Shown here piece by piece: positions 1 through 44,528 of a DNA stretch of 44,528 bases. Source of the DNA: Clostridia bacterium. GTDB lineage: Bacteria; Bacillota; Clostridia; Christensenellales; Borkfalkiaceae. The translations under genes were made by a program, and so were the position numbers. The notes beneath the pieces were generated by a model. It ran no database searches and had not been told where the DNA came from. It saw nothing but the letters and a program-made list of their open reading frames with translations. Every line of letters begins with the position of its first letter. The stretch's first letter is position 1. The DNA lies in the NCBI GenBank assembly GCA_017466825.1, contig JAFTTJ010000021.1, positions 1-44,528 on the forward strand. Direction: 5' to 3'.

Positions 1-66
1 CCATAAAGGGCTCCCGCAAAAGATTTTGAAAAAAGATTTTGTGGGAAAAGGAGCAACCGATAGAAA
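1..66. repeat. 66-bp terminal direct repeat (left copy)
   Basis: Bases 1-66 are identical to bases 44463-44528, and the identity is flush with both window ends. It contains an A/T-rich imperfect repeat (AAAAGATTTTG twice) followed by GGGAAAAGGAGCAAC. A diverged reverse-complement relative lies inside 29141-29468. Either the sequence is circular with overlapping ends, or assembly broke inside a dispersed repeat. Confidence 0.9.
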
Positions 67-190
67 AGTTTTACCAACCGTAGCCACGGTTGGTTGACAA
101 AAAATCGAGTTGCGACGCGCTCGTATCTAAGCCTTTAAACGTGTATAAAGTTTTATCTACTTCGCAAAACGTGTCAATGCTTCTAAATTT
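67..190. repeat. Dispersed intergenic repeat modules upstream of the first gene
   Basis: This stretch continues the non-coding repeat family. Positions 72-91 hold a hairpin (ACCAACCG / CGGTTGGT), and the following TTGAC...TTGCGACGCGCTCGT is the reverse-complement relative of about 29120-29165. From about 132 the AAGCCTTTAAAC...ATCTACTTCG segment matches the junctions between repeat modules at 28953-29140 and 44236-44462. No promoter with a convincing -10 was found here. The gene at 208 has a good ribosome site (TAAGGAG). Confidence 0.65.
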
Positions 191-207
191 AATTAAGGAG
201 AAATTAA

Positions 208-3200
208 ATGTCAAATTTAAAAAGTAAAAACAAAATATCCATTGTTTTTATTCTTTTAATAGCAATGCTATTATCTCTTTCGGTAACCGCTACCGTTTAC
301 TTTGCAAACGCCGAAGTAAGCGTTGACGTTACCCAAGAGCAAATAGTTAGAGAATACGCTTTTGGCGACGTGGTGTCTTTCCCGTCGTGCACCTTTACAA
401 AAGGTGGAGAAAGCGCCGTTGCAAAGCCCGTGCTTAAGTATCCCGACGGTACTCAGTCCACGCAAGAGCAGGCGACTTTAAACCAAAGCGGAAAATACGC
501 CGTAAACTACGTTGCTACCGTTGGTGGAAAGGTTTACACCAAAGAATTTTCATTTGACGTTTACGGCAAACTCGCTTCTTTTGCTAGCGATAAAACTCAA
601 GTGTCGTACGGCTTGTGCGACCATTTGGGAGCAAATAGTTACGGCTTAAACGTAAGAATTGCAAACGGCGATTCGCTCACGTTTAACCACGTTTTTGATA
701 TGACTTCGCTCACTTTGACGGATAAACTCGTCGAAGGTTTCGTCGTTCCCGACGTGAGCGGTCAACTCGACTTTTCTAAAATGGTATTTACGTTTACCGA
801 CGTAGAAAACCCGTCCGTTCAACTCGTTTTCCACGGTAATTTCCACAACGATAGCAGAGCCTACGGTTTGACTTGGTTTACCGCCGCCGGAAACGGACAA
901 GTTCATTGCGGACTTGAACATATAGGCAAATTGTGGGTAGGCGAAAACCAAGGCTGTATGGTTCCCCACAGTTTTATGGCTATCGATACGGGCGTATTCT
1001 GGGGACACAGAGCCCCCACTCCCGTCGCCCCCGACGACAAACGATTTTATATAAGTTACGACCACGAATTAAATCAAGCGTGGGCGGGCGGTAAAATCGT
1101 TTCCGACTTAGACGACAGCAATTATTACGATAAACTTTGGTTTGGTTTTCCGAGCGGTAAGGCAAAACTCACCGTAAGCGCGTTAAATTACAGTAGCGCA
1201 ACCGCAAATATGTGTTTAACTAGCGTTTTAGGCGTAGATTTATCTGCAGAAAACTTCGTCGACGGCGAAGCGCCCGTCGTTACGGTAAATACCGAATACG
1301 ACGTTATGCCCACCGCGGTAATAGGTAAAAATTATCCTATTCCCACGGCAAAGGCGTTTGACGCAATATGTGGCGTAACCGACGTTAAAGTATCCGTTTG
1401 GCAAAATTACGGTGACGAAAGCGGAAGGATGGTAAACGTTGAAAACGGTCGTTTTAAAGTTAGCGACGTAGGCGTTTACGCAATCGTTTACGAGTCCACC
1501 GATTTTAGCGGAAACGTCGGCAGAGAAGTTTTGTGGGTAAGAGCGGTAAGGCAGTTGCCCGTAAAATTATCAGTTAGTTTAGACGCTAATTATTTAACTC
1601 AAATCGAAGTTGGCAAAGTAATTGATCTTCCCACCCCGGCGGTAGTCGGCGGTAGCGGAAAATACGAAATTTCTTATGAAATCACCAAGGGCGACCTCAC
1701 TTGCGAAATAGTAGACGGCAAGTTTGTGTTAGAAGAAGCGGGCGAGTGGAAACTCGACTGTATTGTTACCGACTACGTGGGAAACGGCGATATTAAATCG
1801 CTCACTTTAACGGCAACTTGTAGCAATAAGCCCATTGCAAACGATATTCCTAAAATGCCAACGGCGTTTATAGCAAATAACGAATACGAATTGCCCGTGC
1901 TTTACGCGCTCGATTATTCTTCAGGTCAAAGGCAGGAAAAACTCTGTCAAGTAGCCGTAACCATGAACGGCAAGACTACCAACTATAACGCAGGAGATAC
2001 TTTTAAGCCCGTAGTTGAAAATAGCGGTGATAAAATTCAAATTAAGTATACTTGCGACGGCGTAGATTTATATCCCGACCCAATCGAAGTGCCTGTAATA
2101 GTCGTGTTCGACAAAGAGCGCGACGAAGAAACGGGTAGAGAATCTACGGTTATCAAAACCGAAAGATATTTCTATACGACCGACGATTTAACTTTGACTA
2201 ACGGCTATGAAACGGCAAACGAAGATGGTTTAAAAATTACTGCAAACAGTCAATTAGAACGGGCTAATTTATCCTTTATAAATCCCCAAATTGCAAATTA
2301 TTTTTCCGTTGACTTTTTCACCTTGCCAAACTTGTCCAAGTTTACTCAAATCGACGTAATATTAAAAGATTCTATTGACGGAACTACCGTTAAAGCGTCG
2401 TTTATAAAAGACGACGGGCAAACCGTTTTATCCGTCGGCAGTAGCGAAATAATACTTTTGCTCGACTTTGACTCGACGAGCAGTAGTTTTTACAGTATAG
2501 GTTATAAAGACGGCTCGTTTATCATCAACGGAACGACCGCAGTAAGCATTGATAAAACTGCGGACGGCAAGCCCTTTAAAGGTTTTGCTTCGGGTAAAAT
2601 TTACTTTGAAATTGAAATGTTAAACGCTAGCGAAGGCGCGTCCATATTTATCCAAAAGGTATGCGGAATTAACGTAAGTAGCGGTACGGACAGAACGGGC
2701 CCCTATCTCGAATACGTAAACGTTAGCGAAAAGAACGCCTTTATAGGCGAAATTTACACGATTAGCAAGGTTATCGTTGGCGACGTTTTAGCCCCGAATT
2801 CCTTTGCTTACCTAACCGTTAAAAATCCCGACGGCTCTATCTGTCAAAGCGTTGACGGAATCCTTCTTGAAAGGGTTGACGCAAGGCGCGACTATCAAAT
2901 TAAAATGGATTTTTACGGCGACTATAAGGTATCCGTTTTAGTCGGCGAAACCGAAAGTTGGAAGAAAAATCCTAACGAATTTCCCGACACTTATACGGTT
3001 ACCGTAATCGACGGTGAAAAGCCCGTCGTTACGTTTGAAAAAGACTTCCCGACGAGTGTAAAAGTAGGCGATAGGTTGGTTATTCCTAACTTTACTGTTA
3101 CAGACAACTTCTCAACGGCGGAAGAAATAACCGTGCTAATTATGGTTATTAACCCCAAGGGAATGCCCGTATATCTCTACGGCGATACCAACGCCGTCAA

Positions 3201-3294
3201 GTGCGAATACGCAGGCGAATACAAAATATATTTATACGTTTACGACCAAATGGGTAACTTGACCATGGTCGAAAAGAGCGTAACCGCTAGGTGA
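208..3294 (+). CDS. Secreted multidomain Ig-like / LamG-like surface protein
   Basis: This is a 1028-residue exported protein of unknown function. Residues 1-35 form a Sec signal peptide (Lys-rich start, hydrophobic core, probable cleavage ANA|E). By eye, the mature part alternates Ig-like beta-sandwich modules (about 37-118, 350-445, 452-545, 550-640, 835-930, 940-1028) with two concanavalin/LamG-like regions (about 119-345 and 651-828). Phrases such as APVVTV, GVYAIVYESTDFSGN and GEYKIYLYVYDQMGN are typical of bacterial Ig-like domains that end in Y.V.D..GN. No LPXTG motif, SLH domain or C-terminal membrane segment is seen, so how it stays at the surface is unclear. It starts after TAAGGAGAAATTAA and ends 4 bp before a membrane-anchored DUF4838 protein, so the two are probably co-transcribed. 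A glycan- or protein-binding partner for that enzyme is an inference. Confidence 0.8.
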   Translation: MSNLKSKNKISIVFILLIAMLLSLSVTATVYFANAEVSVDVTQEQIVREYAFGDVVSFPSCTFTKGGESAVAKPVLKYPDGTQSTQEQATLNQSGKYAVNYVATVGGKVYTKEFSFDVYGKLASFASDKTQVSYGLCDHLGANSYGLNVRIANGDSLTFNHVFDMTSLTLTDKLVEGFVVPDVSGQLDFSKMVFTFTDVENPSVQLVFHGNFHNDSRAYGLTWFTAAGNGQVHCGLEHIGKLWVGENQGCMVPHSFMAIDTGVFWGHRAPTPVAPDDKRFYISYDHELNQAWAGGKIVSDLDDSNYYDKLWFGFPSGKAKLTVSALNYSSATANMCLTSVLGVDLSAENFVDGEAPVVTVNTEYDVMPTAVIGKNYPIPTAKAFDAICGVTDVKVSVWQNYGDESGRMVNVENGRFKVSDVGVYAIVYESTDFSGNVGREVLWVRAVRQLPVKLSVSLDANYLTQIEVGKVIDLPTPAVVGGSGKYEISYEITKGDLTCEIVDGKFVLEEAGEWKLDCIVTDYVGNGDIKSLTLTATCSNKPIANDIPKMPTAFIANNEYELPVLYALDYSSGQRQEKLCQVAVTMNGKTTNYNAGDTFKPVVENSGDKIQIKYTCDGVDLYPDPIEVPVIVVFDKERDEETGRESTVIKTERYFYTTDDLTLTNGYETANEDGLKITANSQLERANLSFINPQIANYFSVDFFTLPNLSKFTQIDVILKDSIDGTTVKASFIKDDGQTVLSVGSSEIILLLDFDSTSSSFYSIGYKDGSFIINGTTAVSIDKTADGKPFKGFASGKIYFEIEMLNASEGASIFIQKVCGINVSSGTDRTGPYLEYVNVSEKNAFIGEIYTISKVIVGDVLAPNSFAYLTVKNPDGSICQSVDGILLERVDARRDYQIKMDFYGDYKVSVLVGETESWKKNPNEFPDTYTVTVIDGEKPVVTFEKDFPTSVKVGDRLVIPNFTVTDNFSTAEEITVLIMVINPKGMPVYLYGDTNAVKCEYAGEYKIYLYVYDQMGNLTMVEKSVTAR

Positions 3295-3298
3295 CAAT

Positions 3299-5398
3299 AT
3301 GAAGACTGATAAAAAGAAACTTATAATTTTTATATCAATTGGACTCGCTGCGGTATTGCTTATATCGGCTTTAATCGTAGGGTTAGTCATAGGTTTAAAC
3401 GGCAACGTACACGGCGTAGGCGACAATACTATTCATTATATTGAAGGCACTCTTCACAAGGTAAACGTTGAAGAGAGCGACGTAGAGTTTGTAAACGGCG
3501 GAAAGACCGAATACAAAATTCACGTCGACTTATCTAATCCTACCCTTCAAAAGTCGACTAATAAAATAGCGACTTTTATAAAAGAGCAGGTTTTAAAGGC
3601 AACGGGCGCTGAAATGGAAATAGTCGCAACCGCCCCCGAAAACTTTAACGACTCAACTAAGGCTATCGTAATAGGTTTTAGAGATTTGTTTTTATCCGCA
3701 GGACTTACCATGCCCCAAGACGATATCGCAACGGCTGGTTATTATATCAAAACCAAAGGTAATTCGGTATTTATTCAGGCTAACGGCGGTGACGGATATA
3801 GACTTGGCGGTCTTGCCTTTTTAAGAGAAACGTTAGGCTATAACATGATTAGTGAAGACTGCGTAGTCTACTCAAAAAGCGGAGCGACTCTTCCTAAAAT
3901 GGATATTATCGAAAGACCTGACTTTGATTACAGACAAATTTCAAACTATTACACTCAAACGGAGATTTACGGCATGGGAATGCACTCTCACACCGATTTA
4001 TGGATACCCATAAACGGTTGGGATATGCACAACTCGCTCTACTATATTCCGCCTGAGATTTACGCTGAAGAGCATCCCGAGTGGTATAGGGCGGATAGGA
4101 CTCAACCTTGCTATACTGCCCACGGCGACAAGGAAGAATACGAGCAAATGCTCTTGACGGTTTTCGGCGTTATTAAACAGCGTATGGCAGAATGTCCGGA
4201 TGTCGAAAACATTACGTTTACGGCAATGGACGGCACGGGTGAAGACTCGTGTAGTTGCGCTAACTGTTTACAATATAGGGCGCTTTACGGCACTCCCGCC
4301 GCCACCTGTATTTACTTTATGAACGACTTAAACGAGTTGGTTCAAAGCCATATCGAAACGAACGACCCGGGCAGAATACTCAATTTGGTATTCTTTGCTT
4401 ATCACGACGCAGAGCCCGCCCCCGTTGAAAGGGTTAAGTACACCGACGCAAACGGCAACGTAACTTGGGGTGAAGCGATTGCGGATGAAAACGGCTACTT
4501 TAAACCCTTGAAAAAATACGCTCAAGAAGTAGTCGACGGCAAGATAGTGTTTAAAAAAGACGATAGTGGTAACTACGTTTACGAAAAAGACGATAGTGGC
4601 AACTTCGTCTACCTTACTTGCGACGAACACGTTTATCCTTGGCTCGCGCCTATTTACTCGAAATTTACTTCGTCTTTCTACGATAAAGAAAACGCGACTT
4701 ACGCGCAAAACGTAAAACTTTGGTACACCGTTTCAAGCAACGTTTACCTTTGGATTTACGGAACGAACTTCGTTTATTACTTGTTCCCATACAACAACTG
4801 GAGTTGTATGGTTGAAACCTATCGCTACTTAAAAGACTGTGGTGTTAAATACCTTTGGGACCAAGGACAAGAAAGAAACCAAGCGACGGCGTTTACCGAC
4901 TTAAAGGACTATATCGACTCAAAGTTTATGTTTGACGTCAACGCCGATTACGACAAGGTTATAGACGATTACTTTGATAATTATTATTTAGAAGCGTCTA
5001 CCGAAATGCGCAAATTATTCAACTTTATTCAAGCCCAAAGCGCTTATTTGGAAGAGACCGTGCCTATTATTTCAGGCGGTATTTACGACGACATCGGCAG
5101 GGCAGAGTACTGGCCGAAATTGTTGCTCGAACAAATGCTAGGTATGATTGATAACGCATATAAGGCAGTCGAAAAGCACAAGGTTTCAGATCCGACGCTT
5201 TACGCAAAATTAGTCAAGAGAATTAAACAAGAAAGTATTTTCCCACGTTACGTACTCTGTATGTATTACGCTGACGATTACTCTAATATCACAGAGATGA
5301 GAGCAAGTTTCAAAGCCGACTGGAACGAACTCGGTTTCTCGGTTTATAAAGAGCACGACGGCGATATGCAATCGGTATTTAACGGATGGGGAGTTTAA
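3299..5398 (+). CDS. Membrane-anchored DUF4838 (GH163-like) glycoside hydrolase
   Basis: A 699-residue protein. Residues 5-33 are a hydrophobic segment after a Lys-rich start with no clear cleavage site, so it is probably an uncleaved N-terminal anchor with the enzyme outside. Residues about 55-200 resemble the GH20b/alpha-glucuronidase-type N-terminal domain (IVIGFRDLF, GYRLGGLAFLRETLGY). Residues about 205-560 look like DUF4838, with GMGMHSHTDLW, HPEWY, the ITFTAMDGTGEDSCSCANC block and WLWIYGTNF-type aromatic strings. DUF4838 includes the GH163 endo-beta-N-acetylglucosaminidases described from Bacteroides acting on complex N-glycans; that activity is inferred here. A tandem in-frame repeat near 4554-4610 encodes KDDSGNYVYEKDDSGNFVY. 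The catalytic region resembles the C-terminal third of the protein at 5531, so they are paralogues. Confidence 0.82.
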   Translation: MKTDKKKLIIFISIGLAAVLLISALIVGLVIGLNGNVHGVGDNTIHYIEGTLHKVNVEESDVEFVNGGKTEYKIHVDLSNPTLQKSTNKIATFIKEQVLKATGAEMEIVATAPENFNDSTKAIVIGFRDLFLSAGLTMPQDDIATAGYYIKTKGNSVFIQANGGDGYRLGGLAFLRETLGYNMISEDCVVYSKSGATLPKMDIIERPDFDYRQISNYYTQTEIYGMGMHSHTDLWIPINGWDMHNSLYYIPPEIYAEEHPEWYRADRTQPCYTAHGDKEEYEQMLLTVFGVIKQRMAECPDVENITFTAMDGTGEDSCSCANCLQYRALYGTPAATCIYFMNDLNELVQSHIETNDPGRILNLVFFAYHDAEPAPVERVKYTDANGNVTWGEAIADENGYFKPLKKYAQEVVDGKIVFKKDDSGNYVYEKDDSGNFVYLTCDEHVYPWLAPIYSKFTSSFYDKENATYAQNVKLWYTVSSNVYLWIYGTNFVYYLFPYNNWSCMVETYRYLKDCGVKYLWDQGQERNQATAFTDLKDYIDSKFMFDVNADYDKVIDDYFDNYYLEASTEMRKLFNFIQAQSAYLEETVPIISGGIYDDIGRAEYWPKLLLEQMLGMIDNAYKAVEKHKVSDPTLYAKLVKRIKQESIFPRYVLCMYYADDYSNITEMRASFKADWNELGFSVYKEHDGDMQSVFNGWGV

Positions 5399-5409
5399 GG
5401 AGAAAATAT

Positions 5410-5514
5410 ATGAAAGACTATTTGAAACCGCAAATGGAAGTAGTTATCGTTGAAATTTTATGCGATACTTTACTTTCAAAAGACACAGACTTTGGGGATA
5501 CGGACTGGGATTAA
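5410..5514 (+). CDS. 34-residue small ORF between two DUF4838 genes
   Basis: A short ORF starts at ATG 5410 with an excellent ribosome site: TAAGGAG overlaps the stop codon of the preceding gene, with 8 bases before ATG. It begins MKDYLKPQMEVVIVEI, has a single Cys at residue 18 and ends in the acidic tail DFGDTDWD. There is no signal peptide. It lies 11 bp after one DUF4838 gene and 16 bp before the next, so it should be translated in that mRNA. Short K.Y..P..EVV peptides with acidic, Trp-containing tails are, as I recall, common but unannotated in gut Clostridia; no function is known to me. A peptide precursor, an adaptor for the secreted enzymes or a translational coupling leader are all possible. 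Confidence 0.6.
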   Translation: MKDYLKPQMEVVIVEILCDTLLSKDTDFGDTDWD

Positions 5515-5530
5515 AAAAGGGGTAACGAAC

Positions 5531-8500
5531 ATGAAAAAAAGTTTAATCAAAAAGAGTTTAATGTGGATTTTATCCGCGCTCGCTTTCATTTCTCTTTCTT
5601 GCTTTACCTTTTTTACGGTAGGCAAACCTTTAACTGCTAGAGCAAGCGCTTGGCAAGAGGGCGAATTTGTAGTAGAAGACGGCGTTTCTCTCAAATACGG
5701 ACAGGAAATGGCAAACGGCGGCGGTATGCGTTTTATCATTAAAATGGGAAAGTCGGTTTACGACGCCCTTTTAGAAGATGAAAACGCAGTATTCGGCGTG
5801 GTAATCGCTCCTAAGCAATTGATGCTTGACGCAAACGGCGATTATTTAAATATGCCTAAAAAAGTCGGCGGAGTAATTGGTAAAGAAAGAATTTATCAAT
5901 TAGAAGGCGCTGATGAAAATTATTACTTTGCTAACGCTTGTATTACGAATATTAAAGTTGCTAATTTAGAGCGCGATTTCGTAGCCGTCGCTTACATACA
6001 AAACGGTAACGAAGTGCGTTATACCGACTATAACGACGACGCTCGTGGCGATTTATACGATCTCGTCAATAGGGCAATGCTCGGCGGTTACGCTGAAGAA
6101 ATTGCTTTGAGTACGGTTAAAGGTGGCGACAGCGCGTACTTGCAAGTTGCAGAAAATAACGGTTGGTACGGCTCTACGGAGTATCCTATCGTAGTCGAAA
6201 CGGACGAAGAAGTCAATACAATTGAAACAATTGCGGCAAGCCAAGATTTATCGTATTGTAACGTCGTCCTTAAAGATACCGTTACTCAAGCGCCTTCGCT
6301 TGACGGCGTAGAAGATCCTACGGTTGTTTTTGAAGACGTTTACGAAATAAATCAACTTATTGTAGGACTTCCCGATAGCTTAACCATGCCCGAAGGCATT
6401 GGCGTAATCGGTAGAATAAGACAAGTTGAAAAATTATACAACGCCCTTTCGGACGTGAAAAAGAATAGCGTTGAAAACTATGCAAAACTCGAAGGTCTTT
6501 TATCGGCAATCGAAGGCTACGACAGAGTTTATTCGCACGGCGCAAACGACGGAACGGTAATACCTTCTTACGTGCCTAATTACACGTCGACTATCGGCGG
6601 TACTGCAACCACCTATCAAGACGACGTTTACGGCAACGTATTAAAGGTTACATCGGATGAAGGCGGAAAAGCGGCTTTAAATATCACTAATTTCCCCAAC
6701 GTAAGAGATTACACTACGATTTATTTCTACGTAAGGGGAATAGGCGTTGCTACCGAGAGCGAACCCGGATCTAACGTCTATTGGTCGGACGGTATAACTA
6801 ACGATGGTTGGGGTGCAAACGAAAAAAACAACTGGAGTAACGCTTTTTGGACTAACGAAGCAAATTTCCGTCTTGTAGAAATCAACGTTGCCGACGGGTA
6901 TATCGGTACAGAGTTTGCTTTAGGATTTAGAACTAACAACACGGACTTTACCTTTGAAATTTCAGATTTTTACGGTATAAAAGCACCTCACGTCGAAACG
7001 ACGCTCACTTTTGGTACTCAAACTGACACGGGCGAAACGAACGAAAATGGAAAGGTTTATAATATTAGCCGTGAACAATGGTATATAGATAATAACAATA
7101 CCAACACTATCGGTACTTTGCAAACGAATAAACTTGCAAACGCCCTTCCTTCAGGAAAAGAATACTTCTATTTCTGGATGTATAACGGCACGGGCACGGA
7201 ATACAACTTCCATTTGGCAGGCGACGTAAGCGGTACGTGGACGGATTCTAAGGATTCTACGGCGTTAAAAGTTGGCGAATGGACTAAGGTTACCATTTCG
7301 GCAGAAGATATTGAATCTAACAAAAACGGACAATGGTACGTTTATATTTTAGGTGGTGACGGACAAGGCGCTGAAAAAGACGGTTGGAAGATTTCACCCA
7401 TTTACGCAGGTCCTGCCGCTGAAAAAGGTTATATCGACCACGCCGACGTTAAAAACGTTATTGCGCTTATAAACGCTTTACCCCAAACGATAACTTTATC
7501 AGATAAATCGGCTATTGAAGACGTTCGCTTGGCATACGACAGTCTTATAGACGTTCAAAAATCGTCGGTTACAAACCTTTCGCAACTTGAAAGCGCGGAA
7601 GCAACTATTATAGATATTGAAAGTGCAAACGTCGTTATTTCTTTGATTGACGATATAACTTCCGTTGATGATACGGCGTTGATTGAAAACGCTCGCACGG
7701 GGTACGACGCCCTTTCCGATAGCGCAAAGACTTACGTAACCAACTATCAAATTTTGCTTGATTACGAAGAAGAAATTGCAACGGCAAATGCGTTGATTTC
7801 TGCTGTTAACAGCCTTAACAGCACAATTGCAAGTTTGCCTGATAGCGTAGTAATGCCCGATAACCTTGTATTCGTTTCGAGAATAGAAAAAGCTAGAGAC
7901 GATTACGACGCCCTTCCTGACGAAGGTAAGAACATGGTTGAAAATTACGCTAAACTTCGTAGTTTACTCTCAAATATTAAGGGCTATACTACCGTTTACC
8001 GTCAATCGGTGGACGGCGTAAACGTAATCCCGTCGCACGTGCCTAATAACACGTCTACTATCGGCGGTACGGCTACTATGGGTTACGACGCTTATTACGG
8101 CGACTACTTAATAGCAACGCCAAGTAGTGGCGGTAAAGTTTCTATTCAGTTTAAAAACTTCCCCGACGTAAGCAAATACGCAAAGATTTACTTTAATATC
8201 AGAGTAGTGGGCGCGTCTTGCGATATCTACCTTTCGGACGGTATAACCAACGACGGTTGGGGCGACGATTGGCACAACACTTGGTCAATGGACGGTTTTT
8301 GGACTAATGACGGCAACTGGATTCAAAAGGAAATAGCCGTTTCTACGGGAATATTTACTTCAAACTGGGCGTTAGGTCTTAAGAAGAATGATACGGATGC
8401 TATGAACGTCTCGTTTGAAATTACTGATATAGTTGCTTGGGCGCCCGACCTTGGCACTAATTCGGGCTTGACTTTTGGTAATTTCTCGGACAGCGGTACT

Positions 8501-10891
8501 ACCAACGCTTACGGCACGGTTTACAACTTTACTCAAGGTTGGTCTAGCGACACGGATATGGGCGCGTTCAATCAAAACGCTCTTTCAAACGCTTTGGCTT
8601 CCGGTCACGACGCTCTTCATTTCTGGATTTACAATCCCAACGATAGCGCGGTAGACTTTAAGTTTACGGGCGATATGAACTCGTGGAATCCCCAAGGCGA
8701 ATACGTAACTAATCTTCCTTCAAAGGTATGGACGGAAGTTATCGTTACCCCGTCTATCGTAGAAGAAGGAAAAAGCGGAAATTGGTTCATAAACGTAACT
8801 ACTGGCGCGGGTACTAGCGGATGGCAAATTTCGCCGATATACTCGTATTCGTCCGTTTCGGCTTCCGAAGACGCGATAACCAGCGTTCAAAATAGAATAG
8901 ACGCGTTAACTCTTTCGGATTCTCAAGAAAAGGTAGACGAAGCCCGCAAGGCTTTTGAAGCCCTTAACGAAAAAGAAAAAGATTTAATTACGATCACCAA
9001 CTTAATTGATTGCGAAACCGCCCTTTACGGCGACGTTGCAAACGCTCCGTTCGTTCAAAATAGCGCGACCGAATATAAGATTTATATCGGCAAGTCAAAC
9101 GCAAGTATGAGAACTGCAATTAAAACGGCTATAAACTTCTTCAACACCTATTCTAGCGCAAAAACGGGTGTAACTTTAACCGTAATCGACTCTAACCCCA
9201 CCGTTAACTTAACTAAATACAGTTACGCAATAGTATTCGGTTACGACGGCGCGTTTGCAAAGGTCGGCGCAACCCTTGCAGATCAAGCAACTATTTCTAC
9301 TAGCGGATATCAAATCGTTAGGTCGGGTAGGGCGGTAGTAGTAAACGCTTACGGCGCAGGCGGATATCAACTTGCAACTATTAGGCTTTTACAAGAAATC
9401 GTCGGCTACGAAATGATTGCCGAAGACTGCGTGCTTTACTCTAAAGACGGCTCGACTCTTCCCGCTATGAATATTACGGCAAATCCGTCTTACGCAGTAC
9501 GTCAACAACAAACTTATATGACGGACGACGAAGTTTACGGTATGGGCTTACAGGCTCACACGGATATTTGGGTTCCGTCAGCCGAAGGTTGGGATATGCA
9601 CAACGTTCTTCATTATTTGCCTACGGCAACTTACGCAGGTTCGCACCCCAACTGGTATACTTCGGATCAAACTCAAATTTGTCCTACCGCAGGCGGAACG
9701 GCAAGCGAATTTAACCTTATGGTGGAAACGATTGCTACTGGTATGATAGCGCAATTAGACAAATATCCCGCGAGAGAGAATATATCTTTCTCTATAATGG
9801 ATAGCGCTGGCGGTGATGATTGTACTTGTACTCGTTGTAAACTTTACGACACCTTGTACGGCGAAGGCGGTTTCTCGGCGGCGTGGATAGACCTTATGAA
9901 CGCGATTAACGTTCATATTCAAGAATACGCAACCGCAAATTCTAGAACGGTAAACCTTGCTTTCCTTGCTTACCGCTCGACTGAAACCGCTCCCGCAGAC
10001 GGAAGCGTAGGAAGTATTACCTTAAAGAAACGTTACGACATTAACGACAACGGCACGTATACTCTAACTGACGACGACTTAAAGTGCGATAAGGGCGTTA
10101 CCGTATGGCTCGCTCCTATCAACGCTAAGTATGCTGAAAACTTCAACCACTCTGACAACGCTAACGATAAGTTGACGGTTGCAAAATGGTGCGCTCTTTC
10201 GGATAGCGTGTACGTATGGCTTTACGGTACTAACTTCAAAAACTATATGTACCCCTACAACTCGTGGCAGGCGTCGGCTGAAAACTATCAGATATTAAAA
10301 GAATTAGGCGTTGACGGCGTTTGGTCGCAAAGTAACGAAACCGAAGCGACTGCATTTACCGACTTAAAGGCGTATATCGACTCTAAGTTTATGGTTGACG
10401 TAAACGCCGATTACGAAAGCGTTTTAAACAGTTACTTTACCAATTACTTCGGTCCTGCTTCGGCTACTATGCGTTCAATGTTTAACGAAATCGTTGCTAA
10501 ATGTGAAGAAATCGAATCTAATTACAGCGGTTTAGGTCGCGGTATTTACGACGAAATTGAAAACGTGACAGGCTTTATTGGTATAGGCGCAAAAACTTAC
10601 TGGTCTAAAGATTGGCTCGATGGTTTAGTATCCCTTTGCGATACCGCCAAGGCGGAAGTAAACGCGTCTTCGCTTACCGACGAACAAAAGTCTGCAATAA
10701 TCAGTAGAATCACTAAGGAAAGTCTTTTCCCGAGATACGTCCTTTGCACGACTTTCGCTTCAAAGTACAGTTCTTCTGCTAAAAAGACTTTACGTCAAGA
10801 GTTCAAAGCCGACGCTACCGCTCTCGGTTTCACGTTGTATAGAGAAGCCAACGGTCTTTTAAGCGACTTGTATAGCGAATGGAATGTATAA
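5531..10891 (+). CDS. Large secreted DUF4838 (GH163-like) protein with duplicated CBM-like modules
   Basis: The chosen start is ATG 5531, preceded by AAAGGGG at a proper distance; it begins MKKSLIKKSL, a normal Sec signal (cleavage near ASA, residue 40). A longer ORF from 5450 overlaps the small ORF and has no such signal. Length is 1786 residues. Residues about 41-235 are an N-terminal domain (MRFIIKMGKSVYDALL, FGVVIAPKQLM) seen in many clostridial surface proteins but unnamed to me. Residues 270-335, 635-820 and 1112-1172 hold short helical FIVAR/GA-like modules (DALSD..K..V.NY..L). Residues 336-630 and 820-1112 are two copies of a beta-sandwich, CBM-like pair (SDGITNDGWG; FWMYN/FWIYN; WTKV). 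Residues 1173-1786 repeat the architecture of the protein at 3299, with HTDIW, HPNWY and SIMDSAGGDDCTCTRC. The modular arrangement suggests a glycan-bound surface endoglycosidase; activity is inferred. Confidence 0.82.
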   Translation: MKKSLIKKSLMWILSALAFISLSCFTFFTVGKPLTARASAWQEGEFVVEDGVSLKYGQEMANGGGMRFIIKMGKSVYDALLEDENAVFGVVIAPKQLMLDANGDYLNMPKKVGGVIGKERIYQLEGADENYYFANACITNIKVANLERDFVAVAYIQNGNEVRYTDYNDDARGDLYDLVNRAMLGGYAEEIALSTVKGGDSAYLQVAENNGWYGSTEYPIVVETDEEVNTIETIAASQDLSYCNVVLKDTVTQAPSLDGVEDPTVVFEDVYEINQLIVGLPDSLTMPEGIGVIGRIRQVEKLYNALSDVKKNSVENYAKLEGLLSAIEGYDRVYSHGANDGTVIPSYVPNYTSTIGGTATTYQDDVYGNVLKVTSDEGGKAALNITNFPNVRDYTTIYFYVRGIGVATESEPGSNVYWSDGITNDGWGANEKNNWSNAFWTNEANFRLVEINVADGYIGTEFALGFRTNNTDFTFEISDFYGIKAPHVETTLTFGTQTDTGETNENGKVYNISREQWYIDNNNTNTIGTLQTNKLANALPSGKEYFYFWMYNGTGTEYNFHLAGDVSGTWTDSKDSTALKVGEWTKVTISAEDIESNKNGQWYVYILGGDGQGAEKDGWKISPIYAGPAAEKGYIDHADVKNVIALINALPQTITLSDKSAIEDVRLAYDSLIDVQKSSVTNLSQLESAEATIIDIESANVVISLIDDITSVDDTALIENARTGYDALSDSAKTYVTNYQILLDYEEEIATANALISAVNSLNSTIASLPDSVVMPDNLVFVSRIEKARDDYDALPDEGKNMVENYAKLRSLLSNIKGYTTVYRQSVDGVNVIPSHVPNNTSTIGGTATMGYDAYYGDYLIATPSSGGKVSIQFKNFPDVSKYAKIYFNIRVVGASCDIYLSDGITNDGWGDDWHNTWSMDGFWTNDGNWIQKEIAVSTGIFTSNWALGLKKNDTDAMNVSFEITDIVAWAPDLGTNSGLTFGNFSDSGTTNAYGTVYNFTQGWSSDTDMGAFNQNALSNALASGHDALHFWIYNPNDSAVDFKFTGDMNSWNPQGEYVTNLPSKVWTEVIVTPSIVEEGKSGNWFINVTTGAGTSGWQISPIYSYSSVSASEDAITSVQNRIDALTLSDSQEKVDEARKAFEALNEKEKDLITITNLIDCETALYGDVANAPFVQNSATEYKIYIGKSNASMRTAIKTAINFFNTYSSAKTGVTLTVIDSNPTVNLTKYSYAIVFGYDGAFAKVGATLADQATISTSGYQIVRSGRAVVVNAYGAGGYQLATIRLLQEIVGYEMIAEDCVLYSKDGSTLPAMNITANPSYAVRQQQTYMTDDEVYGMGLQAHTDIWVPSAEGWDMHNVLHYLPTATYAGSHPNWYTSDQTQICPTAGGTASEFNLMVETIATGMIAQLDKYPARENISFSIMDSAGGDDCTCTRCKLYDTLYGEGGFSAAWIDLMNAINVHIQEYATANSRTVNLAFLAYRSTETAPADGSVGSITLKKRYDINDNGTYTLTDDDLKCDKGVTVWLAPINAKYAENFNHSDNANDKLTVAKWCALSDSVYVWLYGTNFKNYMYPYNSWQASAENYQILKELGVDGVWSQSNETEATAFTDLKAYIDSKFMVDVNADYESVLNSYFTNYFGPASATMRSMFNEIVAKCEEIESNYSGLGRGIYDEIENVTGFIGIGAKTYWSKDWLDGLVSLCDTAKAEVNASSLTDEQKSAIISRITKESLFPRYVLCTTFASKYSSSAKKTLRQEFKADATALGFTLYREANGLLSDLYSEWNV
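6340..8880 (+). repeat. Internal ~1.46-kb duplication within the large DUF4838 gene
   Basis: The segment encoding a helical module plus a CBM-like pair (about 6340-7420) recurs at about 7806-8870. Examples are SLTMPEGIGVIGRI versus SVVMPDNLVFVSRI, NSVENYAKLEGLLSAI versus NMVENYAKLRSLLSNI, and TSTIGGTAT in both copies. Spacing is about 1455 bp. Copies have diverged at DNA level, so this duplication is older than the one in the gene at 14583. Confidence 0.75.
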
Positions 10892-10907
10892 CAACAAAAT
10901 ACACTAG

Positions 10908-10950
10908 GTTAGCCTGCCTATATCCAAAACGGATTATAGGCAGGGCTACC
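10908..10950 (+). other. Strong intergenic hairpin without a U-run
   Basis: The arms GGTTAGCCTGCCTATATCC and GGATTATAGGCAGGGCTACC pair almost perfectly around AAAAC. No run of T follows (CTTAAAAACC), so it is not a normal intrinsic terminator. Its place between the DUF4838 gene and the next surface gene suggests an mRNA 3'-end stabiliser or a partial attenuator. Confidence 0.65.
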
Positions 10951-10979
10951 TTAAAAACCAAACTTATTTGGAGATTTAA

Positions 10980-13979
10980 ATGAAGATTAAACTTTTAATT
11001 TTGTCAGCGGTTTTATCTCTCGCGCTCGCCTTTGGCTTTGCCTGTGGCGAAACGAGTGAAAGCGTAGAGTCAAGCCCGCCGACGGAATCTACGGGTATAA
11101 TCGAAAGCGAAGGCTCGCCTATTATATCCTTAAATCAAAACAAAGTTAAAATTTGCATTGGTGAAAAATTTACACTTTCGGCAACGGCAAAAAATATCTC
11201 AAACGCCGAGTTTACTTGGTCGCTTGACGGCGATAGTAGCGCGGACGTGATTTCTTTTGAGCAGAAGGGAAACGACCTTTTAATTACCCCTTTAAAGTTG
11301 GGTAAAGTAAAACTCGTGGCAACCCTTACCGTAGACGGAATAGTTTATTTTGAGAGCGCCGAAGTCGAAGTCGTTGAAAAAAATAACGTCGCTATCGTAT
11401 TAAGCGACGTCGGTTTTGACGACGACGGATATTTCGTTGAACTGTCTACCTTGGCGGAAGACGGGCATATTAGCCAAATGACCGCGCCACTTATAAGCGT
11501 GTACGTCGACAATAAAATCAATAACGGCGTTACCCCCGTGTGGACGAGCGCAGACGAAAGCGTTTTATCCGTTTCAGACAATATGTTTAAGGCTTTAAAA
11601 GAAGGCGAAACGGTAGCAACCGTAACTTGCGAAATCGCAGGTAAAACCTATTCGACAAGCGTAAAAGCGCGCGTTTATCGCCCCCAAATAGCCTTGGATG
11701 AAAAATTTACGATTGAAGTCGAAAATTTATCCGACTCATACGCGGTCAGCGCTAACGTAAAGGGCGGAACTGCAAAAGTTACCTATCAAGGCAATGAGAT
11801 TGGCAGTTACGATTTCCAAAGAAAAGAAATAGTTTTCAATAAAAAAAGCCTTCCCTTTACGGCAAAAAATATGGGTGAAAACCGTGAAATTTTAATTGAA
11901 ACGGATAAAGCGAGTTATTCTTTAAGCGTAGATTTTTACACTAAAATTATTACGACTAAAGAAGAGTTTAACGCTATGGCAACCCTTGCTAAAAACGCTT
12001 GTCCTAAGCAAGATAATTTGTGGGACGGATATTTCGTGCTCGGCGCGGATATCGAATACGACGGCGTTTATAAATCTAGACTTGCCGATTTAGACTCTTT
12101 GTGGGCGGCGGTTGGCGAAACGTGGTCAAACGGCGTTATGAACGGTTTTAAAGGCGTTTTTGACGGAAAAGGTCATCAAATCGACGGCGTTGAAATCGAC
12201 AACGGCAAGGAAGTAGGCGGAGTTTTCGGCGTGCTCAACGTCGAAGGTTTAATTAAAAACGTTTCGTTTACAAACGCAAGCGTTTCTGCAAACGCTTCGC
12301 TAGTTTGTTCTACGGGCGCAGGCTCTATCGAAAATATTTACGTTTCGTTTAAGTCTATGGGCAAAGGCGTTCAAAGATATGAAGGCGACGGCTCTATCAG
12401 TAACCATTGTTCGGCGTTTTTCGGCTATAAAGAGCCTACTTTAACCGCAAACGCAACCAACTGCGTAATCGACGTTACTAACGCTAAAATAGATAAGTCG
12501 GCGTCTATAAAGGCCGTCGGTAGCGAGCACGTAACTTATAAAAACGTATTCGTTATAGGCGGTAGTTACGAGTTAAGGGCTAAATCTAACGCAACGATGT
12601 CTTTCGGCTCTATTGCCGAATTCGTTGAAGACGCTACCGCTCAAAGTCGTTATAAAAAATTCGATACGAGTCCTAGCGGACTTTGGTCGGGCGTTGGCGG
12701 TGTTCCCGTTTCAAAAAGCGTATATAATAACTTAAAAGACGACGTCGTTGAGTTTAACGCAAGCGAATCGGCTACGGTTACAAGTTTAGTGGTCGGCACG
12801 CAGTATAAATTTAAATTGACTAGTCCTTACGCAGTCGTAACGTCAAATAGCGAGCACGTAACCGTAGAAGCGGGCGTTGCAACTATTCTTCCCTCCGCAA
12901 CCCAAGGCGAGAGCGTTACCTTTACCGCAACTTCGCTGTTTAACGGAAGCGAAAAGACGTTTACTTGTTCCATTGTAAAATTCGATCTTGAAGCGGATCG
13001 CCTTGATTTGACGACGGAAGAAGAAAACCCCGACGGCTATAACGCGTTTTACGATATTACTGTAGATAAAGTTTACTTTGCGGAACTTAGCGACAAGGTT
13101 TCGGCAAAAGATATTTTATATTACGTAAACGAAGATTACACTTACGTAACCTATCTCGACGACGGCAAAGATACGAAAAAAGTTATCGGTGTTGCAAAGG
13201 ATAAACTTTATCTTTTCAACTGCCAAAGCGTAACTAAAGTTATTTCCGAAAAAGAAGATTTACACTATATTAGGCGTGATTATACTGTTCAAGTTGGTTC
13301 TATACAAGGTATGTACGACGGCGTAATCGTAGGTACTTACGTCCTTATAAACGATATCGACTGCACGGGCTTAACCTTGAAAAACACGGGTACTTTCTAT
13401 GAAAATAGCAGGGGATTCGGCGGTGTTTTCGACGGAAGAAATTACACTATTAAAAACTTAACCGTCGGCGCAAACGGACTTTTCGGCGTTTTGTGTAACG
13501 GTACTATAAAGGACGTAAATTTTGAAAACGTCTACCTTAAAGCGTCCAACAAAGAAGGCAACGATGGTTCTTACGTAGCCCTTTTCGCTGCTAGCGTTTA
13601 TAACAGTACGTTTAGCAACGTAACAATGCACTTCGCGTCTTACGTTGAAGGTAATACTTTATACCACACTAGCGGACTTATGTTCTACGAAAAGAGTTTT
13701 GATAGCACCTTTACGGATATCGAAATTGATATTTCGGACGTAACGGGCGTTAAATATCTTACCGAACTTTATTACGACCAAACCTTAACGGGTACGTCTA
13801 AGGAAAAGTCGGTTTATAAAAACGTAATAGTTTACGTTAATGATATAAAAAATAAACCCGTATTCGCTTACAACTATAAGGCGGTCGAAACGGCAACTAA
13901 CCCCGACGAGTTGATAAAAGCCGAAGAGTACCCCGAAGGTATTACTTTCATTGAAAAAAAGGCGGATGATAACAAATGA
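10980..13979 (+). CDS. Putative lipoprotein with Big_2-like and GLUG-like beta-helix regions
   Basis: A 999-residue exported protein. Residues 1-22 form a signal peptide ending GFAC, a weak lipobox, so lipid attachment at Cys22 is likely but not certain. A Ser/Glu-rich linker follows (about 24-45). Residues about 46-135 and 150-228 look like Big_2 Ig-like domains (SLNQNKVKICIGEKFTLSATA; TPVWTSADESVLSV). Residues about 320-480 and 765-960 contain GLUG-type strings (GFKGVFDGKGHQIDGVEI; GFGGVFDGRNYTIKNLTV...GLFGVL), often found in surface adhesins and glycan-binding proteins. No catalytic motif is recognised. It is preceded by TTGGAG and overlaps the next gene by 4 bp (ATGA), so the two are translationally coupled. 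Confidence 0.75.
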   Translation: MKIKLLILSAVLSLALAFGFACGETSESVESSPPTESTGIIESEGSPIISLNQNKVKICIGEKFTLSATAKNISNAEFTWSLDGDSSADVISFEQKGNDLLITPLKLGKVKLVATLTVDGIVYFESAEVEVVEKNNVAIVLSDVGFDDDGYFVELSTLAEDGHISQMTAPLISVYVDNKINNGVTPVWTSADESVLSVSDNMFKALKEGETVATVTCEIAGKTYSTSVKARVYRPQIALDEKFTIEVENLSDSYAVSANVKGGTAKVTYQGNEIGSYDFQRKEIVFNKKSLPFTAKNMGENREILIETDKASYSLSVDFYTKIITTKEEFNAMATLAKNACPKQDNLWDGYFVLGADIEYDGVYKSRLADLDSLWAAVGETWSNGVMNGFKGVFDGKGHQIDGVEIDNGKEVGGVFGVLNVEGLIKNVSFTNASVSANASLVCSTGAGSIENIYVSFKSMGKGVQRYEGDGSISNHCSAFFGYKEPTLTANATNCVIDVTNAKIDKSASIKAVGSEHVTYKNVFVIGGSYELRAKSNATMSFGSIAEFVEDATAQSRYKKFDTSPSGLWSGVGGVPVSKSVYNNLKDDVVEFNASESATVTSLVVGTQYKFKLTSPYAVVTSNSEHVTVEAGVATILPSATQGESVTFTATSLFNGSEKTFTCSIVKFDLEADRLDLTTEEENPDGYNAFYDITVDKVYFAELSDKVSAKDILYYVNEDYTYVTYLDDGKDTKKVIGVAKDKLYLFNCQSVTKVISEKEDLHYIRRDYTVQVGSIQGMYDGVIVGTYVLINDIDCTGLTLKNTGTFYENSRGFGGVFDGRNYTIKNLTVGANGLFGVLCNGTIKDVNFENVYLKASNKEGNDGSYVALFAASVYNSTFSNVTMHFASYVEGNTLYHTSGLMFYEKSFDSTFTDIEIDISDVTGVKYLTELYYDQTLTGTSKEKSVYKNVIVYVNDIKNKPVFAYNYKAVETATNPDELIKAEEYPEGITFIEKKADDNK

Positions 13980-14497
13980 AAAAGATACTATTTATATTTA
14001 TAATATGTTTAACGGCTATATCTTTACTTGCTTGTGCGCCAAGGGTTGAAAGTCAACCCGAAAGCGAGAGCAGGGTAGAGTCGGAATCTAAAACCGAATC
14101 GGTTTTAGTTAGCGAAAGCGAGTCTGAAAGAGAGAGCGAATCTATAAGTGAATCTATAAGTGAATCCGCAAGCGAAAGCGAATATACTAGCGAATCTATA
14201 AGTGAATCCGCAAGCGAAAGTAATTCGGAAAGCGAAGAGCAAAAATTCGCTTTAATCACTTTCGATTCAAACGGCGGTAGCGCGGTAGAGAGCGTTACCG
14301 TTGAAATAGGCTCTAAAATTACTAAACCGCAAAACCCCGTTAAGTCTGCTATAGATGGCGAATACGAGTTTTTAGGTTGGTATTATAACGGTGAAGCATG
14401 GGATTTTGAAAACGGCGTTGCAACTCAAAATATGGTGCTCGTCGCTAAGTGGAAACTCGTCGAAGGTTACACTAAGCCCTTTGTACCAAAAGACTAA
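13976..14497 (+). CDS. Small lipoprotein with Ser-Glu stalk and InlB B-repeat domain
   Basis: A 173-residue protein with a good lipobox (SLLAC, Cys20). Residues about 25-88 are a low-complexity stalk built on SES and ISESASES units. Residues about 92-161 form one Listeria-Bacteroides (Flg_new/InlB B-repeat) domain: ITFDSNGGSAVESVTVEIG ... FLGWYYNGEAWDF ... LVAKW. The same domain occurs inside the 1088-residue protein downstream. The layout of lipid anchor, flexible acidic stalk and single beta-grasp head suggests a surface display or spacer protein. It is coupled to the previous gene by an ATGA overlap. The stalk DNA is repetitive and could vary in length between strains. Confidence 0.78.
   Translation: MKKILFIFIICLTAISLLACAPRVESQPESESRVESESKTESVLVSESESERESESISESISESASESEYTSESISESASESNSESEEQKFALITFDSNGGSAVESVTVEIGSKITKPQNPVKSAIDGEYEFLGWYYNGEAWDFENGVATQNMVLVAKWKLVEGYTKPFVPKD
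14101..14238 (+). repeat. Degenerate SES-coding microsatellite-like tract
   Basis: Repeats of AGCGAA / GAATCTATAAGTGAATC units encode the Ser-Glu stalk. The block GCGAATCTATAAGTGAATCC and its near copies occur at about 14137-14170 and 14191-14210. Such tracts are prone to unit gain and loss. Confidence 0.7.
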
Positions 14498-14582
14498 AAA
14501 CGGTGACAAATCCTTTCTTTGAGCTAAAACCATTTAGTTGCAAGTTAAGGACTAGTAAACAATAAAAATTTAAGGAGAAAAT

Positions 14583-17500
14583 ATGAAAAAGAAGATTGCA
14601 TTATTAGTAAGTTTAATAGCAGTTATGATTTTATCGCTCGTTGCGTGCGTTCAAAAAGAGCCTGAAGATATTCACACTTTTATTGAACACTCGGCAGTTG
14701 AAGCAACTTGCGAAAACGGCGGTAACGAAAAGTATTACACCTGTTCGCATTGCGATTTAATCTTTAACGCGGAAAAGGAGGAAATATCCGCTATCCCCAC
14801 CGTGGGCGCAAAAGGACACGACTACGTTTCAAATCCTGAAGTTCCCGCAACTTGCGCAACTAGCGGTACTATTAGCCACTATACCTGCTCAAGATGCGAC
14901 CTTTTATTCGATTTAAACAAAGAACAAATCGATAGCGTTGAAATTGAAATAGATCCAACTAATCACCTTTCAACTCCTGCGCTCACGCTTGTAAACGCGC
15001 CTTCAAAACGCAATTACGTAGTTGGCGAAACCTTTGATAAAAACGGTATGCAAATTGCTTACGGTTGCGCTGAATGTGAAGGTGAAATTCTTGACAATCA
15101 ATTTTTAACCGTTGCTTATCAAACTGAAAACGCTACCGCTTTTGCAATGGGCGACACTAAAGTCGTCGTAACCTACGGCGATTTATCAATTGAAATTGAA
15201 ATTTCAGTAGGTAAAAAGCAAGCGGTTATTTCAGGCGTTGAAGAATCTTATCAAACCGTTTGCGCAACTGCGCCCGTTATTCAAGCGAGCGTAAATTATA
15301 GCGAACTCAATATCGTAATCGAGTATTACGACGCTGAAAACAACCTTATCGACGCAAAAGACTTTATTGCAAACGGCGAATATACCGCAAGAGTTTACGT
15401 AGAAGACACGGCGGACGTCGCAGGCGCGGAAGTAGTAACCGCTATCACCGTAGCGCATGAAAAAGCATGGCGTAAAAACGTTGACGATAATGATAAAATG
15501 GAATTCGTTTGCGCTTGTGGCTACGGCGACGGCGTATACGCAACTAACAACGTTATCGCTTGGTTCGACGGCAGAAAAGACGGCGCAAATCTCGCTTACG
15601 ATTTTAGCGATTTAGTCGTCGGCGCAACTACCGTTACTCTTGACTCTGTTAAAAAAGTTGACGGCGACGAAACCGTTGACCTTGTAAATTCCGTAATTGA
15701 CGGCACTCAAATTCAATTTGCAAAAGACGATTTCAACGTAACCGAGTGGACTCCTTACGAACTTCCCCTTAAAGTAGCGCTCACCGTTGACGGAAGCAGT
15801 ATAGACCTTTATTTCTATGCAAAATACGTTGACGGCGTTATCAAAACGGCTGAAGATTTAAGCGTTATAGGTTACGTAGACGAGATTATTACGGGTTATT
15901 ACGTTTTAGCAAACGATATCGACGCTTCTTCCTTCGTCGTTAATACCAATCCGTGCTTCCAGATTGAAGGCGGTTTCCAAGGTATTTTCAACGGTCAAGG
16001 TTATACCGTTAGCAACCTTAACTTAACGAGCGGATGTGGTCTTTTCGGAGGAATCGGCGCTAGAGCGCAAATTATAAACGTAAACTTTACTAACGTAAAC
16101 GTTCAATACGAATACGCTTTGGCTTTCGCTATCAGAAACGCTTCGTTTAAAAACGTAAACATTGAAATTTCAAAAGACTCTAAAATCTTTAAAGTCTTTT
16201 ACACGGCAAACGCTACCGAATTTGATAACGTTACCGTAAAAACTTGCGTTGAAGATACGCCTTTCCTTATCGACGAAAATTCGTCTAACCAAATCCCAGA
16301 TTCGGTTACCATAGAATATTACGATTATCATACCGTTACTTTCAATTCAAACGGCGGTACGCAAATTGACGACGTTTTAGTTACCGACGGTCGACTTTTA
16401 ACCGCCCCCGTTATTCCCGAAAAAGGCGAAGTTGAAGACGTTTATTACGAGTTTGACGGTTGGTTCGTCGGCGAAGACAAGTACGACTTTACCGCGCCCG
16501 TAGTAGAAGATTTGTCTTTGGAAGCAAAGTGGGTTGAAACTCAAATAGGACCTTACGGCAAGCCCGTTTTAAACGCGAGAAATCAAACCCTTACCAGATG
16601 GGATTACGGCAACGAAATCACCGTTGCTAATTCTACCGACTCTTTCTACGGCGACGTAATGGTTATGTCGGTAAGCGATTGTGTTGAACAAGGTTTCACT
16701 CACACCGCAATTAGCACGGGCGACTTTGTAAAGATTTATTTCTTCGTGTTTAACCCTTGCGCAAACGATATAAGATTTAACGTTCATAGCGCGAAAACGT
16801 GGGGAGCAAAAGAAATTATGATTCCCGCAAAGGCTTGGACGAGAATTGAAATAGAATCTACTTATTTTAATGAAACGGTTGACGGTATACCCGTAGGTAA
16901 AGTAAATTTCATTGTTCAAGACCCCAACGCGGTATCCGTTGCGGGCGAGTGGAAGATTACTAGTTTCTTCGGCGTAAAAGAAGGCGAAGAAATACCCGAA
17001 ATAGTTAATCCTATCTTAGTCGACGCGTCTTGCCAAACCCTTGTAAAGTGGGATTACGGCAACGAACTTACCGTTGCAAATTCTACCGACGACACCTACG
17101 GCGACGTATTCGTCGTAACGATAGGAGCAATCGCCGAGCAGTCTATAACTCACGCTCCCGTTAGCGTTGGCGATTTTGATAAAGTAAGTTTTAACGTTTA
17201 CAATCCTTGCGAAGGCAAGATGAGATTGACTATTCACGGCGGTTACGACGACGGTTGGGGTTTAAAAACTATTGAACTCGATGGTCAAAGTTGGACTAAG
17301 GTCGAAGTTGAGGTTTCTGCGTTTGAAGTTGCAACTCCGGGACAAATTTTCCTTATGATTCAAGACCCTGACGGCGTTTCTATCGCAGGCGAGTGGAAAT
17401 TTACAAGTTTTATCGGCGAATATATTAACCCTATCTTAGTCGACGCGTCTTGTCAAACTCTTACCAGATGGGATTACGGCAACGAAATTACGGTCGTAAA

Positions 17501-17849
17501 TTCGACTGACGACACCTACGGCGACGTATTCGTCGTAACGATAGGAGCAATCGGCGAGCAGTCTATAACTCACGCTCCCGTTAGCGTTGGCAATTTTGAT
17601 AAAGTAAGTTTCTTCGTATTCAATCCTTGCGAAGGAACGATGAGATTGACAATTCACGGCGGTTACGACGACGGTTGGGGTTTAAAAACTATTGAACTCG
17701 ATGGTCAAAGTTGGACTAAGGTCGAAGTTGAGGTTTCTGCGTTTGAAGTTGCAACTCCGGGACAAATTTTCCTTATGATTCAAGACCCTTACGGCGTATC
17801 TATTGCAGGCGAGTGGAAGATTACCAGTTTTACCGGAGTAAAGGCATAA
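14583..17849 (+). CDS. Large surface lipoprotein: Cys-rich motifs, Ig-like, GLUG, InlB repeat and three C-terminal CBM-like repeats
   Basis: A 1088-residue lipoprotein; signal peptide with lipobox SLVAC (Cys22), preceded by AAGGAGAAAAT. Residues about 33-65 and 80-115 hold two C...YYTCSHCDLIF / C...HYTCSRCDLLFD motifs common in clostridial surface proteins. Residues about 128-212 look like a Big_3-type Ig domain (NAPSKRNYVVGETFDKNGM). Residues about 430-560 contain GLUG-like sequence (GGFQGIFNGQGYTVSNLNL). Residues about 580-653 form an InlB B-repeat (VTFNSNGGTQIDDV...FDGWF). Residues about 660-800, 808-945 and 948-1088 are three copies of a beta-sandwich, CBM-like repeat (WDYGNE, VFNPC, IHGGYDDGWG, WTKVEVEV) resembling part of the CBM-like pair in the gene at 5531. 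No catalytic domain is seen. It likely binds glycans at the surface, by inference. Confidence 0.78.
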   Translation: MKKKIALLVSLIAVMILSLVACVQKEPEDIHTFIEHSAVEATCENGGNEKYYTCSHCDLIFNAEKEEISAIPTVGAKGHDYVSNPEVPATCATSGTISHYTCSRCDLLFDLNKEQIDSVEIEIDPTNHLSTPALTLVNAPSKRNYVVGETFDKNGMQIAYGCAECEGEILDNQFLTVAYQTENATAFAMGDTKVVVTYGDLSIEIEISVGKKQAVISGVEESYQTVCATAPVIQASVNYSELNIVIEYYDAENNLIDAKDFIANGEYTARVYVEDTADVAGAEVVTAITVAHEKAWRKNVDDNDKMEFVCACGYGDGVYATNNVIAWFDGRKDGANLAYDFSDLVVGATTVTLDSVKKVDGDETVDLVNSVIDGTQIQFAKDDFNVTEWTPYELPLKVALTVDGSSIDLYFYAKYVDGVIKTAEDLSVIGYVDEIITGYYVLANDIDASSFVVNTNPCFQIEGGFQGIFNGQGYTVSNLNLTSGCGLFGGIGARAQIINVNFTNVNVQYEYALAFAIRNASFKNVNIEISKDSKIFKVFYTANATEFDNVTVKTCVEDTPFLIDENSSNQIPDSVTIEYYDYHTVTFNSNGGTQIDDVLVTDGRLLTAPVIPEKGEVEDVYYEFDGWFVGEDKYDFTAPVVEDLSLEAKWVETQIGPYGKPVLNARNQTLTRWDYGNEITVANSTDSFYGDVMVMSVSDCVEQGFTHTAISTGDFVKIYFFVFNPCANDIRFNVHSAKTWGAKEIMIPAKAWTRIEIESTYFNETVDGIPVGKVNFIVQDPNAVSVAGEWKITSFFGVKEGEEIPEIVNPILVDASCQTLVKWDYGNELTVANSTDDTYGDVFVVTIGAIAEQSITHAPVSVGDFDKVSFNVYNPCEGKMRLTIHGGYDDGWGLKTIELDGQSWTKVEVEVSAFEVATPGQIFLMIQDPDGVSIAGEWKFTSFIGEYINPILVDASCQTLTRWDYGNEITVVNSTDDTYGDVFVVTIGAIGEQSITHAPVSVGNFDKVSFFVFNPCEGTMRLTIHGGYDDGWGLKTIELDGQSWTKVEVEVSAFEVATPGQIFLMIQDPYGVSIAGEWKITSFTGVKA
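17007..17849 (+). repeat. Near-identical 420-bp tandem repeat inside the lipoprotein gene
   Basis: The segment from about 17007 recurs 420 bp later, at about 17427. Long stretches are unchanged: about 17221-17370 and 17641-17790 are nearly base-for-base identical, and 17095-17170 differs from 17515-17590 at only a few positions. A third, older copy lies at about 16560-16980. The pattern shows a recent in-frame duplication of exactly 140 codons. Confidence 0.9.
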
Positions 17850-17950
17850 GACGGGCAATAGGTCGATAATTCGCCTAAAAGGATATTTATAACAAAAGGC
17901 TCATTTCATTAGTCATACGCTGTGATAGTGCCTAACAAAAAACAAAAACG

Positions 17951-17982
17951 CAATAACTTGGGAATTTATTCCCAAGTTATTG
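17951..17982. other. Perfect 14-bp inverted repeat between the lipoprotein and GH38 genes
   Basis: CAATAACTTGGGAA and TTCCCAAGTTATTG flank a 4-base loop. On the + strand no T-run follows; on the - strand the hairpin is followed by CGTTTTTGTTTTTTG, so it would stop antisense transcription. It may also end or process the upstream mRNA. The rest of 17850-18006 shows no recognisable signal. Confidence 0.7.
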
Positions 17983-18006
17983 CCGTTAAAAGCAAGGTAA
18001 AAAGCA

Positions 18007-21000
18007 ATGATTATTCCTAACGTAGAAGAGAGAATTGAAAAAGTCGTGAGTTTGCTTAGCGGTTGGCGACTGGTAAAAAAAGAGTTTTTGCCCGTGTTAT
18101 ATACCGACGAAGTAGTAGACAAACAAGTTTTGCCAACCTGTTTTTCGGGCTGGAAAACTTTTGACGCGCCGTATACCATTTACGAGCAAGATAAATATTT
18201 TTGGTTTAAGGCAAGTTTTACAATAAAAAGGCAAAACCACGACCAAAAAGCATATTTTTATTTAGATACGGGCATAGATCCCCGTTTCGTTTCGTCCACT
18301 ATCCGTCCGCAAGGGCTACTGTATTTAAACGGCAAACTTATTCAAGGCGTGGATATCAACCACGGCGACGTCTTACTTGAAGACGGAGATTACGAAGCAT
18401 ACTTACTTTTCTATTCTCACACCTTTATAAAACAGTTGACCTTAGATTTTTCCGTTCGATACGAAGACGAAAAAATTAGCGCTCTCTACTACGATTTATC
18501 CGTTGCTTTTCAAGGTTTAAAATTGCTTGCATTAAACTCAAACGAGCGTATGGAAAGCCTTGCGGTTATTGAAAAAACTCTCAATCTTTTAGATTTTAGA
18601 AAGCCCTATTCGGCAGAGTTTTATTCTTCAATCTCGCTCGCTCGCGAGTTTTTTAAGGAAAATTATTACGATAAACTGTGCGGTAGCAGATATACCGTAA
18701 ACTTAATAGGTCACACTCATATCGACGTCGCTTGGATGTGGGATTTATGCCAAACTAAGCAAAAGGTCGAGAGAAGTTTTGCAACCGTTTTAAAACTTAT
18801 GGACGAATATCCTGAGTATAGGTTCTTTATGTCCCAGCCCCAACTTTTCGACTTTTTAAAAGAGCGCAACCCCGAACTTTACGCAAGGGTTAAAGAAAAG
18901 ATTTTACAAGGCAGATGGGAAGTAGACGGCTCAATGTGGCTTGAAGCCGACTGCAATTTAACTAGCGGGGAAAGTTTAACCCGTCAAATACTCTTCGGTA
19001 AAAAATTCTTTAAAGAAGAGTTTAACGTAGACTGTAAAACGGTATGGCTACCCGACGTATTCGGTTACTCGGCGTCCTTACCGCAAATAATGAAAAAGAG
19101 CGGTGTTGAAAATTTCATAACCGCAAAAATCGGTTGGAACGACGTAAACCGCATGCCCTACGACGCTTTTATTTGGCGTGGCATTGACGGTAGCGAAGTG
19201 TTCGCTTACTTTTTATCTACTTGCGAGTGTAATCCAAGGGCGGGCGTGTTCGACCAAACTTACACCACGTACACCGCGCCAATAAATCCCATGTACGTTT
19301 TGGGTACTTGGAATAGATTTCAACAAAAGGAATACACCGACACCGTAATTATGAGTTACGGTTGGGGTGACGGCGGTGGTGGTCCTACCAGAGAAGATTT
19401 AGAAGTTCAAAAAAGGCTTGAAAAGGGGCTTCCGGGTATTCCTAACGCCAAAATCGAGTCTTTAAACAAGTCTATTTCAACTATCAAAGACAATTTCTTT
19501 AAAAATTCAAAGTCTTTAGCCCGCGTGCCTACTTGGAATGGCGAACTTTACTTTGAATATCACCGCGGTACGCTAACAAGCGTTCCTAGGGTAAAAATGA
19601 ATAATAGAAAGGGTGAATTTGCCCTTTTAAACGCAGAGTTTTTCGGCTCGATTGCAAATATTCTTTGCAAAAAAGATTATCCTAAAACTCTTCTCGACGA
19701 AAATTGGAAATTACTGCTCCTTAACCAATTCCACGATATTTTACCAGGCTCGTCCATAGCCGACGTATACAAGGATAGTCGGGAGCAATTCGATATAATA
19801 TTTAGTCAAACTGCGGGCGTTGTAGACGGCGGAATTTCCACCCTTTCAAACGCTATTAAAACCGACGGTGGGCTTATGGTGTTTAACCCCAACGGCTTTA
19901 CCGCAAGCGGAACGGTTCTTGTAGGCGGAAAAACCCGTATCGTGGAAGATATCCCCGCGCTTGGCTATAAGGTAGTAAATTTGAGCGAGCAAAAGACCGC
20001 CGTAAAAGTTGGCGATAAGGTTTTAGAAAACAGTTATTATAAAATCACCTTTAACCAATCGGGCGCGATCACTTCGCTCTTTGACAAAACTGCAAAGAGA
20101 GAACTCGTAAAAAGCGGTAGGGTTTTAAACGAGTTTAAATGTTATCAAGACACCCCTTATCAGTACGACAACTGGGAGATGACTCCCTACCATTTCCAAA
20201 ACGTTTGGGCGGTTGATAGCCCTGCTGAGTTTGAGTCTATCTTTGACGGCGATAGAGCGGGCTTCATCATCAAAAAGCCTTATATAAGTTCGTTAATCAC
20301 ACAAAAAGTGTTTTTATACGAAGACGGAATCGACAGAATAGACTTCGTAACCGACGTCGATTGGAAGGAGAAAAATCAACTTTTAAAGGTTTTATTCCCC
20401 TTTGATTTGACTGCGGATAAAGCGAGATTTGACGTTCAGTTCGGGCACGTTGAAAGGGCTATACACTCAAACACTAGTTGGGATAGCGCTAGGTTTGAAT
20501 CGGCGGGACAAAAATGGGTTGACCTTTCCGAAAACGATTACGGTGTTGCGCTTTTAAACGACGGAAAGTACGGCTTCGGCTCTTTAGACGGCGAACTTTC
20601 AATGACGGTATTAAAGTCGGGCGGTTTCCCATTTGACGGCGCAAGCGACGATATTCCCACCTTTACGTATTCGATTTTACCCCACCAAGGTCAGGGTGTA
20701 AACGGCGGAATAGTCGAAAAATCTTACCTTTTGAATAGACCGTTATTCGGGGTTGAAATCGCTAAAAACGACGGCGGCATTTTACCTGCAGAGTTCTCTG
20801 CGATTGATTGCCAAACTAAGGGCGTTATCTTTGAAACTTTAAAACTCAGCGAATCGGGCGACGGATATATTGCTCGCGCATACGAAGCGTACAAGGAAAG
20901 AAAGGTCGTTACCTTAGCCCTTCCAAACGCAAAAAGAGTCGCTATATGCGATTTAAGCGAAAACGAAATAGAAAACTTAACCGTAAACGGTGGAAAAGTT

Positions 21001-21051
21001 CAATTTACTATCAAACCGTTTGAAATAATAACATTAAAAATAACTCTTTAA
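18007..21051 (+). CDS. Alpha-mannosidase, glycoside hydrolase family 38
   Basis: A 1014-residue GH38 enzyme, which removes alpha-mannose from mannosyl glycans with a retaining mechanism and one zinc ion. Family signatures are clear: GHTHIDVAWMWD near residues 235-246 (His and Asp metal ligands), SQPQLFDFLKE, GSMWLEADCNLTSGESL, WLPDVFGYSASLPQIM near 345-360 (nucleophile Asp near 348), SYGWGDGGGGPT, and NQFHDILPGSSI near 573 (metal-ligand His). The C-terminal half is the usual beta domain. There is no signal peptide, so it is probably cytoplasmic, trimming imported oligosaccharides. Length matches bacterial GH38 proteins of about 1000 residues. It starts 157 bp after the surface-protein cluster and only 2 bp separate it from the next gene. 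Linkage preference cannot be read from sequence. Confidence 0.95.
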   Translation: MIIPNVEERIEKVVSLLSGWRLVKKEFLPVLYTDEVVDKQVLPTCFSGWKTFDAPYTIYEQDKYFWFKASFTIKRQNHDQKAYFYLDTGIDPRFVSSTIRPQGLLYLNGKLIQGVDINHGDVLLEDGDYEAYLLFYSHTFIKQLTLDFSVRYEDEKISALYYDLSVAFQGLKLLALNSNERMESLAVIEKTLNLLDFRKPYSAEFYSSISLAREFFKENYYDKLCGSRYTVNLIGHTHIDVAWMWDLCQTKQKVERSFATVLKLMDEYPEYRFFMSQPQLFDFLKERNPELYARVKEKILQGRWEVDGSMWLEADCNLTSGESLTRQILFGKKFFKEEFNVDCKTVWLPDVFGYSASLPQIMKKSGVENFITAKIGWNDVNRMPYDAFIWRGIDGSEVFAYFLSTCECNPRAGVFDQTYTTYTAPINPMYVLGTWNRFQQKEYTDTVIMSYGWGDGGGGPTREDLEVQKRLEKGLPGIPNAKIESLNKSISTIKDNFFKNSKSLARVPTWNGELYFEYHRGTLTSVPRVKMNNRKGEFALLNAEFFGSIANILCKKDYPKTLLDENWKLLLLNQFHDILPGSSIADVYKDSREQFDIIFSQTAGVVDGGISTLSNAIKTDGGLMVFNPNGFTASGTVLVGGKTRIVEDIPALGYKVVNLSEQKTAVKVGDKVLENSYYKITFNQSGAITSLFDKTAKRELVKSGRVLNEFKCYQDTPYQYDNWEMTPYHFQNVWAVDSPAEFESIFDGDRAGFIIKKPYISSLITQKVFLYEDGIDRIDFVTDVDWKEKNQLLKVLFPFDLTADKARFDVQFGHVERAIHSNTSWDSARFESAGQKWVDLSENDYGVALLNDGKYGFGSLDGELSMTVLKSGGFPFDGASDDIPTFTYSILPHQGQGVNGGIVEKSYLLNRPLFGVEIAKNDGGILPAEFSAIDCQTKGVIFETLKLSESGDGYIARAYEAYKERKVVTLALPNAKRVAICDLSENEIENLTVNGGKVQFTIKPFEIITLKITL

Positions 21052-21053
21052 AT

Positions 21054-23153
21054 ATGGAAACGTTTACTTTAAACGAGCGTTCCGTTGCAATCGACTTTGA
21101 AAGGGGAGTAATCGCTAAAATTATTAGTGGCGACGAGCAGTTAAACTGTGGTTTTGCCCCCTTGTTTTCGGTCAAGATGAGAGATAGAATTGGTAAAAGT
21201 AGGGTAATTGAGTCTACTAAATGCCAATTCGAGTCTTTTAGCGACGGCGTTGCTCGTTACACTTTTGAACAATTTAATATACAAGTTTTGGTTGCCGTAA
21301 ACGGCGACGGACTAAGGCTACGCGCAAACGTTCAAAATAAAACTGCGGATTTACTTGAATGGATTGAACTCGCGTCTTTTTCGGTGTGTGAAAAATTAGG
21401 CGGTGAAGAAGGCGGAAAGGGTGAAATTATCTATCCCTACAACGAAGGTTGCATAGTCAATAATATGGCGTACAGAGAGAGTATGCCTTTTAAGTACGTT
21501 GAGCCCGATTACCCTAGCAAAAACAGTTTTTCAATTTTTCCCAATATGGTATTCGCGCAGTTTATTGCTTATAAATGCGATAAAACGGGCGTATATTTAG
21601 GTATGCACGACTGTGAAAGAACGACTAAACACGTCGATTTTTGCTATTATCAAGGCGGAATAAAGGTGTTTATGCGCGCCTTTTGCGACCTTTCTTACGG
21701 TGAAGATTATCAGATGCCGTTTGACTGCGTTTTGCAGTTTTTTGACGGAGATTGGTACGAAGCCGTCGATATTTATTACGATTGGTTTAGTAAAAATTTG
21801 CCCCAAAATCTTAAAAAAATAGGGCAAAACGAAAGTCTTCCTACTTGGCATGCTCAATCGCCGCTAATCGTTGCATATCCTTTAAGGGGCGAGTTTGATG
21901 CGGATATAACGCCAAACGGACTATATCCTTACGAAAACGCTTTGCCGATTTTGGATGAAATCGCTCAAAATACCGACAGTAAGGTTATGGCTTTGCTTAT
22001 GCATTGGGAAGGTTCTGCGCCGTGGGCGCCACCCTATTCTTGGCCACCCTACGGCGGAGAGAACGAGTTTAAAAACTTCGTCGATAAAATACATAATAAG
22101 GGCAATTTAATAGGTCTTTATACGAGCGGTTTTGGTTGGACAAGCAAGAGTTTAGTCGACGAAAATTACAAAAAAACCGACGAGTATGAAAGTTTAAAAA
22201 TAAGTCAAGCCGTATGCGCAAATTCTGATGGCAAAATAGAGAGCAGGATATGTACCGCTCAAAGGGAAGGGGTTGATTTTTGCCCCGCTCACCCCTTGAC
22301 GAAAGCGATTTTTAAGCAGGAATTTGATAAAATTTGCGCTAGCGGAATAGATTATCTTCAAGCGCTTGACCAAAACCACGGCGGAAACTCGTATTTTTGT
22401 TATAGCGACTCGCACGGGCATCCGCCCGCGCCGGGTAAGTGGCAACAAAAGGAAGTAAATTCCCTTCTTTCATCAATAGAAAAACGCGGTGTGGTTTTGG
22501 GTGCTGAATCGTCCGCCGCCGAGCCGTTTATAAGTCAAATTGCGTTTAGCGATAACCGTTACGAACTCAATTATTATCTCGGCGAGCCCGTTCCGATTTA
22601 CGCATATATTTATCACGAATACGTAAACAATTTTATGGGCAACCAAATTTGCGCAATGCTTGAAAAAAAGCCAAACAACTTTACTTATAGGCTTGCGTAC
22701 TCGTTTATTGCGGGTGATATGCTCACCGTCGTTATAAACGGCAAGGGCGAACTTTTATACGCTTGGTGCGATTACGTCGAACCAAAGGAACAAACGGTAG
22801 ATAAAAGCACGGCTTTAAACTTTATCAAAACCTTAAACGCTTGGCGAAATAAAGGTGGTAAAAAGTTTTTGCGCGGCGGCAAAATGATAAAACCTATTTG
22901 CATAAAAACCGATAAACAAAGTTTCTTGCTTGAAGACGGAAAGACTTATTTAACCCCCAATTCGGTTTTAACTTCCGCGTATAGTTTTGGCGGTGAAAGA
23001 GCGCAGTTTTTAGTAAACTACAACCTTGCGCCTATGGAAGTCGAACTTGAATCGCCTTGTGACGCATACTTTGACGTAGACTTAAAAATTTGCAAAAAGT
23101 CGGTCAATAGGTTGATTATCGAGCCTTTATCCGTGGTAATGCTAAAAATTTAA
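21054..23153 (+). CDS. DUF6259-like putative glycoside hydrolase
   Basis: A 699-residue protein, cytoplasmic as no signal peptide is seen. Residues about 1-260 are beta-rich with the string KTGVYLGMHDCERTTKH and GDWYEAVDIYYDWF, which I associate with DUF6259. Residues about 265-560 look like a TIM barrel: LIVAYPLRG, MALLMHWEGSAPWAPPYSWPP, NLIGLYTSGFGWTS, DYLQALDQNHGGNSYFC, GVVLGAESSAAEPF. The Asp in LQALDQN and the Glu in GAESS are on strand ends and could be catalytic; this is inference. The C-terminal about 600-699 is a beta domain (FLVNYNLAPMEVELE). It lies 2 bp behind the GH38 gene and is followed by a terminator, so the two form the end of an operon and probably act on the same glycan. 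Confidence 0.7.
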   Translation: METFTLNERSVAIDFERGVIAKIISGDEQLNCGFAPLFSVKMRDRIGKSRVIESTKCQFESFSDGVARYTFEQFNIQVLVAVNGDGLRLRANVQNKTADLLEWIELASFSVCEKLGGEEGGKGEIIYPYNEGCIVNNMAYRESMPFKYVEPDYPSKNSFSIFPNMVFAQFIAYKCDKTGVYLGMHDCERTTKHVDFCYYQGGIKVFMRAFCDLSYGEDYQMPFDCVLQFFDGDWYEAVDIYYDWFSKNLPQNLKKIGQNESLPTWHAQSPLIVAYPLRGEFDADITPNGLYPYENALPILDEIAQNTDSKVMALLMHWEGSAPWAPPYSWPPYGGENEFKNFVDKIHNKGNLIGLYTSGFGWTSKSLVDENYKKTDEYESLKISQAVCANSDGKIESRICTAQREGVDFCPAHPLTKAIFKQEFDKICASGIDYLQALDQNHGGNSYFCYSDSHGHPPAPGKWQQKEVNSLLSSIEKRGVVLGAESSAAEPFISQIAFSDNRYELNYYLGEPVPIYAYIYHEYVNNFMGNQICAMLEKKPNNFTYRLAYSFIAGDMLTVVINGKGELLYAWCDYVEPKEQTVDKSTALNFIKTLNAWRNKGGKKFLRGGKMIKPICIKTDKQSFLLEDGKTYLTPNSVLTSAYSFGGERAQFLVNYNLAPMEVELESPCDAYFDVDLKICKKSVNRLIIEPLSVVMLKI

Positions 23154-23160
23154 CAGTAAG

Positions 23161-23196
23161 AAAGCGTCGGCGAAAAGTCGACGCGTTTTCTTTTTT
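23161..23196 (+). terminator. Intrinsic terminator after the GH38-DUF6259 operon
   Basis: A hairpin with arms GCGTCG and CGACGC around GCGAAAAGT is followed by GTTTTCTTTTTT, 8 bp after the stop codon of the DUF6259-like gene. Confidence 0.85.
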
Positions 23197-23313
23197 ACAC
23201 GCGTAACAAATTCACGTTTTTCTTTTATATAAGTTAAAGTAAGGCAAAATCGGGTGTTTTTTGTTAAAAACAGCCTAAAATTCGTAAATTTTGTCAAAAT
23301 TTTTTATTTAATA

Positions 23314-23354
23314 TTGACAGCAGTTATAATAAAATGTTAATATAGTTGTATAAT
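23314..23354 (+). promoter_or_regulatory. Candidate promoter for the SPFH gene
   Basis: A consensus TTGACA lies at 23314-23319. An 18-base spacer leads to TAATAT (23338-23343), and a consensus TATAAT is at 23349-23354 but with a spacing too long for the same -35. The real -10 is uncertain. The gene starts 32 bp further on with AAAAGGAG. Confidence 0.55.
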
Positions 23355-23386
23355 AATCGCCGAAAAACTCGGCAAAAGGAGTAAAT

Positions 23387-24472
23387 ATGTCAATAGGAGT
23401 AATTTTTAGCATACTATTTATCGCAATCGTTGCGGTTGGCGCTGTAATAATCGGCTACACTTGGTATAAGGCAAGGCGTAGAAAGATCAATATCGTAGGC
23501 GTTATCGTAATCGCTGTCGGTATTGTTGGTCTCGTTTTAATCCCCGGTAGTTTTCATACCGTCGAAGCAGGTCAAGTTGCAGTAGTTAAGCATCTTGGTG
23601 AAGCAAACAATATCCGTACCCCCGGTACTTATTTTGACTTTTGGCTTACCGAACAATACGAAACTTACGATTCAAGAGTTCAAAATATGGAAATTTCAAC
23701 CCAAGCTTACTCAAAAGACGCTCAAACTATGAAAATAGCAATGAACGTTCAATACAAAATCGACGCAAACAAGGTTATTGAAATCGCTAACCAATACGGA
23801 ACTATCGATCTTTTGGCTAACAGAATTGAGTCGATTGCAACCGAAAAGACCAAGGCAACCCTTTCGTCTTACTCGGCAATGAATATTATTGAAACCCGTT
23901 CTACAATTTCGCCGTTAGTTGAAGAAACTATCAAAGCGGCGGTCGACGAAGACTATTGCGTTGAAATAGTTGCAGTCGTTCTCACCAATATCGACTTTTC
24001 GGACGCTTTTGAAAAGACGGTTGAAGACAAGATGATTGCAGAGCAGGAAAAACTTAAAGCCGAATACGAAAAGGAAACCGCAATCGTAAACGCTGAAAAG
24101 GAACTTGAAGTTGCAAAACTCGAAGCGCAAGCAAAAATCGAAAAGGCAAAGGCGGACGCAGAATCGCAAATCGAAATTGCAAAAGCCGAAGCCGAAGGCG
24201 TAAAACTCAAATCAATCGAAGTTGCGAGAGCACTCGGCTTTACTATTAAGGAAAACGAAGTTTTAGACGACGCCGGCGAAGTCGTTGCAATTGAATATGA
24301 AATCGACTTTACGGGTAAGACTTCCGAAGAGATTGCGCTCATTACCGAATACATTAAATATATTGAATATTTAAGCAAGTGGGATGGTAAACTTCCTACC
24401 GTTATGGCAGGCGATTCGGCTAGCATTTTGCTCCCCGTAGAGCCTAATAACGGCGGTTCTAGCAATCCGTAA
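23387..24472 (+). CDS. SPFH / band 7 (prohibitin-like) membrane protein
   Basis: A 361-residue protein with two N-terminal hydrophobic segments (about 4-25 and 36-53). An SPFH/band 7 domain follows (about 58-225: VEAGQVAVVKHLGEANNIRTPGTYF, STQAYSKDAQTMKIAMNVQYKI, TLSSYSAMNIIETRSTI). Residues about 225-285 form a long Ala/Glu/Lys-rich helix (EKLKAEYEKETAIVNAEKELEVAK...), typical of the oligomerising coiled coil in HflC/HflK/prohibitin relatives. Such proteins form membrane scaffolds and often modulate proteases; the partner here is unknown. It is a single gene with its own promoter and a terminator 30 bp downstream. Confidence 0.88.
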   Translation: MSIGVIFSILFIAIVAVGAVIIGYTWYKARRRKINIVGVIVIAVGIVGLVLIPGSFHTVEAGQVAVVKHLGEANNIRTPGTYFDFWLTEQYETYDSRVQNMEISTQAYSKDAQTMKIAMNVQYKIDANKVIEIANQYGTIDLLANRIESIATEKTKATLSSYSAMNIIETRSTISPLVEETIKAAVDEDYCVEIVAVVLTNIDFSDAFEKTVEDKMIAEQEKLKAEYEKETAIVNAEKELEVAKLEAQAKIEKAKADAESQIEIAKAEAEGVKLKSIEVARALGFTIKENEVLDDAGEVVAIEYEIDFTGKTSEEIALITEYIKYIEYLSKWDGKLPTVMAGDSASILLPVEPNNGGSSNP

Positions 24473-24500
24473 AGTAAAGCGGATAAAATTTAGGCTAAAA

Positions 24501-24536
24501 GTTGCCGTATAAGTTGATTATCGGCAACTTTATATA
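24501..24536 (+). terminator. Terminator after the SPFH gene; loop resembles the dispersed motif
   Basis: Arms GTTGCCG and CGGCAAC enclose TATAAGTTGATTAT, followed by TTTATATAAATT. The loop matches the reverse complement of the dispersed motif core (TAATCGACTTATA) with one mismatch. Confidence 0.75.
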
Positions 24537-24558
24537 AATTATATCAAGGGATAAGAAT

Positions 24559-25995
24559 ATGGAAAAGGTAAAAAAACAGTACGGGCTTTGGACCGGTATA
24601 GCAATGGTAATAGGAATCGTAATAGGTTCGGGCGTATTTTTAAAGGCGGGCGGTGTTTTATCGCTTTCAGGCGGTGATTTAAAGATATCTATTCTCGCTT
24701 GGTTCGTCGGCGGAATCATTATGGTTTGCTCGGGTTTTTGCTTTGCGATTTTCGCAACGAGAATCAGTAAATATAACGGCGTAGTCGACTACGTAGAAAC
24801 GGCTACTAATAAAAAAGTCGGCTACGGCTTAGCGTGGCTCATCACGACTTTTTATTATCCGATAATCGCTTCAATCGTATCGCTTTTCGCGGGCAGTTAT
24901 TTCTTTAAACTTATCGGCGTAAACGTCGGTCTTACCGATTGGCAAAACTTTATTTTTGCATTCGTCATTTTGTTTTTGATGGTTGCGCTCAACTATCTTT
25001 CGCCCATCATTTCTTCAAAGTTTCAAATTTCGGCAACCGTAATTAAACTGATACCCATAGCGGTTATTGCGATAGCAGGGCTTTTAGCGTCCTTAATCGT
25101 TGGCGACGGCGCGGGCATATTCAACGCTTTTTCAAACCCTGCCGTAGGCTACGACGTAAACTTTGGCGAAGCCGTTAAAAAGACTGCGTTTGCCTACGAA
25201 GGGTGGGTTTGCGCAACGTCGATTAACGCCGAACTTAAAGATTCTAAAAAGGACCTTCCTAGGTCGCTCGTATTCGGTACGATAGCAATTTTACTTTTCT
25301 ATATTATATATTACGTTTCTCTTTCAGCCTTTTTAGGTAACGCAGGCACTATTTTGCAAGACGCAAACGCGCCTATCGCGGTTTTCCAACAAATTATGGG
25401 CAACGTCGGCGGATCGCTCTTTACCGTATTTATCATGATTTCTTGTCTTGGCACGGTTAACGGCGTTTCTATAAGTTGTTGTAGGGGTATGTATACAATG
25501 TCTTGTCGCGGTCAGGGCATCATGCCTGAAAAATTCTCAAAACTTGGCAAAAACCAAAGCGTTTCGCTACTTTCTTGCATATACGGGTTTGCGTGTATGG
25601 TGCTTATGCTCGGCGTTTGGTATCTTGCAATGCACGAAGTTTGGATATTTAAATACCTTGGCAGTATGGACGAAATCGTCTGCGCAATTATTTACGGCGT
25701 ATATATTACGATGTACGTATATATAATGAAAAACTTTACCGACTGCAATGTGTTTACGAGATTCGTTATGCCTATTATTGCAATTATAGGCTCGCTGTTT
25801 TTCGTAATTTGCGGTACGGGTATCTATCAACTTATCGCAACGGGCTCGTGGGATAGTCTTATTGCATTCGGCGTGTTTATGATATTGTTTGCGGTGCTTA
25901 TGTTCCCGTGTATATTCTTCTATAACGAGAAAAACGACAAGCCGATTGAAGACGAAAAAGTTGAAGATAACGCCCCCGACGGGGTAACCGAATAA
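24559..25995 (+). CDS. APC-family amino acid permease
   Basis: A 478-residue integral membrane protein with about 12 hydrophobic segments. The start GLWTGIAMVIGIVIGSGVFLKAG is the APC superfamily signature in TM1, with the unwound GSGVF stretch that binds the substrate backbone. FAYEGWVCATSINAELKDSKKDLPRSLVFG in the TM6-TM7 region matches the conserved family block. Closest groups by eye are Ser/Thr exchanger (SteT)-like or LAT-type transporters; the substrate cannot be named. The C-terminus is a short acidic cytoplasmic tail (EDEKVEDNAPDGVTE). The upstream SPFH terminator and the downstream hairpin make it a single-gene unit. Confidence 0.9.
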   Translation: MEKVKKQYGLWTGIAMVIGIVIGSGVFLKAGGVLSLSGGDLKISILAWFVGGIIMVCSGFCFAIFATRISKYNGVVDYVETATNKKVGYGLAWLITTFYYPIIASIVSLFAGSYFFKLIGVNVGLTDWQNFIFAFVILFLMVALNYLSPIISSKFQISATVIKLIPIAVIAIAGLLASLIVGDGAGIFNAFSNPAVGYDVNFGEAVKKTAFAYEGWVCATSINAELKDSKKDLPRSLVFGTIAILLFYIIYYVSLSAFLGNAGTILQDANAPIAVFQQIMGNVGGSLFTVFIMISCLGTVNGVSISCCRGMYTMSCRGQGIMPEKFSKLGKNQSVSLLSCIYGFACMVLMLGVWYLAMHEVWIFKYLGSMDEIVCAIIYGVYITMYVYIMKNFTDCNVFTRFVMPIIAIIGSLFFVICGTGIYQLIATGSWDSLIAFGVFMILFAVLMFPCIFFYNEKNDKPIEDEKVEDNAPDGVTE

Positions 25996-26000
25996 AAAAC

Positions 26001-26027
26001 AAAGCGCGGAATAAAAACCGCGCTTTT
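26001..26027 (+). terminator. Intrinsic terminator after the APC permease
   Basis: AAAGCGCGG and CCGCGCTTTT pair around an A-rich loop, starting 6 bp after the stop codon. The symmetrical A/T flanks allow use on either strand. Confidence 0.85.
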
Positions 26028-26098
26028 AAAGTTGATTTTGCTTTGAAGCGTTTTCTATTTTTGCGCGCTATTGCAAAGGTTAAAAATTAAGGAGATTT

Positions 26099-27193
26099 AT
26101 GGCAAAACAAATTAGTAAAATCGTAATTACGGGCGGACCGTGCGCAGGCAAAACGACGGGACTTAGTAGAATTCAAGCCGAGTTTACAAAACTCGGCTAC
26201 ACGGTAATTTTTATCGGCGAAACGGCAACCGAACTAATAACGGGTGGCGTTGCTCCGTGGACGCTTGAAAGAAACGTAGACTATCAAATTTGTCAAATGA
26301 AGTTGCAACTCGAAAAGGAAAAGATTTTTAACCTTGCCGCAAACAAAATGAAGGGTAGCGACAAGGTGCTAATCGTATGCGATAGGGGAGCGATGGATAA
26401 TAAAGCCTATATGACGGATGACGATTTTAAACTCGCATTAAAAGAGTTAAACCTTAACGAAACTCAACTTTTGGGGGAGTACGACGCCGTTTTTCATCTA
26501 GTTACCGCCGCCAAAGGCGCAGTAGAATTTTACACCCTTTCAAACAATCAAGCGCGTACCGAAACTGTCGAGCAGGCTATTGAAAAGGACGATAGACTCG
26601 TTTCCGCTTGGACGGGGCACGCTCATTTTAGGGTGATTGACAATTCGTGCGGATTTGAAGAAAAAATGAAGAAGTTGATCTCTGAAATTTTGGTGTTTTT
26701 AGGCGAGCCAGAACCCCTTGAAATCGAGCGTAAATACCTTATCGAATACCCCGACGTCAGCGCGTTAGAGTCTAACCCTAATTGCAGGCGCGTAGAGATT
26801 ATTCAAACCTATTTAAAGTCAGCAGACGGCGAAGAAGTTAGAGTAAGACAAAGGGGGGAAAATGGCAATTATCTTTATTACAAAACGATTAAAAGAAAGT
26901 TGGACGGCGTAAAGAGAGTGGAGATTGAAAGTAGACTTTCAAAGGACGAGTACCTTGCCCTTTTGATGGACGCCGATACGAGTAAAAGGCAAATTCGCAA
27001 GACGAGATATTGTTTAACCTATCAAAATCAGTATTTTGAAATAGACGTTTATCCTTTCTGGCAAGATAGGGCTATTATGGAAATTGAACTTGCAAGCGAA
27101 GATGAAAAGATAACTTTCCCTTCCTTTATAAAGGTGATAAAGGAAGTTACCTTAGACGACGCTTATAAAAACTCGTCGCTTGCGAAAATATAG
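26099..27193 (+). CDS. P-loop ATPase (AAA_28-like) fused to a CYTH domain
   Basis: A 364-residue two-domain protein. Residues 7-200 are a nucleotide kinase-like P-loop domain: Walker A GGPCAGKTT (12-20), IVCDRGAMDN as the likely Walker B/DRG, and FYTLSNNQARTETVEQA. Residues about 203-364 are a CYTH/triphosphate tunnel domain: E208-I-E210-R-K212 gives the ExExK motif, followed by basic and acidic strands (EVRVRQRGENGNYLYYKTIKR, YFEIDVYPFW, IMEIEL). Eukaryotic Ttd14 has the same pair of domains; the bacterial versions are uncharacterised as far as I know. Substrate could be a phosphorylated nucleotide, polyphosphate or a lipid head group; this is open. It is preceded by AAGGAG and followed, 1 bp after the stop codon, by a copy of the dispersed motif. 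Confidence 0.85.
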   Translation: MAKQISKIVITGGPCAGKTTGLSRIQAEFTKLGYTVIFIGETATELITGGVAPWTLERNVDYQICQMKLQLEKEKIFNLAANKMKGSDKVLIVCDRGAMDNKAYMTDDDFKLALKELNLNETQLLGEYDAVFHLVTAAKGAVEFYTLSNNQARTETVEQAIEKDDRLVSAWTGHAHFRVIDNSCGFEEKMKKLISEILVFLGEPEPLEIERKYLIEYPDVSALESNPNCRRVEIIQTYLKSADGEEVRVRQRGENGNYLYYKTIKRKLDGVKRVEIESRLSKDEYLALLMDADTSKRQIRKTRYCLTYQNQYFEIDVYPFWQDRAIMEIELASEDEKITFPSFIKVIKEVTLDDAYKNSSLAKI

Positions 27194-27215
27194 TAATAAT
27201 CGACTTATAGACGGG
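27194..27215 (+). repeat. Dispersed motif copy 1 (TAATAATCGACTTATAGACG)
   Basis: First of six + strand copies of the core AATCGACTTATAGA. It sits in the 35-bp gap between two genes, and its GACGGGG end may serve as the ribosome site of the next gene. Confidence 0.85.
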
Positions 27216-27228
27216 GTTTTTAATTGAA

Positions 27229-27822
27229 ATGAAGATTTACGACGTATCGCAGGAAGTCTATTCTTGCCAAGTTTACAAAGGCGATCCAAGCCCTAAAAAG
27301 AATATAGTTTATTCAATGGATAAAGGGGACGTTTACAATATGAGCGAGTTTTCAATGTGCGCTCACAACGGCACTCATATCGACGCTCCCTATCATTTTT
27401 ACCCTAGGGGAAAGGGCGTTGACCAAATTTCGCTCGAAAAGACCGTTGGCTACGCCTTCGTCTGTGAGTGGGATGGGGAAATCGACGCTGACGGCGCAAG
27501 AGAAATTTTACGCCGAGCAAACGAACGTAGCGCTGAATGCGCAAAAAGGATACTTTTAAAAGGCAAAGCCGTCGTAACTTGCGATAGCGCAAGGGTTTTT
27601 GTGGATAGCGGAGTCGTTTTAGTCGGTAACGAATCTCAAACGGTAGGCCCTGAGAATTCGCCTAGAAAAGTCCATCTTATTTTGCTTGAAAGAGAAGTGG
27701 TTTTGCTTGAAGGAATTAAGCTCGAAAAGGTGGATGCGGGCGAGTATTTTCTCTTTTGCGCGCCCTTAAATTTAGCGGGAGCGGACGGCGCGCCGTGTAG
27801 AGCCGTGTTAATTGGTAAATAA
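27229..27822 (+). CDS. Cyclase / kynurenine formamidase-like metal hydrolase
   Basis: A 197-residue member of the cyclase family (PF04199), which includes KynB-type arylformamidases and other Zn or Mn amide/ester hydrolases. The motif AHNGTHIDAPYH gives the metal ligands His46, His50, Asp52 and probably His56. The start DVSQEVYS..VYKGDP is also typical. The C-terminal part (VVLLEGIKLEKVDAGEYFLFCAPLNLAGADGAPCRAVLI) fits family end sequences. No tryptophan catabolism genes are nearby, so a kynurenine substrate should not be assumed. The ribosome site is weak (GACGGGG, 14 bases before ATG) and lies in the dispersed motif. Confidence 0.85.
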   Translation: MKIYDVSQEVYSCQVYKGDPSPKKNIVYSMDKGDVYNMSEFSMCAHNGTHIDAPYHFYPRGKGVDQISLEKTVGYAFVCEWDGEIDADGAREILRRANERSAECAKRILLKGKAVVTCDSARVFVDSGVVLVGNESQTVGPENSPRKVHLILLEREVVLLEGIKLEKVDAGEYFLFCAPLNLAGADGAPCRAVLIGK

Positions 27823-27844
27823 TTCGACAAATTTCGTAATTTAC

Positions 27845-27874
27845 TTGACAAATTAGGGGTAATAGTAATATATT
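27845..27874 (+). promoter_or_regulatory. Promoter of the small membrane protein gene
   Basis: TTGACA (27845-27850), an 18-base spacer and TATATT (27869-27874). Transcription would begin about 25 bp before the ATG at 27908. Confidence 0.7.
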
Positions 27875-27907
27875 AAATGTATATTATTCAATTAGTGGGG
27901 TGTTTTT

Positions 27908-28117
27908 ATGTTTGAATTACCGTTGATAGTTATTTTAGGCATAATTGCGGTAATCGCTCTTATTTGGATTAGCGGAAAAATTATAAAAATAGCAATTCTC
28001 GTCGCCATAATTGCTGCAATCGGCGCACTAGTTTTTAATTGGTTGTTTGGCGGTGGCGATTCTTCTACTGCAATGCTTTGCGTTCAAAACCTTTTTACGG
28101 CGATTGTTTGTTTATAA
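27908..28117 (+). CDS. Small membrane protein, 69 residues
   Basis: The protein is hydrophobic for nearly its whole length, with two likely membrane segments (about 4-22 and 26-47) split by GKIIK, and a short tail with GGGDSS. It has its own consensus-like promoter and a GTGGGGTG ribosome site. I do not recognise a family. Short proteins of this kind are often envelope stress or membrane-complex subunits, but nothing here shows which. The region after it (28118-28173) is A/T-rich with no clear terminator. Confidence 0.65.
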   Translation: MFELPLIVILGIIAVIALIWISGKIIKIAILVAIIAAIGALVFNWLFGGGDSSTAMLCVQNLFTAIVCL

Positions 28118-28173
28118 ATAGCATTTTTTTATAAAAAAATATTTAAATTATACTAAAAAATTTTAAATAGGTA

Positions 28174-28202
28174 TTGACACTCCCGTTTGGGAGTGGTATA
28201 AT
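28174..28202 (+). promoter_or_regulatory. Consensus promoter with a perfect palindrome in the spacer
   Basis: TTGACA (28174-28179), a 17-base spacer and TATAAT (28197-28202) form an ideal sigma-A promoter. The spacer carries CACTCCCGTTTGGGAGTG (28178-28195), two perfect 7-base arms. A dimeric repressor site between -35 and -10 is the likely reading. Confidence 0.8.
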
Positions 28203-28249
28203 ATACAATATAAAAACAAAAATAAAATTATTTTAAGGAGAGTAAAACT

Positions 28250-28471
28250 ATGACTTACAAAATCGTACCCGGTCCTCAAGCGGTATCAATCAAAGGCGGC
28301 AACTTCCAAAGCGCATGCGATCTTTTTGCAGACATCATCAATCGTGAAGCAGAAGGCGGTTGGAAATACGTTGCTATGGAAACTATCGAAACCCAAGAAA
28401 CCAAGGGTTGTATTAAGAAAGAAGTAGAAGTTAACTACATCTACATGCTTATCTTTGCTAAGGAAAACTAA
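28250..28471 (+). CDS. DUF4177 domain protein
   Basis: A 73-residue protein, nearly all one DUF4177-type domain: YKIVPGPQAVSIKGGNFQSACDLFADIINREAEGGWKYVAMETI followed by a beta strand (YIYMLIFAKEN). Domains of this kind are small alpha/beta folds of unknown function, often beside membrane proteins. Expression should be high: consensus promoter, TAAGGAG ribosome site, and codons of common type. It ends 2 bp before a TTG-started gene for a YidD-type protein, so the two are co-transcribed. Confidence 0.8.
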   Translation: MTYKIVPGPQAVSIKGGNFQSACDLFADIINREAEGGWKYVAMETIETQETKGCIKKEVEVNYIYMLIFAKEN

Positions 28472-28473
28472 AA

Positions 28474-28956
28474 TTGGATTCATCTGAAAAAGAAAAATTT
28501 TTTGACCATATGCCGACAGCCGAAGAATTGGCGTCGGCATATTCTCAATTACAAATAAATGACCCAACTTCGGTGCATTACAAAAGGATAAACGTTCGCC
28601 CTAAACTTCATTTGTTTAGGGTTTTACTGTACGTTATAATTACGCTTTGTTCGGCGCTCACTCTTTCGTTTGGGTGTTTCGCCCTTACCGAATCGGTTTT
28701 AGCGTCGGTACTTGTCGGCGTGGGAGTCGTGATTATTACGCTCGTTTTAATGGCGAAACCCGTTATTATATGGCTCGTAATGCTATACCAAAACCTTGCG
28801 CCCGACTGGGTAAGGAACGATTGTCGTTTCGAGCCGTCTTGCTCGAATTATATGATTCAAGCAGTAGAAAAATACGGTGTTATTAAAGGCGTTGCCAAGG
28901 GCATTGATAGGCTAATGAGATGTACGCCGCCTAATGGGGGTATCGACAACCCTTAA
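28474..28956 (+). CDS. yidD: YidD-domain membrane protein with an extra N-terminal membrane region
   Basis: A 160-residue protein starting at TTG 28474, 10 bp after AAGGA inside the end of the previous gene; an ATG at 28510 is the alternative but has no ribosome site. Residues about 48-95 hold two hydrophobic segments. Residues about 98-160 are YidD: MLYQNLAPDWVRNDCRFEPSCSNYMIQAVEKYGV...RLMRCTPPNGGIDNP, with the conserved CRF.PSCS..Y..A...G core. YidD helps the YidC insertase place proteins in the membrane and is normally about 70-90 residues, usually beside rnpA and yidC. Here it is fused to extra membrane helices and sits alone, so it is a diverged paralogue rather than the housekeeping copy. 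Its stop codon is part of the following repeat. Confidence 0.8.
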   Translation: MDSSEKEKFFDHMPTAEELASAYSQLQINDPTSVHYKRINVRPKLHLFRVLLYVIITLCSALTLSFGCFALTESVLASVLVGVGVVIITLVLMAKPVIIWLVMLYQNLAPDWVRNDCRFEPSCSNYMIQAVEKYGVIKGVAKGIDRLMRCTPPNGGIDNP

Positions 28957-29140
28957 AGGCTTATCTACTTCGCCCCGCGTCGTTTCTGCAAGTGCTTGCC
29001 GACTGGGATGACCGGCAAGGTCTATCCCATCCGTCAACCCCTTGCGAGCCTAGCGGTGCTCGCATCTAAGCCTTTAAATCAACTCGAAAAGGCTGACCGA
29101 CAAGGTCTACCAAGTCTTTTCAGGCTCACGAGCGCGTCGC
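28953..29140 (+). repeat. Structured intergenic repeat, module A, two copies
   Basis: Copy 1 spans about 28953-29072 (TTAAAGGCTTATCTACTTCG ... GCATCTAAGCC) and a shorter copy 2 spans about 29073-29140. Copy 1 has a hairpin at 29004-29029 (TGGGATGACC, loop GGCAA, GGTC-T-ATCCCA with one bulged T) and a second at 29044-29063 (GCGAGC/GCTCGC). Related copies near the window end keep the hairpin while changing the outer pairs. The repeat begins at the YidD stop codon. Confidence 0.8.
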
Positions 29141-29550
29141 AAATCGGCTTTTTGTCAGCCAACCGCAAAATGCGGTTAGCAAGACTTTATAGCCGTTTGC
29201 TCCTTTTCCCAAAAATTCTTTTGCAGAGCAAAATTATTTTCGGGATATATGGAAAAGCACGCCGTAGGGGATGGGTTTGCTCCTCCTATCAAACCAAGGT
29301 TTGGTTTTAATCGGCTTTTTGTCAACCAACCGCAAAATGCGGTTAGCAAGACTTTATAGCCGTTTGCTCCTTTTCCCAAAAATTCTTTTGCAAAGCAAAA
29401 TTATTTTCGGGATAGTGTTAAAGCATACCGTAGGGGAATGCTTCTCCTGTCAAACTAAGAGTTGTTTTAAACGACTTTTTATAAACAGCGAGATTATAAA
29501 GGATGCAACGTCACGTTGCCGTAGGGGAGGGGCTTGCTCCTCCCGTCAAA
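29141..29550 (+). repeat. Tandem intergenic repeat, module B, two full copies and one partial
   Basis: Unit of 167 bp: 29142-29308 and 29309-29468 are highly similar (CGGCTTTTTGTCA..CCAACC, GCAAAATGCGGTTAGCAAG, TTTGCTCCTTTTCCCAAAAA, GCCGTAGGGGA...CTCCT). A diverged third copy ends in GTAGGGGAGGGGCTTGCTCC TCCCGTC near 29550. Hairpin CCAACCGCAAAATGCGGTTAG recurs. Part of the unit appears in reverse orientation at the window start. The rest of the gap up to 29656 shows nothing recognisable. Confidence 0.85.
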
Positions 29551-29656
29551 TAAAACCTTATTGGGTGGAGTTTAGCCACGCTCTTACGAAATCTTGTTGA
29601 ATAAGTCTTAATTGTAAAAGTCAGCCTATAAGGCGATTAAACACTAAAATCAAATA

Positions 29657-29687
29657 AAAACTCGGCTTAAAAAGCCGAGTTTTTTTA
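29657..29687. terminator. Bidirectional terminator at the end of the FliB-like gene
   Basis: AAAACTCGGCTT and AAGCCGAGTTTTTTT pair around AAA. The T-run on the + strand overlaps the stop codon of the - strand gene; the A-rich left side gives a U-run for - strand transcripts. Confidence 0.85.
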
Positions 29688-30596
29688 TAGTTTCGTAAAA
29701 GCCGAAAGGATTTGTTCTTGATTGTCTAAAGAGTATTCTATTTCTTCTGAAATCGTTACCGCTAATGAAACTGTGCCGTCGATATCCGTAACGCAAGCGT
29801 TAATTATCGAAGAAATGAGTAGTCTTAGCAAAAATAAGCAAAAACCAAGCGTTTTCCTAAACTCGTCGGGGTTTTGCGCGGTCGGTAAGTGTCTGTATGC
29901 AAAATAAGCAAAAGCCCTTTCGCAAAAAGTTTCTAAATTTTTAGGGCAAACGCTCAAATTAGAATAATTCAAAAATAGCGCCCTGTGATCTTCGTTTAAA
30001 TATTCTAAAGAATTTATAATCTTCTTCCATCTTTCGTCGGTTTGTTCTTTGGGGCTAACTAAAAAAGTACGCTCAATCTCTTCAATTCTATCACTTAAAG
30101 TGGTTTGTCTATCGCCGATAATTTTAAATATTTTATCAAGCGCGTTTGAGCAGTCGTAGGGTGGCAACTCTTCAAAATAATCTACGTCCGCAGTCTTTAC
30201 AAAATCGGCGTAACCGTCAGTCGTTAAAACGAGTTTACAAGCGGTGGGGCAACTGATTCCAAGCCCAACTTCAAGCCCACGCGCCGTGCGATTATAAAAT
30301 CTTGGGTGTTCACGGCAAATATCGCAAAGATACTCTTCGCCGTAATCAATTATAATTTTGCATAGCCCGTCATTGTTTAAATGTGGGCAACGCTTACCTT
30401 TAACGAGTTTAAAGTGGGGTGGGTTTTTCTTGGTTAAACTGCGCCTAATCGCGTCGGCGTAGTCGCCTTTTAGGTTGGCGTATTTTTCTTGTGTTTTAGA
30501 GTCGATTTCGATTTGCCAACCTATACAGCAACTGTGCGCGCAATCTTTGGCAATGCACTTAAAATCTTTATAATATCTAGGCACAAAAACTTCCAT
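29685..30596 (-). CDS. FliB-family (flagellin lysine-N-methylase-like) Cys-cluster protein
   Basis: A 303-residue protein with the N-terminal Cys pattern of the YkgJ/FliB family: VPRYYKDFKCIAKDCAHSCCIGWQIEID, then CPHLNNDGLCKI, YLCDICREHPRFYN and GLGISCPTACKLVL. These cysteines are thought to hold a metal or Fe-S cluster. FliB methylates flagellin lysines in Salmonella, but no flagellar gene is in this window and many clostridial homologues occur without flagella, so the substrate is open. It is shorter than the about 390-residue Salmonella protein, lacking part of the C-terminal half. A weak AAGGA lies 13 bases before ATG. It follows the AraC gene by 52 bp and is probably read from the same promoter. 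Confidence 0.75.
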   Translation of the reverse strand: MEVFVPRYYKDFKCIAKDCAHSCCIGWQIEIDSKTQEKYANLKGDYADAIRRSLTKKNPPHFKLVKGKRCPHLNNDGLCKIIIDYGEEYLCDICREHPRFYNRTARGLEVGLGISCPTACKLVLTTDGYADFVKTADVDYFEELPPYDCSNALDKIFKIIGDRQTTLSDRIEEIERTFLVSPKEQTDERWKKIINSLEYLNEDHRALFLNYSNLSVCPKNLETFCERAFAYFAYRHLPTAQNPDEFRKTLGFCLFLLRLLISSIINACVTDIDGTVSLAVTISEEIEYSLDNQEQILSAFTKL

Positions 30597-30625
30597 AAAA
30601 ATTCGTGATCCTTATTATAATTTGC

Positions 30626-30643
30626 TAATAATCGACTTATAGA
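30626..30643 (+). repeat. Dispersed motif copy 2
   Basis: TAATAATCGACTTATAGA lies between two - strand genes but is on the + strand like all other exact copies. Confidence 0.85.
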
Positions 30644-30648
30644 GCCGT

Positions 30649-31500
30649 TTATTTATATTGTTTACGATATTCTTTAGGGGTTAAATCAGTTTGCTTTTTA
30701 AAAAATCTACAAAAGTAAGCCGAACTTTCAAAACCTAGTTGGCTAGATATTTCGGCAATCGACTTGTCACTTTTTATAAGCAGTTCCTTTATTTTATCCG
30801 TCTTTTTTATCGCTACGTAATTTACGAAGGTCTGTCCCGTATGGGCTTTAAAATCTTTGCAAAACGCCGAGCGGTTAGTGCTGAATAAAAAGGCGAGTTC
30901 GTCTAGGGTAATCTTTTCCATAAAATGCGCGTCGACGTAAGTTATCACTTCGTCAAAGCGCTTTACTTCGCCGTCGTACTCTTCGTGCTTTGCTAAAACG
31001 TGTTTTCTGATAAGTTCAATCAAAAAGATTTCAAGTAGGGAGCGGAGTAGTTGTTCGCTACCAAAGATCTGATTTTCCTTTTTTTTCATATCGTAAAGAA
31101 CTTTGTCGTAAGGCGGAGCAAACACGTTTCGCCCTTCTTTAATAATTCTTGCAATTTGCTTTTTTTCACGCTCGTCTAGTCTAATCTTATTTTCCGAAAA
31201 AAATTTAAGAAGGGGGCTATTACATTCAAAACCGAGTATGACGATAGTCGTCTTTTTGTTCTTGTGGGTGGCGAGAGAGTGCAGTTCGTTAGCGCCGTGA
31301 ATAATCATCTCGTCCTTTTTGAGTTTGCCTTTAAAATTATCGCCTTCAATCTTTAAAACGCCCGAGTAGGAAAACAATAGTTCGCAAAAGGGGTGTTTGT
31401 CCTTTTGCGTTTGTTTACTTTCTTCAAACTCGAAAAAGTGAACGTTTGCAATTTTTGTTACTTGCAGAGAATTGCTAAGTTGTTTAAGTTTAAATTCCAT
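30649..31500 (-). CDS. AraC-family transcriptional regulator, leaderless start
   Basis: A 283-residue regulator from ATG 31498-31500. N-terminal cupin-like sensing domain (HPFCELLFSYSGVLKIEGDNFKGKLKKDEMIIHGANELHSL), then two HTH motifs at the C-terminus (ITLDELAFLFSTNRSAFCKDFKAHTG and SIAEISSQLGFESSAYFCRFFKKQTDLTPKEYRKQY), the last being the AraC signature. A longer reading from GTG 31558-31560 adds 20 residues but starts upstream of a strong promoter, so I reject it. The -10 hexamer ends only 6 bases before this ATG, leaving no room for a ribosome site, so the mRNA should be leaderless. The gene faces the creatinase-like M24 gene, its probable target. Confidence 0.88.
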   Translation of the reverse strand: MEFKLKQLSNSLQVTKIANVHFFEFEESKQTQKDKHPFCELLFSYSGVLKIEGDNFKGKLKKDEMIIHGANELHSLATHKNKKTTIVILGFECNSPLLKFFSENKIRLDEREKKQIARIIKEGRNVFAPPYDKVLYDMKKKENQIFGSEQLLRSLLEIFLIELIRKHVLAKHEEYDGEVKRFDEVITYVDAHFMEKITLDELAFLFSTNRSAFCKDFKAHTGQTFVNYVAIKKTDKIKELLIKSDKSIAEISSQLGFESSAYFCRFFKKQTDLTPKEYRKQYK

Positions 31501-31506
31501 AAAAAT

Positions 31507-31536
31507 ATTGTAATAAAAAGGTCGGTGTTTTGTCAA
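31507..31536 (-). promoter_or_regulatory. Promoter of the AraC gene
   Basis: On the - strand: TTGACA (31531-31536), an 18-base spacer and TACAAT (31507-31512). The expected start of transcription coincides with the A of the ATG at 31500. Confidence 0.8.
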
Positions 31537-31565
31537 GGTAAATATAATAAAAATTTTCACAAAAT

Positions 31566-31628
31566 TTACGATTGTTCAATTTTAACTTACGATTTTCTAA
31601 TGACAAATCTCCTTAAATTGTTTATAAT
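31566..31628 (+). promoter_or_regulatory. Promoter of the M24 gene with a 21-bp-spaced direct repeat
   Basis: ATGACA (31600-31605), a 17-base spacer and TATAAT (31623-31628) form the promoter. Just upstream, TTACGATT occurs at 31566-31573 and again at 31587-31594, exactly 21 bp apart and in the same orientation, with the near copy 5 bp from the -35. This is the usual geometry for an AraC-type activator. Confidence 0.75.
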
Positions 31629-31679
31629 TAAACAAAAAAGGCAAATTGGAGTCTTCCAAGCGTCAAAAAGGAGATAATT

Positions 31680-32852
31680 ATGGGTAGAGTTTGCATCCCT
31701 GATTGGGAATATCAAGAGAGAATAAAAAAAGCGGCAAAACTTATTGCCGAACGTGGACTTGACGTAATGGTAGTCGCTTCGACTGAAAGCGATTACGCTA
31801 ACGCTCGTTATTTTTCAGGTTTTTGGCCACTTTTTGAAAGGGCAGGCGTAGCCATTTCCGCTAAGGGCGACGCGGCGCTTTTAGTTGGACCTGAGTCTGC
31901 GGTTTTCGGTAAAGACTTTGGTAAATTAGAAAAAGTTTTCGTGTTAAAAGAGTTCAGAGAGTCGGCAGATCCGTCTTATCCCGAACTTATCCCCAGCACC
32001 TTTAACGAAGTTTTCAAAGCTATCGGCGTTACGGGCGAAAATATTAAAATAGGTCTTGGCAGTTACGTTGAATGCACTCTTCCCATTTACGAAGGTCTTA
32101 AAAATTCCTTCCCCAAGGCGGAAATCGTAAAGTGTAACGATATTATGGTGAGCCTTCGTCAAATCAAGTCGGAAAACGAACTCGCTTGTATTAGAGAGGG
32201 TTTCCGCATTATCGAACTCGCTACCGACGAAGTTATAAGAAGCTTAAAGCCGGGCGTAACCGAACTTCAAATGGTCGGCGTTGCTCAACGCGTTATCTAT
32301 GAAAACGGCGCTGAATACGAAGGTCTTCCCATGTACGTTTTCAGCGAAGAAAGCACTCGTCACGCAATTTCTCGTTCGAGATATAGAGAGATTAAAAAAG
32401 GCGATATCGTTCAACTCAACTTGTCCGCTAAAATAGACGGATACTCGCCGTCGATTGGGCTTCCCGTCGTAATGGGTAAACTCGAAGGCGAAAGAAGAGA
32501 AATCGTCGATTTTTGCCGTAAGATGCACGAGTGGACGGAAAGTCAGTTAAAAGCAGGCGTTTACGCTGACGACGTTGCAAAGAGATTTTTGCAAATGTAT
32601 AAAGACGCAGGCTATGAAAAGAATTACGTTTACGGACCTTGCCACGGCACGGGTATGATTGAAGTTGAAGCGCCTTGGATGGAAACGTCCACCCACTACC
32701 CCTTACAGGAAAATATGACTTTCCAAATCGATACCTTTATTTCAGGTCCTACTTTTGGTTGTCGTTGGGAAAAGGGCGTTGCAATCAAAAAAGACGGTTG
32801 CGAGTCCTATACCGATTACTTAAAGAAAGGTATTATCGAACTCGACGTTTAA
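31680..32852 (+). CDS. M24-family creatinase-like protein with degenerate metal site
   Basis: A 390-residue pita-bread-fold protein (creatinase/Xaa-Pro peptidase family M24). N-terminal domain about 1-150; catalytic-type domain about 160-390, with the family order GDIVQLNLSAKIDGYSPSIG, GPCHGTGM, ENMTFQIDTF and GCRWEKGVAIKKDG. Aligned by eye to E. coli PepP, the five metal ligands Asp/Asp/His/Glu/Glu become Asn247/Ser258/His322/Asp351/Glu364. Two-metal peptidase chemistry is therefore unlikely; creatinase itself uses this fold without metals and keeps the His. The enzyme may cleave a C-N bond in a small guanidino or N-substituted substrate, by inference. It starts after AAAGGAG, has its own promoter and terminator, and is opposed by an AraC gene. 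Confidence 0.85.
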   Translation: MGRVCIPDWEYQERIKKAAKLIAERGLDVMVVASTESDYANARYFSGFWPLFERAGVAISAKGDAALLVGPESAVFGKDFGKLEKVFVLKEFRESADPSYPELIPSTFNEVFKAIGVTGENIKIGLGSYVECTLPIYEGLKNSFPKAEIVKCNDIMVSLRQIKSENELACIREGFRIIELATDEVIRSLKPGVTELQMVGVAQRVIYENGAEYEGLPMYVFSEESTRHAISRSRYREIKKGDIVQLNLSAKIDGYSPSIGLPVVMGKLEGERREIVDFCRKMHEWTESQLKAGVYADDVAKRFLQMYKDAGYEKNYVYGPCHGTGMIEVEAPWMETSTHYPLQENMTFQIDTFISGPTFGCRWEKGVAIKKDGCESYTDYLKKGIIELDV

Positions 32853-32903
32853 GCCTTGCCAAAAAGCGGGTTGCCGTACTGCTTGATTAGTGAGAAAAAG
32901 TGT

Positions 32904-32924
32904 TAATAATCGACTTATAGACGG
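32904..32924 (+). repeat. Dispersed motif copy 3
   Basis: TAATAATCGACTTATAGACG abuts the left arm of the terminator that follows. Confidence 0.85.
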
Positions 32925-32953
32925 GCGTTTGGCTTGCCAAACGCCCATTTTTT
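32923..32953 (+). terminator. Intrinsic terminator after the M24 gene
   Basis: GGGCGTTTGGC and GCCAAACGCCC form a perfect 11-bp stem with a TT loop, followed by ATTTTTT. It begins within motif copy 3. Confidence 0.92.
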
Positions 32954-33007
32954 AAATTTAATAAAGAAAGATATTAATAATTGTAATAAATTTAATAAAT
33001 TTTGCTA

Positions 33008-33036
33008 TTGACATCTTTTTAAGAGAGTACTATAAT
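33008..33036 (+). promoter_or_regulatory. Promoter of the ASRT-oxidoreductase-creatininase operon
   Basis: TTGACA (33008-33013), a 17-base spacer and TATAAT (33031-33036): a full consensus promoter, 58 bp before the ATG at 33094. No obvious operator palindrome is seen next to it. Confidence 0.88.
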
Positions 33037-33093
33037 AATCACAAACAAACTTTAAACTTTGTTTAAATTTTAAAATTACCAAAGGAGCAAAAT

Positions 33094-33459
33094 ATGGTTG
33101 TTGGTAAAAAAGATTGGATAATTCCAGATTGCGAACTTCCCCCCGAGGGCGAAGGCGTTTTAAAAGGTCATGAAAGCGTGATTATCGTAAACGATTCGGA
33201 CGCGATTGCCCATATTAAAGTTAAACTCTATTTTACGGACAAAGCGCCTTATACTGAAATTTTATGGACGGTAGACGCCCAAAGAGTAAGGTGTTTTCGC
33301 ATGAATAATTTAGCCGATATGTGCGGATTCGTCGTTCCTAAAGAAACTCAATACGCAATGAAACTTGAAAGCGATCAGCCGATCGTCGTTCAGTACGGTA
33401 GGCTTGATAACCGTCAAACAAATCTCGCGTATTACACTACGCTTGCATCGGGGAACTAA
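33094..33459 (+). CDS. ASRT-family (sensory rhodopsin transducer-like) protein
   Basis: A 121-residue all-beta protein. The order KDWIIPDCELPP, HESVIIVNDSDAIAHIKVKLYFTDKAPY, VRCFRMNNL and QPIVVQYGRLDNRQTNLAYYTTL matches the family of the Anabaena sensory rhodopsin transducer (PF07100) along its full length. In Anabaena it signals from a photoreceptor; there is no rhodopsin here, and homologues in heterotrophic Firmicutes sit in sugar operons. A role in binding a sugar or polyol metabolite is therefore more likely. It is the first gene of an operon (2 bp to the next start), with AAAGGAG before it. Confidence 0.82.
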   Translation: MVVGKKDWIIPDCELPPEGEGVLKGHESVIIVNDSDAIAHIKVKLYFTDKAPYTEILWTVDAQRVRCFRMNNLADMCGFVVPKETQYAMKLESDQPIVVQYGRLDNRQTNLAYYTTLASGN

Positions 33460-33461
33460 TT

Positions 33462-34772
33462 ATGAAAAAATTGACTTGTGTAGTACTTGGCTACGGCGAT
33501 AGGGGTGAGAGATATAGCGACTACGCTAGGGTTGAAAAGGACGAATTGGAAATTGTCGGAGTTATCGATCCTAACCCCGTTAGAAGAGAATCGGCAAAGG
33601 ACAAATTTTCTTTAAGAGAAGATATGCTCTTTAACAGTTTAGAAGACTTTTTTAAAAAAGGCGTAAAGTGCGATTTCGTTATAAATGCGACCATGGACGA
33701 GTTGCACTATGCAACGGCTATGGCGCTTTTAGACAAGGGTTATAATATCCTTTTGGAAAAGCCCGTTACTGCAAATCCCAAAGAACTTTTGGATATAAAA
33801 AATAAGGCGGAAGAAAGGGGACTTAAAGTAGTCGTTTGCCACGTTTTAAGGTATACGCCCTTTTATTCGACTATTAAAAATATTATCGATAGCGGAAAAA
33901 TTGGTAAAGTCGTTAGTTTGCAACTAAACGAGCACGTTTGGTACGGACATTTCGTCAACGCCTACGTTAGGGGTAAGTGGAATAACGAAAAGGCTTGTGG
34001 TAGCGGTCTTCTTCTTGCAAAATGTTGCCACGATACCGACCTTATTTGTTGGCTCAATAATATAACCGAGCCCGTCGCCGTTTCATCCTTTGGCAGTAAG
34101 GGGTTTTTCACCGAAGAAAACGCGCCCAAGGGCTCTGCAAAGCGTTGTCACGAATGTACGGTTGAAAACTGTATGTTCAACGCTAAAAAATTCGAAATCG
34201 AAAAGAACTTTTGCCCAATGTACACTTGGGGTAAAATTCAAAAGCCTTTAGAAGAGATTACCGACCAAGAAAAAGAAGAGTTTTTAAAGACTAGCAGTTA
34301 CGGCGAGTGCGTTTTTAAAACGGATATGGATATAGTCGACCGTCAATGCGTGTCCGTCAATTTTAAAAACGGCTCGATTGCTACTTTAAATTTAGTAGGT
34401 GGTACGAGCGCCGCAGGTAGACATATTCACGCCGTTTGCGAATACGGTGAAATCGTAGGCTACGTCGAGCAAAATAAAATTTTGCTTAGGGTTTTCGATA
34501 AAGAAAATATTTGTTTTAGCGAAGAAGAAATCGATTTTTCTGCTAGCGTAGACCTAACGAAAGAAGATAACTCTATCGGCGGACACTACGGTGGCGACTA
34601 CTATATCATGCGTGATTTAATTAGATTTTTAAACGGTGAGCCAACTTCGTCGGCTACTACGGTCATTTCCGATTCGATAAGCGGACACATGGTCGTCTAT
34701 TGCGCTGAAAAGTCAAGAAAAACGGCAACGGTTGTCGGCGTTAAGGATTTTGAAAACGATTTTATAAGTTAA
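33462..34772 (+). CDS. Gfo/Idh/MocA-family NAD(P)-dependent oxidoreductase
   Basis: A 436-residue dehydrogenase-type protein. N-terminal Rossmann fold with VVLGYGDRGERYSDYA as the nucleotide loop, DFVINATMDELHYATAMALLDKGYNILLEKPVT with the EKP motif, and HVLRYTPFYSTIKNIIDSGKIGKV, all typical. The C-terminal domain (about 130-430) carries several Cys (CHECTVENCMFNAKKF..NFCPMY) that could bind a metal, unusual for the family but known in some subgroups. Likely acts on a sugar, inositol or sugar acid; specificity cannot be read. It sits between the ASRT-like and creatininase-family genes. Confidence 0.9.
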   Translation: MKKLTCVVLGYGDRGERYSDYARVEKDELEIVGVIDPNPVRRESAKDKFSLREDMLFNSLEDFFKKGVKCDFVINATMDELHYATAMALLDKGYNILLEKPVTANPKELLDIKNKAEERGLKVVVCHVLRYTPFYSTIKNIIDSGKIGKVVSLQLNEHVWYGHFVNAYVRGKWNNEKACGSGLLLAKCCHDTDLICWLNNITEPVAVSSFGSKGFFTEENAPKGSAKRCHECTVENCMFNAKKFEIEKNFCPMYTWGKIQKPLEEITDQEKEEFLKTSSYGECVFKTDMDIVDRQCVSVNFKNGSIATLNLVGGTSAAGRHIHAVCEYGEIVGYVEQNKILLRVFDKENICFSEEEIDFSASVDLTKEDNSIGGHYGGDYYIMRDLIRFLNGEPTSSATTVISDSISGHMVVYCAEKSRKTATVVGVKDFENDFIS

Positions 34773-34810
34773 GACAAAAAATACAACGGAAAATTTTAAA
34801 GGAGTTAAAA

Positions 34811-35545
34811 ATGATACTTGATCACAGTTTTCCAAGAGAGATTAAATACGTTCAAGATAAAAATATTCCGCTCGTAATAGTCGGCGGAACTGTTGAATAT
34901 CACGGCCCACATTGCAGTTACGGATGCGATACGTTAGTTGCCGAAGGTCTTGCAAAAAAACTTGCCGAGCAAAAGGAAATTATGCTTGCGCCAACTATTT
35001 CGTACAGCCCGTCAAGTTACGCCGTCGGCGGAAGAAAAAGCGGAACGGTCCACGTGCCCGAAAGGGCTTTTGAAGACTACGTTTATTACGTTTTCAAGAG
35101 TATGCTCTATTCGGGGTTTAGAAATATTTACGTGCTTATACATCACCAATTCGAGCAGGAGAGCGAAATGCCTATGACTCTTTGTTACCGCACGGCGGCA
35201 AAGAGAGCGACTATGGAATATTTAGAAGAAACTCTCGGCGAAGGTTGGTGGGGTAGTGAAAACTACGCAAACTACTACGAGCAACTCGAAGGCGCAAATA
35301 ACCCCTTCAACTGGATAAAAGTTATACCTACTATGTCAACCGAAGTACAAAACGCTACGGGTTACGACCACGCGGGAAAATACGAATGCTCGATACTTAT
35401 GTCCCTTTATCCCGATTGTGTTAAAAAGGAAAGAATAGACGACGTAAAGCATTGGTTTACCGAGAGCGCGAGAGATGCAAACAAGGAACTCGGCGACGAA
35501 ATGGTTGCAAAATCTTTAGAATACCTTAAAGGAGCGATTAAATAA
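34811..35545 (+). CDS. Creatininase-family metal amidohydrolase
   Basis: A 244-residue member of the creatininase family (cyclic amide and lactam/lactone hydrolases with two metals). VGGTVEYHGPHCSYGCD gives ligands Glu29, His31 and Asp40. The segment LIHHQFEQES (about 109-118) aligns with NGHYENS of creatininase and keeps the Glu (Glu115), while the His is shifted or replaced (HHQ). The C-terminal GYDHAGKYECSILMS is also family-like. The family includes creatininase, MftE and an inosose-ring hydrolase (IolN); with an oxidoreductase before it, a ring-opening step on an oxidised cyclitol is one idea. It starts after AAAGGAG and its stop codon overlaps the next ATG (TAATG). Confidence 0.88.
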   Translation: MILDHSFPREIKYVQDKNIPLVIVGGTVEYHGPHCSYGCDTLVAEGLAKKLAEQKEIMLAPTISYSPSSYAVGGRKSGTVHVPERAFEDYVYYVFKSMLYSGFRNIYVLIHHQFEQESEMPMTLCYRTAAKRATMEYLEETLGEGWWGSENYANYYEQLEGANNPFNWIKVIPTMSTEVQNATGYDHAGKYECSILMSLYPDCVKKERIDDVKHWFTESARDANKELGDEMVAKSLEYLKGAIK

Positions 35546-37662
35546 TGTTGCCCCCTATAAAACGGGTAAAACTGCCCGAAAACAATTTTCCCACTTTGTG
35601 GCAAACGGTTATTTTTAGAAACTACGCAAGGGTGTCTACGGATAAAATCGCAAGGGTTTTAGGCTGTGATGAAAAGGTAGTAATAAGCGAAGCGACAAGG
35701 CTTGGTCTAGGCTCGCAACAGTACGACGAAAATTGGGAAAAGTTGGGCTATATATCGATTATTCGTGATAATTGGGTGTTGTTGCCCTATGAACAACTGC
35801 TTGTTTTGTTGGGTTATACCGAGCAGGAGTTAGAGTTTATTTTACAAAACGAAGACTTTTTGGCGGTAAAACTCGGCAATTTTAAACCGCAGGTTGAAAG
35901 GGTTGAGTATGCACCGCTTACTAGCGAGCAAATTTTAAAAACTCAAGATATTGCAAAAATTGTAACTGAAAGCGTTTGCCCAAGAAGGGTAAAACCCTTT
36001 GATTTTTTCAGCGACGCAACGCAAAATGATTTGACGATAGTAAATCGAAACGGAACTAGGCTCGTTCACGGTTACTTAACTCCGTGTGGCGACGTCTTTA
36101 TGCAAGACGACGAATATTATATGCCCGATAGGCTTTTGCAAGAGTATTCTTCAAAGGGTATAAACGCCGTTTGGGTGCACGCTCTTTTATCTACGCTAAG
36201 CCCGTATCCCTTTGATAAAGATTGTAGCAAAGATTATCAAAAGCGTCGCTATAAGTTGATTAACTTAGTAAAAAGGTGCAAAAAGTACGGCGTAAAAGTG
36301 TACCTTTACTTAAACGAACCTAGGGGTATTCCCGTAGAAAAATTGGGTAAATTTACTCATCTTGCGGGTAGAGTTGAAAACGGCATTGCAAATCTTTGTA
36401 TTGAAAATAGCGAAGTGCAAGACTATCTATATAGCGCCGTAAAAGACCTTTTCGACGAAGTACCCGACCTTGGTGGAGCGCTTACTATCACCATGAGTGA
36501 AAATCCCACCCATTGCAATTACGTTCCGGGCAATAATTGTCCTAAGTGTAAGGATATCCCCGCTTATCTTTCGGCGGTTAAAGTCAATAATATAATAATG
36601 CAGGCGGTCAAAGATAGTCGTTCAAACGGTGAAGTGATTGCAAACCTTTGGGGTTGGTCTTCGTTTATGGGTTGGACGGACGAGCAAGCGATTAAGGGTA
36701 TTGACCTTTTGGATAAAGATATTTCCGTCTTATGCGTAAGCGAGTACGATTTAGATATTGAAAAAGGCGGTGTAAAAAGTAGAATTATCGACTATTCTAT
36801 TTCCAACCCCGGTCCCGGTGAAATTGCCAAAAACGCCCTTGCTCACGCTAGGAAAAACGGGCATAAAATCTACGCAAAAATACAAATTAACAACAGTTGG
36901 GAATGCTCGGCTTGCCCCTATCTTCCCGTTTTCGATTTGACTTACGAGCATATTGAAAATCTTTCAAAAATCGGCGTTGAAAACCTCATGCTCACGTGGA
37001 CGCAGGGCGGATACCCGTCCCCAACGATGGATATGATTGCTGATTTTATCGACCAAAAGGAAGATTTTTCGCTCGAAAAGTGGTACTTAAAGACTTTTGG
37101 CGAAAACGCAAAAAGCGTAAAAACTGCGGTTGAAAGTTTTTGCAACGGGTTCAGAGAATATCCGTTCAGCATACAGGGTTTATATATGTCGCCAAAGACG
37201 TTGGGGCTTGCCAATCTTTGGGACAAGTCGCCTAGCGAAAAGGCTTCGACGATGGTTTGTTACGCCTACGACGACTATGAAACTTGGATTTCGCCCTACC
37301 CCTACGAAGTGTATATTTCGCAATATGAAAAACTGCTTGCAAGTTGGGAAAAGGGCATAGAGATTTTAAAGAAAACACCTAAAAATCGACTTATAGACGA
37401 ACTTTTGACCTATGCCGATGTGGCGTATAGCCATTTTATAGCCGACAAATTGCAAACTGAATACGCAATGGAAAAACGCAAAGGAAATAAAAATAGAATA
37501 GGCGAAATTTTGCAAGTTGAAAAAGATCTTTGCAAAAAATTGATTCCGCTTATCTCGTCGTCTTCGCTCGTTGGGTTTGAAACGTCAAATCACTATTTCT
37601 ATTCGGAAAGAAACGTAATCGAAAAAATTGTCAACGTAGAAAGGCTAATTGAAGAGAATTAA
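35545..37662 (+). CDS. Unclassified 705-residue protein, HTH-like N-terminus and glycosidase-like barrel
   Basis: I do not recognise a named family. Residues about 18-60 (LWQTVIFRNYARVSTDKIARVLGCDEKVVISEATRLGLG) look like a helix-turn-helix. Residues about 195-520 have the strand pattern of a TIM-barrel glycosidase: GINAVWVHALLSTLSP, GVKVYLYLNEPRGIP, GGALTITMSENPTHCNYVPGNNCPKC, GEVIANLWGWSSFMG, IYAKIQINNSWECSACPYLPVF and VENLMLTWTQGGYPSPTMD. The Cys pair NCPKC after TITMSEN recalls the DUF4838 block with its C.C motif, so distant kinship to GH20/GH163-type barrels is possible. No signal peptide, so cytoplasmic. It is translationally coupled to the creatininase-family gene. Codons 612-620 contain a copy of the dispersed motif. 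An inverted repeat begins 4 bp after its stop codon. Confidence 0.65.
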   Translation: MLPPIKRVKLPENNFPTLWQTVIFRNYARVSTDKIARVLGCDEKVVISEATRLGLGSQQYDENWEKLGYISIIRDNWVLLPYEQLLVLLGYTEQELEFILQNEDFLAVKLGNFKPQVERVEYAPLTSEQILKTQDIAKIVTESVCPRRVKPFDFFSDATQNDLTIVNRNGTRLVHGYLTPCGDVFMQDDEYYMPDRLLQEYSSKGINAVWVHALLSTLSPYPFDKDCSKDYQKRRYKLINLVKRCKKYGVKVYLYLNEPRGIPVEKLGKFTHLAGRVENGIANLCIENSEVQDYLYSAVKDLFDEVPDLGGALTITMSENPTHCNYVPGNNCPKCKDIPAYLSAVKVNNIIMQAVKDSRSNGEVIANLWGWSSFMGWTDEQAIKGIDLLDKDISVLCVSEYDLDIEKGGVKSRIIDYSISNPGPGEIAKNALAHARKNGHKIYAKIQINNSWECSACPYLPVFDLTYEHIENLSKIGVENLMLTWTQGGYPSPTMDMIADFIDQKEDFSLEKWYLKTFGENAKSVKTAVESFCNGFREYPFSIQGLYMSPKTLGLANLWDKSPSEKASTMVCYAYDDYETWISPYPYEVYISQYEKLLASWEKGIEILKKTPKNRLIDELLTYADVAYSHFIADKLQTEYAMEKRKGNKNRIGEILQVEKDLCKKLIPLISSSSLVGFETSNHYFYSERNVIEKIVNVERLIEEN
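37379..37399 (+). repeat. Dispersed motif copy 4, inside a coding sequence
   Basis: CTAAAAATCGACTTATAGAC is identical over 20 bases to the intergenic copy at 42001-42020. Here it encodes PKNRLID within the 705-residue protein. Confidence 0.88.
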
Positions 37663-37666
37663 ACTT

Positions 37667-37712
37667 AAAAACGCAGGTTTAGTCACTAATTTTTGAAACC
37701 AGTGTAATAATT
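37667..37712 (+). repeat. Left inverted repeat of the cassette
   Basis: AAAAACGCAGGTT, then 11 diverged bases, then TTTGAAACCAGTGTAATAAT. The reverse complement of 39686-39732 matches the outer 13 bases exactly and the inner 22 with one mismatch. Confidence 0.85.
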
Positions 37713-37713
37713 T

Positions 37714-37745
37714 AGAGAATTAGAAAAATCTAATTCTCTTTTTTT
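37714..37745 (+). terminator. Terminator just inside the left inverted repeat
   Basis: AGAGAATTAG and CTAATTCTCT pair around AAAAAT, followed by a run of seven T. It would stop transcripts from the 33094-37662 operon before they enter the cassette antisense. Confidence 0.88.
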
Positions 37746-37768
37746 ACTGGCTGCTTTATTTAGTTTAT

Positions 37769-37828
37769 AGGCGTGTGCTTGTCTGTTCGAGCGAAGCGAG
37801 AACACTTGTATATGACAAGCACACGCCT
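37769..37828. other. Long two-part hairpin downstream of the ABC permease
   Basis: GGCGTGTGCTTGTC and GACAAGCACACGCC form a perfect 14-bp stem. Inside are TGTTC/GAACA and the near-palindrome CGAGCGAAGCGAG. It is the most G/C-rich piece of the cassette and lies 20 bp past the permease stop codon, so it may end or protect the ABC mRNA. Confidence 0.8.
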
Positions 37829-37848
37829 AACTGCCATTATAATATTTT

Positions 37849-38631
37849 TTATTTATCACTTACTATATTGTTCTTAAATGCAATAATAGTCAATATTATG
37901 CTAGAAATCATAAACAGACTTATAGTAATTAAACCCAAGCCAGCAACATTATTAAAAGAATAAGTAATTCCTAATGCATTTTTTGAATTTGTAATTATTC
38001 TACCAATGTAAACTGATGGGTAAAATGGTAAAAATCTGCAAAAAGTTTCAAAACCACCCATTGTTTCAATCGGCATCCAACAACCACCAAGTATTCCAGC
38101 TAAACTTATAAACACAGAACAAATACCTGGTGCGGATTTATCATTAAATATAGTTCCAAACAATATTCCTAAAAAGATATTTGTGATAAGTATTGGTAAT
38201 TGAGTAATAATTAAAAGCAAAATATTTCCAATAGATACAAAGCCAATATTAGATATCAGAGAAATTATAAACCCAGTAATAACACAAACCAATGTTTGTA
38301 ATAACCCGATAAACAAACCAACAAGAAAATATCCTAATATAAAATGATATGATTTCATTGGAGAAGAATATAATCTTTTTAAGAAAAATGTTTGTTTGTC
38401 TTTTGATACGATAATAGCAAGAGTTAACATAACAAAAGAATAAGAAAACACAATAATTCCAGGAAGTAAAGATAATATTTCAAAAGTAGGAGTATGCCCA
38501 CTTGAAAACTTGTTGATTATATAAAACAAAAAAAACATTGCAATTGGAAACCCTAAACAAAAAATATATATGATTGGGTCTCTTAAAATTTCTTTTAAGT
38601 TTCTTTTATAAAAATTTATAACCTTATTCAT
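37849..38631 (-). CDS. ABC-2 type transporter permease
   Basis: A 260-residue integral membrane protein with about six hydrophobic segments. The start NFYKRNLKEILRDPIIYIFCLGFPIAMFFLFYIIN and the later PGICSVFISLAGILGGCWMPIETM are typical of ABC-2 permeases used for drug, lipid or peptide export. Its start overlaps the ATPase stop by 8 bp, so they are coupled. Codon use is A/T-rich with almost no CG dinucleotides, unlike the flanking genes. Export substrate cannot be told. Confidence 0.88.
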   Translation of the reverse strand: MNKVINFYKRNLKEILRDPIIYIFCLGFPIAMFFLFYIINKFSSGHTPTFEILSLLPGIIVFSYSFVMLTLAIIVSKDKQTFFLKRLYSSPMKSYHFILGYFLVGLFIGLLQTLVCVITGFIISLISNIGFVSIGNILLLIITQLPILITNIFLGILFGTIFNDKSAPGICSVFISLAGILGGCWMPIETMGGFETFCRFLPFYPSVYIGRIITNSKNALGITYSFNNVAGLGLITISLFMISSIILTIIAFKNNIVSDK

Positions 38632-39343
38632 TCTTTGCCTCCACCAACTTTATAAAAGCATCTTCAAAGTTTTGTGTGTTGGTTATTTGCTTTATTTCTT
38701 CAATAGTTCCTGTTTTAAGTAATTTGCCATTTGATAATATTGCAACTCTATCACACAAATTTTCTATTTCTTCTAAATAGTGTGAAGTTAATATAATCGT
38801 AATATTTTTTTGTAGTTTCTTTATAATATTCCATAGTTCACGCCTAGCAAAAACATCTAAACCAAGCGTTGGCTCATCAAGAAATAAAATTTTTGGTTTT
38901 GAAATTAGAGCAATTGCAATAGATAATCTTCTTTTATAGCCACCAGATAAAGTTTTGGCTCTTTGATTTAACACTTCATTTAGATTAAAAATATCTACAA
39001 TTTCATTTATTGTATTAGCATCATTATAGTTGTATATATTTGCAAAAAATTCTAAATTTTCTTTTACAGTTAAGTTGTTTGCCACTGATGTTTCTTGAGG
39101 TGATATATCAATTATTTCTTTGATTTTATCAATCTCTTTATCTAAATTAAAATCATTTATCGTTATTGTTCCACTTGTTTTTCTTGTTAAACCACAAAGA
39201 ATTTTAATTAGAGTTGTCTTCCCTGCACCATTTACGCCTAAAAGTCCAAACAATTCACCTTGTTTTATTGATAAAGAAACTTTGTCTAATGCCTTTTTTG
39301 TCTTATAGTTTTTGCAAACATTGTCAATCTTTATAATATTCAT
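38624..39343 (-). CDS. ABC transporter ATP-binding protein
   Basis: A 239-residue ATPase. Walker A GVNGAGKTTLIK, Q-loop DISPQETSV, signature LSGGYKRRLSIAI, Walker B ILFLDEPTLGLD and the switch His in ILTSHYLEEIE are all intact. It matches the CcmA/DrrA-type exporters paired with ABC-2 permeases. Ribosome site AAGGAG lies just before ATG. It follows the AbrB-like gene by 13 bp on the same strand and is likely controlled by it. Confidence 0.93.
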   Translation of the reverse strand: MNIIKIDNVCKNYKTKKALDKVSLSIKQGELFGLLGVNGAGKTTLIKILCGLTRKTSGTITINDFNLDKEIDKIKEIIDISPQETSVANNLTVKENLEFFANIYNYNDANTINEIVDIFNLNEVLNQRAKTLSGGYKRRLSIAIALISKPKILFLDEPTLGLDVFARRELWNIIKKLQKNITIILTSHYLEEIENLCDRVAILSNGKLLKTGTIEEIKQITNTQNFEDAFIKLVEAKNE

Positions 39344-39356
39344 ACAATAAAACTCC

Positions 39357-39566
39357 TTATGGTTTTAATACTTTATCTGTTAAACTATCAATAACATCTG
39401 CCTTTAATAGAGCAATACCTTTTTCTTTATCACAAAGAACAATAACAGAATCTCCTGGATTTATGTCAAACATAGTTCTTATTTCTTTTGGTATAACAAT
39501 TTGTCCTTTTTCACCTACTTTGCAAATTCCAACAAATTTGTTTTTATCAGTTTTATTTTTTTTCAT
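39357..39566 (-). CDS. AbrB/SpoVT-family DNA-binding protein
   Basis: A 69-residue protein from ATG 39564-39566, 6 bases after AAGGAG; a TTG two codons upstream touches the ribosome site and is rejected. The swapped-hairpin AbrB fold is clear: GICKVGEKGQIVIPKEIRTMFDINPGDSVIVLCDKEKGIALLKAD. Genes of this kind often head small ABC transporter operons and act as their repressor or transition-state regulator. Three repeats at its own promoter suggest autoregulation. Composition matches the ABC genes, not the host-like neighbours. Confidence 0.9.
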   Translation of the reverse strand: MKKNKTDKNKFVGICKVGEKGQIVIPKEIRTMFDINPGDSVIVLCDKEKGIALLKADVIDSLTDKVLKP

Positions 39567-39593
39567 ATCCAACTCCTTTTCGTATGATAAGTT

Positions 39594-39637
39594 ATACTTT
39601 TCATACTTATTATACTTTTGTAATAAGTATTTGTCAA
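39594..39637 (-). promoter_or_regulatory. Cassette promoter with three 9-bp-spaced AAGTAT repeats
   Basis: On the - strand: TTGACA (39632-39637), a 17-base spacer and TATAAT (39609-39614), a full consensus. AAGTAT occurs three times with an exact 9-bp period (39612-39617, 39603-39608, 39594-39599), overlapping the -10 and the start site, so a repressor bound here would block transcription. Confidence 0.8.
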
Positions 39638-39646
39638 CCGAATAAC

Positions 39647-39685
39647 AAAAAAAACACCTTATTTATTATGATAAAGTGTTTTTAT
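39647..39685. terminator. Terminator just inside the right inverted repeat
   Basis: AACACCTTAT and ATAAAGTGTT pair with one mismatch around TTATTATG. T-rich sequence follows on the + side (TTTTATAATT) and a run of A precedes it, so it can work both ways. It mirrors the left-hand terminator. Confidence 0.75.
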
Positions 39686-39732
39686 AATTATTACACTAGT
39701 TTCAAACGGGATAACCCTTAACCTGCGTTTTT
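39686..39732 (-). repeat. Right inverted repeat of the cassette
   Basis: Reads as the reverse complement of the left end: AATTATTACACTAGTTTCAA on the inner side and AACCTGCGTTTTT on the outer side. Confidence 0.85.
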
Positions 39733-39763
39733 TATTTCGTTGACAAAAACATTGCTAAAATTG

Positions 39764-39802
39764 TTGAAAACTATGTAAAATTATGATATATTTATATCAT
39801 AA
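39764..39802 (+). promoter_or_regulatory. Promoter of the MraZ-like gene with a 22-bp palindrome at the -10
   Basis: TTGAAA (39764-39769), a 17-base spacer and TATATT (39787-39792). The -10 sits in a perfect inverted repeat, arms TTATGATATA and TATATCATAA around TT (39781-39802), a likely repressor operator. A consensus TTGACA at 39740-39745 has no good partner -10. Confidence 0.7.
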
Positions 39803-39863
39803 AAGCGTTTTGCGTGTAAAAGCGCAAAGGACTGACTTTTAAATTAAGAGAGAGAAAATAAAT

Positions 39864-40241
39864 ATGGAATTTACGTTTTCAGGCTCGTTTAAAATTGAAA
39901 GCGACGGTAAAAATAGGTACAAAGTACCTGTGTGTTGGCTAAAGGGTTTTACCGAACCGCTCTTTATTTACCCATACCACAACGGCAATTATATGATATC
40001 TAGCCTTGCAAAGGTAAGGCATTTTTTAAAAGGGCTTAGAGAAAGTATCGACCCTGATTTTATAAGGCTTTATTCCTTCGTTGCGAGTAAGATTTACGAA
40101 ATTTCCTTGGACGGCGAAGGTAGGATTTTTCTACCTAGTTTTAAAGGCGCAATAACCTTGACGGGTAGGGGAGATTGTGTTGAAGTTATAACTGATAATG
40201 AAAAAGGGGAAGAAGGCAATGACGAAACCTACGTCACCTAA
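39864..40241 (+). CDS. MraZ-like (double AbrB fold) protein, orphan
   Basis: A 125-residue protein with two half-repeats like those of MraZ: FSGSFKIESDGKNRYKVPVCWLKGF...LFIYPYHNGNYMIS at the start, and YEISLDGEGRIFLPSFKGAITLTGRGDCVEVIT at the end; the D..GRI.LP core of the second half is well kept. MraZ normally heads the division/cell-wall (dcw) cluster and represses it. Here the next gene is a beta-propeller-like membrane protein, so this is a diverged paralogue, perhaps a local regulator. The start of the next gene lies inside its last 23 bases. Confidence 0.65.
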   Translation: MEFTFSGSFKIESDGKNRYKVPVCWLKGFTEPLFIYPYHNGNYMISSLAKVRHFLKGLRESIDPDFIRLYSFVASKIYEISLDGEGRIFLPSFKGAITLTGRGDCVEVITDNEKGEEGNDETYVT

Positions 40242-41262
40242 CGGTGAAACTAAATCGGCAAACAAAATTTTAAAAATAACGCTTATAGTAGTGTTTTCAA
40301 TAATAGGCTTTTTAGCGCTCGTATTTTTTGGAATAAGAGCATACTTTATGCTACCTGTAAGCGACTATTATTCGGTGTCGGAAGAAACTTTTGAAATACC
40401 AAAACTCGACGAAGGTTTCGTTCCGCAAGGCTTTTGTTACGACTCTAAAAACCAAGTCTTTTTAGTGTCGGGTTACGACGCTGGCGACAAGCCGTCTTCC
40501 GTGCACGTTATTGATAAAAACACCCAAAAGACGGTGCATAGCGTTGACCTTAAAAAGAAAAACGGCAAGGATTTCACGGGGCACGCCGGCGGTATTGCTC
40601 AATACGATAAATGGGTTTACGTTGCAGGATCTTCGGCTCATTGCATTTACGTATTTTTATACGAAGACGTGTTGACTAAGCCCGAAGCAACTTGCGTGGG
40701 CGAATTTTCGCTTGAAGTCAGCGACGACGATTATATTAAAGCGTCCTTTTTATCCGCTTGCGAAGGAAAGTTGATAGTTGGCGAATTCCACTCAGAGCCT
40801 AGTTATAAAACTCAAGACTCGCACAAGGTAACGACTAAAAGCGGACAAAATTTCGGCGGGTTAGCGGTGGAATACGTGCTTAGCACGATTCCCGAATTCG
40901 GCATCTCGTCTACACCGCAAAAGGTTTACGCTCTTCCCGATAAAGTGCAAGGCGTGCATTTTGACAAAGAGAATTTTTATCTTTCTACTTCACACGGGCT
41001 TAATTTGTCAACCATTTACGAAATGAGCGCGTCGCTTTTACCAAACGAAGGAACGATTGAAATTTTGGGTAGAAAATTACCTCTTTATTCAATGGATCAA
41101 ACCGCTATAAAAAGGCAGTTTAAAACGCCACCTATGGCGGAAGAAATAACCGTCGTCGACGGAAAACTTTATATAATGAGCGAGTTTGCATGCAACAAGT
41201 ATATACTCGGCAAATTTACTTCGGCTTACCGTTGCTACGCAACTGATCTTTCAAAGATTTAA
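40219..41262 (+). CDS. Membrane-anchored beta-propeller-like protein of unknown function
   Basis: The start ATG 40219 follows AAAAGGGGAAGAAGG; a start at 40198 has no ribosome site. Length is 347 residues. Residues about 18-42 form a membrane anchor (ILKITLIVVFSIIGFLALVFFGIRAYF), placing the rest outside. The remainder has repeated beta strands like a YncE/lactonase-type propeller: VPQGFCYDSKNQVFLVSGYD, VHVIDKNTQKTVHSV, GHAGGIAQYDKWVYVAG, VQGVHFDKENFYLSTSHG and AEEITVVDGKLYIMSEF. No catalytic residues are recognised. Overlap with the MraZ-like gene means they are coupled and probably act together. Confidence 0.7.
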   Translation: MTKPTSPNGETKSANKILKITLIVVFSIIGFLALVFFGIRAYFMLPVSDYYSVSEETFEIPKLDEGFVPQGFCYDSKNQVFLVSGYDAGDKPSSVHVIDKNTQKTVHSVDLKKKNGKDFTGHAGGIAQYDKWVYVAGSSAHCIYVFLYEDVLTKPEATCVGEFSLEVSDDDYIKASFLSACEGKLIVGEFHSEPSYKTQDSHKVTTKSGQNFGGLAVEYVLSTIPEFGISSTPQKVYALPDKVQGVHFDKENFYLSTSHGLNLSTIYEMSASLLPNEGTIEILGRKLPLYSMDQTAIKRQFKTPPMAEEITVVDGKLYIMSEFACNKYILGKFTSAYRCYATDLSKI

Positions 41263-41265
41263 GCG

Positions 41266-41282
41266 AATAATCGACTTATAGA
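41266..41282 (+). repeat. Dispersed motif copy 5
   Basis: AATAATCGACTTATAGA starts 3 bp after the stop codon of the beta-propeller-like gene, in a 41-bp gap. Confidence 0.85.
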
Positions 41283-41303
41283 GTAGTTTTTTAGGAGAAT
41301 AAT

Positions 41304-41921
41304 ATGAAAGTTTTATTACTTAACGGCAGTCCGAGAAAGAACGGAAATACCGAAATTGCTTTAAAGGAAATTGAAAAGACGTTAAATATAGAAGGAATTG
41401 AAACCGAACTTATTCAAGTTGGGAACAAACCCATTAGGGGTTGTATGGCTTGTGGCGGTTGCAGAAAAATAGGCAAGTGCGTTTTTGACGACGGCGTAAA
41501 CGAAATCGTTGAAAAATTTGCGAGTGTAGACGGTTTAATCGTCGGTAGTCCCGTATATTACGCGTCGGCAAACGCAACCCTTATCGCAACGCTAGATAGG
41601 GTTTTCCAAAGCGCGCGATTTGACAAAACTATGAAGGTTGGCGCGTGCGTTGCCGTAGCAAGGCGTGGCGGAACAACCGCAACCTTTGACCAACTCAACA
41701 AGTATTTTACGATTAGCGGTATGCCAATTGCGTCGGGGCAGTATTGGAACGGCGTTCACGGTATGGCGGAAGGCGAAGCGGTTTTAGACGAAGAAGGACT
41801 TCAACAAATGCGTACTCTCGCTAAAAATACGGCTTTTTTAATCAAGTCTATTGCGCTTGGTAAAGAAAAATTCGGGCTTCCTGAAAAAGAGCCGAGAAAG
41901 GGTACTAATTTTATTAGATAA
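41304..41921 (+). CDS. Flavodoxin-family (iron-sulfur flavoprotein-like) oxidoreductase
   Basis: A 205-residue NADPH-dependent FMN reductase-type protein. LLNGSPRKNGNT is the FMN phosphate loop, IVGSPVYYASANATLIATLDR lines the flavin, and GCMACGGCRKIGKC gives a compact Cys motif, as in archaeal and clostridial iron-sulfur flavoproteins that hold a 4Fe-4S cluster. Likely a low-potential electron carrier or reductase for quinones, nitro groups or metals; partner unknown. Good ribosome site TAGGAG. A single gene, probably read with the beta-propeller-like gene before it (41 bp). Confidence 0.88.
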   Translation: MKVLLLNGSPRKNGNTEIALKEIEKTLNIEGIETELIQVGNKPIRGCMACGGCRKIGKCVFDDGVNEIVEKFASVDGLIVGSPVYYASANATLIATLDRVFQSARFDKTMKVGACVAVARRGGTTATFDQLNKYFTISGMPIASGQYWNGVHGMAEGEAVLDEEGLQQMRTLAKNTAFLIKSIALGKEKFGLPEKEPRKGTNFIR

Positions 41922-41959
41922 TATTTGTGTTTTAAAAACTGAATTTTCAAAACGTAAAA

Positions 41960-41990
41960 ATAGTGGCGGGCCGAAAGGCTCGCCACTATT
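41960..41990. terminator. Hairpin after the flavodoxin-family gene
   Basis: ATAGTGGCG and CGCCACTAT form the stem with an inner GGCC-GAAA-GGCT part. The + side has only ATTCTT, so termination is weaker on the + strand than on the - strand, where TTTTT follows. Confidence 0.7.
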
Positions 41991-42000
41991 CTTAAAAAGG

Positions 42001-42020
42001 CTAAAAATCGACTTATAGAC
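42001..42020 (+). repeat. Dispersed motif copy 6
   Basis: CTAAAAATCGACTTATAGAC, identical over 20 bases to the copy inside the coding sequence at 37379. It lies between two convergent genes. Confidence 0.88.
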
Positions 42021-42051
42021 AGTCTTTTAATCTAAAACACAATAAAAATTT

Positions 42052-42094
42052 CAAGAAAAAAAACAATAGTAAAGCCCGCAAAAGCGGGCTTTAC
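42052..42094 (-). terminator. Intrinsic terminator of the mscL gene
   Basis: GTAAAGCCCGC and GCGGGCTTTAC form a perfect 11-bp stem (42069-42079 and 42084-42094) with an AAAA loop on the + strand. On the - strand TATTGTTTTTTTTC follows. Confidence 0.9.
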
Positions 42095-42109
42095 TTTTAG
42101 TTAATTTTA

Positions 42110-42718
42110 TTAAGCGTCTTTTTTAAGGGTTGCAAGAATTTCCTTCAAAAGGTCTTCGGTAGTGGGGTTGGCAAGTCTATCCAAACGCGCTTGTTCAGCG
42201 GCAGCCGCTTCTTCTTGAGCCTTCTTTTCAGCTTCTTCTTTAGCAAGGTTTTCAAGGAAAGCCTTAACTGCTTCTTTATCTTTAAGGTTTACGCCTGCTT
42301 CCTTCATAAGTTGCTTTTGTTCTTTGGTGGGCTTGCCTTTTGCAATGGCTTCGCCAAGTTTTTCTCTTCCGTCGATAATGCCGTTAAAAATCTTAACGAT
42401 TACGAAGAGAACGAAAGCGATTATAAAGAAGTTGATTACTGCGTTGATAAATGCGCCCCAGTCAATATAAATTGATTGAGTAAGGTCTAAAAGACCGGTA
42501 GTTGGATCTGTAACGGGCTTTAATACCGTCAAGATGTCGCTCAAAGAGTTTGCTTGGAAAATAAGAGCGAGAACCCAGTTGATAAGCGGTTTTAAAATGT
42601 TGTTGGTAAGACCGTTTACGATTGCGGTAAACGCGCTACCAACGGTAACGCCGACAGCCATATCGACGATATTGCCACGGGTTATAAATTTTTTGAATTC
42701 TTCAAAAAACTTTTTCAT
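42110..42718 (-). CDS. mscL: Large-conductance mechanosensitive channel MscL
   Basis: A 202-residue MscL. The start KKFFEEFKKFITRGNIVDMAVGVTVGSAFTAIVNGLTNNILKPLI is the amphipathic N-terminal helix and TM1 pore helix; IDWGAFINAVINFFIIAFVLFVIVKIFN is TM2. The channel opens under membrane tension to release solutes in osmotic shock. It is longer than the about 136-residue E. coli protein: the C-terminal cytoplasmic part (about 140-202) is Ala/Glu/Lys-rich and helical (EEAEKKAQEEAAAAEQARLD) and ends in TEDLLKEILATLKKD. Start after AAAGGAG. It has its own consensus promoter and terminator. Confidence 0.95.
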   Translation of the reverse strand: MKKFFEEFKKFITRGNIVDMAVGVTVGSAFTAIVNGLTNNILKPLINWVLALIFQANSLSDILTVLKPVTDPTTGLLDLTQSIYIDWGAFINAVINFFIIAFVLFVIVKIFNGIIDGREKLGEAIAKGKPTKEQKQLMKEAGVNLKDKEAVKAFLENLAKEEAEKKAQEEAAAAEQARLDRLANPTTEDLLKEILATLKKDA

Positions 42719-42749
42719 AAAATTTCTCCTTTGCTATAATTTAGTTAAA

Positions 42750-42778
42750 TTATACACTTGTAAAAATCTTTTGTCAAC
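42750..42778 (-). promoter_or_regulatory. Promoter of mscL
   Basis: On the - strand: TTGACA (42773-42778), a 17-base spacer and TATAAT (42750-42755), a full consensus, about 32 bp before the ATG. Confidence 0.88.
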
Positions 42779-42858
42779 GCTTTGTATAAATTTATAGAGC
42801 AAAGTGGAGCAGTTTTATAAAAAATGTTTTAAAAGTCGATTTTTGACGGTATAAATAA

Positions 42859-42887
42859 TTGACTTTTCTTACTTAAAGTATTACAAT
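42859..42887 (+). promoter_or_regulatory. Promoter of the cation:proton antiporter gene
   Basis: TTGACT (42859-42864), a 17-base spacer and TACAAT (42882-42887). The leader of about 78 bases before ATG 42972 is A/T-rich with no clear structure. Confidence 0.7.
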
Positions 42888-42971
42888 CAAAAGCGCTATG
42901 AAAATAGCCTGAATTTTATACCAAAAATAAACCTAAACGAATATTATATTATCGTAAACGATGGAGAAATT

Positions 42972-44240
42972 ATGGAAATACTTTTAAGTCTATCAATAGC
43001 CCTTTTCGCAGGGCTTATGCTATCTAGGCTTGCAAAATTAGTTCAACTCCCGGCAGTAACCGCCTACCTTATTACCGGCGTGCTTATCGGCCCTTGGTGT
43101 TTGGGCGCGTTTGGCGTAAAAGGCTTGGGCCTTACGAGCAAGGAAGAGATTGAATCGCTCTCTATTATATCCGACGTGGCGCTCGGTTTTATCGCCTTTT
43201 CAATCGGTAACGAGTTTCGTCTTTCGCAACTCAAATCAATAGGAAAAAGCGCGACTGTAATCGGTATTTTTCAAGCCGTTGTAGCAACCCTTTGCGTAGA
43301 TGCCGCGCTTATAGGCCTACATTTCTTGATTCCTAACGAATTTCCGCTCCCTGCTGCAATCGTGCTCGGCGCAATTGCTTCGGCAACCGCTCCCGCGGCA
43401 ACTCTCATGGTTGTAAGACAGTATAAAGCCAAAGGCCCTGTTACCGATACCCTTTTACCGGTAGTTGCAATCGACGACGCAGTCGGCTTAGTGTTATTTG
43501 CAATTTCATTTGGTATCGCGGGGGCTATTAGCACTAACCATTTAGATATAATTTCAGTTTTAGTCGAGCCGATAATCGAAGTCGTTTTATCGTTGGCTCT
43601 CGGCGCGCTTATGGGCTTTTTAATAACCTTCTTTGAAAGATTTTTCCACTCACGTTCAAAAAGACTTTCAATGTCCGTCGCTTTCGTGTTTTTAACCGTA
43701 GCCCTTTCAATGCTTAAGTTTGAAATCGGTGGCGTTCATATCGCCTTTTCGTCCCTTTTGACTTGTATGATGCTCGGCACGGTATTTTGTAACTGTTGTG
43801 ATTTTTCTGAAGAACTTATGGATAGGCTCGATCGTTGGACTGCGCCTTTATACGTACTCTTCTTCGTGCTTTCGGGCGCAGAGTTTGACTTTTCGCTTTT
43901 CGGCAATCTACTCATAGTTTTAGTTGGTATCGTATATATCGTATTCCGTTGCCTTGGTAAATACTTTGGCGCAAGCGCAAGCGCAAAGATGGTGGGCGCA
44001 GACCAAAACGTAATCAAATATCTCGGTATAACCCTATTCCCGCAGGCTGGCGTTGCTCTCGGTATGGCAATGAAGGCTTATGAACTTGGAGAAATAGGCT
44101 TAATTATAGCCAACATAACTCTATTCTCAGTTTTAATTTACGAACTAATCGGACCTTTCCTTACAAAACTTGCATTGACTAAAGCGGGTGAAATTGACCC
44201 GTTGGGTAAGGTTAGCGCGCGTGGTCAAAAACACCTTTAA
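42972..44240 (+). CDS. CPA2-type cation:proton antiporter
   Basis: A 422-residue membrane protein with about 12 helices. LVQLPAVTAYLITGVLIGP, AFSIGNEFRLSQL, ATAPAATLMVVRQYKAKGPVTDTLLPVVAIDDAVGLVLF and GITLFPQAGVALGMAM are Na+/H+ exchanger-domain signatures. Asp168-Asp169 in AIDDAVG match the ion-binding pair of NhaA/NapA-type electrogenic antiporters. There is no KTN/TrkA nucleotide-binding domain, so it is not a full-length KefB/C. It probably exports Na+ or K+ for protons. Ribosome site GGAG lies 7 bases before ATG. The stop codon is fused to the start of the terminal repeat. Confidence 0.9.
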   Translation: MEILLSLSIALFAGLMLSRLAKLVQLPAVTAYLITGVLIGPWCLGAFGVKGLGLTSKEEIESLSIISDVALGFIAFSIGNEFRLSQLKSIGKSATVIGIFQAVVATLCVDAALIGLHFLIPNEFPLPAAIVLGAIASATAPAATLMVVRQYKAKGPVTDTLLPVVAIDDAVGLVLFAISFGIAGAISTNHLDIISVLVEPIIEVVLSLALGALMGFLITFFERFFHSRSKRLSMSVAFVFLTVALSMLKFEIGGVHIAFSSLLTCMMLGTVFCNCCDFSEELMDRLDRWTAPLYVLFFVLSGAEFDFSLFGNLLIVLVGIVYIVFRCLGKYFGASASAKMVGADQNVIKYLGITLFPQAGVALGMAMKAYELGEIGLIIANITLFSVLIYELIGPFLTKLALTKAGEIDPLGKVSARGQKHL

Positions 44241-44462
44241 AGGCTTATATACTTCGTTAGCCTACGTTACTGTGTCGCCTTCAAAACCTTGGTGACCAAC
44301 AAGGTCAACCAAGTCTTTTCAGGCTTACGAGCCTTGGCTAACTCGCATCTAAGCCTTTAAACGAGTTTAAAAGCGTATAAACTTCGCAAAAGTGCGTTAC
44401 TGCATTAAAGTCTAAACCCCGATGACCACAAAGGTCTATCGTGTCTTATCCTTTAATGCGAG
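44236..44462 (+). repeat. Structured intergenic repeat, module A, two copies near the window end
   Basis: Copy 1 (about 44236-44352) starts TTTAAAGGCTTATATACTTCG and has the hairpin CTTGGTGACC-AACAA-GGTC-A-ACCAAG at 44288-44313 and AGCCTTGGCT after it. Copy 2 (from about 44353) has CGATGACC-ACAAA-GGTC-T-ATCG at 44419-44440, then GAGCC/GGCTC. Both are related to 28953-29140 but differ in the outer stem pairs. Confidence 0.8.
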
Positions 44463-44528
44463 CCATAAAGGGCTCCCGCAAAAGATTTTGAAAAAAGATT
44501 TTGTGGGAAAAGGAGCAACCGATAGAAA
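44463..44528. repeat. 66-bp terminal direct repeat (right copy)
   Basis: Identical to bases 1-66. Within it GAGCC-ATAAAG-GGCTC closes the last module A, and the A/T-rich part is a reversed relative of module B. Confidence 0.9.

Follow-up and report, generated by a model that had tools for sequence, protein, structure and literature searches.

The window, by which we mean the whole stretch of 44,528 nucleotides analysed, contains a gene for a 705-aa protein (35545-37662), whose stop codon lies 4 nt ahead of the sequence AAAAACGCAGGTT (37667-37679, plus strand). The same 13 bp recur in inverted orientation at 39720-39732 on the minus strand with 13/13 positions identical, and both the spacing and the exact match, already given in the initial annotation, could be read directly from the sequence. 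Further inside, the 21-bp sequence TTTGAAACYAGTGTAATAATT forms a second inverted repeat at 37692-37712 (plus) and 39686-39706 (minus) with 20/21 positions identical. This inner repeat had been described as 22 bases with one mismatch, of which the near-perfect match holds, while position 22 differs as well. The DNA between the outer and inner repeats does not match between the left and the right side. On the left, it comprises a core and spacer of the A type, TAGTCACTAATT (37680-37691, plus), and on the right, a core and spacer of the B type reading TAAGGGTTATCCCG inwards (39707-39720, minus), with presumed crossover points at the TA dinucleotides 37680-37681 and 39719-39720.

Between the repeats, three genes are encoded, all on the minus strand, and Pfam assigns a family to each, in agreement with the AbrB-type regulator and ABC ATPase/permease pair first proposed: an ABC-2 type permease of 260 aa (37849-38631, PF01061), an ABC transporter ATPase of 239 aa (38624-39343, PF00005) and a MazE/AbrB-type DNA-binding protein of 71 aa (39357-39572, PF04014). 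Upstream of them, a promoter-like TTGACA-17-TATAAT element (39609-39637, minus) matches the consensus at 12/12 positions, and its assignment reflects this match only. Just inside the left repeat, a hairpin (37714-37739) followed by a T-run constitutes a terminator (37714-37746, plus), and its counterpart on the right (39650-39684, minus), with a hairpin at approximately 39654-39679 and a T-run in the inward reading, was identified by eye and is absent from the results of the terminator scan. A further hairpin, AGGCGTGTGCTTGTC...GACAAGCACACGCCT (37768-37829), marks the boundary between the backbone and the cargo. An Rfam scan of positions 37500-39900 with E values up to 1 returned a single sub-threshold microRNA match, located on this hairpin.

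Of 300 dinucleotide-preserving shuffles of the 2.4-kb region, one produced an inverted repeat of 20/21 identity whose arms were separated by 400 nt or more. Taken on its own, the inner repeat is thus only moderately unlikely, and the weight of the argument is carried by the family evidence. Within the source genome, the end motif (up to one mismatch) is found at the two ends of this cassette only, and the sole further copy of AAAAACGCAGGTT, at C24:58978, belongs to a plain terminator as one of its arms.

The cassette family and its cargo

The end motif was found in 78 genome stretches (genome_contigs), nearly all from uncultured Clostridia. These contain 80 exact ends, of which 76 have enough upstream sequence, and AAAA occurs at -34 to -15 in 76/76, compared with 24% of random 20-mers; this count still includes L142, a match within a coding region that is probably due to chance. 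An order-wide search with up to two mismatches matched 14 of 396 genomes; variant ends, for example in G433 and G349, escape it. Since the reversed control pattern matched three genomes, a few single matches, for example L084 from G180, are probably accidental. No end motif was found in viral contigs.

Pairing of the ends yielded 51 candidates, of which two duplicate loci were removed before the arm-matching test (n = 49). Seven further pairs were dropped before curation (six alternative partners in retained loci and one pair, L160, too short at 242 bp), leaving 42 curated cassettes of 0.48-3.27 kb. The arms were used in choosing among alternative partners, as in L111, which introduces a small bias from which the arm test on all 49 pairs is free. 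Adding two larger elements, L198 and L199, gives a set of 44 elements, and removing four copies of a 2,034-bp cassette leaves 40 non-redundant ones. For a few elements (L079, L080), the A and B end types assigned by letters alone are incorrect.

A TA lies at a fixed offset in 43/44 A ends and 26/44 B ends, and the 3' arm of the boundary hairpin is conserved in 39/44 elements with up to three mismatches. A Pfam scan covered 40 proteins (39 from small elements and one from L199), which are part of all open reading frames; 14 of the 40 were assigned to no family, and the cargo proteins among them included no transposase. The initial annotation had pictured a small mobile cassette devoid of a transposase and suggested looking for other cargo between such ends. 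Both points were borne out, as none of the three window genes encodes a transposase and the 42 curated cassettes carry varied cargo in other genomes.

Terminators at and inside the cassette ends

The outer arms vary between elements, yet they match inside one insertion: 28 of the 49 pairs had agreeing arms, whereas among 2352 mismatched pairings the rate was 3.7%. When the flanks of the window cassette are rejoined, a 12-pair hairpin of -15.4 kcal/mol results. Across the 44 elements, rejoined flanks gave -10.4 kcal/mol versus -3.4 kcal/mol for the null, with 33/44 lying beyond the 5th percentile of the null. Among the 40 non-redundant elements, hairpins formed by true partners greatly exceed those of permuted partners in stability (z of -18; 0 of 20,000 permutations), and in 30 of them the own partner is the best of 40. 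Eleven of the 44 sites remain below the threshold and fit a terminator poorly (L071, L079, L080, L085, L090, L093, L119, L125, L138, L151 and L198), L198 being a complete recombinase element.

We therefore read the inner 21-bp repeat as the end of the element. The outer 13 bp are read as a host terminator's two arms, parted by the element, with the left arm as the host part of the junction behind the 705-aa gene. The view of a single 46/47-bp repeat is not supported. The outer part was rejected as element DNA, as the arms vary among copies of one and the same cassette, and since it derives from the host, the AAAAACGCAGG tag should not be sought in the ends of a transposase. The refuting condition that the repeat ends are part of a common terminator is half true: it explains the outer repeat and leaves mobility unrefuted.

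Directly inside the ends, a hairpin with a T-run was found on the A side of 39/40 and on the B side of 38/40 elements, compared with 10/80 in the control. The mirror layout noticed at the outset (end, terminator, cargo, terminator, end) is therefore retained throughout a family of varied cargo.

Mobility and the candidate recombinase

The 2,034-bp cassette of L088 is 98.5-98.7% identical from end to end in L090, L119, L139, L146 and L149, and hence occurs in six genomes, with differing arms across the five copies for which both ends are visible. Relatives of the window cassette (L089, L159, L140, L130, L076, L081 and L014) share 87-97% identity over aligned parts of 281-1914 nt, while the adjacent 705-aa gene reaches no more than 66% identity within the genus. 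Behind one gene shared by L139 and L098, the two loci carry different cassette ends at an identical position.

Cassette-free relatives were found for several members. L128 is the sole such comparison, for L088, in which both flanks were matched by BLAST. L156 lacks a cassette where L125 has one and shows a hairpin there, its right flank being matched by BLAST and its left by eye, and for L197 (compared with L146) as well as L135 and L090 (compared with L114) one flank was matched. No clear terminator was seen at the cassette-free sites L128 and L197. For the window cassette itself, the comparison with an empty site proposed in the initial annotation gave no clean case: of 14 other genomes in the genus, 7 have homologues of the 705-aa gene. 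By eye, G008 shows a hairpin past the stop codon and no cassette, next to a different neighbour gene. We regard the cassette as real and mobile.

It is conceivable, if unlikely, that the cassettes were once mobile and are now fossils, maintained by vertical descent and homologous recombination. Most carriers indeed have no close recombinase, and the copy in G069 (L014) has no recognisable end core. However, one cassette at 98.5-98.7% identity in six genomes with different arms where visible, and different ends at one place behind one gene, speak against such a history.

Two complete elements of greater size also have such ends and encode a large serine recombinase (L199, 848-4860; L198, 1447-11460), and the L199 element is bordered by the arms AAAAAATAAGCC at both ends. 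In total, five recombinase-bearing loci were found (L113, L158, L197, L198 and L199), each with a serine recombinase, of which L113 and L158 were located via their ends and are thus not independent support for the enzyme. A search by protein alone recovered three close homologues (75-84% identity; G424, G433 and G349), all of which have an end next to them, while none of 27 fetched loci of distant homologues (43-55%) has an end within approximately 1.5 kb. In L170 (55%), a degenerate end-like stretch was seen by eye near the recombinase and is not counted by this criterion. Of the 14 genomes of the order with an end match at up to two mismatches, G424 alone also has a recombinase at 75% identity or more. 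The source genome, whose assembly is 84% complete, has no close recombinase (best 37%). As the enzyme is absent from the three proteins of the window cassette and present in L198 and L199, the cassette is a non-autonomous relative rather than a full integrative element of the large serine recombinase type.

The architecture of the ends fits an attP of two inverted half-sites and hybrid attL/attR junctions, with inverted 21-bp ends, a short core, host arms outside and no direct target duplication. Inverted ends, varied cargo and the absence of a transposase from the scanned cargo proteins would also suit a MITE-like element of a DDE transposase, with its cargo inside long inverted repeats of two parts and a chance preference for terminators. 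Such an origin is quite improbable, as the sequence beyond the ends is inverted and specific to each element, just 2-5 nt of core stand in direct orientation, and the five recombinase-bearing loci all carry a serine recombinase. A DDE element was rejected for the absence of a direct target-site duplication outside the ends.

Slightly less probable still is an IS110/IS1111-type, RNA-guided recombinase, whose end would be the subterminal repeats and whose guide RNA would be a conserved, structured noncoding stretch of approximately 170 nt near the A end. Subterminal inverted repeats, a short common core, hairpin targets and compensatory change in 5/22 pairs of this stretch fit such an enzyme. 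However, no transposase of this type is among the cargo proteins scanned, in L113, L158 and L199 the stretch adjoins the gene for the serine recombinase, and its marker is found in 19/44 elements only and is absent from the window cassette. The stretch was also considered as a known RNA family, with no match at the Rfam gathering threshold in eight loci. Finally, an ordinary, non-mobile operon with chance repeats and terminators around it, for which the 1/300 shuffles with an equally good inner repeat might be cited, is contradicted by the motif in 78 stretches, the hairpin permutations and the near-identical cassette in six genomes, and can practically be dismissed.

The ends, the split and inner terminators, the one cassette at different loci, the cassette-free relatives and the complete recombinase elements, all shown computationally, are best explained by cassettes of a serine recombinase that acts on them in trans and uses terminators as attB. 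We assign a probability of roughly 0.75 to this reading jointly with the classification of the unit 37680-39720 as a non-autonomous member of a mobile gene cassette family. Insertion would proceed through conservative site-specific recombination, with the loop of an intrinsic-terminator hairpin as its target. The two 21-bp repeats would then be the halves of attP, and attB would be the host terminator, whose palindrome is flanked by an A-run and, on the opposite side, a T-run. The crossover would take place exactly at the TA, and the parting of the terminator arms by the insertion would explain the outer 13-bp repeat. The terminators that the cassette supplies just inside each end may stop the upstream host gene again and insulate the cargo. 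Most likely, the enzyme is a large serine recombinase with a catalytic domain like that of the TP901-1 integrase, which larger members of the family with such ends encode and which presumably acts in trans, via a circular intermediate, on cassettes that lost their own copy. A joined attP with the exact core was found in 0/396 genomes, 0 viral contigs and 0/203 loci, and assemblies mostly show integrated DNA.

If this is true, uncultured Clostridia trade single genes at low cost, with the non-coding stop signal behind many genes as the landing site and with replacements for that very terminator brought along by the cassette. The recombinase is then predicted to recognise a terminator by its symmetry or A/T tracts and not by a fixed sequence, and could serve to place genes at neutral sites. 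For annotators, a split terminator, two inner terminators and TTTGAAACTAG ends would be the signature of such cassettes.

Comparison with known systems

Integron cassettes often consist of one gene, next to which lies a conserved hairpin, and their cargo varies greatly. The present family differs in being dispersed, in having two inverted ends and in the serine recombinase of its complete elements. Tentatively, and with less confidence than in the reading above, it could be regarded as a serine-recombinase counterpart of the integron, in which a pool of cassettes is moved in trans as circles, terminators across the genome are the landing sites, paired own terminators repair termination, and cargo is exchanged at the backbone/cargo hairpin. 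The cassette ends are, in our judgement, unlike dif-type XerC/XerD sites. The conserved hairpin was rejected as an attC site based on the box consensus GTTRRRY (PMC7923331), as a GTTAGGC-like box, where present, stands by eye at the start of the hairpin and not at its end.

The dif/pdif modules of Acinetobacter (PMC6449649) are likewise small units of adaptive genes, flanked on either side by sites for site-specific recombination, with the recombinase encoded elsewhere. They differ in using the dif/Xer system, Xer being tyrosine recombinases, and in residing largely on plasmids, and the abstract of that work makes no mention of terminator targeting. Group IIC introns, which insert next to a stem-loop, are retroelements with a ribozyme and a reverse transcriptase (PMC7923331); the Rfam scan of 37500-39900 contained no group II intron, and no reverse transcriptase is among the three window genes. 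Specific targets are shared with insertion sequences directed at REP palindromes (PMC1525189) and with IS1111/IS110 (PMC11187229), of which IS1111 also has subterminal inverted repeats, but both bring their own transposase of another class. In the titles and abstract openings of the open-licence papers surveyed, no description of terminator-targeting serine-recombinase cassettes was found.

A close comparison is offered by the multi-targeting large serine recombinases, including a TndX-like subfamily, described by Durrant et al. 2022 (PMC10083194), whose elements likewise combine a large serine recombinase with a short core and many target sites. In one of their examples, the outer parts are enriched in T and A, and the words terminator and hairpin do not occur in the main text. 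DUF4368, present in 63% of that multi-targeting clade, was not detected by Pfam in P0005 or P0006. In contrast to those elements, most members of the cassette family carry no recombinase and bring their own flanking terminators.

The window cassette and its flanks

The features that the initial annotation had placed at 37667–39732, namely inverted repeats, inner terminators and three genes, are present on direct reading of the window. Outer repeats of 13 bp and inner repeats of 21 bp enclose the segment. Just within either end sits a hairpin with T-run, and the three genes, all on the minus strand, encode a MazE/AbrB-type protein, an ABC ATPase and an ABC-2 permease (Pfam and window sequence); no transposase or recombinase is among these three. 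The G+C content is 26.6% at 37692–39706 versus 41.7% in the remaining window. When the flanks were rejoined at the shared TA, they gave CGCAGGT-TTA-ACCTGCG with A and T runs on either side, for which a fold of 12 pairs and −15.4 kcal/mol was predicted. On another contig of the same genome (C24; the window is on C17), a third copy of AAAAACGCAGGTT belongs to an unbroken terminator, AAAACGCAGGTT-TTTT-AACCTGCGTTTT, as one of its arms. With regard to this fold and this copy, the outer 13 bases can be explained as the two halves of a host terminator downstream of the adjacent 705-aa gene. Elsewhere in the window, large ORFs lie side by side in two pairs that are alike in size, at 208–5398 (1028 + 699 aa) and 18007–23153 (1014 + 699 aa), and the pairs may be duplicates.

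A cassette family with shared ends

Allowing up to two mismatches, the inner repeat had matches in 14 of 396 genomes of the same order, compared with 3 for a reversed control pattern. An exact end-motif scan of genome_contigs yielded 78 stretches. Nearly all have titles that read uncultured Clostridia or a close label, and many come from animal gut samples; no matches were found in viral contigs. Pairing of opposed ends resulted in 51 candidate pairs, of which 42 remained after curation, with ends 482 to 3270 bp apart. The usual order at an end is A-run, variable arm (the host-side sequence), core (A type TTAGTCAC... or B type TAAGGG...), 21-bp repeat and inner hairpin. AAAA occupied the expected place in all 76 ends with sufficient upstream sequence, out of 80 exact ends (background 24%). 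With a hairpin of at most −5 kcal/mol and a T-run, read inward, as criterion, an inner terminator was detected inside the A end of 39/40 and the B end of 38/40 elements (control segments 10/80), and thus the mirror layout first described for the window cassette is a trait of the family. On a plain reading, the inner terminators would stand in for the broken host terminator and insulate the cargo, an effect on transcription that we infer.

The cargo is diverse. A Pfam scan of 40 proteins, 39 of them from the small elements, assigned a family to 26 and none to 14. By family name only, these comprise phosphotransferase (APH) plus GNAT, ABC exporter, AAA, NUDIX, citrate transporter, uracil-DNA-glycosylase superfamily, nucleoside hydrolase, endonuclease/exonuclease, short-chain dehydrogenases, C5 methylase with an NgoFVII-like partner, metallo-hydrolases, HNH, radical SAM, arginine deiminase/decarboxylase and others, with no transposase or recombinase among the families of the 40 scanned proteins.

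A 2,034-bp cassette (L088:2988–5021; L numbers denote compared loci) is nearly identical across six genomes, and its gene set includes a short tubulin/FtsZ-like protein (243 aa), a protein of 189 aa, possibly UDG-like with a match slightly below the Pfam cut-off, and one of 82 aa. With L088 as reference, full-length identity was 98.5–98.7% in L090, L119, L139, L146 and L149. Its arms are unlike across the five loci with both ends visible, and in L090 and L119 the left and right arms are also unlike each other. Relatives of the window cassette show 87–97% nucleotide identity over aligned parts (L089, L159, L140, L130, L076, L081, L014), the last three from other families of the order (G376, G148, G069), whereas the host 705-aa gene reaches at best 66% inside its own genus. 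L140 and L159 are from the same assembly, have the arm letters GATGAG in common and could be the halves of a single copy; in L014, no end core with up to one mismatch was found. Where L125 carries its cassette, a related contig, L156, shows a hairpin (by eye) and no cassette, with a 76% identical right flank. In L128, the L088 cassette is missing from the equivalent position, and a clear terminator was not seen there. In L139 and L098, unlike cassette ends lie 3′ of the same gene, with a groEL-like gene end (by eye).

Terminators as probable insertion sites

Arms tend to be alike within one insertion and are unlike between insertions. At least four non-A arm letters were common to both arms in 28 of 49 candidate pairs, versus 3.7% of 2352 mismatched pairings. 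The rejoined flanks of 44 elements had a mean fold of −10.4 kcal/mol (mismatched flanks −3.4), with 33/44 sites under the null 5th percentile and the remaining 11/44 matching the terminator model poorly. For the 40 elements left after removal of copies, none of 20,000 permutations was as low as the observed mean, and the own partner ranked best of 40 in 30. This partner-specific arm matching, together with the stable rejoined flanks, indicates that the elements as a rule split intrinsic terminators.

A serine recombinase as the probable enzyme, possibly acting in trans

Shortly after the A end, within approximately 250 nt, L113 and L158 both encode a 500-aa protein in which Resolvase, Recombinase and zinc-ribbon domains were identified; the one from L158 is similar to the catalytic domain of TP901-1 integrase. 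Compared with the L158 segment YKLDRFAR, the L113 recombinase has Y at the position of D. Past the recombinase, both loci have type I restriction-modification-like genes (by eye), and L158 has a Rep protein of ORF2/G2P type (PF23343). A protein-only search of the 396 order genomes returned three homologues at 75–84% (G424, G433, G349), all three of which adjoin a family end. Core motif plus A-run was found in none of 27 fetched loci of 43–55% homologues (approximately 1.5 kb each side); one locus of this group, L170, has a degenerate end-like stretch. Two complete elements were delimited, one of 4.0 kb (L199:848–4860, G424) with arms AAAAAATAAGCC at both ends and genes for the recombinase, an APH-family protein (Pfam) and a P-loop-like protein (by eye), and one of 10 kb (L198:1447–11460, G349) with the recombinase, a protein like the L158 Rep (by eye) and further genes. 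Since close homologues adjoin family ends and both complete elements encode one, we name the serine recombinase as the presumed enzyme moving the cassettes. In the window's own genome as assembled (84% complete), no close recombinase copy was found (best 37%), which makes it probable that the window cassette was either mobilised in trans or stayed behind as a remnant; the majority of cassette carriers are without a close recombinase. At G000:C29:28920–30209, this genome has a distant serine recombinase that is interrupted by an internal stop and has 37% identity to the L158 enzyme.

Small cassettes and recombinase elements also have a noncoding stretch of approximately 170 nt near the A end in common (GCCGTGAAAGGTACTTGACAAGAG...CACCATGGAATAAATTAGCC), the marker of which was found in 19/44 elements. 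Its alignment, A1, comprises 19 sequences, three from L199, L158 and L113 and the others from 16 small elements; L070:3899–4080 (minus strand) is one of the 19. The consensus fold has 22 pairs, five of them compensatory and all five within the three recombinase-element rows, and no Rfam match to the stretch was found. A second hairpin, AGGCGTGTGCTTGTC...GACAAGCACACGCCT, occurs in 39/44 elements, usually at the boundary of backbone and cargo, and 3′ of the recombinase gene in both complete recombinase elements. From this placement, the small cassettes resemble recombinase elements that have undergone internal deletion, with the hairpin as the point where cargo was attached; that the hairpin acts in cargo exchange is a guess. 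In L154, this conserved hairpin lies approximately 360 nt inside the A end, and the loop that its 16-bp arms enclose is reversed compared to other elements, as if flipped.

Judged from sequence, the best explanation is that these are serine-recombinase cassettes with terminators as attB and movement in trans, to which we assign a probability of roughly three in four, rated slightly lower because the complete element L198 is among the poorly fitting sites. A joined attP or circle was not found in the 396 order genomes, the viral contigs or the 203 loci. No description of terminator-targeting cassettes of this kind was found among open-licence papers. In Durrant et al. 2022 (PMC10083194), the main text of which does not contain the word "terminator", multi-targeting serine recombinases are described, one of them with A/T-enriched targets.
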